Assembly: GCF_024498195.1 (NCBI RefSeq)
Contig: NZ_CP101824.1
Span: forward strand, 558,001 to 622,000
Length of the DNA stretch: 64,000 bases
Direction: 5' to 3'
Source: Halovivax cerinus
Lineage (GTDB): Archaea; Halobacteriota; Halobacteria; Halobacteriales; Natrialbaceae
In this document: positions 1 to 64,000 of the stretch, in pieces
Layout: every line of letters begins with the position of its first letter
Position numbering within the stretch: position 1 is the first letter of the stretch
Position numbers and translations under genes: made by a program
The notes under the pieces: generated by a model
Databases searched by the model: none
What the model saw: the letters and a program-made list of their open reading frames with translations, nothing else
Told to the model about the DNA's origin: nothing

Positions 1-516
1 CACGAGCAGGAGGACGTTCGAGACGAGGACGACGAGCAGCGTGACGAACAGCCCGCCGACGCCGGCCTTGATCAGCTCCCCCAGCCCGCCGGACATCTCG
101 TCGAGCGGCGCCAGCGTCATCCCGATGTCGTTCACCAGCTGCAACGGGAGCGAGACGATCGGGAACCAGACGAACGTCCCCAGGAAGACGATCCCGATGC
201 GCCGCAGCAACCGTTTGCGCTTGTAGTTGCTGATCGAGCCGGATCGAAGGCCGATGAACGCCAGCGCGAGGAACAACAGCATGATCGTCAGCGGAACGAC
301 GTACTGGAGGTAGAACTCCGCGTACAGCTCGTCCCAGGGGCTGTTGTCCGGCGTGCCGACGACGATGTACCGCGAGTCGGACGTCGGCGACGGAACGCCG
401 ACGATCGGTTTGAGTAGTGCGTTGAACAGGTTGTCGGCGAAGTTTAGCAGTGCCTCCTGGATACCCGTGAGGACGTCCTCGATCGCCCCCTGTACCTCCT
501 CACGGAGCCAGCCCAC
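1..516 (-). CDS. Multi-pass membrane protein, partial (possible VirB6/TrbL-like)
   Basis: This gene runs off the left edge, so only its first 172 residues are seen. I take the GTG at 516 as the start because it lies 2 bases after the stop of the lipoprotein gene upstream. The N-terminus (GWLREEVQGAIEDVLTGIQEALLNFADNLF) is amphipathic; membrane segments follow at about residues 68-85, 103-120 and 150-172 (for example FLQYVVPLTIMLLFLALAFIGL read approximately). The layout of a short soluble head and several spaced hydrophobic helices, downstream of a pilin-like and a lipoprotein gene, suggests an inner-membrane channel of a conjugation-like machine. That role is inference; only the membrane topology is visible. 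Confidence 0.7.
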   Translation of the reverse strand, partial: MGWLREEVQGAIEDVLTGIQEALLNFADNLFNALLKPIVGVPSPTSDSRYIVVGTPDNSPWDELYAEFYLQYVVPLTIMLLFLALAFIGLRSGSISNYKRKRLLRRIGIVFLGTFVWFPIVSLPLQLVNDIGMTLAPLDEMSGGLGELIKAGVGGLFVTLLVVLVSNVLLLV

Positions 517-518
517 CG

Positions 519-1358
519 CTACTCACCCCCGTCAGTGGGTTCGACTGGACCGCCGTCGACGATCGACAACTCGCACGAGGTCTCCGTTCCACCGTACTCG
601 ATGGTCTGGGTGTACTGCGGATTTGCTCCGGCCTGAACGATCGCGGTCACGGTGTGATCGTCGGTGTCCAGCTCGCCGCAGTCGAGCGACTCGCCGAAGC
701 GACCCTCCGTCGCGTAGACCGCCGCTCCGTAGACCGTCGTCGTCTCCCCCGCCGGGAGGAGAACGCGGTGATAGAACTCCGTCTCCGCCGGGTGCATCAC
801 CTTCGAGAGGGGTGCGTCCTCCCAGCGGACCTGTTCGAGGTACGACGGGGATATTCCGACGTTCTCGATCTCGAGCGCCGCCCGATCTTCCCAGTCGTCG
901 CTCTCTTTGTCCCACTCCATCTCCGGGTACTCTTTCGCCCACTTGACAGCCGTGATCCTGAGCTCCGGTTCGAGGGAAACGTCCGTCTCGCCGATGGTCG
1001 AGTCTCCGTCCGACGCGACAAGTCGGTACTCGCCGAGTTCGTACCCGTCTTCCGCCTCTCCGAGCAGGGTATAGGAGACTTCTGACGTGTCTCGCGGGTG
1101 TTTCCGTCTCAGCGTCTCCCCGTCTGAATCGACGAGATCGACGTGGGTGGCGGCGACGTCGCTCGCGAGCGTTGCGACGAGCGTAGGCCCATCCCAGCCG
1201 ACAGAGTCGAACGTCTCGTTCCCGCCCGGGTCGTCGCCAGGATCCTGCGGGCTATCGCTGTCGGTCGTACACCCCGCGAGGGCGGCGAGACCACCAGCTA
1301 CGCTGGCGAGGGCTGTTCGTCGGCCGATTCTGCGTTGTGTTCCGTATCGTCTTCTCAT
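519..1358 (-). CDS. Tat-exported lipoprotein
   Basis: A 279-residue exported lipoprotein. The N-terminus has a twin-arginine motif (GRRTALASV), a hydrophobic stretch and a lipobox LAGC, so it should be exported folded by Tat and lipid-anchored outside the membrane. A D/G/E-rich linker follows and the rest is acidic and probably beta-rich, with no catalytic motif that I recognise. It begins 30 bp after the 587-residue surface protein gene and ends 2 bp before the start of the membrane protein gene, so all are probably one operon. A structural or adhesion role in a cell-contact apparatus is a guess from context. Confidence 0.82.
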   Translation of the reverse strand: MRRRYGTQRRIGRRTALASVAGGLAALAGCTTDSDSPQDPGDDPGGNETFDSVGWDGPTLVATLASDVAATHVDLVDSDGETLRRKHPRDTSEVSYTLLGEAEDGYELGEYRLVASDGDSTIGETDVSLEPELRITAVKWAKEYPEMEWDKESDDWEDRAALEIENVGISPSYLEQVRWEDAPLSKVMHPAETEFYHRVLLPAGETTTVYGAAVYATEGRFGESLDCGELDTDDHTVTAIVQAGANPQYTQTIEYGGTETSCELSIVDGGPVEPTDGGE

Positions 1359-1388
1359 ACGTATTCTCGTGGTGTCTTCGTCTGCTGT

Positions 1389-3152
1389 TCAGGAATTCCG
1401 CGTGAGGCCGACGAGCTCGCCGTCGGTCACGTAGTCGAGGCCGAGGACCAGGAGACTCAGCGGGAGGAACCAGAGCAGGGTCACGATGGCCAGGTCGACG
1501 AACGTCTGGAAGTCGAGTGTCTGGCCTCGAACGATCGTCGTCGCTTCGGCCGAGGAGTAGGGCTGGTCCGTCTGCCACCACCCGTCCGGGACGTACTCCC
1601 CGCGAACGATCAGGCTCGGATTCGAGACGGTGATACTGGCCTCCCCGTTCTGATCGAGCGCCACCGATCGATTGCCGATCTCGACCCGGCCCGCCGTCAC
1701 CGGGTCGCCGCTGGACGCGTCCGTGACCGTCGCCTGAACGGTCGCGTACGAAGAGTTGGAGTCCGTGACCGTAAGCGAGAGTTCCGCCTCGCGAACCGTC
1801 TGCGGATCGGCCAGCGTCACCGCCCGGGATTGACCGCGGACGATCCCGTCGACGGTGATCTCCTGGAGCATCGACGCGTCGAGCGTCTCCGAACTGAACG
1901 CGATCGAGTCGGCGTTCGCGTAGCGCCTCGCCGGATCGAGGTCGATGACCGACGGGAACGTCGGCCCGGTTCGTTCCTCGCCCCACGCCTCTTCGATCTG
2001 TAACGGAACGGTCCCGTTTTCGGACTTTCCAGCTACGTACGGTGCGACCTCGCTCGGAAACGCGTGCACCTGTACCGGTCGAACCGACGACGTCGACGTC
2101 GTCGATCCACTCGACTCGTGCGTGACGAGTTCGGTCCACCCCGGCGTGCCGGCTGCGTAGAACCACCAATTGCTGCGTGCCCCGACGTCGCCGTCGACGC
2201 TGATCGTCGACCACTCCGTATCGGGGTTGACGACCCCACCGACGCGCTCCGGCGCGGCGTCGAACTCGACGCGGCTGCCGGTTACGTTCGACAGCTGGTT
2301 CACTTCGACCGATCGCGTGTCCGAGACGGTCCGCTCGGTCGCGACCTCGTCGTCGATCGACGTCCACTCGTCGCAGGAACCGACGGTCTCGTTCCAATCG
2401 GTGCAGATCTCCTTGTCGACTTCCAGCGTCGCGGAGATCGTTGATTCGACCGTCAGGTCCACAGCCCCCGAGAGGTCCTCGTATTCGAGGACGGCGGTGT
2501 GGTCGTCCGTCGAATGGTGCGTCTGCCCGTCGGCTTCGAGCGTGATCGACTCGATCGAGGAGTCGACGAGGGACCACTCTTCGTGCCGGCGCTCGCTGTG
2601 TTCGTCGTCCGGGACGGCGATGCGATAGTCGCTGATCGCCAGGACCTCGCCGTCCGGAGCGATGTACTGGGTCGGGTCCGACTCGTTCGTGTCGTGGAGG
2701 ATCGTCGAGGGCTGGATCGTCGCGATGCTTACGAACGCATCCTTGATGTAGGCGCCATCGGTCGGCTGGGCGCCGGCTGGAGCGACGGAGGCGTCCGTTC
2801 CGCCCGGCGAGTAGTCCTCCAGGTCGCCCCGACTCCAGACCTCGGCGGCCTCTGGCGGCCGTTCGAACGGGATGTCGGTCGACCGCGCGAGGGCTCGTTC
2901 GAACTCTTCACGCGAGTCGTTCGTACCGTCCCCGAAGTCATCCTCGGGAATCTCGGCGTCGTCGACGTCGTTCGACCAGAGCTTGTAGAAGTCACTGCTG
3001 TTGACGCCGTACGCCGGTCCGTCCGCCGGAATCGTCGACTCGTTCTCGCTTTCGTCGTCGATCGCGACGCCGGTCGCCCCGATCGCGATGGAGACGGTAC
3101 TACCGAGGAGAACGAGTCCGACCAGGAGGGCGATCCTTCGGTGCGAAGTCAT
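1389..3152 (-). CDS. Secreted surface protein with C-terminal membrane anchor
   Basis: A 587-residue protein with an N-terminal Sec-type signal (RRIALLVGLVLLGSTVSIAIGATG) and a C-terminal hydrophobic segment (FVDLAIVTLLWFLPLSLLVLG) followed by a short tail, so the bulk lies outside the cell and is anchored at the C-terminus. The ectodomain is acidic and Thr/Ser-rich; about residues 470-520 resemble an immunoglobulin-like repeat (TVQATVTDASSGDPVTAGRVEI). It starts 33 bp after the pilin-like gene and ends 30 bp before the lipoprotein gene. I see no enzyme motif. A surface or mating-pair role is inferred from the operon. Confidence 0.8.
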   Translation of the reverse strand: MTSHRRIALLVGLVLLGSTVSIAIGATGVAIDDESENESTIPADGPAYGVNSSDFYKLWSNDVDDAEIPEDDFGDGTNDSREEFERALARSTDIPFERPPEAAEVWSRGDLEDYSPGGTDASVAPAGAQPTDGAYIKDAFVSIATIQPSTILHDTNESDPTQYIAPDGEVLAISDYRIAVPDDEHSERRHEEWSLVDSSIESITLEADGQTHHSTDDHTAVLEYEDLSGAVDLTVESTISATLEVDKEICTDWNETVGSCDEWTSIDDEVATERTVSDTRSVEVNQLSNVTGSRVEFDAAPERVGGVVNPDTEWSTISVDGDVGARSNWWFYAAGTPGWTELVTHESSGSTTSTSSVRPVQVHAFPSEVAPYVAGKSENGTVPLQIEEAWGEERTGPTFPSVIDLDPARRYANADSIAFSSETLDASMLQEITVDGIVRGQSRAVTLADPQTVREAELSLTVTDSNSSYATVQATVTDASSGDPVTAGRVEIGNRSVALDQNGEASITVSNPSLIVRGEYVPDGWWQTDQPYSSAEATTIVRGQTLDFQTFVDLAIVTLLWFLPLSLLVLGLDYVTDGELVGLTRNS

Positions 3153-3185
3153 GGTGTGGGAGGGCCGGCGGGGCGATTGGCAGCG

Positions 3186-3620
3186 CTATATCGGCTTGAC
3201 GCAGTCCGAGAAGGCGAAGCCCATCTGGCTCCCGACCTTGTCGACGAGTTCCGGGGAGATCAGTGCGATCACGATGATCGCGAACCCGAGCCCGGACATG
3301 ACGAGCCGCTGCTTGGCGTCGTTTTTCTTCTCGGGATTGCCGCCCGCTCGCATGTACGAGAGGCCTGATCGGCCGATGAAGAAGGCGGTCGCAGGAAGGC
3401 CGAGGCCCGCGAGCGCGCCGAAAACCAGCGTGATGCCGGTCTCGACGCCGGTGTCGCAGTAGACGTCGCCGACGTCCGCAGCGGCGGGCGTGGTCGCGAC
3501 CAGGAGGAAGGCCAGGCCCATCGCGAACTGGACCACCGGCGGGCTGGCGAGCCGCCGAACTGGGGCAGTCAGTACGTTCGTGAACGATTCGTCTGCTGTG
3601 GAGGGTGAGTCGTTACTCAT
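3186..3620 (-). CDS. Small membrane protein, VirB2/TrbC pilin-like
   Basis: A 144-residue protein. The ATG at 3620 overlaps the stop of the upstream gene by 8 bases (ATGAGTAA), which fixes the start and suggests translational coupling; the reading frame extends further upstream but that part is a shadow of the neighbour. It has an N-terminal hydrophobic segment ending in AAAD, which looks like a signal-peptide cleavage site, then two membrane helices (about residues 70-88 and 115-135) separated by a basic loop (GGNPEKKNDAKQR). Size and topology match TrbC/VirB2-type pilins of conjugation systems. The family match is inferred from architecture, not from a search. Confidence 0.75.
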   Translation of the reverse strand: MSNDSPSTADESFTNVLTAPVRRLASPPVVQFAMGLAFLLVATTPAAADVGDVYCDTGVETGITLVFGALAGLGLPATAFFIGRSGLSYMRAGGNPEKKNDAKQRLVMSGLGFAIIVIALISPELVDKVGSQMGFAFSDCVKPI

Positions 3621-3897
3621 GAGTCGCTGGAGTGGGCTGGTTGGTGGCGTCCAGAAGCGCCTCGAGATCCTCGAGGCAGGACGTCCGTTCGCACAGTTCG
3701 TCGAGGTCGCGACCGTCGGTTCGGACGGTTCGATCGACGAGATCGACGAGGCGGTCGCGGTCGACGTTTCGATACGCCATCTGTTCGGCCAACGCCTCTC
3801 GAAAGAGCCCGGACGCGTTGATCCCAGCCGCCCAGCTGAGAAACAGCGCATCCGCCGGCTCGATCGAGATAGACGTCGTGACTGTGTTCGCTTCCAT
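3613..3897 (-). CDS. Hypothetical small acidic protein, first gene of the surface operon
   Basis: A 94-residue soluble protein starting at ATG 3897 (MEANTVTTSI). A longer frame exists upstream, but the stretch before this ATG is basic and unlike a haloarchaeal protein. The sequence is mostly helical, with a C-terminal Cys-containing part (ELCERTSCLEDLEALLDA). The N-terminal strand followed by a helix could be a ribbon-helix-helix fold (TVTTSISIEPADALFLSWAAGINASGLFREAL), which would fit a DNA-binding regulator of the operon; this is a weak call. It overlaps the pilin-like gene by 8 bases. Confidence 0.6.
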   Translation of the reverse strand: MEANTVTTSISIEPADALFLSWAAGINASGLFREALAEQMAYRNVDRDRLVDLVDRTVRTDGRDLDELCERTSCLEDLEALLDATNQPTPATHE

Positions 3898-4426
3898 GGC
3901 GGCAAATTCTCGCGTACTCGACCCGATTGTCGTCGGTGTCACGGGTTCTGTGGCGGATCTACCCCGAATCGGGTAGCGCTTCGACTGGACCACACAGGAT
4001 TGTTACTACCACACATCTCTTGCCACAATTGGCTATCCAAGTTGCTGTGTTATAAGAGTATGTATATATAAATATTAAATTGATCTATAGTAGACTTTAA
4101 CTGGCCGGAGTGGCGCAGAATATCCATTACCGATCCCGAAGCCGAAGGCCGGTTTCACTATAGAAATTGAAAATTTGGGGCGTTAGGTTGTCTCACACTC
4201 ACTCAGCCATTACGACACGGAAAATACCCATGACAAGCCTACGGAATGACCCAAGGACGGTCAATAAAACGGCCACTGTATCTCAACGAATTGTCACCAA
4301 CCCAGAACGTGCCATGTACAAACTGCTGAATGTAGTTGATTCACTGTCCCGCTAGCCAACCGGTGATGAGTGGCTTTCGACTAGCCTCGCTCCCTACTGC
4401 TAGTAGATTGGTCGATATTTAAACAT
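3898..4426. other. AT-rich stretch without a convincing gene
   Basis: About 530 bases between two minus-strand gene groups. Around 4050-4095 it is strongly AT-rich (TATATATAAATATTAAAT), which could supply a promoter, but nothing fixes it. A 62-codon plus-strand frame at 4167-4355 is basic and has no haloarchaeal character, so I do not call it. Base composition changes here from GC-rich on the left to lower GC on the right, which suggests a junction between separately acquired segments. Confidence 0.5.
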
Positions 4427-5005
4427 TTAATCCTCGATATCCACGTTCGCTGGATCAGTGCCCCACAGATCGCCAAAGCGACTGAAGTGTTCTATGAGGA
4501 TATCAGCTGCATCTTGGAGTTCTGTGGCATCTTCGACTGGAATATAGAAGATACCAGGAGCGTTATTGAATTGGTCATCGTCGACACGCACACCCAGATC
4601 TGAGCTCTCTGTGGCCTCCAACACTGCTTTGTAGTCATCGAGATTCCCACCATTAATTTTGTAGCAGGCCGCACACAGCGCTCCATCGATACCGTCCTGG
4701 TTCCAGTCGAGAGGGTCAACCCAGCGGACAGAGACATTTAGCCTTATATTAGCCGACTGATCATCCTCATTCACTACACGCATCTTGAAATTTTCCCGTG
4801 CGTTGGCAATGATGGTTCCACTATTCCAGTCAGACTTGAACCCTAAACTCGCATCTTCCTGAAAGCGATGCGGGTGAGCTGCGATCATCTCGTTGCCCAT
4901 TCGACCTACGAGTGCTTCGATTTCGTCCTCGAATCGGTCGAGGAGGCGATACGCCTTCAGACAGCGATCGTTTTCGATCGCTCGTGTGACGAATTCGTTA
5001 TCCAT
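4427..5005 (-). CDS. Unknown protein, partner of the PD-(D/E)XK-like gene
   Basis: A 192-residue acidic protein of unknown family. I choose the ATG at 5005 (MDNEFVTRAI), which overlaps the stop of the upstream gene by 8 bases (ATGGATAA); an ATG at 5020 is possible. The N-terminal half looks helical (LKAYRLLDRFEDEIEALVGRM). The middle contains GALCAACYKINGG, whose cysteines might bind metal. The C-terminus is acidic. The tight coupling to a nuclease-like protein argues that the two work together, possibly as effector and partner of a defence module. No catalytic motif is recognised. Confidence 0.75.
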   Translation of the reverse strand: MDNEFVTRAIENDRCLKAYRLLDRFEDEIEALVGRMGNEMIAAHPHRFQEDASLGFKSDWNSGTIIANARENFKMRVVNEDDQSANIRLNVSVRWVDPLDWNQDGIDGALCAACYKINGGNLDDYKAVLEATESSDLGVRVDDDQFNNAPGIFYIPVEDATELQDAADILIEHFSRFGDLWGTDPANVDIED

Positions 5006-6092
5006 TGTTTGTATCCTCATTTGTTGCCTGTAGATACGAGATTTCGTTCTCGATGTCCTGAATACCCGCTGCCAGCGACACATTGTCGTGGACGATATCG
5101 TTAGTGGCTACTTGTTGCTTGACTATTGGTTTCGGTACGAACCCCAAGATCTTCTGTTCGATGAGCGTACAGACCACGTAGGCACTCGCCGCCCAGTGTG
5201 GTGAAATCTCATCATTTTGTTGGAGAATTCGACGCAACGCGGTGCTAATTTCTTTCCAGTTCCGGATTTGTACCTCGATATCCCGATTGTCAAATGGCGT
5301 CGCCGTGATGATCGGGTGACCTTCTGCAGGTTCAGAAATTTTTCTACCGAAAGCGTCTCTAAGTTGCGGGTACTGGTAGGCAGGCAACAGGAGAACGTGC
5401 GTCCAGTCGCCGGAATGATGTCGTTCGACCAGTTCGGCCGTCTCGACTGTTTTCTGGAAGTTCGTATCGTGGATCTTCACCTCGATAGAGATACCGCCAC
5501 CCGAGTTGATAATCAGGATGTCCTCATACCGGGTGGTTTCAGAGCCACCCGGCAAATGAGCCTCGGTCTCTACGCTATCTGGTGTTCCATCGTGCGAATT
5601 ATTAAACAGTTCATTAATCAGCACTCCCGACTCCATGAAGAGGTATGCGAGCGCGTAGGACCAATCTTCCTCCCGAACGAGCCGGATTGGGCCCGTAGAT
5701 CCGTGGACAGTCTGCCAGTCGGCTGATAGCGGGTCTGTGTCGAACTGGCTGGGTCCTGCTGCCCACACCTTCTCAGCCTTTTTTAGGGTGGCCAGCAACT
5801 CCTCGACATCCTCTTGGTGAGCCTTGCTGTAGGACTGCCACCAATTGTCAAGATCAATCCAGCCGCCGGCCAGCAATCTGTCGTCCAGAGTGATCGTGGT
5901 TTCGTCGACAAGTGCCGATTGATCCGTAGATACATACCGTTCCCACCAATCATCGATGCTGGCCCACTGACCGTCGAGCCAGCGAGAGTCCAACACGAGA
6001 CTATCGGCTTCAGTCAGTACCGACTGGTCTATATCGACGTGTGACTCCCACCAACTATCAAATGAAGCCCAGTCACAATCGATGACCTCCAT
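4998..6092 (-). CDS. PD-(D/E)XK nuclease-like protein with three W-rich repeats
   Basis: A 364-residue protein. Residues 8-95 hold three copies of a unit spaced exactly 35 residues apart, starting WASFDSWW (8), WASIDDWW (43) and WIDLDNWW (78). Residues about 185-215 read YEDILIINSGGGISIEVKIHD, which fits a restriction-endonuclease-like core with D191 and E204-V-K206 as the catalytic D...ExK. The rest is helical. It lies in a lower-GC cassette with a short partner gene overlapping its stop by 8 bases. The nuclease call rests on one motif and predicted strands; the repeat domain is probably a binding or recognition module. A defence role is inference. Confidence 0.78.
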   Translation of the reverse strand: MEVIDCDWASFDSWWESHVDIDQSVLTEADSLVLDSRWLDGQWASIDDWWERYVSTDQSALVDETTITLDDRLLAGGWIDLDNWWQSYSKAHQEDVEELLATLKKAEKVWAAGPSQFDTDPLSADWQTVHGSTGPIRLVREEDWSYALAYLFMESGVLINELFNNSHDGTPDSVETEAHLPGGSETTRYEDILIINSGGGISIEVKIHDTNFQKTVETAELVERHHSGDWTHVLLLPAYQYPQLRDAFGRKISEPAEGHPIITATPFDNRDIEVQIRNWKEISTALRRILQQNDEISPHWAASAYVVCTLIEQKILGFVPKPIVKQQVATNDIVHDNVSLAAGIQDIENEISYLQATNEDTNNG

Positions 6093-6385
6093 ACCAGTCA
6101 GTAAGCAACTGTTTGCGCTTGGTCTAATAACCTCGTGTCAAAACGAGTTTTACATCACCTAGGAATATTTGAACATAGAGAAATTGTTAGTGGCGATTTA
6201 ACATAATATATATTGGCTGCACAGACTTCGTCTCAGTGGGGCGTGCAAGATATAGCGCCGACCGTTTGCATTCCAATCTGAACCTCCCCCTGAAATGGTA
6301 TATTTCAACGGACAATGCGAACGGTTCATTGATCAACTATTCTGAACGGGAATAGATCCGGCTAAGTGGATTCCATCAATGCCGA

Positions 6386-7057
6386 TTAGTTCACTCCGTG
6401 AATTTGGACCTTCGTGGGAGCATCGGCATAGAGCGGCTGTCGGACCCGCAAGACCTCGGCCCAGAAGGCGAGCGTCGTCTGCACCCAGCCGTCTTCCTGG
6501 GGATAGACGAGCGTCTCGAAGTCGTCGCCCTCGAACCGGGGGCCGAGCGGCGTCGAGTGACACCGGATCGTGTGCGCCGCGATTTCCGATACCGGTTCCG
6601 ATAGTGCGTCGTCACGAGCGCGAGTGATCAGGACGGGACAGTCGTGATCGCGAGCGAGTCGAGCGAGCCGAGCCAGCGTTCGGAGGAGCAGGTCGGTCGC
6701 CTCGTCTCCCCGAAGGTCGTCGTCGCGATATTGGCCGTCGACGGCCGGCGCGACGACGAGCGACGGATCGATGCGTCGATCGGAGAGCGTCGCGACGAGT
6801 TCGTGATGCTGACGCGCCGTGAAGCCGCGCGCGACCTCGATGCGATCGAGAATGCGGTCCGACGGCGAGACGTCGGTGATGACGTCCGTCCGGGCGTGGC
6901 CGTGACTATCGACCCAGTAGCCGTCGCCGCCGTCGATGAGCAGGTGATCGACGACGAGCGAGTGAAGCGGGACGAGAGAGTCGACCGCTTCGAGGAGCGT
7001 AATGCCTGGTTCTAGCTCCGGGAGTTCCGGGATGGTCGGGGTATCGAATCGGTCCAT
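6386..7057 (-). CDS. RecA/RadA-like protein lacking Walker A, left copy
   Basis: A 223-residue protein starting at ATG 7057 (MDRFDT). It follows the outline of a RadA/KaiC-type core: LEPGITLLEAVDSLVPLHSLVVDHLL stands where the P-loop should be, then a strand (YWVDSHGHART), RILDRIEVARGFTARQHHEL (like the ARAFNSDHQ region of RadA) and SLVVAPAVDGQYRD (Walker-B-like position). There is no GxxxxGKT, so ATP use is doubtful. A near copy lies at 46408-47079 with about 13 differences in 223 residues. Related haloarchaeal proteins lacking a P-loop exist, but their role is unknown to me. A lower-GC non-coding gap of about 290 bases separates it from the nuclease cassette. Confidence 0.82.
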   Translation of the reverse strand: MDRFDTPTIPELPELEPGITLLEAVDSLVPLHSLVVDHLLIDGGDGYWVDSHGHARTDVITDVSPSDRILDRIEVARGFTARQHHELVATLSDRRIDPSLVVAPAVDGQYRDDDLRGDEATDLLLRTLARLARLARDHDCPVLITRARDDALSEPVSEIAAHTIRCHSTPLGPRFEGDDFETLVYPQEDGWVQTTLAFWAEVLRVRQPLYADAPTKVQIHGVN

Positions 7058-7400
7058 GACCGGTCGTTTCTCTTTGATGGTTGTATTGATCGGGGCCCGC
7101 TTTCCGATTTTCCGAAGAAGGGAGAGGCTGGTCACGAATTCACTGGCCGCGACGCTTACTGCCTCGCTCTCGTCGGCCTAACCAAGCACTCACAGGCACT
7201 GGACGAGAACGAGCGTATCGGCGAGGTCCGATCTCGGAGCCGACGGGCTCGATACAGATCGCCTTCACGAGCGCCTTCACGACGGACCCGAGGACCGGCC
7301 GCCAGACGGTTCCCAAGACGGGTTTCCGGGTGCTACTGATTGCCAAGACGGGACGGACCCGGTTCCGTTTCCAGACGGCGCCGAGGTGTAGCCGGTCGAC
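7058..7400. other. GC-rich stretch without an intact gene
   Basis: About 340 bases upstream of the left RecA-like gene. The homology to the right copy stops at the start codon, so this is not part of the duplication. Open frames here on both strands are basic or Arg-rich and look like shadows. It may be debris of an older gene: a short plus-strand run near 7150 reads GRDAYCLALVGLTKHSQALDENERIGEV before losing character. I cannot name it. Confidence 0.4.
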
Positions 7401-7577
7401 GTGCCAACTCCCGAACCCTCCCTGGCAGAACTCGACGTCCGGTTGCAGCGGATCGAGGCGGCAGTCACCGGGAGCGTCGCCGGTGCCCACGATGTCGACG
7501 CCGGAGACGGGATGATCTCGCTTCGCCTTCAAAATCCGCCAACCGGACTAGAACACGGCCAGCACCTTCGCGTTTGA
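7401..7577 (+). CDS. Small hypothetical protein
   Basis: A 58-residue frame from GTG 7401 to TGA 7577, with an in-frame stop 12 bases upstream (TAG at 7389). The product begins MPTPEPSLAELDVRLQRIEA and is acidic, with an amphipathic helix and then a short strand-like part (GMISLRLQNPPTGLEHGQ). Composition and codon use are haloarchaeal, unlike the Arg-rich frame on the other strand. It could be a real small protein or the C-terminal fragment of a decayed gene; no RBS or promoter supports it clearly. Confidence 0.4.
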   Translation: MPTPEPSLAELDVRLQRIEAAVTGSVAGAHDVDAGDGMISLRLQNPPTGLEHGQHLRV

Positions 7578-7694
7578 CTCCGCTCGGACCTGGACTCCGA
7601 AGACGATCACGAACAATCCGGCTGTGACACTGCCATTCGTGACTAATACTCAAATGCTCAGCGCCTACAGAACCAAACGAAACCGCATCGACGA

Positions 7695-7994
7695 CTACCG
7701 CTGAGTATCCCGCCGACGTGCGAGCGTCGGATCGAGGCGTACCCCGTCCGGGACCGGTGCGTCCCCGATGGCCTGTTTGACTCGGACCTGGTGCTTACAC
7801 TCGCGGCCGCGGTACATCGCGTCCGGACACTCGCAGGCACCCTGGACGAGATCGACAGTGTAGATCGCCGTCTCCCCCGAGTAGACGTCGAACATTCCCG
7901 GTGCGTTCGGGACGACGATCATGGGCTCGGTAGCCGCGCGAATCGCCACTGCATCGCCGTCTCCCTCCGATCCCTCCGGCGTGGTTGCGCTCAC
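7695..7994 (-). CDS. SWIM zinc-finger protein
   Basis: A 99-residue protein starting at GTG 7994, which overlaps the upstream stop by 4 bases (GTGA). The SWIM motif is plain: CECPDAMYRGRECKH, giving C-x-C...C-x-H metal ligands at about residues 58-72, preceded by strands (MFDVYSGETAIYTVDLVQG). SWIM domains bind DNA or protein partners and are common in small haloarchaeal proteins on mobile elements. It is the last gene of a three-gene unit with 4-base overlaps. The exact role is unknown. Confidence 0.85.
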   Translation of the reverse strand: MSATTPEGSEGDGDAVAIRAATEPMIVVPNAPGMFDVYSGETAIYTVDLVQGACECPDAMYRGRECKHQVRVKQAIGDAPVPDGVRLDPTLARRRDTQR

Positions 7995-8191
7995 TGTCCC
8001 ACCTCCACGAACGTCTCCGGTTCGACGTCCGCGGAGACGGTCGCCAGACACTCGACGCACGTCGTGACCACCGTGCATCCCCACGGACCCTCGTCGTCGA
8101 GACGGAAGTGCTCGAGCTCGAGGTCGTGTTCGCACCTGGCCTTCAGATTCTCCCCTTCAGGATCACGCTGATCGACTGGGTTGATGGTCAT
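7991..8191 (-). CDS. Small hypothetical protein with Cys/His pairs
   Basis: A 66-residue acidic protein. ATG 8191 (MTINPVDQRDPEGENL) overlaps the upstream stop by 4 bases, and its own stop overlaps the SWIM gene start, so its position inside a translationally coupled operon fixes it. It contains ARCEHDLELEHF and GCTVVTTCVECLATV, that is, scattered Cys/His residues that could form a zinc site. Not recognised as a named family. Confidence 0.7.
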   Translation of the reverse strand: MTINPVDQRDPEGENLKARCEHDLELEHFRLDDEGPWGCTVVTTCVECLATVSADVEPETFVEVGQ

Positions 8192-8508
8192 CGGCCGATC
8201 GCCTCGACGAGCCCGGTTATGACGTGGCACTCCTCCCAGCCAGTTACTCGCTCGACCTGTTCGACCCACTCGGTCAACGAGTGAGCGCCGAGGGAGTACG
8301 CCCCGGAAAGACCGCCTTCTCCGACGACGTATACGGCACCGCCGTCTTCGGTGATGTATTCGCGGTCATAGTCCTTGACGTAGTGGTGTATACACCCCCT
8401 GACGTCCGTCCCGAGGACGATGTGGCTACGGAAAATCCGGTCGGCCGGGGTGGGAGTTTTCGAACGAGGTCCGGTACTGTCTTGGGAATCCGTCGTGTTC
8501 GTGCTCAT
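8188..8508 (-). CDS. Hypothetical protein, first gene of SWIM operon
   Basis: A 106-residue protein. I choose ATG 8508 (MSTNTTDSQDSTG) because the N-terminal extension in the frame is Cys-rich and overlaps the operator region. After a disordered N-terminus comes a compact fold (SHIVLGTDVRGCIHHYVKDYDREYITEDGGAVYVVGEG) and a C-terminal helix (SLTEWVEQVERVTGWEECHVITGLVEAI). It heads the unit 8508-7695 with 4-base overlaps throughout. Function unknown; the cassette resembles small accessory operons seen on haloarchaeal mobile DNA. Confidence 0.75.
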   Translation of the reverse strand: MSTNTTDSQDSTGPRSKTPTPADRIFRSHIVLGTDVRGCIHHYVKDYDREYITEDGGAVYVVGEGGLSGAYSLGAHSLTEWVEQVERVTGWEECHVITGLVEAIGR

Positions 8509-8600
8509 GCTTCGGTCACTCTCCGAAGCGCGGTCGGGCGTGTTGGCGCACGCCCCGGCCAAATTCTGGGCCGGTGTCCCGCGCTTCTCAGTTACTACTA

Positions 8601-8654
8601 TGCACCAGTGCATATTAAGTGTTTTGCACTAGTGCAAACATATGCACTGGAGCA
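8601..8654. promoter_or_regulatory. Three operator-like dyads between divergent genes
   Basis: Three related palindromes: TGCACCAGTGCA at 8601-8612, TTGCACTAGTGCAA at 8624-8637 and the imperfect TGCACTGGAGCA at 8643-8654. Their starts are 24 and 18 bases apart. A TATA-like element (TATAAA at 8658-8663) follows, 28-33 bases before the ATG of the 79-residue gene at 8691, so the last dyad sits on the BRE side of that promoter. A dimeric regulator probably binds here and controls one or both divergent units. Confidence 0.65.
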
Positions 8655-8690
8655 AACTATAAACGAGTGCGGGAGGAAGCTTCATTTGCA

Positions 8691-8930
8691 ATGGCGCAAA
8701 AAGGACGGTCACGCATGGGCCGGTACCGCGCGATCATGACGGACACCGACCGCGACTACATCTCGAGAGAGGGCGACCCGTCGGAGTCACAGCGGCTCCA
8801 ATCCATCTCTCGCGTCCGATCGCGGATCAACGAGGAACTGGCGACGGACATCGAGGTTCTCGAAGAACATCACCCGGAACTCCTGGAAGAACTACGTGAG
8901 GTCGTCTGTCAGGATCGAGATCTTGATTGA
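8691..8930 (+). CDS. Small helical protein divergent from SWIM operon
   Basis: A 79-residue acidic protein starting at ATG 8691 (MAQKGRSRMGRYRAIM). A TATA box 28-33 bases upstream makes a leaderless transcript likely. After a short basic N-terminus the chain is helical (SQRLQSISRVRSRINEELATDIEVLEEHHPELLEELREVVC). The divergent arrangement with the SWIM operon and the shared dyads suggest that one of these proteins is the regulator. I have seen similar small proteins beside SWIM genes in haloarchaea but know no function. Confidence 0.75.
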   Translation: MAQKGRSRMGRYRAIMTDTDRDYISREGDPSESQRLQSISRVRSRINEELATDIEVLEEHHPELLEELREVVCQDRDLD

Positions 8931-9257
8931 TAGGCGTGTGACGGCCGTAAGTGGGTTTGGCAAAACCAATTCAACCGGGAAATGGACCCCAGTCATGTTA
9001 TGAGCCGAGGCAAGTTTATTTCGAGTGTTTCTAATTGAACCAACTGGTATGTAGGTGTGCGAATTGACCGCTGCGGGTCCTATCCGTTTCAGATGATGCT
9101 CAGAGCGTCGTGCAAGATGCAGGGCGCATATCTCGCACAGAATCATCTCCCAATTCCATCAGGTCAGATCGGTCAACACAGTCGTCAGTATCGTCGATAA
9201 TCAGCTCACCGGCTCTTTCCTACTGATTTTTCAGGGGAACAGACCGTATCGTCGTGT
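8931..9257. other. Gene-less spacer
   Basis: About 330 bases between the 79-residue gene and the SdpI-like gene. GC falls compared with the left side. It includes the phrase GTGCAAGATGCAGGGCGCATAT (read in two parts, about 9110-9132), which resembles GTGCAAGATATAGCGCC near 6243; both may be remnants of one repeated or mobile sequence. I see no coding frame that I trust. Confidence 0.4.
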
Positions 9258-9929
9258 ATGAAAACAATTCACCGGTTCGGGTTGGCGGTTGGCTTCGTGG
9301 TATTATCGGGCATCGTGAGCCTGCTCGCGGCTCCGTCTCTTCCTGGCAACCTCGTCACGCACTGGAACGCCGCTGGAGAACCGGACGCCACCATGCCAAA
9401 GCAACTCGCACTCTGGCTATTTCCTGCTCTGACGACGGGGCTGTTCGTTGTGTTCGCCGCGATTCCTCGAATCGGTCCACTCCGTGAGAACATCGCGGAG
9501 TTCCGGGCCTACTACGATTGGTTCGTCGTCATCTTCACCGGATATCTGGTCCTCGTCCACACCGGGATCGTTGCATTCAACCTCGGCTACGAGTTCGACT
9601 TCACGGCCCTCATCTTGGTCGGTGCGGCTGGCTTGTTCTACTACGTCGGTGTTTTCCTCCCGCACGCCGAGCCGAATTGGTTCGCGGGGATCCGGACTCC
9701 GTGGACGCTCAGCAGCGACGAGGTCTGGGATCGGACCCATGCCCTCGGTAGTCGCCTGTTCAAACTCACCGCCGTCCTCACACTGGTCGGGCTCTTCTTC
9801 GGCGACCTAGCGATTTATTTCCTTCTCGTCCCGCTGCTCCTGACGGCTGGAGTTACTGCCGCGTACTCGTACTACCTGTACGAGAAAATCGAACGGGAAT
9901 CGGATTCGGCCTCGGGGTCGAATCTGTAA
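9258..9929 (+). CDS. SdpI-family membrane protein
   Basis: A 223-residue membrane protein. The first part has the DUF1648 signature: a membrane helix, then LVTHWNAAGEPDATMPK, then a second helix. The C-terminal half has the SdpI-type arrangement with NWFAGIRTPWTLSSDEVWDRTHALGSRLFKL between membrane helices. SdpI confers immunity to the SdpC toxin in Bacillus; haloarchaeal relatives are common and mostly untested. Its neighbours are a small membrane protein on the other strand and an ABC exporter, which could form a resistance locus for peptide toxins such as halocins. That role is inference. Confidence 0.85.
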   Translation: MKTIHRFGLAVGFVVLSGIVSLLAAPSLPGNLVTHWNAAGEPDATMPKQLALWLFPALTTGLFVVFAAIPRIGPLRENIAEFRAYYDWFVVIFTGYLVLVHTGIVAFNLGYEFDFTALILVGAAGLFYYVGVFLPHAEPNWFAGIRTPWTLSSDEVWDRTHALGSRLFKLTAVLTLVGLFFGDLAIYFLLVPLLLTAGVTAAYSYYLYEKIERESDSASGSNL

Positions 9930-9950
9930 GTCGCTGGCCCGGAATTCCGG

Positions 9951-10346
9951 TTATGTCTCCCGACTACAGTTTTTGACCTCGTTCAACGCGATGAGCAGAT
10001 ACAGCACGCCGAACCCGCGAATTACTGGATCGAGTCGGTCCTTCCATTCGACTGTTTCTGGGTTTTCGTACGCGATGTTCATACTGAACCGGAGTGCCTG
10101 CTTCGGAACGAAGAGTGCAATAGCACCGGCCAGTCCAAGAACGTACATCGACACACGATACACCGGTCCTCCCAGTACACTCACGACCACGAACATCACG
10201 CCTTCCGCTCTAATCGCTGGCGTAAAGGTGGAACGGGGGCTGACCTCATCAGACGTTTTGAGGGCGAGTTCCTCGAAGGCTTCCCGGACTCGTGCTGGAA
10301 CTAGGGCCATAACGAGTCCCACTATGACGAACCCAAATCTGACCAT
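9951..10346 (-). CDS. Small multi-pass membrane protein
   Basis: A 131-residue protein from ATG 10346 (MVRFGFVIVGLVMALVP). The frame extends further upstream but that portion is not membrane-like. Hydrophobic segments lie at about residues 2-18, 48-78 and 112-124, with an amphipathic region between (REAFEELALKTSDEVSPRS). It converges on the SdpI-like gene (21-base gap) and diverges from the ABC transporter. It resembles short uncharacterised haloarchaeal membrane proteins; function unknown. Confidence 0.7.
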   Translation of the reverse strand: MVRFGFVIVGLVMALVPARVREAFEELALKTSDEVSPRSTFTPAIRAEGVMFVVVSVLGGPVYRVSMYVLGLAGAIALFVPKQALRFSMNIAYENPETVEWKDRLDPVIRGFGVLYLLIALNEVKNCSRET

Positions 10347-10529
10347 AACCCACAGTACGTCAGGTGAGACAATAACGGTATGTCCCGTTGAGTCCACGTT
10401 CTTCGTCCCGTGATTGGCTATAGTCCCCGCCCAGTAGTCAGATCTCACCCGTCTCGTGACAGTTCCTTCTATGTACGTCGAATGTAACCTCCGATACAAC
10501 AAAAAGCACTGCATGCAAAGGAATGGGTT

Positions 10530-11447
10530 ATGGGAGTAATCGAACTGGACGGGTTGACGAAGGATTACGGAGAGGTTCTCGCTAACGACGACGTCTCGTT
10601 CACCGTCGAAACTGGCGAAATATTCGGATACCTGGGGCCAAACGGTGCAGGGAAGACGACGACGATTCGAACAGTACTGGGGTTACTCGAACCGACATCC
10701 GGAACAGCGACTGTTCTCGGCGCAGATGTTCACGATGAGGGCGCGCTTATCGACGCCAAGCAGCGAATCGGGTATTTACCGGCGCATCTCGGGTTCAACG
10801 AGGAAGTAACGGGTGCAGAAGTCTTGGACTATCATGCGTCCGTCAAGGGTGGTGACCGGCGAGACGAACTCCTCGATATATTCACGCCCCCGGTGGAGCG
10901 TCCGATCCGGGAGTATTCATCCGGGAATAAACGCATGCTCGGCATCATTCAAGCCTTCATGCACGACCCCGAACTCGTGATAATGGACGAACCGACATCC
11001 GGTCTCGACCCCCTCAAGCAAGAGGAGTTTAACGAGTTCGCCAGGAACGAATGCGAGCGAGGGAAGACGCTATTCTTCTCGTCTCACGTGTTAAGCGAGG
11101 TTCGCCGTATCTGTGATCGGGTCGGGATACTCCGCGACGGCAAACTCGTCGGATTAGAGGATGTCGAGACGTTGATGGAACAAGGTGGGAAGCGTGTCCG
11201 GCTTCGAACGACTGACGAGGCCAGAACTGAACTCACGGCACTTGATGGGGTCAGTGATGTGCAGACGTTCGCTGACGGAATCCAATTCATTTACACTGGC
11301 GAGTACAACACGCTTCTCCGCGAACTTGCGACACATGACGTGCGTGAAATCGACATCAGCGAACCACCGCTCGAAGACATCTTCATGCACTACTACGGGG
11401 CAGATGGAGCAGAAGAATCCAACCAGGAGGTGCAATCAGATGCTTGA
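10530..11447 (+). CDS. ABC transporter ATP-binding protein
   Basis: A 305-residue ATPase of the NatA/CcmA-like export type. Walker A is GPNGAGKTT (about residues 36-44), the signature is the divergent SSGNKRMLGI (about 131-140), Walker B is LVIMDEPTSGLDP (about 149-161) and the H-loop is FFSSHVLSEV. A C-terminal extension of about 90 residues is typical of this subfamily. It overlaps the permease gene by 8 bases (ATGCTTGA), so the two make one transporter, probably a homodimer of each. Substrate unknown; drug or peptide export is likely from the family. Confidence 0.95.
   Translation: MGVIELDGLTKDYGEVLANDDVSFTVETGEIFGYLGPNGAGKTTTIRTVLGLLEPTSGTATVLGADVHDEGALIDAKQRIGYLPAHLGFNEEVTGAEVLDYHASVKGGDRRDELLDIFTPPVERPIREYSSGNKRMLGIIQAFMHDPELVIMDEPTSGLDPLKQEEFNEFARNECERGKTLFFSSHVLSEVRRICDRVGILRDGKLVGLEDVETLMEQGGKRVRLRTTDEARTELTALDGVSDVQTFADGIQFIYTGEYNTLLRELATHDVREIDISEPPLEDIFMHYYGADGAEESNQEVQSDA
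11425..11431 (+). promoter_or_regulatory. Ribosome binding site of the ABC permease
   Basis: AGGAGGT lies 8 bases before ATG 11440, inside the end of the ATPase gene. A full Shine-Dalgarno is unusual among the leaderless genes here and settles the permease start inside a frame that is otherwise open from 11185. Confidence 0.75.
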
Positions 11448-12225
11448 AACCACGCGATATGAGACGAGCCGCCGTCTTCGAGGGACTGTGATTCTGACGA
11501 TTGGGGTGAGCCTCTACGTGTCCTTTATTGTCTGGTATTTCTCTCTCGTTGATGCATCCGCTTACGCGCAGATCGCGGAGTCAGTGCCGCCTGCGATGAG
11601 GGAAGCGTTCGGCATTCAAACGATTGGAACGATTGAAGGATGGCTTGGGGGCCAGATTTACACGTTCGTCTGGTTGGTGGGGCTCGGGATTTACTTTGCA
11701 TACTCAGCGGCGGGGAAGATCGCAAGTGATATCGAGAATGATCGAATGGACCTGTTGCTTTCGTTCCCGGTTTCTCGGAGCCAGTTACTTCTCGAAAAAT
11801 TCGCATCGATGGTGCTTCCACTTATCCTGCTGAACGTAGTTGTAGGCGGCGTCACATACGGTCTTGTATTATCAATCGGCGAAACGATTGATCCGATGCA
11901 TCTCGTGTTGGCGCATCTCCTCTCAATTCCGTACCTCCTGGTCTGCGCTGCGATTGGAACAGTTCTCTCAGTACTCGTGAATCGGGCGGCGGTTGCAGAG
12001 CGGGCTGCCATCGGGCTGATGTTCGTTCTCTGGCTCGTTGAGTCCGCAGTTGGCGCGGCGGAGGAATTTTCGTGGATTCAATACATTAGCCCAACCCATT
12101 ACTACTCCCCAACACCGGTTCTCATTGATGGTACGTACGAGGTAATGGACGCCGGAGTTCTCCTTGCTGGCTTCTTGGGATTGCTCATCGTGAGCCAAGT
12201 ACTGTTCCGGCGGCGAGATATCTAG
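11440..12225 (+). CDS. ABC transporter permease
   Basis: A 261-residue permease with about six membrane helices (for example VILTIGVSLYVSFIVWYFSL, IYTFVWLVGLGIYFAYSA, MVLPLILLNVVVGGVTYGLVL, VLLAGFLGLLIVSQVLF). The amphipathic elbow NDRMDLLLSFPVSRSQLLLEKF is characteristic of ABC-2 family permeases. Start ATG 11440 is set by the Shine-Dalgarno and the 8-base overlap with the ATPase. With the ATPase it forms a two-gene exporter next to an SdpI-like gene. Confidence 0.92.
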   Translation: MLETTRYETSRRLRGTVILTIGVSLYVSFIVWYFSLVDASAYAQIAESVPPAMREAFGIQTIGTIEGWLGGQIYTFVWLVGLGIYFAYSAAGKIASDIENDRMDLLLSFPVSRSQLLLEKFASMVLPLILLNVVVGGVTYGLVLSIGETIDPMHLVLAHLLSIPYLLVCAAIGTVLSVLVNRAAVAERAAIGLMFVLWLVESAVGAAEEFSWIQYISPTHYYSPTPVLIDGTYEVMDAGVLLAGFLGLLIVSQVLFRRRDI

Positions 12226-12343
12226 GGGAACTCGGTTCAGGTGAAATCGTAGTAGTTCGACACCATCGGTAGTGTATCCGGGCGCACAGTAGGGTTGCTC
12301 GGTCATCACAATCTCTGTCACATTTCCTTGTGAACATCTCGTC

Positions 12344-12649
12344 ATGACGCTCGTAGACATCGGCACTGTTGGCACCACCGAAGTATTGATAACTTTCGTC
12401 GCAGTCGCTCTTGCTCTTCTCATAACGTTCCATATCCATCGAGACGCGGACAGCCGTGGGAGTTCTCCCGAACTCGCATGGGGCCTCGGCGCATTTTTCG
12501 GTGGCCCGGTCGTTTAGATTCTCTACTACGTTGTACGTGATGAGGCCGGCCGGAGCGAGTCAATGTATCGGTTGCTACATCGTATCCTAATGGTTATCGG
12601 ACCTCTCACTCGCGTGGTTCACGCTCTGCATGTTTCACCGAATTTGTGA
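12344..12649 (+). pseudogene. Small membrane protein gene with in-frame TAG
   Basis: ATG 12344 opens a frame with a membrane helix (TTEVLITFVAVALALLITFH), a charged link and AWGLGAFFGGPVV, then TAG at 12515-12517. The same frame continues sensibly after the stop as ILYYVVRDEAGRSESMYRLL to TGA at 12647. The two halves together look like one two-helix membrane protein of 101 codons with tryptophan (TGG) expected at the stop position. The simplest reading is a nonsense mutation that leaves a 57-residue peptide; a sequencing error would give the same picture. It follows the ABC permease by about 120 bases. Confidence 0.6.
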
Positions 12650-12762
12650 CGGACCTCGGACAGATTGTCACTCGTCGCGGTACGTGTGTACCCTGTACTG
12701 AACGTCCGCTACGGATCGATTGTGTTCTCTCTCATCGTAATCCTTCAACATTGACAAACGGA

Positions 12763-14118
12763 TCACTTCACAGCACCAACGACTGGCACACTCTTGACGT
12801 CGAAAACGTGCTCGTTCCCGACGATCTTCTGTTTGAGTGCGTCCATCGCGTCAGCCATCTGTTCGTAGAGGCGCCGTTCTTCGACCGAGGCCTCATCCCG
12901 CTCGGCGCGCGTTTTCGCGTAGTGAAGCCTGTTAGAGTGAAACACGGACCAGTACTCCCTCCGTTCAGAACTACTCAGTCCGACGGTGTGGTAGTTCTTC
13001 AGATCCAGCCAGACGTCGGTCGGTTCCGGTGAGAGTCGCTTCATTTGCGTCGGAAGGCGACGTCCGTGTGTCCGGTCGCTGCTTCCGGGAATGTCGTCCG
13101 TGAACTCCACCAGCCACTCCATCTCCTCGTCGGGCGGATAGTGCAGGTGCTGTCCGTCGTCACAGCTGCGGACCAGGAGACAGCCGCCGTCGTCGACCGC
13201 GTCCCAGAGGAGCGACAGCACCGACTCCTGGTTCGCGAGGTGGTGGAACAGATAGGCGGAAAAGACCAGGTCGAACGCCCCGATATCGGCGTCCGGCAGG
13301 TTGTTAACGTCCAGCCAGCGATACTCGACGTTCGACGCGGCGTACTGGTCTTTGGCGATCTTGAGGGCAGCTCGGGACTGATCGATAGCGACCACCTCGA
13401 ACCGGTCGTCGTTTCCGAATCGGCTCTTCGTGACCGTTCCGTATCCACACCCTGCGTCGAGGACTCGATACGGTGGTTCGACACCGTGGTCCTGGAGACG
13501 ATCGACGACCCGGTCGAGGTTCCGCTCGTCCTGTTCGCGATGAACTTTGGCGGACAGTTCGAGGCGGTCGTAATCGACCTCGACATCGTATTCGCTCGGT
13601 CCGTCGTGGTCACCGTCCTTCCCGAATGGCTGCCGCGGATCGGAGAGGAGCTCGTCCATCAGCCGGGAGAGGGACTGCTGGAGTCGGCTCTCGTACTCCT
13701 CCATCGTCGCGTACGTGAAGTACCCCGTCTGCCGGCACTCGTCTCTGAAGTCTTGGACCGCCGCGTACTGCTCCGGGTCGAGGGTACTCGTCGGGACGTT
13801 CTGTTCCGAAAAACCGAGTATCGACGGGACGCACCCATCGAAAGCTAGCTGTCGAACCGTATCGGTGAGACAATCACTCGACGTCCGCGCGTTTTCGACG
13901 GTGGTCCAGAACGTCCCCAGGACCGCGTCGATCTCCTCTTCGAGGTCCGCTGTTTCCAGGTTGAGGTGAACGGCCGACACCGGCTCCAGGTAGATATCTT
14001 GCGTGCGCCCGGTCGTCGAGTTCCAGTCGATGACGACGTCCCTCGCGACGCTCCGTTCCTGTTCGATATCGTCGCCCATCACCAGGAGGACCCGGTACAC
14101 GGTGGCTTCGGTGGGCAT
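12763..14118 (-). CDS. DUF4062-like / class I methyltransferase fusion
   Basis: A 451-residue two-domain protein. Residues 1-160 follow the DUF4062 pattern: a first strand then DDIEQERSVARDVVIDWN, later PVSAVHLNLE, and LDPEQYAAVQDFRDECRQTGYFTYATMEEYE before a helix. Residues about 215-330 are a class I SAM-dependent methyltransferase: VLDAGCGYGTVT (SAM-binding loop), an acidic VVAIDQS strand end, and FDLVFSAYLFHHL. DUF4062 occurs at the N-terminus of signalling and defence proteins; joining it to a methyltransferase is unusual. The target is unknown. The gene sits alone, next to a phiH1-type repressor and a recombinase. Confidence 0.8.
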   Translation of the reverse strand: MPTEATVYRVLLVMGDDIEQERSVARDVVIDWNSTTGRTQDIYLEPVSAVHLNLETADLEEEIDAVLGTFWTTVENARTSSDCLTDTVRQLAFDGCVPSILGFSEQNVPTSTLDPEQYAAVQDFRDECRQTGYFTYATMEEYESRLQQSLSRLMDELLSDPRQPFGKDGDHDGPSEYDVEVDYDRLELSAKVHREQDERNLDRVVDRLQDHGVEPPYRVLDAGCGYGTVTKSRFGNDDRFEVVAIDQSRAALKIAKDQYAASNVEYRWLDVNNLPDADIGAFDLVFSAYLFHHLANQESVLSLLWDAVDDGGCLLVRSCDDGQHLHYPPDEEMEWLVEFTDDIPGSSDRTHGRRLPTQMKRLSPEPTDVWLDLKNYHTVGLSSSERREYWSVFHSNRLHYAKTRAERDEASVEERRLYEQMADAMDALKQKIVGNEHVFDVKSVPVVGAVK

Positions 14119-14177
14119 CCTTGATTCCAGTACTAATCACTGGGCAAAATGAATGCCGGATTCGAAGCCGAGGAGAA

Positions 14178-14474
14178 TTAGACGTCGGACGGATCGAACT
14201 CCTTGAGCTGGTCCTCTTCCTCGTCGAGTAACTCGGCCTCCAGGTATCGTCGACCGAGTCCCGTGAGACGATAGTACCCGCCCTTCTCGTCTTCCTTCTC
14301 GATGAGCCCTGCGGCGTTCAAGATTCGAACGCGCTGCTGGATCGTCCCCTTGGTCGGGTCCATGTTCTTGGCGATCGTCGCGGGAGGTGCCGTGAAATCG
14401 TCCAGTTCGTGCCCGTCGAGGAACTCGAGGACGTCGAGATCGCTCATCTGAATCCACGCTATTCGTGCTCGCAT
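14178..14474 (-). CDS. PhiH1 repressor-like winged-helix regulator
   Basis: A 98-residue winged-helix protein from ATG 14474 (MRARIAWIQMSDLDVLEFLDG). The pattern fits the haloarchaeal phiH1-repressor family: W-x-x-x-x-D-x-x-x-L-E-x-L at the start, a helix-turn-helix (PPATIAKNMDPTKGTIQQRVRIL), AGLIEKEDEKGGYYRLTGLGRRYLEAEL as the wing, and an acidic tail. These repressors control lysogeny in phage phiH1 and are common on haloarchaeal mobile elements. It precedes the recombinase at 14977 on the other strand, so it may regulate the integrated element. Confidence 0.87.
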   Translation of the reverse strand: MRARIAWIQMSDLDVLEFLDGHELDDFTAPPATIAKNMDPTKGTIQQRVRILNAAGLIEKEDEKGGYYRLTGLGRRYLEAELLDEEEDQLKEFDPSDV

Positions 14475-14574
14475 AGTAACTGGACTAAGTGAATACCCCA
14501 GTCTGGGTGAGCATCGGCAAAAAATCCTCCGTATACGCTCACATCGCGTCTCTGAGCGGACGAATCGTCCCAGA

Positions 14575-14604
14575 TAAGCATATGCTGAATCACACCTAAG
14601 CATA
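14575..14604. promoter_or_regulatory. Repeated TAAGCATA motif, possible repressor site
   Basis: TAAGCATA occurs at 14575-14582 and again at 14597-14604, 22 bases apart (two helical turns). The first copy is part of the palindrome AGCATATGCT (14577-14586). The site lies in the spacer between the phiH1-type repressor and the recombinase. Spacing and symmetry suggest a regulator site, but no protein is tied to it by sequence alone. Confidence 0.4.
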
Positions 14605-14976
14605 CACAATGTTTAATACTACCAACGGCAAATGGTCCCGATACAAAGTCAGTGCTACACCATCCGCTCCACGAACGGGGCGAGACGTCGACGAACGATA
14701 GACTGCCCACCGAAACGGCGTCAGAAAGGGTCCGTCTGGACAACTGACCCTTCTGGCCTGAGACGCTAAAAGCTTCGCCTCCGGGTAGAGCCGTCTATGC
14801 GTCGATCGGGCACCGAGGTGACCGCCCTCCCAGCGCCGAAACGCGGACCGAGAGCCACGCATGTTGCCAACACGTCCACGCACTCAACCGACGATACACG
14901 AATCGACGCCCGGGTCTACCGACCCGGAATTTCTCGAGATCGATCGCCCCGTCCGAGACAGTCGGGAGGATCCCGA

Positions 14977-16011
14977 ATGAGCAGACTCGAACCGATCAGT
15001 CCCAGCCAGGCCATCGAGATGTACATGGAGGGGCGCCGAGACGAGCTCAGCAAAGAGACGATCCCGTCTCACGTCTACCGGCTCGAAGCGTTCGAGCAGT
15101 GGTGCGAAGAGGAGGGGATCGATAACCTGAACGACCTCACCGGGCGGGATTTGTACGCCTTCCGGGTGTGGCGCCGAGAGGGCCACGGCGACGGACGCAG
15201 GGAAATCGCGACGATCACCCTTCGTGGACAACTCGCCACAGTCCGGGCTTTCCTCCGGTTCTGTGCCGATATCGACGCCGTTCCTGAAGGACTTCACGAG
15301 AAGGTTCCACTGCCGACGGTCTCCGGAAGCGAGTCGGTGAGCGATACGACGCTCGATCCCGACCGGGCGATCGATATCCTCGAACACCTCAATCGCCACC
15401 ACTACGCGTCTCGAAAGCACGTCACGCTATTACTTCTCTGGCACACTGGCGCGCGGGTCGGCGGAATTCGAGCCCTCGATCTCGACGATTGCCACCTCGA
15501 TTCCGACCCACCGGGACTCGAATTCGTCCATCGGCCAGCGCAGGATACGCCGCTGAAAAACGGCGAGAAAGGCGAGCGGTGGAACACGATCGGTGGGCAC
15601 GTCGCCGGCGTTGTCCAGGATTACATCGACGGGCCGAGAGACTGTGTAACCGACGAGTACGGCCGAGCACCGCTTCTGACGACACAATACGGCAGAGCGT
15701 CTCGTTCGGCGCTACGAGATACGCTGTACGACATCACCAGACCGTGTATGCGCGGTGCAGCGTGTCCGCACGACCGGGATCCGGAGGAGTGCGAAGCGAC
15801 GAACTACGTCAAAGCGAGCACGTGCCCGTCGTCGCGATCGCCGCACGACGTTCGGAGCGGCCGGGTGACGGCGTACCGCCGGCAGGACGTTCCCCGCCAG
15901 ATCGTCGGTGACCGTCTGGACGCGAGCGGCAACGTCCTCGACAAGCACTACGACCGCCGTAGCGAGCGCCAGAAGGCGAAACAACGACGCGACTACCTGC
16001 CAGACCAATGA
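14977..16011 (+). CDS. Tyrosine recombinase/integrase
   Basis: A 344-residue phage-type integrase starting at ATG 14977 (MSRLEPISPSQAIEMY), with GGGAGGA a few bases upstream; the frame is open further left but without family character. It has an N-terminal SAM-like core-binding domain, then the catalytic domain with R160 (HTGARVGGIRALDLDD), K194 (PLKNG), H290-x-x-R293 and Tyr325 (LDKHYDRRS). A Cys set (C257, C263, C272, C283) before the HxxR box probably binds zinc, a feature shared with the recombinases at 27.3 and 43.7 kb. An 18-bp repeat that also occurs at 44.84 kb lies 49 bases downstream. Confidence 0.93.
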   Translation: MSRLEPISPSQAIEMYMEGRRDELSKETIPSHVYRLEAFEQWCEEEGIDNLNDLTGRDLYAFRVWRREGHGDGRREIATITLRGQLATVRAFLRFCADIDAVPEGLHEKVPLPTVSGSESVSDTTLDPDRAIDILEHLNRHHYASRKHVTLLLLWHTGARVGGIRALDLDDCHLDSDPPGLEFVHRPAQDTPLKNGEKGERWNTIGGHVAGVVQDYIDGPRDCVTDEYGRAPLLTTQYGRASRSALRDTLYDITRPCMRGAACPHDRDPEECEATNYVKASTCPSSRSPHDVRSGRVTAYRRQDVPRQIVGDRLDASGNVLDKHYDRRSERQKAKQRRDYLPDQ

Positions 16012-16059
16012 GTCGACTAGACACGTTACCCGAGGGAGAAACGGGCGCACAGTTCAGGT

Positions 16060-16077
16060 CCGACAGGGCCCATCCAG
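16060..16077 (+). repeat. 18-bp direct repeat, left copy (putative att)
   Basis: CCGACAGGGCCCATCCAG occurs here, 49 bases after the stop of the 14977 recombinase, and again at 44843-44860, about 108 bases upstream of the 43722-44735 recombinase start. The match is exact over 18 bases and in the same orientation. Direct repeats beside recombinase genes at both ends of a lower-GC segment are what attL and attR look like. No tRNA gene is visible at either copy. Confidence 0.6.
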
Positions 16078-16115
16078 AAACTGAACGGTTTTGAGCCAAC
16101 GGTTTCGCCGTATAG

Positions 16116-16135
16116 AACGCCTCTACCGGCGTTTT
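16116..16135 (+). terminator. Hairpin with T-run after the recombinase
   Basis: AACGCC (16116-16121) and GGCGTT (16128-16133) form a six-base stem with a six-base loop, followed by TT. It lies about 105 bases after the recombinase stop and could end its transcript. Archaeal termination depends mainly on T-tracts, so this is a tentative call. Confidence 0.3.
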
Positions 16136-16583
16136 CACTGATTCCGCGCTCGGTCGCGCGTCAGTTCTCGGCTGGAGTCGAATCATACGATATACGCAGG
16201 GCGCTTCCTTCCCGCCTTCCCAGAGGACTGATACGCGGAAGTACAAATCTGTTTTGATGTGCATATAATTGATGTTTTCTCCGGCCTTTGCGGACCCAAT
16301 TTGGAAATACTCCCATTATTGATCCCAGGACAATAAAATGACGTTCTATTTAAATATCTCCTAGAGAATGTGTTTGTTGGGACGAATATTCCAATAACCA
16401 TAATATGAATGTTGAACCGGTCAAGTGAAGGCAACGGACGTGTCTCGACTTGATGTAACCTCAGTTAGCAAAGTTAATCGGTTGGCACCAACTGAACTTG
16501 TGTCGGCTTGTGTGTTCTTCCTCTGTAGCGGTTAAAAATCCAGTCGGTCGATGAACTGCTGTAGGGTGTGTAGAGGTTAGCTC

Positions 16584-16589
16584 TTTTTA
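16584..16589 (+). promoter_or_regulatory. TATA-like element of the 647-residue gene
   Basis: TTTTTA at 16584-16589 lies 25-30 bases before ATG 16614, the usual spacing for a leaderless archaeal transcript. A second AT-rich run (TTTATATAT, about 16597) is too close to the ATG to serve unless the transcript starts downstream. Confidence 0.4.
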
Positions 16590-16613
16590 CCCTTCGTTTA
16601 TATATGGTTCCGT

Positions 16614-18557
16614 ATGAGCCATGATGACAAGAGCTTCTTCGAGTATACCGAGTTTGCATCTGACTCGGAATCTAAGGATCCGGAGGCTGTCATTCAAGAA
16701 CGCCAGAATCCAGAGATAGCACATGCACATATTTGTAAGATAGCAGGGACGATTAACTCAGGTCTTGATGCGGTGCCTAGAGACCAACAAGATACTGCAG
16801 AGGTGTACGCTGTTGTGGACCTTTTCCGAGCGACAATGCAGTATATCGAGGAGTTCGGTTCCTATCTGAGGTACCTAATCTTGGACAAGGCATCATTCAT
16901 CAACGAGATTATCCGCACTTCGAGCGGAGATATTCGGCCTCTCTTTGAGGCATTTATCGAGGACAAGTTCGACGAGTACCTCCAGGAGCATGATGTCGAT
17001 GATAATCCGGAAGTCGTCTTGAGTTCGGTTTTTGGCTACGAGGCTGTTCAGAAGGGGACTATCAGCTATTCTGAAGAGGAACTGGAGGATGCGCCGTCGG
17101 ATGTTAATCTAGAAGACGTAGTTCTTCGTGATACTGATGAGGGAGTTGTGCCTGAAGGAGCCGAGGTGAAGGAACTGGTCAGTGATTCAATTGAGAACGT
17201 CCGTAACAAGCTCAAAGATATAGCTTTGTTCTACCTGAACTTTAGGGAGGCGTATAACGCCGTTAAGCACGGAAACCGAGTTACAGTTGGTAACAACACC
17301 CAGTTCGAACTGGAGAACGATGAGATGCTGGATGATCGGATTATTTTGGATGAAGCGATCGTGGAATTTCTCTGTAAAAATTCAGATCCTGAAAGTGATG
17401 GTGAACCATATCTGTTGACGATTCCCCGTTCGATTCTAGAGGAGAAATCACTAGGTGTCGTGGAGAATGCGCATACGTTGTACACTCAGTCGTACGATGT
17501 AGCCACGCTGGAGGACGGTGACGAGATAAATCTCAGTTTTTGGAAGTCAAGAAGAAGTAGCGGTGAAAGCAGGAATGACTTGATCCAGATATCCAATCCT
17601 GATTCGCGGGTTATCTTACCGAGGAGTGTTGTTCCGAAGGTGATTGAAGATTTGAAGATGCCAAATGAGACGAAGATAGAATGGACGGGTGATTGGTCGC
17701 TTTCCGGCGATACTCTTGAGTTCGAAGTTCAATATGAGACGGAGCCTACACCAGAATACCCCATTCACGTCGAACTCGTCTGGGAGCAGACCGATCACGA
17801 TATCCATGAGTTCGGAGAAGGCCAATTCAACTTTAATGTGGATACTGACGATCTCAGTGTCAGGCAGTACTTGGAACTTCTTGAGATTAAGAAGAGGGAT
17901 GATATCCGAACGGTTGAGCTCGTATTCCCAGATGGTGATGAGACACACCAGCTACGGGTAGGAGATGATTTTGAGGGTATTGACGTTCCAGGGCCGTCAG
18001 ATCCTGAGTTCTTCGAGTTTGTGAAACGTATCGGGTTGGCATCGGATACCCGTATTCCTTATCCTGAGCATATTTCGGAGAATCACTGGGAAGTATACGA
18101 GGAATATGCCGATTGCGACTTGGATTCTGAGACGGCGGATGAGATCCTTTCAGTGTTGAAGGAGTGTGGTGAGGAGGTGATGCGGTCATATGTCGTTGCT
18201 GCTATCTGGGAGGGCGAGTCTTCAAGCGTAGATGTCGATGAGGATGAGGCTGCGCACGTAGAGGCGTTAGGGGTGCTTCCGGGGATATTAAGTGTGAGGG
18301 AGAATCAGGGTTCAGAAGAGTCAAACCGGTTTCCTGGAGAGGAGTATCGGACGTATCCAGCTAGGTCAGAGTACACTTCTGAGGAGTTGTTCGGTAAACT
18401 GAAAGAGGATTATGGAGGGACATTCGGTGAACTCCAAGAGTCGGACATAGATAGCGAAAAGGCAGAATCAGAGTTTAGTCACAGAATACGTTTTGGCGAG
18501 GAAACGCTTTGGGGGACTATCGATAAGCACATTATTGATATCTTTCCTGTGTCTTGA
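16614..18557 (+). CDS. Large acidic protein of unknown function
   Basis: A 647-residue protein with no family that I recognise. Residues 1-230 look helical (DLFRATMQYIEEFGSYLRYLIL; SIENVRNKLKDIALFYLNF) and end in NFREAYNAVKHGNRV; an AYNAVKHG stretch after a long helical bundle recalls HEPN-like and related domains, but the R-to-H spacing is longer than the usual HEPN motif, so I only note it. Residues 230-450 look beta-rich, and the C-terminal 200 residues are acidic and mixed. Codon use is lower-GC than the core genes on the right. It stands alone at the left end of the island, which suggests cargo, perhaps defence. Confidence 0.8.
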   Translation: MSHDDKSFFEYTEFASDSESKDPEAVIQERQNPEIAHAHICKIAGTINSGLDAVPRDQQDTAEVYAVVDLFRATMQYIEEFGSYLRYLILDKASFINEIIRTSSGDIRPLFEAFIEDKFDEYLQEHDVDDNPEVVLSSVFGYEAVQKGTISYSEEELEDAPSDVNLEDVVLRDTDEGVVPEGAEVKELVSDSIENVRNKLKDIALFYLNFREAYNAVKHGNRVTVGNNTQFELENDEMLDDRIILDEAIVEFLCKNSDPESDGEPYLLTIPRSILEEKSLGVVENAHTLYTQSYDVATLEDGDEINLSFWKSRRSSGESRNDLIQISNPDSRVILPRSVVPKVIEDLKMPNETKIEWTGDWSLSGDTLEFEVQYETEPTPEYPIHVELVWEQTDHDIHEFGEGQFNFNVDTDDLSVRQYLELLEIKKRDDIRTVELVFPDGDETHQLRVGDDFEGIDVPGPSDPEFFEFVKRIGLASDTRIPYPEHISENHWEVYEEYADCDLDSETADEILSVLKECGEEVMRSYVVAAIWEGESSSVDVDEDEAAHVEALGVLPGILSVRENQGSEESNRFPGEEYRTYPARSEYTSEELFGKLKEDYGGTFGELQESDIDSEKAESEFSHRIRFGEETLWGTIDKHIIDIFPVS

Positions 18558-18922
18558 CAGCCTTCGTAACCAGTTTGCTGTTCTCTAGAAGAGACCCCAA
18601 CATTGTTTGGATATTATTTCTACCAAAAATAAAATTTGTTTATTCCAGGATCCCCACCATGTGCAGCAGGCGACTTTTTACATATCTCGGACAAATCGGT
18701 AGCCACGAAAGCCACACCGATCAATCATTTGTAGTTTAAACCCCAATGTAAATTAGTGATTGTGAGAAGACAATACAATAATCAATAACTGAGGAAATCA
18801 TTCGAAAGTTACCTATTACCAGCCTCGCCACTTTCGAGATGTCCCCGCACGTGCTCGTAAATGCCCGCCAGTTCTGGCAATAACACATAAGTATAAACCA
18901 CAAGCACCATCAGGTAGAGCAT
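18558..18922. other. Gene-less spacer carrying the cassette promoter
   Basis: About 365 AT-rich bases. TATAAA at 18892-18897 lies 26-31 bases before ATG 18923, so transcription of the two-gene operon probably starts there with almost no leader. Nothing else stands out. Confidence 0.5.
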
Positions 18923-20203
18923 ATGACAGCATCTGGCCTAGCCAGCGAGTATGACCAGAAAATCTATTCAAGGCTGGAGAGACGCGGAAAGCAAATTCTT
19001 TACGATGCTCTGAGTCTCTTTGAGGACGGAAACTTTGACAAGTCGGATTACGAAATAGAAGGACTCCGACGTGCACTTTCCTCCAAGTACGCTGATCTCA
19101 CTCGTGAGTGGTTGGACATCTATGATCGGTTTGATGCTGAGAACGTCGGCATCGATACGGCAATTCGGTTCCTCGCGGAGGAGTACGGAGTCAACTTCGA
19201 TGAAGAGACTCCAGAATCCAAGTACCAACTCGCTCTTCGAGTTCTCAGAGAAGACCTATCGAGCGAGGTTGACCATATCGTGGTTGGTTCTCGAATCAAG
19301 AGGGTCTCCTCAACGAAGACCTATACATTCGATGGAGGCCTTTCCTTAGAAGGCGTTGAGGACGCTGTTTCAGAATTTCATCACCAGTGGAATTCTGACG
19401 ATCAGACCAAAGCAGTTCGAATCCGTATTGAGGAATCAGGGACTGATAGTGTCGTCCTCCACATCACAGTGGAGCGTGGTATACAACCCAGAAAGGTTCG
19501 TGTTTTCGAATTCCGCGAGAATGACGAAACCGATATTCCTGCGGAGCCTGAAGTAACTACGAAAACATACCGAGATGTCAAGTCGAGCCGTGTTTATATC
19601 GATGCGAAAGGACAGGACGCTACCATAGTTCTGACGAAAGGGAAGCAAGGCTGGAAGCAAATTCTGAACGCCCTCTTTAGCCATGTGTTCGACGTTGATG
19701 AATTTGTGAGTGAACTCTCTACTAAACAGGTGAAGGAAGCTGGTCAATTAGAAGAAGATGCCTCCGAAGTGATCCAAGAGTCCGACGATCCGATTGAACA
19801 GACCCGGAATTTGATACACCACCGCGCCGACCAAGCGAAAGAGCAAGTTCGTAACGCGGACTCGCTCCCATCGGACAAACAGGAATCGGTCATCCAGTGT
19901 TTAGAGACAATCGAGTATGACGGCTCACAGGTATTCGACGACGCTTCAGTGGCAGCTGAAGAATTCTCATTAGTCGGCCGTGAGGGGCTTGAAGCAATCT
20001 TCGACAGAGTTGATCAGATGCGCGACAGCTTTCTTGACATTCTTGCTACCGCTGACGACGAAAATGCCGCTCTGGTGCTCTCAATCTCCAACCGCAACGT
20101 AGCAGTTCAAAGTGGGGATTATCGGCCCACAGACAGCGCTCGGTTATCCGACGACGATCAGCTCGCGCTAAAATACTTCTTCAATGAGGAAGACGTGGTA
20201 TGA
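18923..20203 (+). CDS. Unknown protein, first gene of nuclease operon
   Basis: A 426-residue acidic protein of unknown family. Its ATG is 26 bases after a TATAAA, and its stop overlaps the next start by 4 bases (ATGA), so it is coupled to the FokI-like nuclease gene. Residues 1-95 look helical (KQILYDALSLFEDGNFDKSDYEIEGLRRAL), 95-230 look beta-rich (VVLHITVERGIQPRKVRVFEF) and 250-385 helical with coiled-coil character (IEQTRNLIHHRADQAKEQV). No catalytic or nucleotide-binding motif is evident. A sensor or adaptor for the nuclease would fit, by inference only. Confidence 0.8.
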   Translation: MTASGLASEYDQKIYSRLERRGKQILYDALSLFEDGNFDKSDYEIEGLRRALSSKYADLTREWLDIYDRFDAENVGIDTAIRFLAEEYGVNFDEETPESKYQLALRVLREDLSSEVDHIVVGSRIKRVSSTKTYTFDGGLSLEGVEDAVSEFHHQWNSDDQTKAVRIRIEESGTDSVVLHITVERGIQPRKVRVFEFRENDETDIPAEPEVTTKTYRDVKSSRVYIDAKGQDATIVLTKGKQGWKQILNALFSHVFDVDEFVSELSTKQVKEAGQLEEDASEVIQESDDPIEQTRNLIHHRADQAKEQVRNADSLPSDKQESVIQCLETIEYDGSQVFDDASVAAEEFSLVGREGLEAIFDRVDQMRDSFLDILATADDENAALVLSISNRNVAVQSGDYRPTDSARLSDDDQLALKYFFNEEDVV

Positions 20204-21702
20204 GTGACCATATCTTGGATAAAGTAGCTGAGGCTATCAGTTTGCGACTTCGAGAGGGAGAATTGTCTGAAGGATCAGTTCCATCCTCGCTTACCGGGAC
20301 TGACTTTGTGAATGCTGAGTTGAAATCTCCTCAGCGGTGCCCCCAGTGTAGCGGGCAATTACAGAGGAAAGAAAAGGACGAGTCGGAACAGGTTTTCAGA
20401 ACACAGTGTACCGGTCGGTATGGCGAAGCACATGAGGAAACAGTCTCATTTGAGGAGTGGCGGTTCTTCGATTTGCGATGGGAATTGGTGATGCAGAGGG
20501 TTGCCAAGGGGATAGACCGCTCCTTGGAGATGGTCGAACCCCAAAGTCTCCCAAGTTCAGTACACGGAGTAACAGAGGATGGGCTTCGGATATCGATAAT
20601 AGGAGGGCGGAACCCGAAGCGGGAAGCGACAAAGGTGTATATACACGCACTTCGAGAAAATCAACCTACGCTACTTCTCGTCCCTGAAGAGGAGATTGAT
20701 TCCTACCTTGAAATGCAATCGCTGTTCACGACTGGTAGTTTGGTATATACTGTACCTCTGTCGATGTTGGGAGAAGATTCAGAGTATCTTGAAGGCCCGG
20801 TTGAGGCCATGGAACAGATTCAGGGTCTTGAGAAAGAACTCGCGCGAAATTTAGACGAAGAATCTCACAAGGTCGTCGGTCGGATTCATTCGAACCCACG
20901 GTACATGCTTACAGAACTGAATCACATGCGACTCCTTCGAACAAACAAAGAACTCCCTCAGAGTTCGGGTACTCGACTAGAAGAGGTCGGATATGCGGCA
21001 CTCTCTACTCTGACACCGACGTATCCAGATGCTGGTGGCGAGGATGATCGTGGTGACGAACTCCCCGACTTAGTTTTCAAAATTACAGATGTTGCCCCTG
21101 ATCCTGACGACAAGTATGCAACTGTGGGCGGCGTCGTCGATACAAAATCCGGGGATGATGCTGAATTTGGGAGCGAAGAAACAGAGGGAAAACATACCGA
21201 GTATTTGAGCCGCGGGAGGAGGCATCTAGACGTAGAGTATATATCTCACGTCTTCATCGTAAACGAGATTGACGGAAAGAAAGACATTGAGTTCTTCGAC
21301 AAGATGGACGAGTATTACAAGGCGAACGAGAACCTCGTGATCTGGTATGTCGTTGCGCTTGCGATGCTACTTGAAATGGCATTAACAGCCAACCTCCGGA
21401 ACGAGTTGCAACTCATTGGTGGCGACTTCCAGAAGGTATTCTATCCCTTCTTTGTCACCGATGCGTTCAAACAAACGAGTGTCAACGGAATTACGCGGGA
21501 GGTCGGACAACAAACAGAGGACGGCCCTGGAAAGGTTCAGAAAGCGTACAACGAAGCGTATAAGGAACGTCCAAAATTGCACGTCATAACCACCGATGTC
21601 GTGGAGGAACGGATACGGACTTTTGCAGAATCGCAGGGTGAGGTAGAAAATAACCTTGCAGAGTACTTCCGTGAACCATCTCTCCTCTATGAGGGGTACT
21701 GA
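20200..21702 (+). CDS. FokI-like PD-(D/E)XK nuclease with N-terminal Cys cluster
   Basis: A 500-residue protein. C47-P-Q-C50 and C70 in the N-terminal 80 residues suggest a zinc ribbon. Residues 286-340 read ELPDLVFKI...GGVVDTKSGDD, matching the FokI cleavage-domain pattern PD...VIVDTK with P289-D290 and D314-T315-K316 as likely catalytic residues; the following EYLSRGRR...ISHVFIVNE also parallels FokI (QRYVEEN...FKFLFVSG). The similarity is read by eye. The middle (about 90-250) probably recognises DNA or a partner. It is coupled to the 426-residue gene by a 4-base overlap and converges with a Ski2-like helicase 100 bp away. Confidence 0.8.
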   Translation: MSDHILDKVAEAISLRLREGELSEGSVPSSLTGTDFVNAELKSPQRCPQCSGQLQRKEKDESEQVFRTQCTGRYGEAHEETVSFEEWRFFDLRWELVMQRVAKGIDRSLEMVEPQSLPSSVHGVTEDGLRISIIGGRNPKREATKVYIHALRENQPTLLLVPEEEIDSYLEMQSLFTTGSLVYTVPLSMLGEDSEYLEGPVEAMEQIQGLEKELARNLDEESHKVVGRIHSNPRYMLTELNHMRLLRTNKELPQSSGTRLEEVGYAALSTLTPTYPDAGGEDDRGDELPDLVFKITDVAPDPDDKYATVGGVVDTKSGDDAEFGSEETEGKHTEYLSRGRRHLDVEYISHVFIVNEIDGKKDIEFFDKMDEYYKANENLVIWYVVALAMLLEMALTANLRNELQLIGGDFQKVFYPFFVTDAFKQTSVNGITREVGQQTEDGPGKVQKAYNEAYKERPKLHVITTDVVEERIRTFAESQGEVENNLAEYFREPSLLYEGY

Positions 21703-21803
21703 TCTTCTCCGCATTTCTCTACCGAAGCTATTACAACTGCTACAAGATCTCGGGTGTCACTCACGGAAGTCGATGTTCCTAGAGATTCACCAGAGCCGTC
21801 TAT

Positions 21804-24152
21804 TCAGAAATCATCGAGAGTTGTCGGTTGCATATCCGACGTCGTGGTTCCCTCATCAGACTCGGTGGATGACTCGCGCTCAGTCTCGTGGTACTGGATT
21901 AGTTCATCTGCGCCACGGCGTTCACGCGCAGACTCAGAAAACGGTACCTCCACCATTTCGTTATCGGTCGGGTCCCACTCCATAACACTCTCAAGGATAT
22001 TCTCACTAATCGTACTACCAATTCGGTGTGCCGACTTCACCGAGTCTTTGAACTGGACTTCATCGCTATTTGCTAGGAGTTTAGATAGACGTTCAATGAC
22101 AAAGTGTTCCCGTCCTGGATCCCAGTCTGTCCCGGCTCCCATCCGGTTCAACTGTTCCTCAAGGTTATTGTACAAGACTCGGGCAAACCGATCCACGTTC
22201 CGTACCAGATACATATCTGGCCCGGGAACTCCTGCATCAATCTGGTCGGCAAACATATCTAACCACTCCGGTTCAGTTGGCATCTCGAACGGTTCATATA
22301 GTAATTGAAGGCTCTCAATGGCGGTGCTTAGATTCGATGCGGTACTCGTCAGCCCAGATAGATCATCGGCCCCCAGGAGATCTTCTATATCCGTGACTGA
22401 GGCACCTGCACACCAGAACCAACAAATCATTGCAGATGTCATCCCCTCACTCTCGGTTAGATCGTGTAACTCCATCTTTGCGTTCAACGGCCCGTCACCG
22501 TCGATCCAGAAGCCTTCGTCACAATGGTAGTATTCTTCGGCGAGTCGAGCGACCAGCCTCTCCGGGGTGAGATCGTCTCCCTGTTCCTTCAGCCACTCCG
22601 TTAATTCGAGGACGGTTCGGACACTATCGTCAAACCAATTGCTGTGTTCATACTCGACGAGAGCAGTTCCGAGATCGGTTGCCGAATATCGCGTCTCATC
22701 ACTTTGTGGCTGTCCGATTGGCTTCTGGACCAATCCATGGTTGGACAGCCACGTCAACGTCTTCTCGACTTCGTCAACAATTCCTTTGCTGGGTTGCACA
22801 CCGTAGTCTTCACGAACATGTTGAGGCACTTGTTCAACGCTCTCAGACCAGAACAGCGTTGATTGTATGAAATCTAGAACCTCCAGATCGGTATCCCAGC
22901 CATAGTTCACGAGTTCCAAGACCAGCCAGCGCAGCGCTATTTGGCCGGACAAATGCGATTCCACATCTTCTAAGTCCTTCTGTTCAACGCGCGTATCGAA
23001 TTGGAATTTTTCCGTGGCATCGGCATCGTCGTACATGAGGAAGGCGTAGGCTTGGTCGTAGACATCAGCATCCCGTCCAGCACGCCCAATCCACTGCACA
23101 TATTCGTAGACGCCAATGAATTGCCGAAAGCCATCCCAGCGTTTCAGGTCTGCAACGATTACTGATTGAACGGGGGAGTCGAATCCGTAACTTAGCGTAG
23201 TCGTGCAGAACACGCATTTGATGATGCCTTTCTCCGTATATTCCTCGATAAGGTCCTTCAGGCCGCTCTCCATCTGCGCATGATGATATGCAATTCCGTT
23301 CCTGAGCAATCTGATGAGTTTGCGATGGGTATCCGTCAGTTCGGTCGTAACAGCTTCTTCGACCATTTCATGGAAGTCCACATCAGCCTCCGTTTCGAAC
23401 GAGGTTTCGTCCGCTAGCCCCCGAGCTCTGGCTTCAGCGTTACTTGTGGTATCGTTAAACACCAGGAACGGTCCTTTCTCCCGATTGGACCGAATTATTC
23501 CAGCAATTTGTTTCGCGTAGTTGTTGCCGTTTTTCTCGACAGGTTGCTCCAAGATTGGGACCGCCCTTTCCTCACTGCTAATCGTGAGATCGGCATCAAG
23601 CCATCGAGCGATAGTATGCGGGTTGCCGACAGTCGCGGAGATTCCCAGAATTTCCATTTCTTGATCGAGAGCTGCACTGATGCCTTTCTCGATATTGGGT
23701 CCGCGGTGAGAGCTGTAGATTTCGTGGAAGTCGTCCAGAATAACTGTATCGAACCGTTCAGCGTAGCCCCGAATAACGGCCTCGAAGAACGATTCGAACG
23801 TGGCCACGATAACATCAGCCTCTGGGTACCCGCGTCCCTGGTTTACGGTGACGCTCTTTGGTGCCCACGCAGAAACCGTCGTATGTTTCTCTCCGACCAG
23901 GGCGACAGATGGAACCAAATAAGCGACCTTGTTACCGTGTTGGAGAGCTTTTTTCGTGACTGCTTCAGCAACAAATGTCTTTCCGTTACCAGTCTCCGCG
24001 ATTAGGAGGTGATTGCCTTCATCGAGAACTCCGTCCTCAAATGCTTCGTATTGCGTAACAGTGAGGTCCGTAAACTCCGGAGGCTTTTGGTCTAGGAGGT
24101 CTTCGATAAGGGCCTGATCACTTTCGGGGATGCTATCCGGGACTGACGGCAT
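21804..24152 (-). CDS. Ski2/Hel308-like DEXH helicase
   Basis: A 782-residue superfamily 2 helicase. Motifs in order: Q-like TVTQYEAFEDG (about 31-41), Walker A AETGNGKT (52-59), VAYLVPSVAL (Ia), DVIVATFESF, DDFH (140-143) as motif II, SAT (172-174), FLVFNDTT (IV), CVFCTTTLSYGFDSPV (V) and QWIGRAGRD (353-361) as motif VI. The DDFH variant and QWIGRAGR box match Ski2-like enzymes (Hel308, HamB-like). The C-terminal half holds winged-helix and helical parts. The last 40 residues are acidic and end in DDF. It points at the FokI-like operon, with 100 bp between stops, and probably serves the same system. Confidence 0.93.
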   Translation of the reverse strand: MPSVPDSIPESDQALIEDLLDQKPPEFTDLTVTQYEAFEDGVLDEGNHLLIAETGNGKTFVAEAVTKKALQHGNKVAYLVPSVALVGEKHTTVSAWAPKSVTVNQGRGYPEADVIVATFESFFEAVIRGYAERFDTVILDDFHEIYSSHRGPNIEKGISAALDQEMEILGISATVGNPHTIARWLDADLTISSEERAVPILEQPVEKNGNNYAKQIAGIIRSNREKGPFLVFNDTTSNAEARARGLADETSFETEADVDFHEMVEEAVTTELTDTHRKLIRLLRNGIAYHHAQMESGLKDLIEEYTEKGIIKCVFCTTTLSYGFDSPVQSVIVADLKRWDGFRQFIGVYEYVQWIGRAGRDADVYDQAYAFLMYDDADATEKFQFDTRVEQKDLEDVESHLSGQIALRWLVLELVNYGWDTDLEVLDFIQSTLFWSESVEQVPQHVREDYGVQPSKGIVDEVEKTLTWLSNHGLVQKPIGQPQSDETRYSATDLGTALVEYEHSNWFDDSVRTVLELTEWLKEQGDDLTPERLVARLAEEYYHCDEGFWIDGDGPLNAKMELHDLTESEGMTSAMICWFWCAGASVTDIEDLLGADDLSGLTSTASNLSTAIESLQLLYEPFEMPTEPEWLDMFADQIDAGVPGPDMYLVRNVDRFARVLYNNLEEQLNRMGAGTDWDPGREHFVIERLSKLLANSDEVQFKDSVKSAHRIGSTISENILESVMEWDPTDNEMVEVPFSESARERRGADELIQYHETERESSTESDEGTTTSDMQPTTLDDF

Positions 24153-24547
24153 TACTCAATACTTGTAACTCATCCACATTAACAGTTGAGTTGCCATCTA
24201 ATTGACCCGAGGGGATTTTGGCTGCGTAGATCAATGGATCGAAAGGACCCTCGTTAAAAGCCAGAAGGGGTTGATTAGTCGAATTGGTCTCCTCTGATAG
24301 GATAATATCCGCATCCTAGTTCCTCCTGTACCTCCTGAGTCCATCCGGTTTTTACGGTAAGTATTGATCTTATTTATAGGGCCGTTCGATCGCCGCGACC
24401 TTTCCGAAGGTTTCTTTGATGGCATACATAGATACAATACGGTTTATTTTCCAATCCCTCTAATTGCAATATTTAGCACGAGATGTGGACTGATCTGGCC
24501 GATCTGCCACGTCATTTATACCAAACGCCGTGAATTCTCAGCTACGA
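24153..24547. other. Divergent spacer with a promoter for the split gene
   Basis: About 395 AT-rich bases between the helicase start and the next plus-strand gene. TTTATA at 24515-24520 lies 28-33 bases before ATG 24548, a good leaderless promoter for the gene broken by the insertion sequence. I see no other gene. Confidence 0.5.
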
Positions 24548-24694
24548 ATGCCAGAGAATGGCTTGCTCACAAAGGCAGACCACCAGTGGCTGGAAGGGGA
24601 AGAGAAAAACAAATCCAAGAGGAAACTAGAGTGTCAGAGACGGCTAGCATTAGCGCTCCAAGATCTACGCAAAATTTCGGAAATAGATGAAGAG

Positions 24695-25673
24695 GGCCTT
24701 GTTTAGACGGCTGAAATCAGCCAGTAGCAGCGTCAAGCGCTAGTTCGACGTTTCTGACGGCACATTTCAGGACGAGTTCGCGGAACTGGCCGAACCAGGT
24801 TCGAGCTCGCACGATCTCACCGTATTTTCGCCGGAGCGCGAAAAACGTCGCTTCGATATTCGATCGTTGATGGTACGTCGTATCGTCGAGCAAGACATTG
24901 TTTGCGATGCCGTGCCAACCGAATTCTCGGTACTTTATCACCGGTGTAACGCCCTCAGATCGCAATTTATGACGAAGTAGTTCCCAGTCGTAACCTTTGT
25001 CCGCGGTCAGTATCGTCAGTTTCTCTAGGTTCCGCGTGAGCAGTTGCCACGCGATCTGAGAGTCGTGAGGTTGTTTCATCGAGCAATGAATGTCGAGAAT
25101 CACCCCAGTTTCGCAGTCGATCAACGCCGTCGTTTTCACCGCTCTAAAGGTGTAATTCGTCCGTTTGGCGTAGTGCTGACTCGCCGCGATGCGATCCATT
25201 CCGGTTGCGTCGATCGCCTGAATGTCGCCGGTGTCGTGCAACTGCGCCGACAGGCGGAGAAAGTCGCGCCAGATCGGCATTTTCAGCGGCTGCATGCGCG
25301 CACAGACGGTGGTAAAATCGGGCAACTCAGCCGGTTCTAAATCGAGAATTCGACCGATTCGAGGCATTTCTGCAAGGACGTCGAGCAGCCGTCGATACGG
25401 CAAATCGAGGTAGGTTTTGAGACCGTGAATTGTCACGATTACCCAGTCGGCATAGCCGCCCTCACCCGGTTGAAACGCCGGTCTTGGCGCTCCAGCGACG
25501 GCTTTTTGTGAGAGCGACACAACCTGCTTCGTGAAGCGGGCAATCTTCGTAGGCACAACCGAAGCTACCCGCTTCATTTCCTAGTACATTCGACAAGTAG
25601 CAGCGTTTGCTAGGACCCTAGAACTTACTAGTGAAGCGCGCTCCGTGCTGGTGACGAGCATCTAAACAAGGCC
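24695..25673 (-). mobile_element. IS5-type insertion sequence, complete
   Basis: A 979-bp element with perfect 13-bp terminal inverted repeats (GGCCTTGTTTAGA at 24695-24707; TCTAAACAAGGCC at 25661-25673). It is flanked by a 9-bp direct repeat, GATGAAGAG, at 24686-24694 and 25674-25682, the mark of a transposition event. One full-length DDE transposase gene lies inside. Intact ends, intact gene and identical target repeats suggest a recent insertion. The exact ISH name would need a database. Confidence 0.93.
24717..25577 (-). CDS. IS5-family DDE transposase
   Basis: A 286-residue transposase starting at ATG 25577 (MKRVASVVPTKIARFTKQV). Catalytic residues read D123 (AIDATGMDRI), D193 (LTADKGYDWE) and E241 (QRSNIEATFFALRRKYGE), the DDE set of IS5-like haloarchaeal elements. 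It fills the insertion sequence almost end to end (22 bp from the left terminus, 96 bp from the right). No frameshift or stop is present, so it may be active. Confidence 0.95.
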   Translation of the reverse strand: MKRVASVVPTKIARFTKQVVSLSQKAVAGAPRPAFQPGEGGYADWVIVTIHGLKTYLDLPYRRLLDVLAEMPRIGRILDLEPAELPDFTTVCARMQPLKMPIWRDFLRLSAQLHDTGDIQAIDATGMDRIAASQHYAKRTNYTFRAVKTTALIDCETGVILDIHCSMKQPHDSQIAWQLLTRNLEKLTILTADKGYDWELLRHKLRSEGVTPVIKYREFGWHGIANNVLLDDTTYHQRSNIEATFFALRRKYGEIVRARTWFGQFRELVLKCAVRNVELALDAATG

Positions 25674-26412
25674 GATGAAGAGAGGATTGGGAATCTTGAT
25701 GGGTTCGCTGAGCTATTCGAATTAGTCGAGCATGACGAATTCGGTGGAGAAGAAATCAGTCGAGAAGTCGCTGCGACGCACCTCATAGCAATCGCATATC
25801 AGTTAACGAATGCAGCTATCGACTACGAAGGAATATCACGGAAGTCAGAGCTGAGTACCGACGGAACGATTGGAAAAATCCAACCCCTAGAAGATCTGTT
25901 GGGGTTTCGGCGCGCTCTAACTCGGGGAATAAAGATGGGACGAACAAACCTAGAAGCAAAAGACGAAGAGAAATACCTCAACGACCAGATACCGGGCAGA
26001 GTAATCGTTGATACGAACACAAGATTATACGAACCGCCGACAAAAGGAGATTTGACTGGATTCGGCACCGAAGATTTTCGCAAAGGGAACCAACAGCGAC
26101 AAGGTGCGACCAATATAGCAGATGATGAAATTGTCGATCCTGCCGAAATCCGGGCGGAGATGGCCGTTCAGATCGATCTTGCCGTGAGCAGAGAAATTGG
26201 CCGATGGCAATCATCCGTTGATATGAAGGAGATGGATCGAACACTTGGATAACTACGATCGGAGAAGTTACTGCTGAAACGGATTTCAGAATTTCACGGT
26301 TCAGTTTTTAAGGACGGTGTAGATGGCCACGAGCAGAGCAAAATATCGTGGTCAAAATGGCAATGACAGCGATTGTGACGCCGCTCTACTATACTAAGTG
26401 GGTCGAACCACG

Positions 26413-27315
26413 ATGGCGAAAGAATCGAACCGGACCACCGGGATTTCAGATTACCTGAAAGGTCTGTCCCAGAACGCTGGGTCACCAACCTATCGGTCTC
26501 ACAAGGTTGCGCTCAAGGCGTACGAGCGCTGGTGCTCCCGCGAAGGTCTTGCACCTGAGCATCCAAAGCACGCAGATATCGCAGCCTTCCTCGAATCCCG
26601 GCTCGTCGATTGCGACAATAGTCTCGAAACCGCGCAAGGTCACCTCTGCTCGCTCTCGAACTACAGCGCAATCGATGCTCGTGCGGACCCGCGACTGACG
26701 AAGGTCCGGATAGCAACCCACCTCAATCCGTCATTGTCGTCCCCTGTACGACGACTTCGACATCGTGTTCTCGGCCCGTTCTGTGCAGATCACAGTCCCA
26801 ACGGATCTCCTGCGTGGGCTGTCGATCAACTTCTCTCTCATCTTCGCCGACATCAGTACGGGACACGAACACACGCTATTGCAGCCACAATTGCTGATAC
26901 CCGTGGAGGGCTTCATCAAGTGCGATCTCTCGACGTTGGCAGTCTGGATACAGGCAACGAATCGGTCGAACTCCCAGTTTCTGGCGATTACTTCGTTGCT
27001 GACACGATACACCCTTCATGGAAGGTAAACCTCTCGACGACAACCTCTGACGTGCTGGCAACTTATCTCAGCTATGAACGCACTAATGCATCTGTTGGAG
27101 AGACCAGCCCGCTTTTCACCACCAACCATGGGAGAGTTAGCACCTCGACTATCCGCCGATCAATTCGTGCAGAAAGTAAGAAAGCGCTTAGTTACGAAGA
27201 CTTCCGTTTCGAGTCGGTGGGGTGTTCAAGCAAAGGGATAGACTCCGAAGAGGAGCAAATTGTCTACCCATCTGATATTCGTTGGGCGGCTATCAAACGT
27301 GAGGTGCAGGAATGA
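26413..27315 (+). CDS. Tyrosine-recombinase-like protein lacking the catalytic tyrosine
   Basis: A 300-residue protein from ATG 26413 (MAKESNRTTGIS); a GTG at 26398 is possible. It has a core-binding domain (GSPTYRSHKVALKAYERWCSREGL) and part of a catalytic domain: an Arg in ADTRGGLHQVRSLD fits box I and SPLFTTNHGRVSTSTIRR parallels the end of the other island recombinases. It stops after YPSDIRWAAIKREVQE, where others have HxxR and later Tyr, so His is replaced by Ser and the tyrosine is missing. Its stop overlaps the next recombinase start by 4 bases, so it may be an accessory subunit rather than a relic. Confidence 0.72.
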   Translation: MAKESNRTTGISDYLKGLSQNAGSPTYRSHKVALKAYERWCSREGLAPEHPKHADIAAFLESRLVDCDNSLETAQGHLCSLSNYSAIDARADPRLTKVRIATHLNPSLSSPVRRLRHRVLGPFCADHSPNGSPAWAVDQLLSHLRRHQYGTRTHAIAATIADTRGGLHQVRSLDVGSLDTGNESVELPVSGDYFVADTIHPSWKVNLSTTTSDVLATYLSYERTNASVGETSPLFTTNHGRVSTSTIRRSIRAESKKALSYEDFRFESVGCSSKGIDSEEEQIVYPSDIRWAAIKREVQE

Positions 27316-28433
27316 CGGAGGCACTTGTGGACGCAATCGCCAAGATAGACGATCCTGACACAATAAAGCAGATACTGGTAGCCGCGGGCGTCGAATCTTC
27401 ACAGGATTTGGACGCGAGTTCTCCAGATCAGCCCTCACTATCATCTCTATACGATCGATATCTTTCACGCCGAAAGAACCGAAGCTCTGCGACTCGCGCC
27501 CAGTATAAGCGCACAATACCACCGTTTATCGATTTTGCAGAAACGAGAAACGTGTCTTCACCTGCCGGGCTCTCTACAGAATTACTCGACAATTACGTTG
27601 CCGAGCTAAATCAAGAATTCAAGAATGATTCGACGATCCTTACGTATACGAAAAACGTACGCACATGGCTTCGATGGCTCTCTAAGCGAGATTACTGCGA
27701 CGATGCAGTTTACCGCATTCTAGACAAGGAAGAACTCGGACTCTCACCAACTGCTAGAGACCACGCTATTCCCACCGAGGAAGCCCAGGCGATTCTTGGG
27801 AAACTCCGAAAGCAGCGGAGAGGATCAGCTCAGCACGCACTCACAGAACTCCTGTGGAATACAGGAGCGCGACTAAGCTGCGTCCATTCGCTCGATATCG
27901 ACGACTTCAACAAAGGAGAGGAATCGATCAAGTTCCGCCATCGGCCAAATGCTGGGACACGGCTGAAGAACGGGAGCCTTAGCGATGGCACAGCAGGAGA
28001 TGGAGAACGGGATGTTATAGTGAACGATCGAGTCGTCAAGGCTCTCACCTCTTACATCAATAACCAACGTCCTGACATTCGTGATGATCACGGCCGCGCT
28101 CCGCTATTCGCAACGCGTTTCGGTCGGGCAGCTAAGTCTACGCTGCGTCGGTGGGTCTACGACGCAACGAGTTGTCGCTGGGCAAAGGGAAAGATCGAAA
28201 GCAAAGACTGTGATGCCGCATGCGATCCAGATTCTAATGTCTGCCCCTGTTCATATTACCCACATGCGATTCGCCGAGGGGCGATCGTCCATCATCTCAG
28301 CAACGGATTGCGACGGGACCGTGCGAGTGAAAGGTTCGATGTATCCATTCCGGTCCTTACGAGACACTATGATCCAAGATCGGAGAAGAAGTTGAAAGAA
28401 GATCGAGCAGAGGCCGTTCGAAACTCATGGTGA
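27312..28433 (+). CDS. Tyrosine recombinase/integrase
   Basis: A 373-residue recombinase. An N-terminal leader of about 45 residues precedes the SAM-like domain (SLYDRYLSRRKNRSSATRAQY). Catalytic residues are R187 (NTGARLSCVHSLDIDD), K219 (TRLKNGS), H318-x-x-R321 (YPHAIRRGAI) and Tyr353 (LTRHYDPRS). A Cys cluster (C288, C300, C304, C311, C313) before HxxR probably binds zinc. Its start overlaps the stop of the catalytically incomplete recombinase gene by 4 bases (ATGA), so both are co-translated. Possibly these two act together in integration or inversion. Confidence 0.9.
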   Translation: MTEALVDAIAKIDDPDTIKQILVAAGVESSQDLDASSPDQPSLSSLYDRYLSRRKNRSSATRAQYKRTIPPFIDFAETRNVSSPAGLSTELLDNYVAELNQEFKNDSTILTYTKNVRTWLRWLSKRDYCDDAVYRILDKEELGLSPTARDHAIPTEEAQAILGKLRKQRRGSAQHALTELLWNTGARLSCVHSLDIDDFNKGEESIKFRHRPNAGTRLKNGSLSDGTAGDGERDVIVNDRVVKALTSYINNQRPDIRDDHGRAPLFATRFGRAAKSTLRRWVYDATSCRWAKGKIESKDCDAACDPDSNVCPCSYYPHAIRRGAIVHHLSNGLRRDRASERFDVSIPVLTRHYDPRSEKKLKEDRAEAVRNSW

Positions 28434-28902
28434 AAGGGCTGAGTTTACACTATATTCCTTCTCCAGGGCACATCCACTATAATATAATTTCATTATATTT
28501 TGAGACGGGCCTAACTATTCAGAGGAGAACTTAGAGTGTAATACCATATTCAGCAAGACCTTTTATTTCTATATCGTGCTAAAGGTTGTAGAACTGATCG
28601 AACTCCCCGACTAACTCAGAGTTCTCTACAGCCATATTTAATTACATGACTTTGGAATAATATAACTCTTTGAGAAATCCCGGAGGAGCTGGTTTCAAAT
28701 TTGATCTCACAGGTTCCCGAGAAACAGATGTATAATCCACCCTACTCGCCGAGAATAGCAACAACAATTGGCAAACTGAGACGGTAGGAAGTTTCCTCTA
28801 ACCGTTCACAAATATAATGGCAGGATAGTAGCCCGGTTTCATACCTCAATTGTCGTTATCGTTTTGTATGTCGAAATGCATTCCCAATGAAGATCGCAGA
28901 TA
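28434..28902. other. AT-rich spacer without a gene
   Basis: About 470 bases, among the most AT-rich of the window (for example TATAATATAATTTCATTATA near 28480). I see no convincing coding frame, RNA or repeat. The promoter of the large nuclease/helicase gene must lie toward its right end, but no TATA box stands out at the right spacing. Confidence 0.45.
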
Positions 28903-31900
28903 ATGGGTAGAAATGAGGTTACATCTGTTCCAGAGTATTTGCCTCCGGCCGCAATTGCAGAGTACATCAGCTACGGACAGTGTCCTCGGTACGCAAAACA
29001 CCGGATCCAGGAGATAAGCGGGACGGCAAATCACAAATCAGAGGAGTTCCGAGAGGGGTTCGATCCCCTGAATATACTGTTATCATCCGCCGGGGAGGAG
29101 TTTGAGTCGGATGTGGGCGAGCAAATTGAGGTGCACACCCGCGAGACCATTGACTGTAATCAGAACGATGAAGAAGAAGAAGAGTTCACGGACGACCACG
29201 AGATAGTTCTTCGGCAACTTAGAACAGCGACGTCTGCTGAGGCCGATTGGGAGGGGAATCCGGTGCTTCTGTACCAGGTGACTGTGACGGGGTCAATCAA
29301 CGAGCAAGGCATCCATGGTGATGCCGATCTTCTCTTCATCTGGTCTACCCCATCGGGCGCTGAAGTCCGCGTCATTGACGTTAAACGGACGAAGGAACAG
29401 AAAGTCTATCATCAAATTCAAGCTGCTGCATACGCAGCGGTCCTTCGACAACTCATCAATGGGTCCGATAGCCTCTCAATTGACCAGATTACAATTTCAG
29501 GTGGGGTTATTACGCAGGAAACGGCGGTGACTCCAGTCACACGAGACAGTCTCCCAGCATTCGATATCGATCCCAGGATTGCAGATCTTCACCGATTGCT
29601 TGATTCGGAGTCATCGCTATTGACGGCGCTACGGTCCGAACGGGGAGAGGTAGAGTTTCAACTCGACAGTAAGTGCGGTACGTGCCCGTACAATGAGGGG
29701 TGTGTTACAGAGTCGTTTGAATACGGCGACATTCGGTTGCTCGGACTAACAGTTTCACAACAGCGGACGCTCCGTGAGTACGGAGTACAGACAATTGCTG
29801 ATGTGGCCGCGTTGTGCCTTACGCCGGATGAAAAAGAATGGACACCCGTATCGTACAAGAGGGGGTCGTTCCAAACAGATACGTACAAAGCTCTCGCCCG
29901 TATTCCCGGACTCGGTCAGTTGTTCCCACAACTTGTGTATCGGGCAGAGGCGATGCTTGATGCACTACAGACAGAACCGGATGGGGTTAGTGATAGACCG
30001 CAGAACTGGTTACCAGGAAGCGGCCGTTGTTCACTACCGGACGACGAACCCAGCAACGCGGCCCCGGGCGACTATGAGTGGCAAGATGGGTCGATGGTCC
30101 GGGTGTATTTGAATGTGCAATATGACCACCTTCGGGACCGTCTAATTCAGTTAAATGCGCGCGTCACAGCCACTGCCAGCGAGACTCCACCTCAGCGTAT
30201 CTCAGTCGTTTCTGACGCCGCACCGGATGAGGCCGTCGCAGCAGACAAACAGGAACAATTGATGCTGGAACGGTTCTGTCCAAAGCTTTTCAAGGCGGTA
30301 CGGACGGTCAGTGATGGTCTCTCGTTTGAGAAGACATCACAGTGCGATCCTCTGTTGCATTTCTACATGTATACAGAGGGAGAATACGACGCACTCGTCG
30401 AGGCTTTTGACCGACATCCCGATAGTGCGGAGAGTAGAGCGTTCCGGTCAGCGGTTGAGGGAACCGGGCAATCAAGTGAATCGATGGTATCTACATTACG
30501 ATCTGAAATCGAGTCCCATATCGTTCTAGAGACGCCATCGCCCGGGTTGCTACACGCCTATAAGGAGCTTTATCCGACAGTTGACGGAGCGTATAGTAAG
30601 TCACGGGACCAGAAGTCATGGTCGTATTCGCCGCCGAGTTCGGAGGACTCGTATGATCTGCGGCGCGTGTTTTCACGGCGATTATTCGATATAGGTGCAG
30701 CAGCAGTGTACCCCGACGTTCCTGTAAGTGATCTTGTGAAAGAGGCAAAACGTCGCCTCAACAACAATCCCAAGGAGGAAAGCGATAGTGGAATCGGAAT
30801 CGAGATAGATCCAGAGACAGCTGAATGGTTCGATGGGATCAACACGCGGATGCGACATGATGCGTCAATTCCGTTAGCCTATCTATGGGCGGCTGTCGGG
30901 CGGATTGATGACGACTGGGAGAGTAAAGAGAGCATCGATGAGTCCGCTTTGGCAGAGTTCGAGTTGAACCGGTATCGGTTCCGGGATACCGACCACAACT
31001 CAGAAATTGGTCCAGCAGATGTTCAGACGTTAGGCCGGCATCTATGTGATATACTGGAGCACGTGGAACGCTCGCTCAGCTATAAGGATCCATTCTTCAG
31101 TAAGGAACCGTACCCAGTCGAAGAATTAGATGCTGATACGTTTGATCCGCCGTCACTCGCGGACGGTGTCAAAGAGTATCTTCACGAAGAATACCGTGCA
31201 AACCGAGAGGAAAAACACCATCTGTACCGACAGTTTCCGCTCCAGCGGGTTCTTGCCGGTGAATCGATCCCCGTATATGTGACAGAGGTTGATAAGCAGA
31301 ACCGGAATACACTTCGTGTGACTGGGCGGCTCCGTTACGAACACAATCTACTTTTCGATGATGGCGGGGAACAGGTCAAACGGGCCTGTCGGCAGAAGGG
31401 GGCACAAGGGACGTCGAGTGGATCTTGGATGGTCGCTAATCCATATGACCCAAGTATGGTTGGAGCGGAAGTGACACGCCCGTACGCAATCGAACGGGGA
31501 GTTAATGCTACTATCCAGCAGTTAGATATTGACAACGATCAGATTCAGTTCACACTACGGAACTTCTGGAGCGATGGCGGTGATTTCGGCCAACCACACG
31601 CAGATTGGACGACGAATCCTGATTACGCTGCTGACGATCATAAAGTCCACATCAAATCTGGGGAGTGGCTCATTCTTGACCCTCAAACAGATGATATTAC
31701 GGCAGAACGCGCTCAGCAAGCACTAGATCACGCAGACACGAACGCGCTTCACCAGCGATTGGAGCAAGTGCGACACGGGAAAATTCACCAACCCGAGACG
31801 CCGCTGTTTGAGTTAGACAATCCCTCGGTCGATGATGGACGTCCAGATGGAGTTGACGCCGTTGCAACCTGGTTGCGTCAGGACGTCGGTGAAGAGACAT

Positions 31901-33639
31901 ATCCCAGTCCGAAGCAACAAAAGTTCATAACCGAAGATCGCCAGCAGTTCGTCGCCCTGCAAGGGCCGCCGGGGACAGGGAAAACCGCGGCAACAATGGC
32001 ACCAGCGTTACTCGCACGCTTGTATGCAGGTGCTTGTAACGGTGTGAGCGTGAATGGGCTGGTGACTGCGCCATCAAACACAGCAATTGACGAGTTACTC
32101 TCGGACGTCGCCGATCTCCTGAACGAGGCAGCTGAGGCTGGACCGTTAGCATCGACCGATCTGGATATTGAACTGGTCCGAATCGGAGAAGAGCCAGCTG
32201 ACCCGATTGATGGCGTGACATACGCGAATTATAACAACGAGGACCATGCTCAACGGATCCGGCGGATCACGCAACGTCTACGATCGGAAGGAACGGTGAC
32301 ACTGGGAAAGGGGTCCGGGTCCGAGAATGCATCGTCGTCAGGGGAGTTCACAGTTACAGGTGAAGAGCAATCCGGGCTATCTTCGTTTACGGCATCCAGT
32401 CAGGATGGGGAAATGGATACCGAGGCGGAGAAAGCGACTGATCAACCGCTAACGTTGGTATTTGCGACAACAACGCGTTCATGGAGGTTCCTAAAGGAAG
32501 TGGCTCCTGGGTCAAACCCAGATGAGCGAACCCGAGCTGAGCAGCAATTATGGCACTTGCTGGCTGTGGATGAGGCGTCGATGTTAGAGTTGCCAAACTT
32601 CCTCTTGGCTGGGAGCGGATTCCACGAATACGGGCAAGTTCTTGTCGGAGGAGACCATCGACAGTTGCCACCGGTTCAGAAACGTGACTGGGAGGAAGTA
32701 CGCCGGCGAGATATACGATCGACAGCAGCACATCTTTCGACACTGGACTATCTCCGCCTCCTTCGCGGTGATGAAGTACTAGAACCCGAGCGCCAGTCCC
32801 AGGTTATGTGTAAACGTGATCCGGAGGCTGTGGAAATTGAACTGATTCAACTGGAAACGACGTATCGGTTCGGAGAATGGACCGCTGAGTTCGTGCAACA
32901 GACTGTGTACGAACAAGATGAGATAAAGTACTCGTCTGGTCGAGACGAGATTGAACCAGTACTCTCAGTTCTTGAGGATCTCAATGACCCGCTCGTTCCG
33001 TTATTCGATGAAGACACAACTGTTGCTCTACTCACCTACACAGGGAAAAATCAGTTCCAGCAATCGAACCCCATCGAGGGCGCGTTAACAGAAGCGCTTG
33101 TCTTGGCGATCGATTCTGCATTCAAGGTAGGTGTCGTCACGCCGCATAATGCCCAACGTGGGCGTGTCCAGTCGAAGTTGCAAAAGCACGGCTATACAGT
33201 CGCTGGAGATGGTTCGTCAGCAGAGGAGAAGGAGGGTGAAGCTATCCAGGTAGACACGGTTAATCGATTCCAGGGCGGGGAACGTGACTTGATGATGGTA
33301 AACGCAACTGTTTCTGATCCGAACTACATCGCTGCTGAGGACAAGTTCCTATTGACGGAAAATCGTATCAACGTGTCGTTCACTCGCCATCGAGACATGT
33401 TGATCGTGTTCGCCCCAGAGAGTCTCATTGGTTATCTCCCTGAAGATCCAGATCTGTATGAGCAAGCAACGCTTTGGAAATCTCTGTCGATAGCGTTAGG
33501 AGAAGCTCCAATTGTAGACGAAGAGCCTGACTGGCAAGGACAACTCGGGTACGTATTAACGGCTGCAGGGATTGAAAGCGTCCCTGAGGTGGTCCGGCGA
33601 GAACTTCAATCAACAATCACTATCTATACGAATAGCTGA
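28903..33639 (+). CDS. Cas4/RecB-like nuclease fused to SF1 helicase
   Basis: A 1578-residue protein. Residues about 1-270 form a RecB/Cas4-like nuclease: an early Cys (YGQCPRYAKH), GDADLLFIW and VRVIDVKRTK (D...DxK) with the following QIQAAAYAAVL helix, and CGTCPYNEGC, which with the first Cys would hold an iron-sulphur cluster. The middle 700 residues are largely unassigned. The C-terminal 560 are a UPF1/Dna2-type SF1 helicase: GPPGTGKT (about 1020-1027), LLAVDEASML (about 1219-1228), VLVGGDHRQLPPV, ETTYRFGEW, VVTPHNAQRGRVQSKL and VDTVNRFQGGERDLMMV. DNA end processing or anti-phage activity is likely; the host gene context favours defence. Confidence 0.92.
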   Translation: MGRNEVTSVPEYLPPAAIAEYISYGQCPRYAKHRIQEISGTANHKSEEFREGFDPLNILLSSAGEEFESDVGEQIEVHTRETIDCNQNDEEEEEFTDDHEIVLRQLRTATSAEADWEGNPVLLYQVTVTGSINEQGIHGDADLLFIWSTPSGAEVRVIDVKRTKEQKVYHQIQAAAYAAVLRQLINGSDSLSIDQITISGGVITQETAVTPVTRDSLPAFDIDPRIADLHRLLDSESSLLTALRSERGEVEFQLDSKCGTCPYNEGCVTESFEYGDIRLLGLTVSQQRTLREYGVQTIADVAALCLTPDEKEWTPVSYKRGSFQTDTYKALARIPGLGQLFPQLVYRAEAMLDALQTEPDGVSDRPQNWLPGSGRCSLPDDEPSNAAPGDYEWQDGSMVRVYLNVQYDHLRDRLIQLNARVTATASETPPQRISVVSDAAPDEAVAADKQEQLMLERFCPKLFKAVRTVSDGLSFEKTSQCDPLLHFYMYTEGEYDALVEAFDRHPDSAESRAFRSAVEGTGQSSESMVSTLRSEIESHIVLETPSPGLLHAYKELYPTVDGAYSKSRDQKSWSYSPPSSEDSYDLRRVFSRRLFDIGAAAVYPDVPVSDLVKEAKRRLNNNPKEESDSGIGIEIDPETAEWFDGINTRMRHDASIPLAYLWAAVGRIDDDWESKESIDESALAEFELNRYRFRDTDHNSEIGPADVQTLGRHLCDILEHVERSLSYKDPFFSKEPYPVEELDADTFDPPSLADGVKEYLHEEYRANREEKHHLYRQFPLQRVLAGESIPVYVTEVDKQNRNTLRVTGRLRYEHNLLFDDGGEQVKRACRQKGAQGTSSGSWMVANPYDPSMVGAEVTRPYAIERGVNATIQQLDIDNDQIQFTLRNFWSDGGDFGQPHADWTTNPDYAADDHKVHIKSGEWLILDPQTDDITAERAQQALDHADTNALHQRLEQVRHGKIHQPETPLFELDNPSVDDGRPDGVDAVATWLRQDVGEETYPSPKQQKFITEDRQQFVALQGPPGTGKTAATMAPALLARLYAGACNGVSVNGLVTAPSNTAIDELLSDVADLLNEAAEAGPLASTDLDIELVRIGEEPADPIDGVTYANYNNEDHAQRIRRITQRLRSEGTVTLGKGSGSENASSSGEFTVTGEEQSGLSSFTASSQDGEMDTEAEKATDQPLTLVFATTTRSWRFLKEVAPGSNPDERTRAEQQLWHLLAVDEASMLELPNFLLAGSGFHEYGQVLVGGDHRQLPPVQKRDWEEVRRRDIRSTAAHLSTLDYLRLLRGDEVLEPERQSQVMCKRDPEAVEIELIQLETTYRFGEWTAEFVQQTVYEQDEIKYSSGRDEIEPVLSVLEDLNDPLVPLFDEDTTVALLTYTGKNQFQQSNPIEGALTEALVLAIDSAFKVGVVTPHNAQRGRVQSKLQKHGYTVAGDGSSAEEKEGEAIQVDTVNRFQGGERDLMMVNATVSDPNYIAAEDKFLLTENRINVSFTRHRDMLIVFAPESLIGYLPEDPDLYEQATLWKSLSIALGEAPIVDEEPDWQGQLGYVLTAAGIESVPEVVRRELQSTITIYTNS

Positions 33640-34570
33640 AGTAGAGATCGGCCACTAATTCAATGATTATATCAACAGCAAGGCCCCCAATCCATCAAAC
33701 CTGTGTATAGGCAGATACACGACCACCTCACCTAGGTGTTGGGAATCAGAAGCGGCTGCTCAATTCGATTATGATGCATCGAGTAACTGCTATCCTGGCT
33801 AAATAGAACACCGCAAACGAGTGTAAAAGACTTTTAGCTTGATTCTGTTGCCCTATGGCTAAGAGGATGAGATGTTGAAGTGGAGTGAAAATCGGGGTGG
33901 CAACCACCGAATTATTCTACTCCAACGAGGTAGATTTCCGCGAAGGGCCAAGGGTGCTGAGTTCAGTCACTTGATAGCTGCCGGATGGCCCAGGCCGGCA
34001 GATCCATGTCTCCGATAGCGGGGAGAGCGATATGGCTATTGACGTCGAATGGACGTGCTCATGCCCCGCTAAATACATCTATACCCTGTCGAAGCATAGT
34101 TATTTTGGCCTACAAAAGTAATTATAACCGGGTACTACTATCGGCCCCGACGGTCTTGACAGGCAACGTATTTGCTGCAAAAGACCTGCGTATGGAATGG
34201 CAGGTGCAGGGTCCAATACCCCTTCTCAGGAGCTCCCCCATCGGAAACCCCGCATTATAGAGAACCTGTTAATAATTCAAAAGCGTGTTGATAAACGACG
34301 TATTGATTTGAAAAGCAATTCGGGGTATGGGAGACGGGCTCGTTTATCTTTTTTTTTTTTGAGAAGGGAGATTACTATCAGAGGAGTCTCACAGACATTT
34401 CCGATAAGTACGGCCATTGACGTCAAAATCGTTCCGATGCTAAAAAGGTTTCGTGCACCGGGACTTAACTCTCTGATCCATTATCATCCTCAAAGACTGT
34501 TTCCTAATTGTAGTATCGTCTAGATAATCGCCGATCAATAGATTACAGCACCTTCGTTCTAACTCGGTCC
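33640..34570. other. Non-coding region left of the repeat field
   Basis: About 930 bases with only short, poorly supported frames. It includes a T11-12 run near 34351-34362. Mixed composition suggests a patchwork of decayed sequence. No gene, RNA or recognisable remnant can be supported here. Confidence 0.4.
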
Positions 34571-34575
34571 TCAGT

Positions 34576-35231
34576 ACACCCCTGGGTCGGAGTGAATTTC
34601 ACAATCAATACCCTCCTTAACCCGTTGAAATCCGCATTTCCCTGAGATCCCAATTTACTCTGTTCGAGCCACTCGTTGTCCAGAAAGAACGTAGCGGTCA
34701 GTAGTTTCCTGCACCTTCGATTGAGTTCGGGACACCACACCCCTCAGTCGGAGTGATTTTCACCGCAGAAACCCTACTTAACTGGTCGAAATACCCGTTT
34801 TCTCAAATTGATCCAACTTCTCATTCCGATACACCCCTGATCCGGAGTGAATTCTCTCATCGCAACTTCAAGACCACACCCCTCAGTCGGAGTGAAATTT
34901 GACCTTGATACACCCCTAAATCGGAGTGATTTTCCCAGTCCTATACCTTGTCAAACCGTCGGTTTTACGAGTTTCTGTTATTGAAAGTTGAGCAACGCCC
35001 TACACCCTGAGCCGGAGCAATTTCGCCTCGACCTTCCTCTAACACCCCACCCCAGAGTCGGAGTGATTTTCAGGATCAAGACCCGCATCAAACCGTTGAA
35101 AACCACGTTCCCCTAAATCACCATTTACTTTGTTCGATCCGCTCTTTGCCCAGAAGGATCGCATCGCTCAGGAGATTCCCGTACCTTCGTTCCAACTCGG
35201 GACTCACCACACCCCTGAGTCGGAGTGAATT
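34576..35231. repeat. Field of eight iteron-like repeats
   Basis: Eight imperfect copies of ACACCCCTGAGTCGGAGTGA, all in one orientation, start near 34576, 34737, 34831, 34876, 34910, 35002, 35043 and 35209. Intervals are irregular (about 34-166 bases). Several copies sit in a longer repeated unit: GCACCTTCG and an ACTCGG stretch before it, and AACCCGTTGAAA, then TTTACTTTGTTCGA and CCAGAA-GA-CG after it, as seen for the copies near 34576 and 35043. Read on the minus strand each unit carries GGGGTGT, like the G-rich arm of origin recognition boxes. An origin or partition site is possible; no cdc6/orc gene is in the window. Confidence 0.75.
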
Positions 35232-35376
35232 CTATCAATGCATCTTCAACAGTAATTTCCTGTTCGGAGCGAGGTCGATCTGCGAATGCGGGTATCCCAG
35301 AGTCCTTCGGAGGGCGTACTGACGTGGATGGTACGTTACAACAACTATATCCGTGGAGGGAGAATGAGCAGTCAAG

Positions 35377-35685
35377 ATGGCGACGAACAGCGACAAAATT
35401 CAGTTCCGCGGGAAAACTGAGAAGGAGGCGGCTCAGATCGTTGATCAGATGCGTCTCGGCGGGATCAACATCAGCGAGCTTGCTCAACAAGGTCTTCAAG
35501 AGAAACTCCGAGAAAGCCTTTCAGACGAAGAGAAGATCACCCTTCACCAGCAGTACACGCAGGGAAAGATTTCTGAAGACGTTGCTGAGCTCCTTCTTGG
35601 TGATGTTTTGGAAGACATTGAGCGTGAGCGGGAGGCCTTTGAGGAGGCTGCGGATCTCGATACGACCGGCGTTTTCCAGAAGTAA
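35377..35685 (+). CDS. Antitoxin-like protein of a PIN toxin module
   Basis: A 102-residue acidic protein (MATNSDKIQFRGKTEKEAAQ). The helix after a strand (IVDQMRLGGINISELAQQGLQEKLRESL) and the acidic tail (VLEDIEREREAFEEAADL) fit small haloarchaeal antitoxins. The next frame starts 2 bases later and opens like a PIN toxin, in the usual antitoxin-toxin order. Because that toxin is broken, this antitoxin is now an orphan. It begins about 145 bases after the last iteron-like repeat. Confidence 0.75.
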   Translation: MATNSDKIQFRGKTEKEAAQIVDQMRLGGINISELAQQGLQEKLRESLSDEEKITLHQQYTQGKISEDVAELLLGDVLEDIEREREAFEEAADLDTTGVFQK

Positions 35686-35686
35686 A

Positions 35687-35999
35687 ATGGTGGACGATGA
35701 TGTGCGTCATCCAGTTATCGTTGATACAGACGCATTGATCGCTGTATCGAACACGTGTCTCTGACCTCGAATCACGGAGAGTCTACAACTGACGGAGACT
35801 AACGTCTGTTATCATGACTCAAGCGCCATGTTCGGGAGAAGTCGAAGTACGCGCCTGAGGGGACAAGAGAACGCCGGCTTCATCATGGGAGCAAGATAGT
35901 ACTTGAGCCGTTCAACGATGATGAGAAGGGTTTGAAACCTCTGAGAAGTCATGGCGAGCTGATCCATCTCAATCCGAACACCCAACTCCACCTGACAAA
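35687..35999 (+). pseudogene. Decayed PIN-domain toxin
   Basis: ATG 35687, 2 bases after the antitoxin stop, gives MVDDDVRHPVIVDTDALIAVSNTCL, a PIN start with the first catalytic Asp (VDTDALIAV), then TGA at 35762. The same frame goes on as PRITESLQLTETNVCYH, so the stop probably replaces Trp. Near 35815 a one-base shift is needed to keep reading LKRHVREKSKYAPEGTRERRLHHGSK. After about 35940 family character is lost. Two lesions make it non-functional. Confidence 0.65.
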
Positions 36000-36206
36000 A
36001 TGCCGTCTGAAGCTGAGATACGTCGAACCAGCTTCAAGACCATCATCAGCAAATTCGCCGACCAAACGGTACTCCCGGCTGAAGATCGTTTAGCCAAAGA
36101 CCTGAGAGAGGACGCCATTCGCATTCAGAACCGTGAATGGCGCGGGGATAACCTCGACCAAGCATTCCAACTGGGAGCCGAGAGGGTGAAACCAAGGCGT
36201 AATTGA
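36000..36206 (+). CDS. Small hypothetical protein
   Basis: A 68-residue frame (MPSEAEIRRTSFKTIISKFADQTVLPAEDRLAKDL). It is basic-acidic mixed and helical, with ASN/GLN-rich middle (AIRIQNREWRGDNLDQAFQ). It follows the broken toxin directly and may be a short protein or the tail of another decayed gene. No family recognised and no promoter evident. Confidence 0.4.
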   Translation: MPSEAEIRRTSFKTIISKFADQTVLPAEDRLAKDLREDAIRIQNREWRGDNLDQAFQLGAERVKPRRN

Positions 36207-36329
36207 TCCACGAACTGGATTTGCGAATTCACTGTCAATCCTGAGCAAGTCGATGAAAGATTGTACCGACTTATCTCGGAGGTACTGAACGGATCGTAGT
36301 TCTGTCTAAGCGACCCAAAACACTTAGTG

Positions 36330-36347
36330 CATAGTTCGTGTACTATG
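36330..36347. promoter_or_regulatory. Inverted repeat before the antitoxin gene
   Basis: CATAGT (36330-36335) and ACTATG (36342-36347) form a perfect six-base dyad with a six-base spacer, ending 4 bases before ATG 36352; a further ACTATG overlaps the start codon. A dyad over the transcription start of an antitoxin gene is the typical place for autorepression. Confidence 0.5.
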
Positions 36348-36351
36348 GACT

Positions 36352-36981
36352 ATGTCGAACGCACACGCCTCCGTTCAGCCACCGGATGCAGGAGATACAG
36401 CCCATCGGTTCTTCGTCATCCAGGAGCTACTGGGCACCCCAGAACTCGCACGGTTTTACACGGATATCCTGATCAACTCCCCCACGACAATCACGGCAGC
36501 CCGTGAGCGTCAGGACTTCTCTAAGAGTACCGCGTACAAGTACGCCAACATGCTGGAGGAGTTGGGCGTCGCTGAGGAGATGGACGAACACCAGGACGGC
36601 TCAGCACTCTGGCGTGCCGAACCTGTGAGTGGTGACTGGACCGATGAAATCACCCTTGAATTCGGCCCCGCCATTATCGCCGTCTACGGGGCAACAAGCG
36701 TTGACGACGATCTCGAACTCTACGTTGGCCGTCACGGGAAGGCGGCACTAGCACCTGCGGTGATGGGCACGATCAACTACCTGCAAGGCGAGACGACCCG
36801 CCGCGGTGTTGCCGACGACCTCAACATTCCCGCTGTCGAAGCCATCGCGGTCACGCAAGCAATTGAAAGAATCCTTGTCGTCGTGAAGGACTTCGTCCCG
36901 ACGCTCAGCAACGTTACCTTCGAGGTGGACGTTCACGAGCGAGCAATCGGACAGAGTCCATACCAGCATGCCGATGAGTGA
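36352..36981 (+). CDS. Winged-helix antitoxin/regulator
   Basis: A 209-residue protein. The N-terminal half is a winged helix (FYTDILINSPTTITAARERQDFSKSTAYKYANMLEELGVAEEM, recognition helix about residues 60-72). The C-terminal half (TLEFGPAIIAVYGATSVDDDLELYVGRHGKAALAPAVMGTINYL) matches a haloarchaeal pattern usually paired with a PIN-like toxin (I believe DUF7437, from memory). A toxin gene overlaps its end, and a dyad covers its start, so it is probably an autoregulated antitoxin. A decayed relative lies at 42930-43133. Confidence 0.85.
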   Translation: MSNAHASVQPPDAGDTAHRFFVIQELLGTPELARFYTDILINSPTTITAARERQDFSKSTAYKYANMLEELGVAEEMDEHQDGSALWRAEPVSGDWTDEITLEFGPAIIAVYGATSVDDDLELYVGRHGKAALAPAVMGTINYLQGETTRRGVADDLNIPAVEAIAVTQAIERILVVVKDFVPTLSNVTFEVDVHERAIGQSPYQHADE

Positions 36982-37525
36982 GGAACATCCGTCGCCGTTC
37001 CCAACAGCCCTCCTTCTCGATACGAGTTTCCTCAGAACCATCGGTGGAACCGAGAGTGACGCCTATCAGACCTTCATTCAGTACGTCAAAGCGGAGGAGG
37101 TTCAGTTGTATCTGACTCCCGGTGTCGTAGAGGAGGTTTCGGAACAACGAGGATACATCAGTATTGACTGGGTGGACCGGGCAGACACGACGGAGTGGAT
37201 CACTCTCCTTGATACTGTACAGCCGGGAGTTCGGGTCCATGATGGGCCGCGTGCTGGGGAGATCATGGACCGCATCCACGAACGACTGGCAAAATTCGAG
37301 CAGACGCCTCCAGATAAATTACGGAAAACAGATTCGGAGCTCCCAGCAGCGGCGGTAATGCTTCTGGGTTCAACATCGCATGAGTCTGTCGGGATTTTGA
37401 TTGACGACCGAAACGCCGAACGAGCAATTTCCGGTGTGATCAACAACACGTACTACGAAGGTCGGATCCGCGTACTCAGTATCTGGGATGCAGTCGAGTA
37501 CATGGAAAGGAGCAATCTTGGCTGA
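36968..37525 (+). CDS. PIN-like toxin
   Basis: A 185-residue protein overlapping the antitoxin by 14 bases; an ATG at 36974 would give an 8-base overlap. It opens with a PIN-type strand and Asp (TALLLDTSFLRTIGG), has TPGVVEEVSEQRGY (conserved E), and later SELPAAAVMLLGSTSHESVGILIDDRNAERA (conserved acidic cluster). PIN toxins are RNases that need Mg2+ held by these acidic residues. The gene pair is complete and should be functional. Confidence 0.85.
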   Translation: MPMSEEHPSPFPTALLLDTSFLRTIGGTESDAYQTFIQYVKAEEVQLYLTPGVVEEVSEQRGYISIDWVDRADTTEWITLLDTVQPGVRVHDGPRAGEIMDRIHERLAKFEQTPPDKLRKTDSELPAAAVMLLGSTSHESVGILIDDRNAERAISGVINNTYYEGRIRVLSIWDAVEYMERSNLG

Positions 37526-37771
37526 AGCCATAGACCGGCTATTTTAGGGTTGTTTGAACCCCCCACCGCTAGTGGAGAGGGCTAACGAAATTATATGACA
37601 CCCCTTTCTCGCGGCCTTAATTCAGGAACAAGGGGCCGTTAGTTCGGATACTTAGTTGCTGTTCAAGCCCGAAGTTGCAATGGTGTTTCCGTCTTCAACG
37701 GGAAGTGAATGGAGATTAAGACATGGGGATAGAGTGATCCGACACAGCGTCTTTAACGTACTGAAGAGTCC

Positions 37772-39331
37772 TTATGTTGGGTGAAGTTTCCCATCGGGAG
37801 ATTTGTAGAGATAGCCTCTATCAATCATTCTCTGAATATATTTCTCAGTTTTCTTCCCCTTGTTGAATTTACTCGTATCGAGCAGTCTCGATACGAGTTC
37901 ATTCCGGACGCATGGTTTACTTTTTAAGAACGTGTGCACAACGCTCTCTCGATCCGTTGAATGGGACCCTTTAATGCCTTGAGCAGCATCCTTGATGAGG
38001 TCAGTTCCCAAGAGTCGCTCTGCCTGGGCTTTGAAATTCCAATGAGCGTCCTTCATATCTTGATCAGTGACTTGTTCTCGCTTATCACTTCTCGCAAACT
38101 GCTGAGCAAGCCGGAGAAGGTTCTTATAGGTCTGTTCTGCCCTTAATTCTGCTAAATGATGAACGGTGTCATTGAACCCCATTTGTGGTAGGAAAATTTC
38201 CCAATCTTTCGTTAGATCTCGAATCCATTTCTCTTGGTCAGCTCGTTGATCCCCGACGTCTGGCATAACCTGTCTTGCTTCAACCACATTTATCCAGACG
38301 TCTTCATAATCAACAATACTATCATTGACTCTAGATAAATCAACATCGGCTTCTTTTAGCTCGTCAAAAGAACTAATAGTGATCTCGTTTTGAGTGAAGT
38401 GTTCTAGCGTGTCCTGAGCGACGTGAAGATCCCTGCCGCCATCCGGTACCACATTTCCTAAATATGAGTATTCACCGGGAAAGGTCGTCCGATGCTTTGC
38501 TTCCATATGCACATATTCATAGGAGTCTCCAGATTTTAACCCAACATGGGAATTTGCGTTGGGGATTTTCTCAGCTGTGTTATAGACGATCTTTCTACCA
38601 CGTCCCTTTGAGTGGCGTTCACTAAACCCGCTAGTATCACGGCTTGGAGGATTGTACTCTGTATACTCTGGAGGAAGGATTCTGGCCACTTGCTTATTCA
38701 AGGTTTTTGCAAACCTTGTCGTAGGACTTAATGAACAGGACCCTATGCCACCGGTACCCGTTATATTTTGAGGCGATGAAATCATCGGAGCATGGATAGA
38801 GTGAGTCATCAAATCATCGCCACCTAACCACTCGCCCAAAAGATCAAACATATCTATATCACTGGAGTTCACATTCTGATATAGATAATCGATAGATAGA
38901 GATTCAAAGTCTTCAACAATAATCGCGTCAGTACCATAAACGTCCCCTTTGAAAAGAACGATCTCCTTTTCTGGCTCAAATATCCTGATGAGGGAATAAT
39001 CATCAGGTAGCTGCATGTCTTCTGGGAAAAGTGCGAGTTTCTCTAGTTGAGCACTGTTTCTGAGTGCAGATGTGCCAAGGATTTTAAATCCCCGTTCGTT
39101 CACCTCTTTCTTCAATATTTTCGACATATCTACCGGAATCACATATGTGATGTATTCATCCAATTTGTCTCCACGATCTGCTTCTCGATATTTGGTATCC
39201 CACTGGCGAGCGTGCTCAATCCGCTCTCGTTCCGATTTTAGAAAGTCTTTATTAAGAAATCTATCTTTGGGGAGATTTGCAGAGGAGTCCGCAAACCACG
39301 GATAATACTCGGACCTCCTCAAACTTGGCAT
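37772..39331 (-). CDS. Unknown protein with MCM-like C-terminus
   Basis: A 519-residue protein. Residues about 375-425 (HHLAELRAEQTYKNLLRLAQQFARSDKREQVTDQDMKDAHWNF) look like the AAA+ lid of MCM helicases, and the last 75 residues (HTFLKSKPCVRNELVSRLLDTSKF...YIQRMIDRGYLYKSPDGKLHPT) like their winged helix. No Walker A or B is present upstream; the N-terminal 370 residues are of unknown fold, with a KGDVYGTDAIIV stretch. It therefore looks like a divergent or degenerate MCM relative, possibly viral. It lies in the AT-rich island with a gene-less 250-bp gap on its right flank. Confidence 0.75.
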   Translation of the reverse strand: MPSLRRSEYYPWFADSSANLPKDRFLNKDFLKSERERIEHARQWDTKYREADRGDKLDEYITYVIPVDMSKILKKEVNERGFKILGTSALRNSAQLEKLALFPEDMQLPDDYSLIRIFEPEKEIVLFKGDVYGTDAIIVEDFESLSIDYLYQNVNSSDIDMFDLLGEWLGGDDLMTHSIHAPMISSPQNITGTGGIGSCSLSPTTRFAKTLNKQVARILPPEYTEYNPPSRDTSGFSERHSKGRGRKIVYNTAEKIPNANSHVGLKSGDSYEYVHMEAKHRTTFPGEYSYLGNVVPDGGRDLHVAQDTLEHFTQNEITISSFDELKEADVDLSRVNDSIVDYEDVWINVVEARQVMPDVGDQRADQEKWIRDLTKDWEIFLPQMGFNDTVHHLAELRAEQTYKNLLRLAQQFARSDKREQVTDQDMKDAHWNFKAQAERLLGTDLIKDAAQGIKGSHSTDRESVVHTFLKSKPCVRNELVSRLLDTSKFNKGKKTEKYIQRMIDRGYLYKSPDGKLHPT

Positions 39332-39458
39332 AGTCCGTATTGAACATCAAACATAATAAAAATAAAGGCTAATTCTCACCACTATTCAAAATTTTGAGAT
39401 GAAAGTAATTCTGTCAGGAAATTGAGAAGACAGACCCATACACAAAATAATCCCAAAC

Positions 39459-39566
39459 TCAATCAGGTAATTCAAAGTCTATGGTTATATAGCTGCCACT
39501 CAGGGAGCCACTCGTCAACTCGGCAAGAAACGTCCTAATGGCCTCCTCACCGCTGAATACAGTCAT
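39459..39566 (-). CDS. Short frame after the regulator, probable truncated partner
   Basis: ATG 39566 follows the TAA of the regulator gene directly and encodes 35 residues (MTVFSGEEAIRTFLAEL...ELPD). Direct abutment suggests a real operon partner, but the product is too short for a known fold and ends where composition becomes AT-rich. It may be the start of a longer partner gene cut by a rearrangement. Confidence 0.45.
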   Translation of the reverse strand: MTVFSGEEAIRTFLAELTSGSLSGSYITIDFELPD

Positions 39567-40523
39567 TTATGCGACTCCGTACTGGTCTTTCAGCGCTGCG
39601 TATTCCTGAGCGCTCGGCAAGGAATTCCCCACCATCATCTCGTCGTCGGCGTCGGTTCCCTCGTTTATGAGACGATACATTCGAGATATCGTTGCGCCCA
39701 GACCGTACCAGGTCGCAGTCTCGGTGAGCGTTTCCTGTTCGATTCGTTCCTGTTCGATGAGGAGCATCGCGTAGCTCACGCGTCGGGAGTCGATGTCGAG
39801 GACGAGCGTATGGCAAACGATGTCCGCAAGGGTGAGATCGTCGTCTGGGGCGTACCAGAAGGCAGGTTCTCCTGCGAGGAAGAACTGCAGACCGTACCCC
39901 TGGAACTTCGCTAATCCAGTCACGTCCCAGTCGTCGGCGTTCTGGAGTGTGTCCGTGTCTTCGGAGGTCTGTACGTGGACGAGTGCGCGTTTCGGGTCAC
40001 ACCACGCAATCGTGGCGCTGGGTGCGAGTCGCCGAACGCGGTGGCGGTGGTCATGCCTGACGACGGCGATGGTGAATTCGAGTAAGGGGTGGAGGTCGTC
40101 GGCGAGTGCGTACTCTGGCCCGGCAGGTGCGAGCATCGCTCGGTTCTTCAACGGAGACAACGCTTTGTGGACGGCCTGTCGCGTAATCCCTAACCGGTCA
40201 GCGATCGTGGTGACGCGGCGTGGTTCATCGAGGTACCAGCAGACCTGTATCGTAGCCGGTGAGAGGAGATCCGCCCAGTCCACGTGCCCGAGGTTCGATG
40301 TCAGGTTCCGGTACGCTTCGACAACGGGATCGGTAGTAGCACGAACGACACGCTGGTTGTGCTGCGATCGGGATTCGCGCAGTACTCCGTTGTCAATCAA
40401 GTCGTCAGCGACGCGGTAGATCTGCTTGCGACTATACCCGGTTTCTGTGGCCAACTCTTGGGCAGTTACGTCTCGCCCGGAACTCAGCACGTCCAGAATA
40501 GCGAGTCCGGCCTTCGTAAACAT
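39567..40523 (-). CDS. Winged-helix regulator with tandem HTH units
   Basis: A 318-residue protein from ATG 40523 (MFTKAGLAILDVLSSG); an in-frame ATG 42 bases upstream is less likely. Two helix-turn-helix units are visible: TAQELATETGYSRKQIYRVADDL (about 20-42) and TTIADRLGITRQAVHKALSPL (about 105-125). The C-terminal half (WCDPKRALVHVQTSEDTDTL; TATWYGLGATISRMYRL) is an acidic sensor-like domain of unknown fold. The gene before it on the same strand is absent; the 35-codon frame follows it. Regulation of a lost or truncated neighbour is likely. Confidence 0.8.
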   Translation of the reverse strand: MFTKAGLAILDVLSSGRDVTAQELATETGYSRKQIYRVADDLIDNGVLRESRSQHNQRVVRATTDPVVEAYRNLTSNLGHVDWADLLSPATIQVCWYLDEPRRVTTIADRLGITRQAVHKALSPLKNRAMLAPAGPEYALADDLHPLLEFTIAVVRHDHRHRVRRLAPSATIAWCDPKRALVHVQTSEDTDTLQNADDWDVTGLAKFQGYGLQFFLAGEPAFWYAPDDDLTLADIVCHTLVLDIDSRRVSYAMLLIEQERIEQETLTETATWYGLGATISRMYRLINEGTDADDEMMVGNSLPSAQEYAALKDQYGVA

Positions 40524-40623
40524 CCTTGTAAACAATATTATTCTAACAGCTAAAAGGGACCCCATATTTTAGTTTACACGTCAGAGGGAGAGAAGGCTGG
40601 ATATGTCCGACACATATCTATCT

Positions 40624-42636
40624 GGCTCTGTTGAAATCCTTAGGGAGTGATATGTTTGCCTCTCCCTGCGGTCAATGTAGGCGTACTAGTGACCATCTTA
40701 CCTTCTTGTCATACCAGCCGATCGGACGGAGTGCTTCGTCTATTTTCGCTCGGTGCTCCGACGCCGATTCAACAGATAGCCCGCCCCGCCAAGTGCGCCG
40801 AGTGCGCCGACCGGCCAGTAGTCGGAAAGATGGCCATCCTCCTGATCGTTCGCCGGTTTCTCAACCGGGATTGTCAGTTCGGTCGCATCCTCGTAGACCC
40901 GTGCAGCCAGTGATAGTTCACCCGGCCACTCGGGAGCCGGGACAGTCGATTTAGCAGGACCCCTTTTGACGGTTCCGGACGCTTCTATCGTCTCCGATTC
41001 ACCATCCGTGAGTTCGATCGGCTCCTCGAAGGAATCCTGGCCATCGAAGTGTATTTGTCTCAACCCGTTCTCGTCGCCGTCGGTTGCAGCGGCATCGAAG
41101 TGGAGTGTTCGCCGTCCGACTTCGTCGCCGACGTTCGTGACGGTAATCTGTACCGTAATCTCGTCGCCCGTGACTACCGGGTTGGGGACGGCGTTGAGTT
41201 CGACGACGAACTCGGCCGGGGCGACGTCGGTGGACGCGGCCTCAGCCCAAGCGTGGTGGTGGCCCTGTGCGCCGAGCAGGACTCTCGAATCCACGCTTGA
41301 ACCGTGGACTCTTGCATCCAACGCGTAGACAGTGCCGTCCGTGTCAGCGACGTAGACCGTCCCGTCGACGACGATCGGCGCTGTGCGGATCTCGGCACCT
41401 GTCTCGAAGCGCCACCGCTCACTCCCGTCGGCGACATTGAGCGCGTACAGGGCCCCGTCGTCGCTCCCGACGAAGAGCGTGTTACCGGCTACCGTCGGTG
41501 AGGAGCGTACTTCACCGAGCCGTTCGAACCGCCACCGTTCCGTGTCCTCAGCGGTATCGAATGCGGCGACGATGCCGCCGTCTCCCTCGTAACTCTCACC
41601 ACCCACGTACACCGTTCCGTCGGCGACCGTCGGTGACGATAGGATACCCCAATCAGGGTTGTAGCGCAGACGCTCCTGCCCGCTGTCAGTGTCGAGGGCG
41701 TACATGAATCCGACGGTGCAAACGAAGAGAGTCCCGTCGGCCACCGTCGGCGATGTAAGAAATGGCTGCTCGACTTCATCAAAAAGCCACTCTTCGTCGC
41801 CGGTTTCGGCATCGTAGGCGTAGACGGTTCGGTACCCGCCAGCCGCATAGACGGTACCGTCGACGACCACTGGAGACATTTTCCCTCGCGGGTTTGGGCC
41901 TTCAGCCCACCGAAGTTTCCCGACCGCGCTGTTAAATGCGGCCACGCGACTCCCGTTCCCGAGATACACTGTTCCCTGAGACACCGCCGGCGACGAGAGG
42001 ACGTCCCCGCCATGATACCCGCGCTCCTCGGACCGCCACAGTTTCTCTCCCGTCTCCTGATCGAGCGCGAACACGCCACGTCTGGGGACGAAAACGGTGC
42101 CGTCGACGACTTCCAATGCACCGACTACCGGGGCGATTGGCACCCCGTCAGTACTCGAATCAAGCAAGTGGTGTTCGTAACGCCACCGTTCCTCGCCGCG
42201 GTCAGCGTCGAGTGCGTGGACTGCTCCATCACCGCTTAATGGGTCCGAGCAACAACGACTTCCAATAAATACGGTCCCTTCGACGACTGTCGGCGACGTC
42301 GGAAGCGAATACGTGGTCTCAAATCGCCAGCGCTCGTCACCGTCAGTCGATGTTCCATGAGCCCGGCCGACACGACCGATCGACGCGAGCCCGGCTCCCG
42401 CGGTCGTTAAAAGCACACGACGACGGGTCGGCCCTTGTCCAGCCGTCCCGTTTCCGGTCGGCACGGATACTGTGTTGCGCCGTTCCCTGTGAGGTGACGG
42501 CATCTGGTCTACGTTCTAACTTGTTGAGTATAAACCTTCGTTAGCGCAGGTAATAGCGAAACGGTCAATTCGCAGTTCTCATTGACCGGCTGTTTCAGAC
42601 AAGAATGTATCTGAAGAATAGGGTTTCAACAGAGCC
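40624..42636. mobile_element. Transposon-like unit with IS6-type ends and no transposase
   Basis: The left end GGCTCTGTTGAAATCC (from 40624) and right end GGGTTTCAACAGAGCC (to 42636) are inverted repeats; with two more outer bases they match at 17 of 18. The sequence GGCTCTGTTGAAA is typical of IS6-family ends. The flanking octamers, ATCTATCT (40616-40623) and AGCTATCT (42637-42644), match at 7 of 8, like an 8-bp target repeat with one change. The only gene inside is a GC-rich PQQ-propeller protein; no transposase is present. It would need an IS6 enzyme supplied elsewhere. Confidence 0.7.
40740..42503 (-). CDS. Tat-exported PQQ-like beta-propeller protein
   Basis: A 587-residue exported protein. 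The signal has a twin arginine (PTRRRVLLTTAGAGLASIG). Residues about 50-395 hold six to eight PQQ-type repeats with phrases such as VVDGTVYAADTDGTVYALDA, TVADGTLFVCTVGFMYALD and SSPTVAGNTLFVGS, forming a beta-propeller. About 415-540 look like a CARDB-type beta-sandwich (EITVQITVTNVGDEVGRRTL). A C-terminal segment (YWPVGALGALGGAGYLLNRRRS) anchors it. Such proteins bind surface partners or cofactors. It is much more GC-rich than the flanking island DNA and is bounded by transposon-like ends, so it entered separately. Confidence 0.92.
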   Translation of the reverse strand: MPSPHRERRNTVSVPTGNGTAGQGPTRRRVLLTTAGAGLASIGRVGRAHGTSTDGDERWRFETTYSLPTSPTVVEGTVFIGSRCCSDPLSGDGAVHALDADRGEERWRYEHHLLDSSTDGVPIAPVVGALEVVDGTVFVPRRGVFALDQETGEKLWRSEERGYHGGDVLSSPAVSQGTVYLGNGSRVAAFNSAVGKLRWAEGPNPRGKMSPVVVDGTVYAAGGYRTVYAYDAETGDEEWLFDEVEQPFLTSPTVADGTLFVCTVGFMYALDTDSGQERLRYNPDWGILSSPTVADGTVYVGGESYEGDGGIVAAFDTAEDTERWRFERLGEVRSSPTVAGNTLFVGSDDGALYALNVADGSERWRFETGAEIRTAPIVVDGTVYVADTDGTVYALDARVHGSSVDSRVLLGAQGHHHAWAEAASTDVAPAEFVVELNAVPNPVVTGDEITVQITVTNVGDEVGRRTLHFDAAATDGDENGLRQIHFDGQDSFEEPIELTDGESETIEASGTVKRGPAKSTVPAPEWPGELSLAARVYEDATELTIPVEKPANDQEDGHLSDYWPVGALGALGGAGYLLNRRRSTERK

Positions 42637-42929
42637 AGCTATCTCAAATACCTTGATACCCACATCCATCCGCACGGTTTGCTTAGTGAGTTTCGGACAT
42701 GGAATATGACTCCTGGATGAGAGTTGCGGATGCTAGATAAGTGTGAATACAGCAGAATTGTCGATCGTGTTGCTCTCTCCAGCAACGCAGGCCGTAAATG
42801 TATAAAGCCCAACCGGTTCGGGGTGACAAAATAACTGGTCGAAACACACGATCGAGCCGCTCTCTGAATGAAAACCAGTATCTGGGGTGTAGGTCGGAGC
42901 AGATCCTATTGGGCCAGTCATGGTTGCCA

Positions 42930-43133
42930 GTGTATGGCGCAGTCGAGCTGGACGACATCGAACTCTTCGTCGAGCGTAATGGGAAGCCGAAACTCAGTTC
43001 CGCTATCGCCCAGACCATCGAGTATCTCCGTGGAAACAGGAGTCACCGCGGCGCAGCGGACGCACCTAATGTCCCAGCCGTCGAAGGAATCGCAATCACG
43101 CAAGCGACCGAGATAATCGACTATCTGATGTAG
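42930..43133 (+). pseudogene. Relic of a second winged-helix antitoxin
   Basis: The frame to TAG 43133 reads VYGAVELDDIELFVERNGKPKLSSAIAQTIEYLRGN...NVPAVEGIAITQATEIIDYL, clearly related to residues 105-175 of the antitoxin at 36352. The DNA-binding half upstream is missing or scrambled, and the C-terminal end stops early. No toxin gene follows. It is therefore a truncated relic about 6 kb from the intact pair. Confidence 0.75.
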
Positions 43134-43236
43134 GATCTCAACATATCATTTCTGGCTGCTGAATCCGAGAGTTCGCTTCCCGACACGGCCCCAGAGACGC
43201 CCCAATTAACCCGTTGATCAATCCGTGCACTTCGAC

Positions 43237-43647
43237 TTAACCATCAACAGAACTGCCGTACATGGCTGAAAACTCCTTTTCGGCTAACAAGAGGGGCTCG
43301 ATCCCCTCAGTCAGTACGATCTCCCCGAAAATAGTTTCCCGATAAAACGTGGACACCGTCATTTCTCCCTTCTCCGTACGCATGCGTCGTTGAATAAGAC
43401 CAGCATCGAGAAGGTGATCGATATGGTCGGAGAGCGTACTGCTGTCCTCGGAAAGTTCCTCAGACAGATCTGATGGAGTGGTCTCCCCACCGTGGACAAG
43501 TCGGTAAAGAATCTCGAATCTAACTCGATGGCCTACAGCAGCGTACATTTGAATATACTCGTCGAGATTTAGAACACTGTTTGCTGGGAGAAGATCAGCT
43601 GGATCACTTGGATAGTCCCCGTTTTCACGAAGGGGGTCCGAGGGCAT
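43237..43647 (-). CDS. ArsR-like winged-helix regulator
   Basis: A 136-residue regulator (MPSDPLRENGDYPSDPADLLPAN). The winged helix is plain: YAAVGHRVRFEILYRLVHGGETTPSDLSEELSEDSSTLSDHIDHLLDAGLIQRRM, with the recognition helix at about residues 67-82, and a wing ending STFYRETIFGEIVL. It stands between a decayed antitoxin and the right-hand recombinase. It may control the recombinase or excision, by position only. Confidence 0.87.
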   Translation of the reverse strand: MPSDPLRENGDYPSDPADLLPANSVLNLDEYIQMYAAVGHRVRFEILYRLVHGGETTPSDLSEELSEDSSTLSDHIDHLLDAGLIQRRMRTEKGEMTVSTFYRETIFGEIVLTEGIEPLLLAEKEFSAMYGSSVDG

Positions 43648-43721
43648 CTTACCTCGTTATATAGATAATAGAGGTATAGACCTTCCTGGGTCAGCAAATG
43701 CTGAAAACAGGGGTCTTTAAG

Positions 43722-44735
43722 TTAGTCGTCAGGCAGGTAGCGGCGTCGCTGACGCATCTTCTCCAGTGAGGTACGCTGATCGTAGTGCCTGTCAAGCACA
43801 TCAGGGCTAACATCCATCCGATCGCTCACGATCGGTTTTGGCGTTTCCTGTTGGAGATGATAGGTAATCGAACCTCGTCTAATTGGGTGTGGGCTCAGCG
43901 AAGATGGACACGCATGGCACTGCGATGTCGGGATCGCTTCGCATTCATCCGGATCACGATCATGAGGACAGGGGTCCCCATACACGCACGGCCGGGTGAA
44001 TTGGTAAGCAATCGTTCGCCCTCGATTCCGACTCAACCGATCTCGACGGGTCGCAAACAACGGATTACGTCCCGCTTGATCAGTAACCCCAGGATGATTG
44101 ACCTCAAGCCAGTCATCTAGGATCGCACAGACCGAATCGGTTACTGCGACGAGCCGTTCACCATCTTTGCCGTTCTTCAGCGTTGACCCAGAATCCGGCC
44201 GATGAACCAACGCGAGATACTGATCGTCGGGATTGTAGTCCTCAATATCGAGTCCAACAGCAGCTCCTATCCGAAGGCCAGTATGCCAGAGTATCGCCAG
44301 TAACGCGTGTTCGAGTGCCGCGTACCTGTACTGCTCCAGATGATCCAGCATCTTCTTCGCCAGATCTGGGTCCAGCATCACCTCACGAGCATCATCCTCG
44401 GTCGTTTTCGGCAAAATGATCTGCTCGTCCAACCCCGATTCGACTGCGTCGATTGACGCTGCGAACCGAAGGAAGGCTCTGAGGGTTGCCAACTGACCCT
44501 TCATCGTCGCAGTAGCAACATCGTCTTCCTCACGGCGTTTAATTCGAAACTGGTGGATATCGCGTCCTGAGAAGTTGTTCATGTTCTCTATTCCTTCCTC
44601 CTCGCACCATTCGACGAACTGCTTGAGTCTGTATCCTTGCGACTGGATTGTAGCGTCGGCGAGTTCGTGGGCTCGTGCATCGAGGTACATCTGTCTGGCT
44701 GTGCGCGGATCGAGTGGTTCAAGATCGCTAGTCAT
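43722..44735 (-). CDS. Tyrosine recombinase/integrase at the island's right end
   Basis: A 337-residue integrase from ATG 44735 (MTSDLEPLDPRTARQMYLDA); the frame is open for 149 more codons upstream but without family character. Catalytic residues are R155 (HTGLRIGAAVGLDIED), K187 (STLKNGK), H283-x-x-R286 (SPHPIRRGSI) and Tyr318 (LDRHYDQRT). A probable zinc set (C250, C256, C265, C273, C276) precedes HxxR. It resembles the 14977 recombinase closely in order and motifs. The 18-bp putative attR is 108 bases upstream of its start, so it lies just inside the island and probably mobilises it. Confidence 0.93.
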   Translation of the reverse strand: MTSDLEPLDPRTARQMYLDARAHELADATIQSQGYRLKQFVEWCEEEGIENMNNFSGRDIHQFRIKRREEDDVATATMKGQLATLRAFLRFAASIDAVESGLDEQIILPKTTEDDAREVMLDPDLAKKMLDHLEQYRYAALEHALLAILWHTGLRIGAAVGLDIEDYNPDDQYLALVHRPDSGSTLKNGKDGERLVAVTDSVCAILDDWLEVNHPGVTDQAGRNPLFATRRDRLSRNRGRTIAYQFTRPCVYGDPCPHDRDPDECEAIPTSQCHACPSSLSPHPIRRGSITYHLQQETPKPIVSDRMDVSPDVLDRHYDQRTSLEKMRQRRRYLPDD

Positions 44736-44842
44736 GGTGGATCGAAGCGAAGACGAGAAGGAGTGTGCTTCTAAACAGGGGTTTTGAGGTCTGTTGTGTG
44801 CGTTATCGTATGGCTGACACCCCCGAAGAGTCTGGATTGTCC

Positions 44843-44860
44843 CCGACAGGGCCCATCCAG
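44843..44860 (+). repeat. 18-bp direct repeat, right copy (putative att)
   Basis: CCGACAGGGCCCATCCAG, identical to 16060-16077. It lies between the right-hand recombinase and the GC-rich core region, where composition changes. Together the two copies enclose about 28.8 kb. No tRNA gene overlaps it. Confidence 0.6.
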
Positions 44861-45032
44861 GGACTACTCGATTTGTGACCGTCCCCGGAAGTGCAGTTTT
44901 CGGGCGTTTCACCCACGTAACGCCCCGTTTTCCTGATTCGGAAATCGCCGGTTCGAAAGTGGAGCCCAGGTGGCGACCACCCGCGGGTCGCCGCCGTCTT
45001 GCGATTTCTATAGCCGTAAATTGGTGGTTAGT

Positions 45033-45269
45033 ATGAGCTCGAAAGAAATAGATATCGAGCTCGAGACGCTCCGAAAGCGCGCTTCGAGTAATCCGAAGCC
45101 CGTGAAGGAACGGGAGTTTCGCTGCTCGGAGTGCGGCGCGCGCTGTACCCGACTTCTCGATGGTCAGTCTGAGGCCGGGCATGCGCGCACGTGCTCTCGT
45201 CGACTGGAGCGGACGGGTTCGTACCGGGTCTGTCCGACGAACCCGGACAAGGTGGAGGTCCCGCGATGA
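45033..45269 (+). CDS. Small Cys-rich zinc-ribbon-like protein
   Basis: A 78-residue protein from ATG 45033 (MSSKEIDIELETLRKRASSN). After a helix it has FRCSECGARCTRLLDGQSEAGHARTC, where C-x-x-C and H/C residues could bind zinc; the tail reads RVCPTNPDKVEV. Small proteins of this kind are frequent in haloarchaea but this one is not a family I can name. It stands alone just outside the right repeat, in GC-rich core DNA. Confidence 0.65.
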   Translation: MSSKEIDIELETLRKRASSNPKPVKEREFRCSECGARCTRLLDGQSEAGHARTCSRRLERTGSYRVCPTNPDKVEVPR

Positions 45270-45431
45270 CGGACGGGGTATTCCCCATCAGTGGTCTCGA
45301 AATCGAAGGCCCCGTTGACGATGGACGTCGAAAATGTGTGCCGATAGTTCGTCGAACACTCACTCGGTCACGTCGAAGGAGCGCACCGGACCGACTGCGA
45401 AATGGAGAGCGGTCGGTCCACCGTCGGTCGG

Positions 45432-45788
45432 TCACCACTGGTCTTCCATCCTGTCGATATGTTCCAGGGCAGTCTCGACCTGTTCGTTCGGAACGTACTC
45501 GACGTACTGCTCACCGACGTCGTACGTCACCAGGTCGACCGCATCGAGTTTCGGTCCGTGGACGTGGATCAAGACGGATTGCAAGTGATCCGTCCCGGGC
45601 GCCTCGCCGGTTCGGTCCTGCTCGATTTCGCGAAGGTGGGAGATGACGTGGTGCATCGGTACTCTGTTCGTCTGGGAGTCCCGGCAAAAGCGCAGGATTT
45701 CACGTCGCTGGTACTGACTGAGGAGTTCTAACACTGCATCGACGGACAGAGAATCCCCCGCTGAAACTGCTGTGCCATCTTCACACAT
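45432..45788 (-). CDS. DUF7344-like winged-helix protein
   Basis: A 118-residue protein starting at ATG 45788 (MCEDGTAVSAGDSLSVDAVLELLSQYQRREIL). The phrase SQYQRREILRFCRDS at the first helix and the later LIHVHGPKLDAVDLVTYDVGEQYVEYVPNEQVETALEHI match a widespread haloarchaeal winged-helix family (DUF7344, from memory). Such proteins usually act as regulators near bacterioopsin-activator or HalX-type genes. The frame is open much further upstream but that part is basic and without character. Confidence 0.8.
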   Translation of the reverse strand: MCEDGTAVSAGDSLSVDAVLELLSQYQRREILRFCRDSQTNRVPMHHVISHLREIEQDRTGEAPGTDHLQSVLIHVHGPKLDAVDLVTYDVGEQYVEYVPNEQVETALEHIDRMEDQW

Positions 45789-45938
45789 GGTAGATATAAG
45801 CATAGTAGGCGCCATAAAGCCAACAGTAGTGTTCGTCAGCAACACTGTGGTCGCATCGGATAGTACCGTGCCCGTCGAACGGTTCGATAGCGATTGTACG
45901 AACGAATAGGAGCCAACCGTTTTCCCCGCTGAAGGCTT

Positions 45939-46238
45939 ATGGACGTCGTGACAATCCCCGTCAGCCTCGAGGTCGTACGAACGATCGCGGAGCGAGAGGA
46001 GATCGATCCCGCGACACTCGATCCGCCGCTCCACGATGCCGTCGATCCGGACGCACTCGACGCAGTCTTCGAATCGACGCCCGGGGCGGACCGGACGGAC
46101 GGACAGATTCGCTTCGAGTACGCTGGCTACGCCGTAACGGTCTTCGCGGATCACTCGGTCTCGGTCGAGGCGAGCGACGCCTCGACGAGGGAGCACCCAC
46201 CCAGGGACGACAGCGGCGACCTGGACCCGAACGAGTGA
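45939..46238 (+). CDS. HalOD1-type output domain protein
   Basis: A 99-residue acidic protein. SLEVVRTIAEREEIDPATLDPPLHDAVDPDALDAVF followed by IRFEYAGYAVTVFADHSVSVE is the HalOD1 pattern: a helix, the proline-bearing L-x-P-P-L, then strands. HalOD1 is a haloarchaeal output domain of signalling proteins and often occurs as a stand-alone protein. It is divergent from the DUF7344-like gene and convergent with the right RecA-like gene. Confidence 0.85.
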   Translation: MDVVTIPVSLEVVRTIAEREEIDPATLDPPLHDAVDPDALDAVFESTPGADRTDGQIRFEYAGYAVTVFADHSVSVEASDASTREHPPRDDSGDLDPNE

Positions 46239-46407
46239 GCGTCGATCGTGACGAATCCAGTCACAGCCGGGTGTACAGCAACGACGGTGCATCGATCCCA
46301 GTGTCGGTACTCCTGGAAACGGGCCCCTGGTGAGGGAACTGTTGGCCCAACGGGGTACTGATGGTCCAACGGTATTCGGACGCGTCCGCGTGTTCGTCGG
46401 GTTCGGA

Positions 46408-47079
46408 CTAGTTCACACCGTGTAGTCGCATCGTCGTGGAGGCGTCGGCATAGAGCGGCTGTCGGACCCGCAGGACCTCGGCCCAGAAGGCGAGCGTCGT
46501 CTGCACCCAGCCGTCCTCCTGGGGGTAGACGAGCGTCTCGAATTCGTCGCCCTCGAACCGGGGGCCGAGCGGCGTCGAGTGACACCGAATCGTGTGCGCC
46601 GCGATTTCCGATACCGGTTCCGATAGTGCGTCGTCACGAGCGCGAGTGGCCAGGACGGGACAGTCGTGATCGCGAGCGAGTCGAGCGAGCCGTGCGAGCG
46701 TTCTGAGGAGCAGGTCGGTCGCCTCGTCTCCCCGAAGGTCGTCGTCGCGATACTGGCCGTCGACGGCCGGCGCGACGACGAGCGACGGATCGATGCGTCG
46801 ATCGGAGAGCGTCGCGACGAGCTCGTGGTGCTGTCGAGCGGTGAAGCCGCGTGCGACCTCGATTCGATCGAGGATACGGTCCGACGGCGAGACGTCGGTT
46901 ATGACGTCCGTCCGGGCGTGTCCGTGGCTATCGACCCAGTAGCCGTCGCCGCCGTCGACGAGCAGGTGATCGACCACGAGCGTGTGAAGCGGGACGATGG
47001 AGTCGTCCGTTTCCAGCAAGGTGATGCCTGGTTCGAGCTCCGGGAGTTCCGGGATAGACGGGGTATCGAATCGGTCCAT
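46408..47079 (-). CDS. RecA/RadA-like protein lacking Walker A, right copy
   Basis: A 223-residue protein from ATG 47079, of the same length as the copy at 6386-7057 and about 94% identical (about 13 substitutions, mostly near both ends: residues 8, 24-25, 28, 33, 41 and the last 11). The same absence of a P-loop holds. DNA identity begins and ends close to the gene boundaries. Here it is embedded in conserved core genes (HalOD1, DUF5786), so this is probably the resident copy. Confidence 0.85.
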   Translation of the reverse strand: MDRFDTPSIPELPELEPGITLLETDDSIVPLHTLVVDHLLVDGGDGYWVDSHGHARTDVITDVSPSDRILDRIEVARGFTARQHHELVATLSDRRIDPSLVVAPAVDGQYRDDDLRGDEATDLLLRTLARLARLARDHDCPVLATRARDDALSEPVSEIAAHTIRCHSTPLGPRFEGDEFETLVYPQEDGWVQTTLAFWAEVLRVRQPLYADASTTMRLHGVN

Positions 47080-47267
47080 ACCCCACGGATCCGTCCCGGG
47101 TGACGTATGGATCCGGGTCCGATTTCCGAAAGTTCCGAATTGACTCGCCTCGGCGGGTTGCTGCGTTCGCCTCCAGCGAAATTTCGACGTGTCTGGCGCA
47201 ATCATCACCGAAGACTGACTCCCAGAGACGGCTGGGAGCGGTGGGTGGAGTCAGCCGGTCGGAACGA

Positions 47268-47456
47268 TCACTCTGCGTGCTTGTCGTCTTTGATGTCCTG
47301 GAGTTGACCGAGGAGTTCGTCGGTCGAGGCACCCGTCTCGACCGTCATATCGCCATCGTGTTCGTGTTCGTGGACGTTCACCGCGGCGTCCTCGTCGTCT
47401 TCGTCACTGACATCCGGTTGCTGTTGCTCGGACTCGTCGTAGCTTCCAAAACCCAT
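47268..47456 (-). CDS. DUF5786 family small acidic protein
   Basis: A 61-residue protein from ATG 47456 (MGFGSYDESEQQQPDVSDED). The MGFGSYDESEQ start is the signature of the haloarchaeal DUF5786 family. It is very acidic, has a His-rich middle (VHEHEHDGD) and ends in a short amphipathic helix (STDELLGQLQDIKDD). Function unknown; the family is found in most haloarchaea. The upstream seven codons of the frame are discarded because family members start at MGFG. Confidence 0.88.
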   Translation of the reverse strand: MGFGSYDESEQQQPDVSDEDDEDAAVNVHEHEHDGDMTVETGASTDELLGQLQDIKDDKHAE

Positions 47457-47546
47457 AGTACCGAACGAGCGGTCCACGTATTTAGTGCCACCGGAGTCGC
47501 GGCCTCTATGGGGACCCCGGTTGTGAAGAGATGACAGTCGATGGAT

Positions 47547-48230
47547 TCACCGATATGAGGGCCCTGGAGACGAGGGGACGGAAAAGCGTCTCGCCGACTG
47601 GTAGTCGAACGTGAGGGGCGTATCCACTCCGCCGGTAACCCAGAGGATTCCGTCTACGTGCTGTGCGAGGGCAGCGATCGTCTCCTCGTCGTGTTCGGTA
47701 TACGTGAGACCGTAGAATCCGATCCCCGATCCGGTTCGAAGACCGGCGATCCGCTGGAGGACGTCAGAAACGCGCCCGGTCGACGAATGGTCGAGTATCG
47801 GCGTGAGCGACCGGACGATGAGGTGTCGAGAGTCCGGGTTCGGACTCATCGATTCGGACAGTTCCGAGAGGCCGATTACGATCCGTTCGAGATCGGCCGA
47901 CGAGGGTGTAAAGACCGTCGGCGTCCCACCGTACAGCGACGCCAAATACTGACTCTCGGAGGTCGTATCGACGAGTCCGATCGACGGACCCCCCGACGGA
48001 CAGAGCCGGTCGTAAACCGTGCTGGTTCGGTCGGCGCTCTCGGTCGTCGTCACGACGAATGCGGACTCGTCGGTACGGCCGTACTGACAGAGGGCTCGGA
48101 GTCCGAGCGCACAGGTTGACGGGTCGACCGTTCCCGCGACGAGGATCGTTGCTCCAGTACCCACCGCATCGGGGAATTCGGGAAGAGAGGGCGTACAATC
48201 GTCGACCGACGGATCGATTGATTCGTTCAT
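47547..48230 (-). CDS. RecA-like fold protein of the DUF7504 type
   Basis: A 227-residue protein from ATG 48230 (MNESIDPSVDDCTPSLPEFPD). It shows a RecA/KaiC-like order: ATILVAGTVDPSTCALGLRAL at the P-loop place (no GKT), SAFVVTTTESADRTSTVYDRL, RHLIVRSLTPILDHSSTGRVSDVLQRI (Walker-B region with SLTP...L) and GIGFYGLTYTEHDEETIAALAQHVDGILWV. I believe this is the DUF7504 family, often seen beside HalOD1/sensor genes. It probably acts as a signalling partner without ATPase activity. Confidence 0.75.
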   Translation of the reverse strand: MNESIDPSVDDCTPSLPEFPDAVGTGATILVAGTVDPSTCALGLRALCQYGRTDESAFVVTTTESADRTSTVYDRLCPSGGPSIGLVDTTSESQYLASLYGGTPTVFTPSSADLERIVIGLSELSESMSPNPDSRHLIVRSLTPILDHSSTGRVSDVLQRIAGLRTGSGIGFYGLTYTEHDEETIAALAQHVDGILWVTGGVDTPLTFDYQSARRFSVPSSPGPSYR

Positions 48231-48687
48231 GAATAGGAAGATGGCTGTCTGGTGGTTCGAACCGCTATCCGTCCGCGTGAGCCGAGACAGCGCCCCGTTT
48301 GGGTAGTACCGAGCGCCGGGGGCAGAACACTCGACGATGGACAGGTGCCCCTGGACACTGGTCGAAACGGAAGCTCTCGAGCGCGAACGCCACGTTCCCG
48401 GAGCTTCGTCCCGAAGTCCGAAGGTGGAAGATCTGTTTCGTGAATCATGGTGATACGGATAGCGAGGTCCCGCAGTGTGCCACGGTAGAGGCATCGGAAC
48501 TGGGTGTGCCTACGAGCAAACCCCAGAGCGCCGCCAATTCGACGGCGAGCCGTGGCGAACGGAGAAGGACGGGACAGCGAACGTCGTCCTTTTACAATGG
48601 AATATGGGAGTACAAAAACGTTTCGCACTATCTCCCTCTCCTCCGATTCGCCGTCCGCACTCCCCGCAGGCGACGGCCGACGTATCG
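48231..48687. other. Intergenic region without a recognisable gene
   Basis: About 455 bases between the 3' end of aCPSF1 and the start of the DUF7504-like gene. Frames here are Arg-rich shadows. A TTTTACAATGGAATATGG run near 48588 is AT-rich and might include a promoter or termination T-run for the genes at either side. Nothing else is supported. Confidence 0.45.
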
Positions 48688-50601
48688 TCAGGCGAGTCGA
48701 TAGGTTTCGAGGTTGCGCGGCGCGTAGGTTCGGCAATCGAAGTTCTGGTAGAGTGCCGACGACAGTTGGTCCGTCGCCGATTCGTCCCCGTGGACGCACA
48801 GAATCTCCTCGGGGCGTGGGTTCATCGTTCGGACGAAGTTTTCGAGACCGTTCCGATCCGCGTGGCCGGAGAAGCCGCTCACTGACTCGATGGTGAACCG
48901 GAGCGTCATCCGATTCGTGTTACCGTCACGATCGGTGAGATGAATCTCCCTGTTTCCACCCTGGATTCGACGACCGAGCGTTCCCTCCGCCTGATAGCCG
49001 ACGAAAACGAGCGCGTTGTCCGGATCCCCGCCGAGTAGCTCTAGCCACGACATGATCGGCCCGCCGGTGACCATCCCCGACGTCGAGAGGATGATCGCTG
49101 GTTCGCCGTCGGCGATATCCTGCCGCATCTCGTCGCCACCGTCTACCTGCTGGAACTGGGCCGCGAGAAACGGATTTTCGTCGTCGTGCAGGATCCGCTG
49201 GCGGAGTCCGTCCCGGAGGAACTCCGGATACGCCGTGTGGATTGCCGTCGCCTCCCGGATCATCCCGTCGAGGTAGATCGGCATCGTTGGCAGTCTCCCG
49301 GTCCGCATCGCCTCTTCGAGTACCAGCATGAGTTCCTGCGAACGACCGACGGCGAACGCCGGGATAACGACCGTCCCGTCGTTCTCGTAGGTCTGCGAGA
49401 TACGGTCGATGAGGGTGCGCTCGCTGTCTTCCTGATCCGTCTGGTAGTCGTTTCGGCGCCCGTACGTCGATTCCATGACGAGCGTCTCGGCGCGCGGGAA
49501 GTCGTTGACCGCACCGTTGAACAGGCGCGTGTCGGTGTAATGAACGTCCCCGGAGAAGACGACGTTGTGGCGTCCGTCGCCGACGTGAAAGTGAGCGACG
49601 GCACTGCCGAGGATGTGCCCCGCGTTGTGCATAGTGAGTTTGATGTCAGGTGCGATATCAGTTACGTTCCCGTAGTCCATCGTGATCGTATGCGTCAGCT
49701 CCTCGCGGACCATCTCGCTGTCGTACGGCGGCGTTCGCCCTTCTTTGGCGGCGACGTCGAGATAGTCGAGCTGGAGTAAGCCGATGAGGTCGCGCGTCGG
49801 CGCCGTCATGTACACGGGGCCGTCGTAGCCGTACTTGAATAGCAGCGGCAGCAACGCGCTGTGGTCCAGGTGCGCGTGGGTCAGGACGACGGCGTCCAGG
49901 TCGGCGACCGGGTTCGCCTCCGGCAGCTGCAGGTACGGAACCTCGCCGTCGGCTCCCGGTTTGTCGCCACAGTCGACGAGGACGCGGGTTTCGGGAGTCG
50001 AAAGAACGAAACTCGCACGACCGACCTCCCGACAGCACCCGAGTGTCGTGATCCGCACCCAGTCTTCGTCCGACTGGGGCTCCCGGTGAATGTGCTCTCC
50101 GACCCGTTCGAGGATTTCTCGGCGCTCGTCGCGCTCCGTGACGAGGTAGTTCCGGACGTTCGCGACCGTCGAAGACTCCATCGGTGGCGTGCGGAGAACG
50201 TCAGGCGTCCAGCCTACCTCCTTCGTGATCTCGTTTAGGGTGCTCCCGTGGCGGCCGATCACGAGCCCCGGCTTTTCGGCCTCGATCACGACCTCTCCGG
50301 TCGTCGAGAAGAATTCGAGATCGGTGATACCGGCGTCCTCGGGAATCAGATCGCGGATCTGGGGTTCTGCGTCCGCCGGTTCCGTTTGCGTCCCAGGAGC
50401 CGGCCGGATCGTGATCCGCTTGCGGAACGTTTTCGCGAGTTGTGGAACGATACCGTCGCGGTCGGCGAACAGTCGAGGCGTTTCAGTGTAGATGACGAGT
50501 TCCGGCCCCTCGTACGTCACTCTGGAGACCGAGAGATCGTCCGGAACGTTTGATTCTATCTGCGCTTCGAGCCCCGAATACGGGTCGTGATGTGAACTCA
50601 T
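48688..50601 (-). CDS. aCPSF1 (FttA) KH/metallo-beta-lactamase/beta-CASP ribonuclease
   Basis: A 637-residue protein starting at ATG 50601 (MSSHHDPYSGLEAQI). KH-like domains fill the first 180 residues (GLVIGRHGSTLNEITKEVGWTP has the GxxG loop). The metallo-beta-lactamase motif is LTHAHLDHSALLPLLFKYG (about residue 240), with later HNAGHILGSAVAHF and the beta-CASP parts VMESTYGRRNDY, VVIPAFAVGRSQELMLVLEEA and FSGHADRNGLENF. aCPSF1 is the archaeal transcription termination ribonuclease cleaving at U-rich sites. It is one of two related nucleases here; RNase J lies 700 bp away on the other strand. Confidence 0.96.
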   Translation of the reverse strand: MSSHHDPYSGLEAQIESNVPDDLSVSRVTYEGPELVIYTETPRLFADRDGIVPQLAKTFRKRITIRPAPGTQTEPADAEPQIRDLIPEDAGITDLEFFSTTGEVVIEAEKPGLVIGRHGSTLNEITKEVGWTPDVLRTPPMESSTVANVRNYLVTERDERREILERVGEHIHREPQSDEDWVRITTLGCCREVGRASFVLSTPETRVLVDCGDKPGADGEVPYLQLPEANPVADLDAVVLTHAHLDHSALLPLLFKYGYDGPVYMTAPTRDLIGLLQLDYLDVAAKEGRTPPYDSEMVREELTHTITMDYGNVTDIAPDIKLTMHNAGHILGSAVAHFHVGDGRHNVVFSGDVHYTDTRLFNGAVNDFPRAETLVMESTYGRRNDYQTDQEDSERTLIDRISQTYENDGTVVIPAFAVGRSQELMLVLEEAMRTGRLPTMPIYLDGMIREATAIHTAYPEFLRDGLRQRILHDDENPFLAAQFQQVDGGDEMRQDIADGEPAIILSTSGMVTGGPIMSWLELLGGDPDNALVFVGYQAEGTLGRRIQGGNREIHLTDRDGNTNRMTLRFTIESVSGFSGHADRNGLENFVRTMNPRPEEILCVHGDESATDQLSSALYQNFDCRTYAPRNLETYRLA

Positions 50602-50840
50602 GTCGGATCGTGGTCGTGGGGTCGTTCTGACGGAAACGCACATGCACACAGTTTCGGACGGACGAGTCCTGTACGCGCCAGATCGACTGTATCGATATCC
50701 GTTTGAAAGCCAGCACCGTCGAATCACCCAATCGTCAGTCAGGTGGCGAGTCAGTTCGGATGAGTGGGTGCCGAACAGATCCGCAGGTGAGACGGGCTGT
50801 ACGGTGGAGGTAACGGATGAAATCGTACGCTAATCCGTAA

Positions 50841-51234
50841 CTAGCTCGTCGTATAAATCGGTTCCGACGTCTCTCCCCCTCCGGGCCGGGTCGACCCGAT
50901 CACGTTCTCTGGTCCATCGGATAGCTCCCCAGAGACGACGTACAGGAGCGACGCTCTCACCGCCGCGTCGTACTCGCCCGATGAGGACTGATGGAGCGCG
51001 TCACGTATCGTACTGGAACGTACCGATGAGTCCCGTGACCGGTGGAGCGTCGTCTCTCCAGGTGGCAGTTCTTCGCTGGCTCGGAATCGCGACCCTCGCC
51101 ACACGGTCCGAACACGGGGTATATACGTGCGGGCCGTCTCGGACCAGACAACCGAAATACGCGCTGTCCGTGACGTGGTAGTGAACGATTCTTCGAAGTG
51201 ACAGGCGGAGCTGTACCCTGTAATCGGGTGGCAT
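50841..51234 (-). pseudogene. Possible frameshifted small gene
   Basis: Two overlapping minus-strand frames together look like one gene: [41 protein letters not shown] (from 51234) and, in another frame, ASEELPPGETTLHRSRD...EYDAAVRASLLYVVSGELSD to TAG at 50841. The first frame loses sense after about 51115 and the second gains it there, so a single indel may have split a protein of about 130 residues. Family not recognised. It is between aCPSF1 and RNase J. Confidence 0.35.
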
Positions 51235-51309
51235 CGGCTGTCAATTCGTTCGATTCGCGCCCTTCGGGCCGATACCAGGCGTCTGGCTGCTATGATCGGA
51301 AACGTACCT

Positions 51310-52656
51310 ATGGAAATAGAAATTGCGACGATCGGCGGCTACGAGGAAGTCGGACGGCAGATGACCGCGGTGCGCGCTGGCGAGGACATCGTCGTCTTCG
51401 ACATGGGACTGAACCTGTCGAAAGTACTGATCCACGATAACATCCAGACGGAGGGCATGCACAGTCTGGACCTGATCGATATGGGCGCGATCCCCGACGA
51501 CCGGATTATGGCGGATCTGGAGGGTGACGTACAGGCGATCGTGCCGACGCACGGTCACCTGGACCACATCGGCGCGATCTCGAAACTCGCCCACCGATAC
51601 GACGCGCCCGTCGTTTCGACCCCGTTTACGAACGCACTCGTCGAGGAGGAGTTCGACGACGAGGAGAAGTTCGGCGACTCCAACGAACTGATCACGATGG
51701 ACCCGGGCGAGTCGATGATCGTCGGCGACCACGGACTCGAACTCGAGTTCGTCAACGTCACGCACTCGATCATCGGCGCGATCAACCCGGTCTTGCACAC
51801 TCCCGAGGGCGCCATCGTCTACGGACTCGACAAGCGCATGGACCACTCGCCGGTTCTCGGCGACCCGATCGACATGAAACGGTTCCGAGAAATCGGCCGC
51901 GAGGGTGAGGGCGTCCTCTGTTACATCGAAGACTGTACGAACGCGAACAAGCAGGGCCGGACACCGAGCGAGGCCGTCGCCCGCGAGCAGCTGAAGGACG
52001 TCATGTACAGCCTGGAGGACTACGACGGCGGCATCGTCGCGACGACGTTCTCGAGTCACATCTCCCGGGTCACCTCGCTCGTGGAGTTCGCAAAGGACAT
52101 CGGTCGCCAGCCGGTCTTGCTGGGTCGGTCGATGGAGAAATACTCCGGGGCAGCGGAACGGCTCGGCTTCGTCGACTTCCCCGACGATCTCGGGATGTTC
52201 GGCTACCGACGATCGATCGATCAGTCGTTCGAACGGATCATGAACGACGGAAAAGAGAACTTTTTGCCGGTCGTCACTGGCCACCAGGGCGAGCCGCGTG
52301 CGATGCTCACCCGTATGGCTCGCGGGGAGACGAACTACGATCTCGACGACGGTGATAAGGTTCTCTTCTCCGCCCGTGTCATCCCCGAACCGACGAACGA
52401 GGGCCAGCGGTATCAGGCAGAGAAGCTCCTCGGTATGCAAGGCGCCCGCGTCTACTCAGACATCCACGTCTCTGGACACCTCCGACAGGAGGGCCACTAC
52501 GAGATGTTGGACGCGCTCCAGCCCCAGCACGTCATCCCAGCGCACCAGGAGATGAGCGGCTTTGCCGGGTACGTCGAACTCGCGTCCGATCGAGGCTACA
52601 CGATGGACCGGGATCTCCACGTCACCTCGAACGGAAACATCCTGCAACTCGTCTGA
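51310..52656 (+). CDS. Archaeal RNase J
   Basis: A 448-residue metallo-beta-lactamase ribonuclease starting at ATG 51310 ([18 protein letters not shown]); an ATG 18 bases upstream is possible. Motif 2 is [17 protein letters not shown]; later [21 protein letters not shown] and the beta-CASP parts [40 protein letters not shown] and [28 protein letters not shown] are all present. Length and order match archaeal RNase J, a 5'-3' exoribonuclease. Alone in its operon, convergent with no neighbour within 900 bases downstream. Confidence 0.96.
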
Positions 52657-53570
52657 ACCGGACGCAATCAGACCGGGTGATGCCAGGGTGCGGTTAACGG
52701 CTGACACACCGGTCGGAGACGATACTCGGCCGACAGCCGATGAGAGAGGGGGACAGAGAGACGGCCAGTCCGAGACGACGAGGGTCCGGACGGGAGCACT
52801 TCCTTCGCTATGGCAATCAGTCTTCCATTCGCTATGGCACCCAGTACTCGACTCGAGCGTGCCCGTGACTGGTGGTCCGTCTCTCGATACTACCCCCCAG
52901 ATGACAAATCCACGCGCAATCGGTGCGGCCAAAATCTGCCAATACGAGTATACGACGGCGAGGAGGGGTTTCGGCGCGGGCCAGATCGGCTGTCGTTGTC
53001 ACACAGATCCAGTTCCCTGGTGCCCCCCACTTTCGACCAACTCCTGCCAACGGACATTGGGTTTACCGATGGGCGTTATCGGCCAAAACTCCTATTCGTA
53101 CGGCGTACGGACCGTCTACTGGCGGGAAGTACCACTCCGATCCGACGTCAATAGCCACCACTCCCGCCATCGAAGACATGGGGGCCGTGCCCTCGATCGC
53201 CCCCCGGTCGAGGGCATCGCCATTCGTTTTCGATCCGCTCTCCACCTACCCAGACAGACACCGGACCACGTCTCGGGACGACCTGTGCGGCGCTGTCCCC
53301 GGTGTCGACCACCCGTCCCCTGAAGGCGGCGTTCGCTGTCTACTCGCCACCCACACGCCGCAGCACGCGCACTGGTAGTGCCTGAATCGTCGGTTTCGTA
53401 CTGTACGGATACTCAGTTTCGTCGGATACCGTCTCGAAGCACGCCGAGGCGGACGAACGACAGTCGAGAGAGAGAGAGAGAGAGAGAGAGAATCCGGTCC
53501 GAACGCGAATCGGTCTCAACCCGCGTAGTATCTCCGAGACGGTTACGTGGAGCGGCGATGTCCAGGACGG
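52657..53570. other. Long non-coding stretch with short repeats
   Basis: About 910 bases after RNase J. Open frames exist on the plus strand but are Arg/Pro-rich and lack haloarchaeal character. It has a duplicated 12-mer (TTCGCTATGGCA at 52804 and 52828), a GA-dinucleotide tract (53466-53491) and a 15-bp direct repeat (GACGGTTACGTGGAG at 53538-53552 and 53566-53580), the last overlapping the stop of the response-regulator gene. Possibly regulatory or just a decayed gene; nothing further is supported. Confidence 0.45.
53466..53491. repeat. GA dinucleotide tract, 13 units
   Basis: A perfect (GA)13 run lies in the non-coding stretch before the response-regulator gene end. Such tracts are rare in prokaryotic chromosomes and change length by slippage. 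No coding frame spans it convincingly. Confidence 0.9.
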
Positions 53571-54728
53571 TTACGTGGAGAGACGACGCCCGATGCCGAC
53601 GACACCGATGGTTTCGCCGTCGTCACTCACGGGAACGCCGGTAAATTCGTACGGGAGCGGTTCGCCGTCGTTGGTCACGAGATCGGCTTCCACGACGACC
53701 CGTTCACCGTCGGAGAGAATACGGTCGATCGCCGCGTCGATTTCGGCCCTGGTCTCGCCCTCGAAGAGGTCCGTCGGTTCCATGTCCCGAATTTCCGATT
53801 CGGAGTAGCCGATGACCGCCTCGAATCGATCGTTCCACCGGACGTAGTTGCGTTCGTCGTCGAAGACGTAGAAGAGGTCGTCGATCGTGTTGAGCGCCGT
53901 CTCCAGGAATCGTTGTTCGCGACGGAGCTGTTCCGCACGCCGCCGTTCCTCGGTGACGTCGCGGACGACGCAGACGTGACCGCCGTCGTCAAGGTGCGTG
54001 AGGCTGAGACGCTCGGCGACGCGCTCCCCATCGGTGGTCAGACCGACCGATCGCCCCGTCCACGTCCCCTCGGATTCGAGCGTCGGAAGGATCTCTCTGC
54101 GGAATCGTTCGGTCTCCGATTCGGGATACAGGGTCTCCCAGTGAGAGTGAAGGAGTTCGTCCCGATCCGCGTCGTACACCTCGGCGTAGGCCTGGTTCAG
54201 ATAGACGTACTCCCCCTCGTCGTTTAGAATTCCGATTCCCTCCTGAGCCGACTCCAGGGCCAGAAACCCCCGGAATACCTCTCGTTCCGCGCTGTACTTT
54301 TCGACCAGGTTTTCCACCCTGTTCGCCAGCACCGTGTACTGCTCCGTTCCGGTTCCCTTCTGCAAGTACTCGGTCACGCCGGCGGTGATCGCTTCACTCG
54401 CAATTTCCTCGTCGCCCTTCCCGGTAAAGAGGATAAACGGGAGGTCCGGAAACTCGTCTCTGACACGTTCCAGAAAGTCGAGTCCGTCCTGCTCGGGCAT
54501 CTCGTAGTCGCTGATCACGCAGTCGATACGCTCCTCCCGGAGTGCCGACATCCCGTCCTCGACAGCGGTCTCTGTGCGGACGGATATCTCCTCTCGTTCC
54601 CGTTCGAGGAACGTCTCGACCAGATCGACGAACGACGAATCGTCGTCCACGTGTAACGCTCGGATAGAATCAGATCGGGGAGAAAAGCTGAGTTCCTCGA
54701 AACTCAGTTGATACTCGAGTTGGGACAT
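53571..54728 (-). CDS. Response regulator with PAS domains
   Basis: A 385-residue signalling protein. Residues about 20-140 form a receiver domain: RALHVDDDSSF (acidic pair), CVISDYEMPEQDGLDFL with the phospho-acceptor Asp, ILFTGKGDEEIASEAITAGVTEYLQKG (T and K). Two PAS domains follow (about 155-260 and 270-380; RFLETALNTIDDLFYVFDDERNYVRWNDRFEAVIGYSESEI). There is no kinase or DNA-binding domain, so it probably relays to a partner. A PAS histidine kinase gene lies 160 bases upstream on the same strand and could be that partner. Confidence 0.93.
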   Translation of the reverse strand: MSQLEYQLSFEELSFSPRSDSIRALHVDDDSSFVDLVETFLEREREEISVRTETAVEDGMSALREERIDCVISDYEMPEQDGLDFLERVRDEFPDLPFILFTGKGDEEIASEAITAGVTEYLQKGTGTEQYTVLANRVENLVEKYSAEREVFRGFLALESAQEGIGILNDEGEYVYLNQAYAEVYDADRDELLHSHWETLYPESETERFRREILPTLESEGTWTGRSVGLTTDGERVAERLSLTHLDDGGHVCVVRDVTEERRRAEQLRREQRFLETALNTIDDLFYVFDDERNYVRWNDRFEAVIGYSESEIRDMEPTDLFEGETRAEIDAAIDRILSDGERVVVEADLVTNDGEPLPYEFTGVPVSDDGETIGVVGIGRRLST

Positions 54729-54888
54729 ACCGAATACTGGTTTCTGGAGGGGTAAGTATTCTCTTGCCGGATGGGGGCAGAACGAGCCACGTTCGGACAG
54801 CTGTGGGAAATATCACCACATTTCGAGTGTGAAAATATGAAACCGTACCGATCAAACCCGGGGGTCTGGCACGAACACATCGTCTCGA

Positions 54889-55923
54889 TCAGCAGAACTC
54901 CATCCCCCTGATCTCGAAACGCGCGCCGCCGACGTCGCTCTCGGTGACGGTGATGTCCCAGCCGTGTCCGTCGACGATCTGCGTCACGATGGACAGCCCG
55001 TAGCCGGTTCCGTCGTCGCTCGTCGTGTACCCGTACTCGAAGACGTCGTCCCGGATCGACTCGGGGATCCCCGGGCCGGAATCGTCGATGTACAGCCCAC
55101 TGTCGTCGGGCAGTCGCCCGACGCGGATGGAGACGTCGTCGCCGGCGTGGTCGATCGAATTGGTGAACAAGTTCTCGAAGAGTCCGTGCATACGGCTCTC
55201 GTCGGCCTCGATCGCCCCCACGTCGGCTTCGATCTCGAGGGTGGCGTCCCCGGTTACCACGTTTTGCCACGCCGCTGTCGCACAGGCTTCGACGGTAACC
55301 CGCTCCGTACTGCCGATCGTCCTGCCGTCTCTCGCGAGTGCGGCGACGTCCTTGACGAGCGCGTCGATCCGTTCGAGCGACTCGTCGATCTGCTCGAGCG
55401 CCGGACTGTCGTGTTCGTCCCGGGCGGCCTCCGCGTAGCCGCGCGCGACCGACAGCGGATTTCGAATGTCGTGCGTCAGGACGTCCGAAAACTCGTCGAG
55501 GCGTTCTTTCTGATCGCGAAGTCGTTCTTCCCGGCGTTTCCGTTCGGAGATATCGCGGATGATCCCGGTGAAGTACCGGTCGCCGTCGTGGTCGTGTTCG
55601 CGGAGGCTGATGAGCGTCGGGACCTCGTGGCCGTCCTTGTGAAGAGCCGGGAGTTCGACGCCGTCCCAGTCGATGTTCCGGTCGCCCGACTCGACGTACG
55701 ATTCCAGCGCGGCGGCGTGGACGGGTTCGAGGCGCTCCGGAATGATCTTCATCTTCGAACTCCCCACCAGCTCGTCCGGCGAATACCCGAGAATGGTCTC
55801 GACGGCAGGGTTCGCGTACACGATGTCGCTGTTCTCGTCTATCGTCAACATCCCCTCGGCGGCGTTCTCGACGAGGGTTCGATAGAATTCCTCAGAGTCG
55901 ACGACACCGACGGTCTCAGACAT
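54889..55923 (-). CDS. PAS-domain sensor histidine kinase
   Basis: A 344-residue soluble histidine kinase. A PAS domain fills residues about 10-125 (EEFYRTLVENAAEGMLTIDENSDIVYANPAVETILGYSPDEL). The H-box is DVLTHDIRNPLSVARGYAEAA (His about residue 157), the N-box FENLFTNSIDHAG and the G-box YIDDSGPGIPE and GTGYGLSIVTQIVDGHGW. No membrane segment is present, so it senses inside the cell. It faces the same way as the receiver-PAS protein 160 bases downstream, the likely partner. Confidence 0.95.
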   Translation of the reverse strand: MSETVGVVDSEEFYRTLVENAAEGMLTIDENSDIVYANPAVETILGYSPDELVGSSKMKIIPERLEPVHAAALESYVESGDRNIDWDGVELPALHKDGHEVPTLISLREHDHDGDRYFTGIIRDISERKRREERLRDQKERLDEFSDVLTHDIRNPLSVARGYAEAARDEHDSPALEQIDESLERIDALVKDVAALARDGRTIGSTERVTVEACATAAWQNVVTGDATLEIEADVGAIEADESRMHGLFENLFTNSIDHAGDDVSIRVGRLPDDSGLYIDDSGPGIPESIRDDVFEYGYTTSDDGTGYGLSIVTQIVDGHGWDITVTESDVGGARFEIRGMEFC

Positions 55924-56275
55924 GAACCAACCGACTAGAGCGAAGCGCGCGGGGCTTATACACTTGCCGAGTTATTCGGCCTATCGGTTAATGTAACAGA
56001 ACTAGCCGAGACTATAGTAGCACGTATCGGTTATTTCGATCTGTTGTCCTCGAACCCACCCAACGGGATCGGCAGCGATCACCCGTTCGGATACGGTGGA
56101 TCAGGGAACCGGGAAAGGACACCACTCGTCGCATTCGGAGGGTCGACCCGAGTGGCGACACCGAGTGGCGAGTGTGAGCGGACCCTGGCGGGAACCGGTC
56201 GCGAGCGGATCGGCCCGAATCCGGGTTTCGATTCCAGTCGAGTCACTCGGGCGAACAGGGGCGTCAGACGAAGCG
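55924..56275. other. Intergenic region without a recognised gene
   Basis: About 350 bases between the histidine kinase start and the end of the P-type ATPase gene. The segment next to the kinase (around 55960-56040) is less GC-rich and should hold its promoter. Arg-rich plus-strand frames are shadows. No other feature is supported. Confidence 0.45.
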
Positions 56276-59032
56276 CTACCGCAGCGACCGCGCGGAGTTC
56301 CCGACGACGAGCAGGCTGCTCGTCGCCATCGCGACCGCGGCGAGCAGCGGGTTCAACAGGCCGGCGACGGCCAGCGGGATCGCGACCGCGTTGTAGACGA
56401 ACGCCCAGGCGAGGTTCTGACGGATGCGCCGATTCGTGGCGGTCGCGAGGTCGAAGACGTCGGGGACGGCGCGGACGTCGTCGGTCGTGAGCACGGCGTC
56501 GGCGGCGTCACCGGCCAGGTCGGTCCCGCTGCCCATGGCGATCCCCAGATCGGCCGTCGCGAGCGCCGGCGCGTCGTTACTGCCGTCGCCGACCATCGCG
56601 ACCGTTCCGCGGACGCCCAGTCGGCGGACGGTCTCCGCCTTCCCCTCGGGCGGGACGCCCGAGAATACCTCGTCGACAGCCTCGACGTCGCGGTAGCGCG
56701 CCGCGCTGGCGCCCTCGTCGCCGGTCAGCACCGCGACCGTCCGATCGGCCGCGAGTCGCTCGATCGGCTCGCGCCAGCCCGGTCTCGGTTCGTCGCCGAC
56801 GGCCACGACCCCGCGGGCGCGACCGCCCCAGCCGACGAGGACCGGCACGTCGCCGTCGGCCTGGATGCCTTCGACGCGCGCCGTCAGTGTGCCCGGGACC
56901 GCCCACCCCCGGTCGGCGAACAGGGCGGGATGGCCGACGACGGTCGCCGCACCGGCGATCGTCCCGGTGACGCCGCGACGGTGGGTCTCGACGTCCGCCG
57001 CACCGGGCAGGTCGTCCCCGGTCCCACCGGATGGGTCGCCCACACCGTTCCCGGAGGGCTCGTCCGACCGCGAGCGCTCGACGATCGCCTCGGCGATCGG
57101 GTGTGCGGAGTGGATCTCGAGAGCGGCTGCCCGCTCGACGAGCGTCGTCGCCGACTCGCCGTCCGCCGTCGAGACGTCGCGGACGCTCATCTCGCCGGTC
57201 GTCAACGTCCCGGTCTTGTCGAAGACCACGACGTCGGCTTCGGGTGCGGACTCCAGGACGTGCTCGCTCGCGAGGACGATCCCGCGGTCCGCGGCGGTTC
57301 CGACGCCGGCAGCGATGGCCAGCGGCGTCGCCAGGCCGAGCGCGCAGGGACAGGAGACGATGAGTACCGTGAGTCCGGCGAGTATCGCGCCGGCCGGTGC
57401 CGTTCCGACCCACAGCGATCCGAGGGTCACGACGGTCGCGAGCACGAGTACCAGCGGGACGAAGATCGTCGCCAGGCGATCGGCCAGCCGCTGAACGCCC
57501 GGCGACGCGCTCTGGACGTCCCAGAGCAGTTCGACGAGCCGGTCGAGTGTGCTCTCGGCCGCGGGGCCGACCCGCACGACCAGCGGTGAGTCGGTGACGA
57601 CGGTCCCGCCCTGTACCCTGTCGCCGCCCGTCTTCGTCACCGGTATCGCCTCGCCGGTCAGTAGTGACTCGTCGACGGAGGCGGTTCCGGAGACGACGGT
57701 TCCGTCGAGCGGGATCCGCTCACCCGGCCGGACGAGGAGCGCGTCACCGGGGTCGACGCGCTCGATCGGGACCGTCTCGACGGTCTCGGCAGAGGGTGCC
57801 TCCGCCATCTCGGTCGGAGCAGGCGCCACGTCGCCGGTTCGATCTGCCGTCTCCGGGTCTTCGGATGAAACCGACTCGGCGCCGGCCGACGCTCCCTCCG
57901 GTTCGGTGCCAGAGACACCCGCCGCCGATACGTCGTTCGCTGCACCCGTCGTCGATCCGTCGTTCGCATCGTCCATCGTCGATCCGTCGTCTGCCCCCGT
58001 TCCGTGGTCCGTCACGTCGTCGAGTGGTCTCCCGGACACGAGCCGGGCCTCGCGGACCCGGCTCTCGGTCAGGTCGCGCAACAGGCCGAGCGAGCGGCGC
58101 TTGACGCGTCCCTCGTACCAGGTACCGGCGGTGACGACGAGGACGATGGCGACGGAGACGTCGAAGTAGAGGTGCGATTCCCCGAGAACTGCCGCCAGCG
58201 TACTGTAGGCGTAGGCCGACAGCGCCGCGGTCGCGACCAGCAGGTCCATGTTCGGGCGGCGCGCCCGCAGGCTGACGAACGCGCCCCGGAGGATCGGGAA
58301 CCCGGTGTAGAACAGGACGACCGACGTCATGAGCCAGATGTTCCCGTACAGATACGGGCCGACGAGACCACCCAGGCTCACCACGGGCTCGTACCCGAGG
58401 TACTCGGGGTAGAGGAAGACGGCGTACCACAGCATGACCATCATGCCGAAGAGGCCGCCGAGCAGGAGGCGACCGACGGTCTCCTCGGCGTGGGTCTCGC
58501 CGGCGCGCTCGTCGCGTGCGTCGACCGTGTAGCCGTAGCCCGAGAGCCGACCGGGAAGGTCGTCGGGGCCGACGCGGTCGGGGTCGTACTCGACGCGGAC
58601 GGTGTCGCTCGCGTAACTCGCCGCCGCGCGTTCGACGCCGTCGATCCCCTCCGCTCGAAGCTCGAGGAAGGCTTCGCAGGTCGAACAGTGCATCCCGTCG
58701 ACCGCGAGGAACGTTCGCTCGACCGGCTCGGTATCGGACGCGTCGCTCGTGGTGGGCCGATCCGAGGCGCGTCCGGAGCCGTCGACCGACCCGTCGGGGC
58801 GTCCCCCGGTGCCACCCTGGACGCCGGACGACCGCCGCGCGCGCTCGCCGACGGCCGCAGCGTCTGCGTCGTCGATGTCCGAGAGCGCGCTCGCCACCCG
58901 GCGACACCCCGCACAGCAGAAGTGTCCCTCGGCGTCGTCGCTCGTGATCGGCGGATCCGGAGTCGGCAGGCCGCAGAGCCGACAGCTGTCCGGAGAGGAA
59001 GCGGCGGACGCCGACTCGGGAGCGTTAGTCAC
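56276..59032 (-). CDS. Copper-type P1B ATPase (CcoI/CopA-like)
   Basis: A 918-residue heavy-metal ATPase. An N-terminal cluster (C17, C20, C39, C40, C43) recalls the Cys-rich start of CcoI/FixI. A metal-binding domain with GMHCSTC (113-119) follows, then the transmembrane core with CPC ([13 protein letters not shown]), the phosphorylation loop [14 protein letters not shown] as the actuator motif, and [21 protein letters not shown] long acidic insert (about 330-410) is unlike most relatives. Because it lies beside a ba3 oxidase operon it may load copper into that oxidase; detoxification is the alternative. Confidence 0.94.
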
Positions 59033-59203
59033 GTGTCGAGATCACCGTGGCGGGCGACCGGGTACGGTTCGGCGCGCCGACGGACCGTCGGACGGTGCGT
59101 CGATGGCCCGTAGCGGCCGTTTGACGGCGCGCCGACGGGCCGTGGACCGTCGTACGTGTGGGACCATCGCCGGCGTGGAAACCGTGTCGGTTTACCGAGC
59201 GTC

Positions 59204-59398
59204 TCAGTGGGCCGCCTCGGCGGTGCCGGTGCCGGTCGGACCCATCGCGACCCAGAGCGAACCCGCGATGACGACGACGTTGATCGCCGCGACGGCGCTG
59301 ACGGGGCTCGGTCGACCGAACACGTACCAGAGTGCGGGAACGAGCGCGGCGACGGCGATCACGGCGAGGGCTCGCGGCGCGAGCGTCTGGAAGTTCAT
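59204..59398 (-). CDS. Small membrane protein beside the oxidase operon
   Basis: A 64-residue protein with two membrane helices (LAVIAVAALVPALWYVF and INVVVIAGSLWVAMG) and a short polar tail (GTAEAAH). It is divergent from the oxidase operon and 170 bases from the P-ATPase. An AT-rich element TTTATTAATA at 59418-59427 lies 20-29 bases upstream of its ATG, a leaderless-type promoter that may serve both directions. Similar short proteins accompany haloarchaeal terminal oxidases; role unknown. Confidence 0.75.
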   Translation of the reverse strand: MNFQTLAPRALAVIAVAALVPALWYVFGRPSPVSAVAAINVVVIAGSLWVAMGPTGTGTAEAAH

Positions 59399-59417
59399 AC
59401 CCCATCTTGGGACGGCC

Positions 59418-59427
59418 TTTTATTAAT
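59418..59427. promoter_or_regulatory. AT-rich promoter element between divergent oxidase-linked genes
   Basis: TTTATTAATA lies 20-29 bases upstream of the minus-strand gene start (59398) and about 70 bases upstream of the operon start (59498). It is the only AT-rich block in this GC-rich spacer. It fits a TATA box for the minus gene best. Confidence 0.45.
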
Positions 59428-59497
59428 ATTGCCGCGAATTCCCAGACCTGTAGAACGGAGATGACCGTTCATCTCGGTTCTATGCCACCCCCTACAC

Positions 59498-59710
59498 ATG
59501 AGCCAGACGACCGATCACAACCGTTCGCCGTCGGCGAATAGTGGCCCCGAACGGGAGCTCACGCACGACGAGTTCGATCCCGTCGGTACGGCCGTCCTGA
59601 TAACACTATACTTCCTGATTCTCGTCGGAATGTGGCTCTTTACGTACTTCGTAGAGTTCCTCGGAAACGGGCCGACCGTCGTCGGGCTCCTGGGTGGGGT
59701 GATCGGCTGA
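59498..59710 (+). CDS. Small subunit of ba3-type oxidase
   Basis: A 70-residue protein with a polar, acidic N-terminus (GPERELTHDEFDPVGT) and one membrane helix (AVLITLYFLILVGMWLFTYFVEFL). It is the first gene of the oxidase operon and its stop overlaps the start of subunit II (TGATG). Single-helix subunits of this kind are known in ba3 oxidases; which cba letter applies I cannot settle. Confidence 0.8.
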   Translation: MSQTTDHNRSPSANSGPERELTHDEFDPVGTAVLITLYFLILVGMWLFTYFVEFLGNGPTVVGLLGGVIG

Positions 59711-60234
59711 TGGACATCCACACGTACGAGAAGGCGTGGCTCGGCGCCGCGCTGGTGTTGATCGTGTTCTTCATCGCGACGGTCACCTACGGCACCGTCG
59801 GCGCGGGCGTCGCGATGGTCGACGACTCGGCCGATCCCGTCGATCCGAACGAACTGTCCGACCACGAGCGCTTCGGCGACCCGGGCGTCGAACAGGTCGG
59901 CGAGGACGAGTACGAGGTGACCGTCGTCGCCTCCGCGTTCTACTTCAACCCAGGTTCGACCACGACCGGCTTCGACCCGATCCGGGTGCCGGCCAACAGC
60001 ACGGTCACGTTCTACGTGACCAGCAGCGACGTGATCCACGGGTTCTCTCTCCCTGGAACGAACGTGAACACGATGGTCATCCCGGGCGAAGTCTCCGAGA
60101 TCACCGTCGAGTTCGACGAGCCCGACACGTACGGCCTGATCTGTAACGAGTACTGCGGGTACGACCACCACAACATGGAGGGGACGGTCGAGGTCGTCCC
60201 CGAGGACCAGTACGACGGGGGTGAAGAGCAATGA
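59710..60234 (+). CDS. cbaB: ba3-type cytochrome oxidase subunit II
   Basis: A 174-residue protein from ATG 59710 (MDIHTYEKAWLGAALVLIVFF). One N-terminal membrane anchor is followed by a cupredoxin domain. The CuA site is complete: His in DVIHGFSLPGTN and C-N-E-Y-C-G-Y-D-H-H-N-M (about residues 139-150). Single-anchor subunit II with this CuA motif is typical of ba3 oxidases. It accepts electrons from a copper protein and passes them to haem in subunit I. The next start overlaps by 4 bases. Confidence 0.93.
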   Translation: MDIHTYEKAWLGAALVLIVFFIATVTYGTVGAGVAMVDDSADPVDPNELSDHERFGDPGVEQVGEDEYEVTVVASAFYFNPGSTTTGFDPIRVPANSTVTFYVTSSDVIHGFSLPGTNVNTMVIPGEVSEITVEFDEPDTYGLICNEYCGYDHHNMEGTVEVVPEDQYDGGEEQ

Positions 60235-61976
60235 CCGCCTACGTCGACGACTTTCCGGAAGAGGCGCGACTCGTTCAGGCCGCGATGTTCTCGGCGTTCC
60301 TCGCGCTCGCGGTCGGCGCCACCTTCGGCCTCGTCCAGGTACTGCACCGAACCGGCATGGTCCGATTTTTCTCCTCGGCCGACTACTACACGGTCCTGAC
60401 GGCCCACGGCGTCCTGCTCGCACTGACGTTCACCATCTTCTTCCTGGTGGCGCTGTTCACCTGGGGCGTCACCACGAGCCTCGACCGGAGCCTCCCCAGC
60501 ATGCGCTTTGCGTGGGGCTGGTACGGGACGATGGTCGTCGGCGCGCTCATGGCGGTCGTCGCCATCTTCGCCGGGTTCATGACGAATCCGCCGACGCTAC
60601 TGGGTGAGGAACTGTCGGCGAGCGTCCTGTTTACCTTCTACGCGCCGTTGCAGGCCCACCCTCTGTTCTACCTCGGGCTGGCGATCTTCGTGATCGGCAC
60701 GTGGATCGCCGGCTACGACTGGTTCCGCACCTACTGGGCCTGGAAGCGCGAGAACCCGGACGAGCGGACGCCGCTGCCGACGTTCATGGCGCTGACGACG
60801 ATGCTGTTCTGGTGGCTCTCCTCGGCAGGTGTCGCCGTCGCCATCGTCGTCTTCCTGCTGCCGTGGTCGCTCGGGCTCGTCGACTCGGTCAATCCCCTGC
60901 TCACCCGGACACTGTTCTGGTTCTTCGGCCACGCCGTCGTCTACTTCTGGCTGATGCCGGCGTACATGCTGTGGTACATCCTGCTGCCGAAGCTCTCCGG
61001 CGGCAAACTGTTCAGTGACCCGCTCGCCCGCGTCGTCTTCGTGCTCTTCTTGCTCCTCTCGACGCCGACGGGGATCCACCACCAGTACATGGACCCCGGT
61101 ATCGCGGAGGGATTCAAGTTCATCGTCATGGTGAACACGATGTTCCTCCTGCTGCCGAGCCTGCTGACGGCCTTCACCGTCGTCGCGAGCATGGAACACG
61201 GCGCCCGTCAGCGCGGCGGGACGGGGAAACTCCGCTGGCTCGGCAAACTCCCGTGGCGCGATCCCGTCTTCACGGGTATGGCGCTCTCGGGCCTGCTGTT
61301 CGCCGCGGCCGGGTTCTCCGGCATGATCAACGCCGGGATGAACATTAACTACCTCGTGCACAACACGTTCTGGATCGTCGGGCACTTCCACCTCACCGTC
61401 GGCACGGCGGTCGCACTGACGTTCATGGCCGGCGCCTACTGGTTCGTCCCGCAGGTGACCGGCAAGCCGCTGTGGAACCGCAGCGTCGGACTGGTTCAGG
61501 TACTCCTCTGGTTCCTCGGGATGGTGTTCATGTCGAACGCCATGCACCGCGCCGGCCTGCTCGGCGTTCCGCGGCGCACGGCCGAACCGCAGTACGAGAG
61601 CTTCGCGTTCGAGGGTGCCATCGGCAGCGTCGGCGAACTCGACGCGCAGGTCGTCCTGGGCGGGACCCTGCTGGCGATCTCGACCGTGCTCTTCCTCGTC
61701 ACCATCGTCATGACGCTGCTCGGCGACCGCGGCGAGGTCCCAGACAACTCCTACGCCGGCGCCCTCTCCGGCCCGGAACACTCCCCCGAAATTCTCGACA
61801 ACCTGAAACTCTGGACGGCCATCGCGGTCGGCCTCATCGTGCTCGCCTACTCGCTCCCGCTCGTCGCCATCGTCCAGCGCGGCGGACTCTTCGGCCCCGG
61901 AATCGAGGGAATGGACGGTATCCTGCCGCCGATCGACACGGTCGCCACGCTCGTCGAGTGGTGGGTGATTGGCTGA
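60231..61976 (+). CDS. cbaA: ba3-type cytochrome oxidase subunit I
   Basis: A 581-residue haem-copper oxidase core with about 13 membrane helices. Haem ligands and CuB ligands are visible: TAHGVLLALTF (low-spin haem His), FWFFGHAVVYFWLMPAYMLWY (CuB His and Tyr), GIHHQYMDP (two CuB His) and NTFWIVGHFHLTVGTAVALTF (high-spin and low-spin haem His). The order and short helix set match family B (ba3). It reduces O2 to water and pumps protons across the cell membrane. It overlaps its neighbours by 4 and 1 bases. Confidence 0.96.
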   Translation: MTAYVDDFPEEARLVQAAMFSAFLALAVGATFGLVQVLHRTGMVRFFSSADYYTVLTAHGVLLALTFTIFFLVALFTWGVTTSLDRSLPSMRFAWGWYGTMVVGALMAVVAIFAGFMTNPPTLLGEELSASVLFTFYAPLQAHPLFYLGLAIFVIGTWIAGYDWFRTYWAWKRENPDERTPLPTFMALTTMLFWWLSSAGVAVAIVVFLLPWSLGLVDSVNPLLTRTLFWFFGHAVVYFWLMPAYMLWYILLPKLSGGKLFSDPLARVVFVLFLLLSTPTGIHHQYMDPGIAEGFKFIVMVNTMFLLLPSLLTAFTVVASMEHGARQRGGTGKLRWLGKLPWRDPVFTGMALSGLLFAAAGFSGMINAGMNINYLVHNTFWIVGHFHLTVGTAVALTFMAGAYWFVPQVTGKPLWNRSVGLVQVLLWFLGMVFMSNAMHRAGLLGVPRRTAEPQYESFAFEGAIGSVGELDAQVVLGGTLLAISTVLFLVTIVMTLLGDRGEVPDNSYAGALSGPEHSPEILDNLKLWTAIAVGLIVLAYSLPLVAIVQRGGLFGPGIEGMDGILPPIDTVATLVEWWVIG

Positions 61977-62179
61977 TGCGGATCGATCCCGCCCTGTTGC
62001 TCGTCGTGCTCGCGCTGGCCGTCCCGTTCGTCGTCGAACTCAGGACCGTGGCCGCCTGGGTTGGCGTCGACCTGTCGCTCGTCCAGACGGCCGTCGTCGG
62101 CATCGCGATACTGGGTGCGATAGTCCTCTGGGCGGTCACGGGCGGTGAGGAGGGAAACGGATCGGAACCGATGGGCTGA
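61976..62179 (+). CDS. Small membrane subunit ending the oxidase operon
   Basis: A 67-residue protein with two membrane helices (LLLVVLALAVPFVVELRTVAAWV and VQTAVVGIAILGAIVLWAVTG). Its ATG overlaps the stop of subunit I (TGATG). Short two-helix proteins end several haloarchaeal ba3 operons. Probably an assembly or accessory subunit. Confidence 0.82.
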   Translation: MRIDPALLLVVLALAVPFVVELRTVAAWVGVDLSLVQTAVVGIAILGAIVLWAVTGGEEGNGSEPMG

Positions 62180-62282
62180 GAGCGCGACCGGCGATCGGCT
62201 CGTTGCGTCTCGACCGACGCCCTTCGAACGATCTGTGGCGATTCCCCAAAGGGCCGTGGACCCGTGTCGGGCGAGAGACGCG

Positions 62283-63371
62283 TTACTTTCTGAGATAGAT
62301 CTCAGTATCGTCGTCGAGGTGTGATCGGGGTGCGATGGGATAGTTCGATGGGTTTTTGCGGATGTCACCGGCCGATACGCGCCGAACGCCCTGGTGTTCT
62401 AGTCGCGAACTCGTCATCGACCCGAACGAATTCGGCTCCTGGTAGGGCGCCGTCATCGTCAGCGAGCAGTTCGTTCCCCAGTTACCCGGCCTGCCGCCTT
62501 CGGTCACCTCGACCGTCTCGGTTTGCCCGGCGTCCATCTGCTTGAGTGCGAAGCGGATCCAGGGCGAAAATTGTGGTCTCGCGTCCAGGTCGTAACTGAA
62601 GTCGATCGAGACACCGGTCTCCGGCTCGTCCGTGAGCATGTTGTGCATGCTTCCAAGGTAATCCGCGGTCGCCGTCCCCTGCCCGAGATACGGAACCCAC
62701 CCGAGCAGATAGGATGTCGTTTCCCCGGCCATATCGGAGACGTCGTATTCCTGGTATTGATCCAGATCTTCGGTCGCGCCGACCCAGTCGTTGGCATCGT
62801 TCGGGTTCTGGTACGTGTAGAGATCGGCAGCCGCGTTTCCAATCGAAACGGTGGTGTCGAACTCGTCGAGCCAGTACGCGTCGTCGCCTGAGTCGGCTTT
62901 GACCATCGTTACGCCGCTGTGAACGATACACTCCACGCCCCAGTACGACGAGCCACCGACCGGGTCGACCGCGTACCACTCGGACGACTGGGCGAAGAGG
63001 GTGTTGAGGTTAACTTCGTACTCACCCCCCACGATCCACTCGATCGTCTGGTCACTGTCCTGCTCTAACTGTGGCGGGTGATAACAACACTCCTTGGTAT
63101 ACCACCCATCGTACCGGCACTCGTCTTCGTACCAGCACACCTCGTCGTCACCGCTCGTAACGGTTGTCGATGAGTCATTCGAGGCCGGACAGAACGGATC
63201 ACGGTGTTCCCACGACGAACAGGAGGTGAAGGGACCGCTCGTCTGGCTCCGAGAACTCGATCGCTCCGAACCGGTCGTCGTGCCGATCGTGGCGATCGCC
63301 GCGCCGCTCGAAGCGATCGCGCCGAGGACCCTGCGCCTGTTCACCGTCGATGGGGAATTCGTGTCCACCAT
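62283..63371 (-). CDS. Tat-exported Cys-rich secreted protein
   Basis: A 362-residue secreted protein. The Tat signal is TVNRRRVLGAIASSGAAIATIG. Cysteines cluster near the start of the mature part: FTSCSSWEHRDPFCP and VCWYEDECRYDG...KECCYHP, with two more later, so disulphides are likely. The rest is aromatic- and Asp-rich, without catalytic motifs. A halocin-like or surface protein is conceivable, since haloarchaeal peptide antibiotics are also Tat-exported, but no family is recognised. It is convergent with the oxidase operon (104 bases). Confidence 0.82.
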   Translation of the reverse strand: MVDTNSPSTVNRRRVLGAIASSGAAIATIGTTTGSERSSSRSQTSGPFTSCSSWEHRDPFCPASNDSSTTVTSGDDEVCWYEDECRYDGWYTKECCYHPPQLEQDSDQTIEWIVGGEYEVNLNTLFAQSSEWYAVDPVGGSSYWGVECIVHSGVTMVKADSGDDAYWLDEFDTTVSIGNAAADLYTYQNPNDANDWVGATEDLDQYQEYDVSDMAGETTSYLLGWVPYLGQGTATADYLGSMHNMLTDEPETGVSIDFSYDLDARPQFSPWIRFALKQMDAGQTETVEVTEGGRPGNWGTNCSLTMTAPYQEPNSFGSMTSSRLEHQGVRRVSAGDIRKNPSNYPIAPRSHLDDDTEIYLRK

Positions 63372-63646
63372 AGCCGATGGTCCGACAAGGGGACGTAAAA
63401 ATTCTCTGTCGTGTCTCAGCTATCTTTTTCGACGAGTAGTATAAAGCGTTAGTACGACTCTGGGAGACGAGTCGGCGCCGATCGACGTGAGGGCGAACGG
63501 TCCGACGGCGTTTCGCGCGGGTGCAGACGGAACTGCTTCGATCCGGTCTCCGATCGACGATCGGACCGAAGACGGACGCATCGGCACCGCTTTCCTCGTA
63601 GCGATATCCGATCGGTCCAGCGCGACGGACCGGTAGGTGCGCCGCG

Positions 63647-63943
63647 CTAGCCGTCAGCCGCGAGGCAGGCGGTCCGGAGGTCGTCGACGCCGATCGCGAG
63701 TTCGTCGAACGTCACCGCGTACCGCGTCGTCTGGCTGAGATCCGGCCGTATCACGTGGCGTCGCTCGACGAGGCCGGCCCGCCGGAGCCGGTCGAGTTTT
63801 CGATAGACTGTCGAAGCGGAGAGGTCGCAGGCCTCGCCGAGTCCTTCCGCGGACGTCGGTTCGTCGAGCGCCTCGAGGATCTCCCGACAGGTCGAGTCGT
63901 CGAGGGCCGACAGCGTCGCCGGGAGGCGTTCGTCGTCTGACAT
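63647..63943 (-). CDS. ArsR/HTH winged-helix regulator
   Basis: A 98-residue regulator. The winged helix reads STCREILEALDEPTSAEGLGEACDLSASTVYRKLDRLRRAGLVERRHVI, with the recognition helix at about residues 41-56 (SASTVYRKLDRL). No Cys-based metal site is seen. The wing and C-terminal helix (TRYAVTFDELAIGVDDLRTACLAADG) complete a small dimeric fold. About 275 bases separate it from the Cys-rich secreted protein; its target is not evident. Confidence 0.88.
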   Translation of the reverse strand: MSDDERLPATLSALDDSTCREILEALDEPTSAEGLGEACDLSASTVYRKLDRLRRAGLVERRHVIRPDLSQTTRYAVTFDELAIGVDDLRTACLAADG

Positions 63944-64000
63944 CGGAGACCCGAATATAGCGGGTCGGTCGACCCAGTCGTGTCGCCGAACACGTTCGCG

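Follow-up and report, generated by a model that had tools for sequence, protein, structure and literature searches.

Two neighbouring genes of a haloarchaeal island as a probable DNA-targeting defence module that is independent of the adjacent helicase

In the genome of Halovivax cerinus, a gene for a predicted FokI-like nuclease lies between a gene of no recognised family and a gene for a Ski2-like helicase, which raises the question of whether these three neighbours function together and, if they do not, which of them belong to each other. The initial annotation of the window (the whole stretch of 64,000 nucleotides that was analysed) had read them as a candidate three-gene defence system following the logic of Hachiman, in which a nuclease is combined with a Ski2-like helicase. 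The three open reading frames, their lengths, the 4-bp overlap between the first two and the motifs described there were all confirmed, and the genes, here called A, B and C, are laid out as follows.

18892-18897, + strand: TATA-like box TATAAA, 25 nt 5' of the A start codon
18923-20203, + strand: gene A, 426 aa ORF, predicted DNA-binding sensor or clamp
20200-20203, + strand: ATGA overlap (4 bp) of the A stop and B start codons, translational coupling
20200-21702, + strand: gene B, 500 aa ORF, FokI/BspD6I-like PD-(D/E)XK nuclease by prediction
21064-21147, + strand: predicted nuclease core of B, P289-D290 to D314-T-K316, with E261 upstream of the core
21804-24152, - strand: gene C, 782 aa ORF, Hel308/HamB-like Ski2-type helicase, a neighbour outside the A-B module

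The TATAAA box would suit a short-leader archaeal promoter, which agrees with the earlier description of A as promoter-proximal. B and C are convergent, with their stop ends 101 bp apart. The GC content falls from 60-65% at the window's ends to 47-51% in the A-B-C region, and integrase-like genes and a transposase are scattered through the low-GC part; the region therefore looks like an island. Tyrosine-integrase-like genes bracket and interrupt it (14797-16011, +; 26398-28433, +; 43722-45182, -), and the portion at 26398-27315 has no catalytic-domain match and may be degenerate. A 647-aa orphan 5' of A (16614-18557, +) has no Pfam, PADLOC or NCBIfam match, and its homologue is absent beside other A-B pairs.

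Gene A is not a chance reading frame: compared with a 78%-identical relative it has a dN/dS of 0.07, and 21 genomes carry homologues. These were found by a reverse search with the A profile among the 391 class-level genomes in which the A, B and C families were counted. A adjoins B in 20 of the 21, and in the remaining genome A sits at a contig end and B on a separate contig of 3.2 kb. The first search for B had yielded homologues in 20 of the 391 genomes, one of which (G192) was rejected as a weak, spurious match. Three A genomes appeared unpaired on that first pass; in two of them a divergent B immediately adjoins A, and the third is the one at the contig edge. In the sampled genomes, then, A and B are obligately paired, and their reading frames overlap at 19 of the 20 readable junctions, most commonly by 4 nt (ATGA or GTGA), so that the coupled unit proposed from the H. 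cerinus locus holds across the families. The distances within the two families correlate (Mantel r = 0.953, p = 1e-4), to which common host ancestry could contribute. The closest copy of the pair, 75-78% identical, is found in Halobacterium sp. KA-4. At one locus (G370, L113:8573-11366), A is present in two pieces ~1.6 kb apart, probably as the result of an insertion, and B is intact.

The helicase behaves differently. C carries a Walker A motif (AETGNGKT) and a DDFH motif, and its best models are Hel308 (2.6e-58) and then HamB (3.4e-23), placing it nearer to Hel308 by model score. This resemblance and the adjacency of all three genes in H. cerinus are what speak for a defence system of A, B and C with Hachiman-like logic. 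The C family is present in 17 of the 391 genomes (E <= 1e-60), and beyond H. cerinus it occurs together with B in two of them: in one the genes are more than 1 Mb apart, and in the other (G113) the A-B pair and the C homologue share an island at a distance of ~15 kb, which could also be taken in favour of a three-gene system. However, no close C homologue was found beside any other A-B locus, including the 75%-identical copy, with a helicase match at one locus that is weak (89 bits), and the close relatives of C (64-78%) stand without A-B alongside and share no common neighbour. When the H. cerinus genome is left out, the co-occurrence of C and B is not significant (Fisher p = 0.18). C, being convergent, also lies outside the A-B operon. 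It is independent of A-B and not in the module, which makes a three-gene system highly improbable; the recurrence of helicase and nuclease in other genomes that such a system implies is limited to these two genomes, and the parallel with Hachiman consequently falls away for A-B. What likeness there is to Hachiman (HamA-HamB) consists of a HamB-resembling Ski2-like helicase next door, whereas the helicase is not conserved with A-B, the gene order and strand differ, and the HamA models of PADLOC and Pfam match neither A nor B.

A DDE transposase gene of an IS element (24717-25577, -) lies just upstream of the start of C and could have removed a former partner of this helicase. In a branch of the C family with helicases of ~750 aa, a gene of 249-304 aa is found directly upstream, overlapping or nearly so, at six loci (L066:7294-10295, L067, L068, L070, L071 and L072). 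Three of these upstream genes were tested and have no PADLOC or Pfam match, and it is possible that they and the helicase of this branch constitute a Hachiman-like pair with an unrecognised partner.

Protein B consists of an N-terminal C47-C50-C70-(H78) cluster, a middle alpha/beta domain and a C-terminal PD-(D/E)XK nuclease domain. Despite a mean identity of ~31%, all 21 members of the B family retain E261, D290, D314 and K316 as well as C47, C50 and C70, and position 78 is a histidine in 18 of the 21 and a cysteine, glutamate or aspartate in the others; the cysteine cluster is thus very likely a zinc site. A Foldseek search of the PDB with the AlphaFold (AF2) model of B (pLDDT 79) places Nt.BspD6I, a type IIS-derived nickase, at the top with several entries (prob 0.99, E 2e-3), and the PD-(D/E)XK enzymes Can2, PspGI and McrC follow lower in the list with insignificant E-values. 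A profile was built from FokI, the sequence of which was verified against 1FOK/2FOK, and five FokI-domain proteins from plasmids. It scores 24.6 against the C-terminal profile of B, and none of the 101 column-shuffled or reversed control profiles reaches this value (20.3 or less). In this alignment the PD...VDTK motifs are in register. The predicted structure and the shuffled-profile test agree, and the assignment of B as a FokI/BspD6I-like PD-(D/E)XK nuclease, which the initial annotation had made from the PD...VDTK motif and the Cys cluster, is well supported. Other comparisons were negative: B has no match above chance among the PADLOC, Pfam and NCBIfam models (releases of 2023, 2025 and June 2026, respectively), hhalign found nothing between B and a single AlwI-family protein, the RE_AlwI model matches nowhere in the H. 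cerinus genome, and searches of PDB sequences with the A and B profiles gave chance matches only.

With FokI and Nt.BspD6I, B shares the C-terminal PD-(D/E)XK domain and the E...PD...(V)DTK arrangement in the FokI register. It differs from them in its N-terminal domains with their zinc cluster, in lacking a Pfam or NCBIfam restriction-enzyme match, and in having an obligate partner and no cognate methyltransferase nearby. The FokI/BspD6I-like character of B, the fact that BspD6I itself serves as the large subunit in a type IIS enzyme of two subunits, and the restriction-modification genes near some A-B copies are consistent with A and B forming a two-subunit restriction enzyme, in which A would provide specificity, B would cut and a protecting methyltransferase would be encoded elsewhere in the genome. 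However, no methyltransferase family common to the A-B neighbourhoods was found in the flanks of the A-B loci, and the adjacent restriction-modification systems differ in type from copy to copy. We therefore consider a restriction enzyme of this kind improbable, even if it is one of the two main rivals to the reading preferred below.

Protein A is harder to place. It has no match above chance among the PADLOC, Pfam and NCBIfam models, nor has its family among the PHROGs, and no sequence relatives of A were found outside the A-B pair. Its AlphaFold (AF2) model (pLDDT 83) has a helical N-terminal region (~1-128) and a mixed alpha/beta body (~129-420). In the PDB, Foldseek ranks CENP-N first (E 0.018, prob 0.96), RdgC second (E 0.023, prob 0.85) and RnlA, more weakly, next, all with modest E-values and low TM-scores. 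In BFVD, where the best matches are uncharacterised proteins, five named RdgC or recombination-associated phage proteins are among the top 15; phage RdgC is often annotated "exonuclease", as is the match at rank 6. RexA, RdgC and Iml3/Chl4 (CENP-L/N) have been reported as one fold group, the members of which bind DNA as dimers in the shape of a ring or horseshoe (PMC11077077). The likeness of A to this group lies in the predicted fold; in sequence and profile no similarity was detected, as A does not match the Pfam RdgC model (PF04381), its hhalign comparison with RexA is not significant, and neither is that with RdgC, for which 10 of 101 controls score equally high. A also begins with a helical stretch of ~128 aa that RdgC lacks. 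Since the E-values are modest, the TM-scores low and the profile test does not separate A from controls, the RdgC/RexA/CENP-N-like fold is a moderate lead, on which A would plausibly be a DNA clamp.

The appearance of RnlA among the weaker fold matches bears on the other main rival, a system of the toxin-antitoxin type in which B is a toxic nuclease, A its antitoxin and any antiviral effect a matter of abortive infection. Obligate pairing, co-divergence and an upstream gene that overlaps the nuclease gene in translational coupling would all suit such a system. Nevertheless, A and B are both large, multi-domain proteins, A is more like DNA-binding proteins than antitoxins, and the core of B resembles those of restriction nucleases, so that we hold this explanation to be unlikely.

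The pair is patchily spread, occurring in about 5% of the sampled haloarchaeal species (~1 in 20), and its named hosts include Halobacterium, Halorubrum, Haloarcula, Halogranum, Halomicrobium and Halomicroarcula. B homologues are carried on eight haloarchaeal plasmids, and none was found in phage records or IMG/VR. In a phylum-wide sample, all five matching genomes belong to the window's own order, with no B beyond it. The closest copy, in Halobacterium sp. KA-4, adjoins a complete type I restriction system (HsdR/S/M), and chosen neighbours of other copies include BREX with a full-length BrxC, a GajB/RT-associated-like helicase, a type III restriction enzyme, a type IIG enzyme and a PLD/DrmD-like helicase. 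RdgC and CENP-N have their roles on the chromosomes of the host (PMC11077077), and the likeness of A to them might instead point to chromosome biology, with A and B as a housekeeping pair for DNA repair or segregation. A pair that is patchy, fast-diverging, located on plasmids and islands and set beside defence genes argues against this idea, to which we give very little credence.

Obligate pairing, co-divergence, a conserved active site, defence genes as neighbours and independence from the helicase together suggest that A-B is probably a haloarchaeal defence module of two genes that is self-contained and targets DNA. In the mechanism that we propose, A would clamp certain DNA, such as intermediates of viral replication or recombination, and recruit or license B, which may bind A or the DNA through its zinc-binding N-terminus and would cut once two catalytic domains are brought together. 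FokI-type domains usually cut as two copies, which could be provided by a clamp partner that is itself a dimer. Sensing by A and cutting of foreign DNA by B would, if we infer correctly, result in antiviral or anti-plasmid immunity. The initial proposal of a defence system outside the named ones is therefore upheld, as probable, for A-B, neither protein of which is recognised by the PADLOC, Pfam or NCBIfam models used, and is not sustained in its three-gene form. Literature searches on RdgC-like proteins and defence, FokI-like proteins and defence, and KwaB with RexA gave no description of the pair, which appears to be undescribed.

More tentatively, and with some doubt, A-B may represent a hitherto undescribed class of immunity in archaea, one where a FokI-type nuclease is programmed or licensed by a clamp of the RdgC/RexA/CENP-N fold, foreign DNA being marked by its structure and not by sequence or methylation. 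If so, A-B would be related to Rex exclusion but armed with a nuclease: RexA is partnered by the membrane protein RexB and A by a PD-(D/E)XK nuclease. Through its predicted fold, A connects the exclusion of phages (RexA) with the control of recombination (RdgC) and with DNA binding at the kinetochore (CENP-N). Little of archaeal immunity outside CRISPR and restriction has been mapped (PMC12988326), and A-B is a compact, recurrent pair that was missed by the defence library used (PADLOC) and offers a clear catalytic site to mutate.

Other genes in the window may also be of interest. A 364-aa ORF (4998-6092, -) has a motif of the E-V-K type (GGGISIEVKI) and may be another nuclease-like gene. A 1578-aa protein (28903-33639, +) combines an N-terminal PD-(D/E)XK nuclease (Cas4/TM0106-like) with a C-terminal UPF1-like helicase, the latter resembling MkoA, and is probably a separate defence gene; its relatives share an island with A-B in genome G113 (L066:1522-6154).
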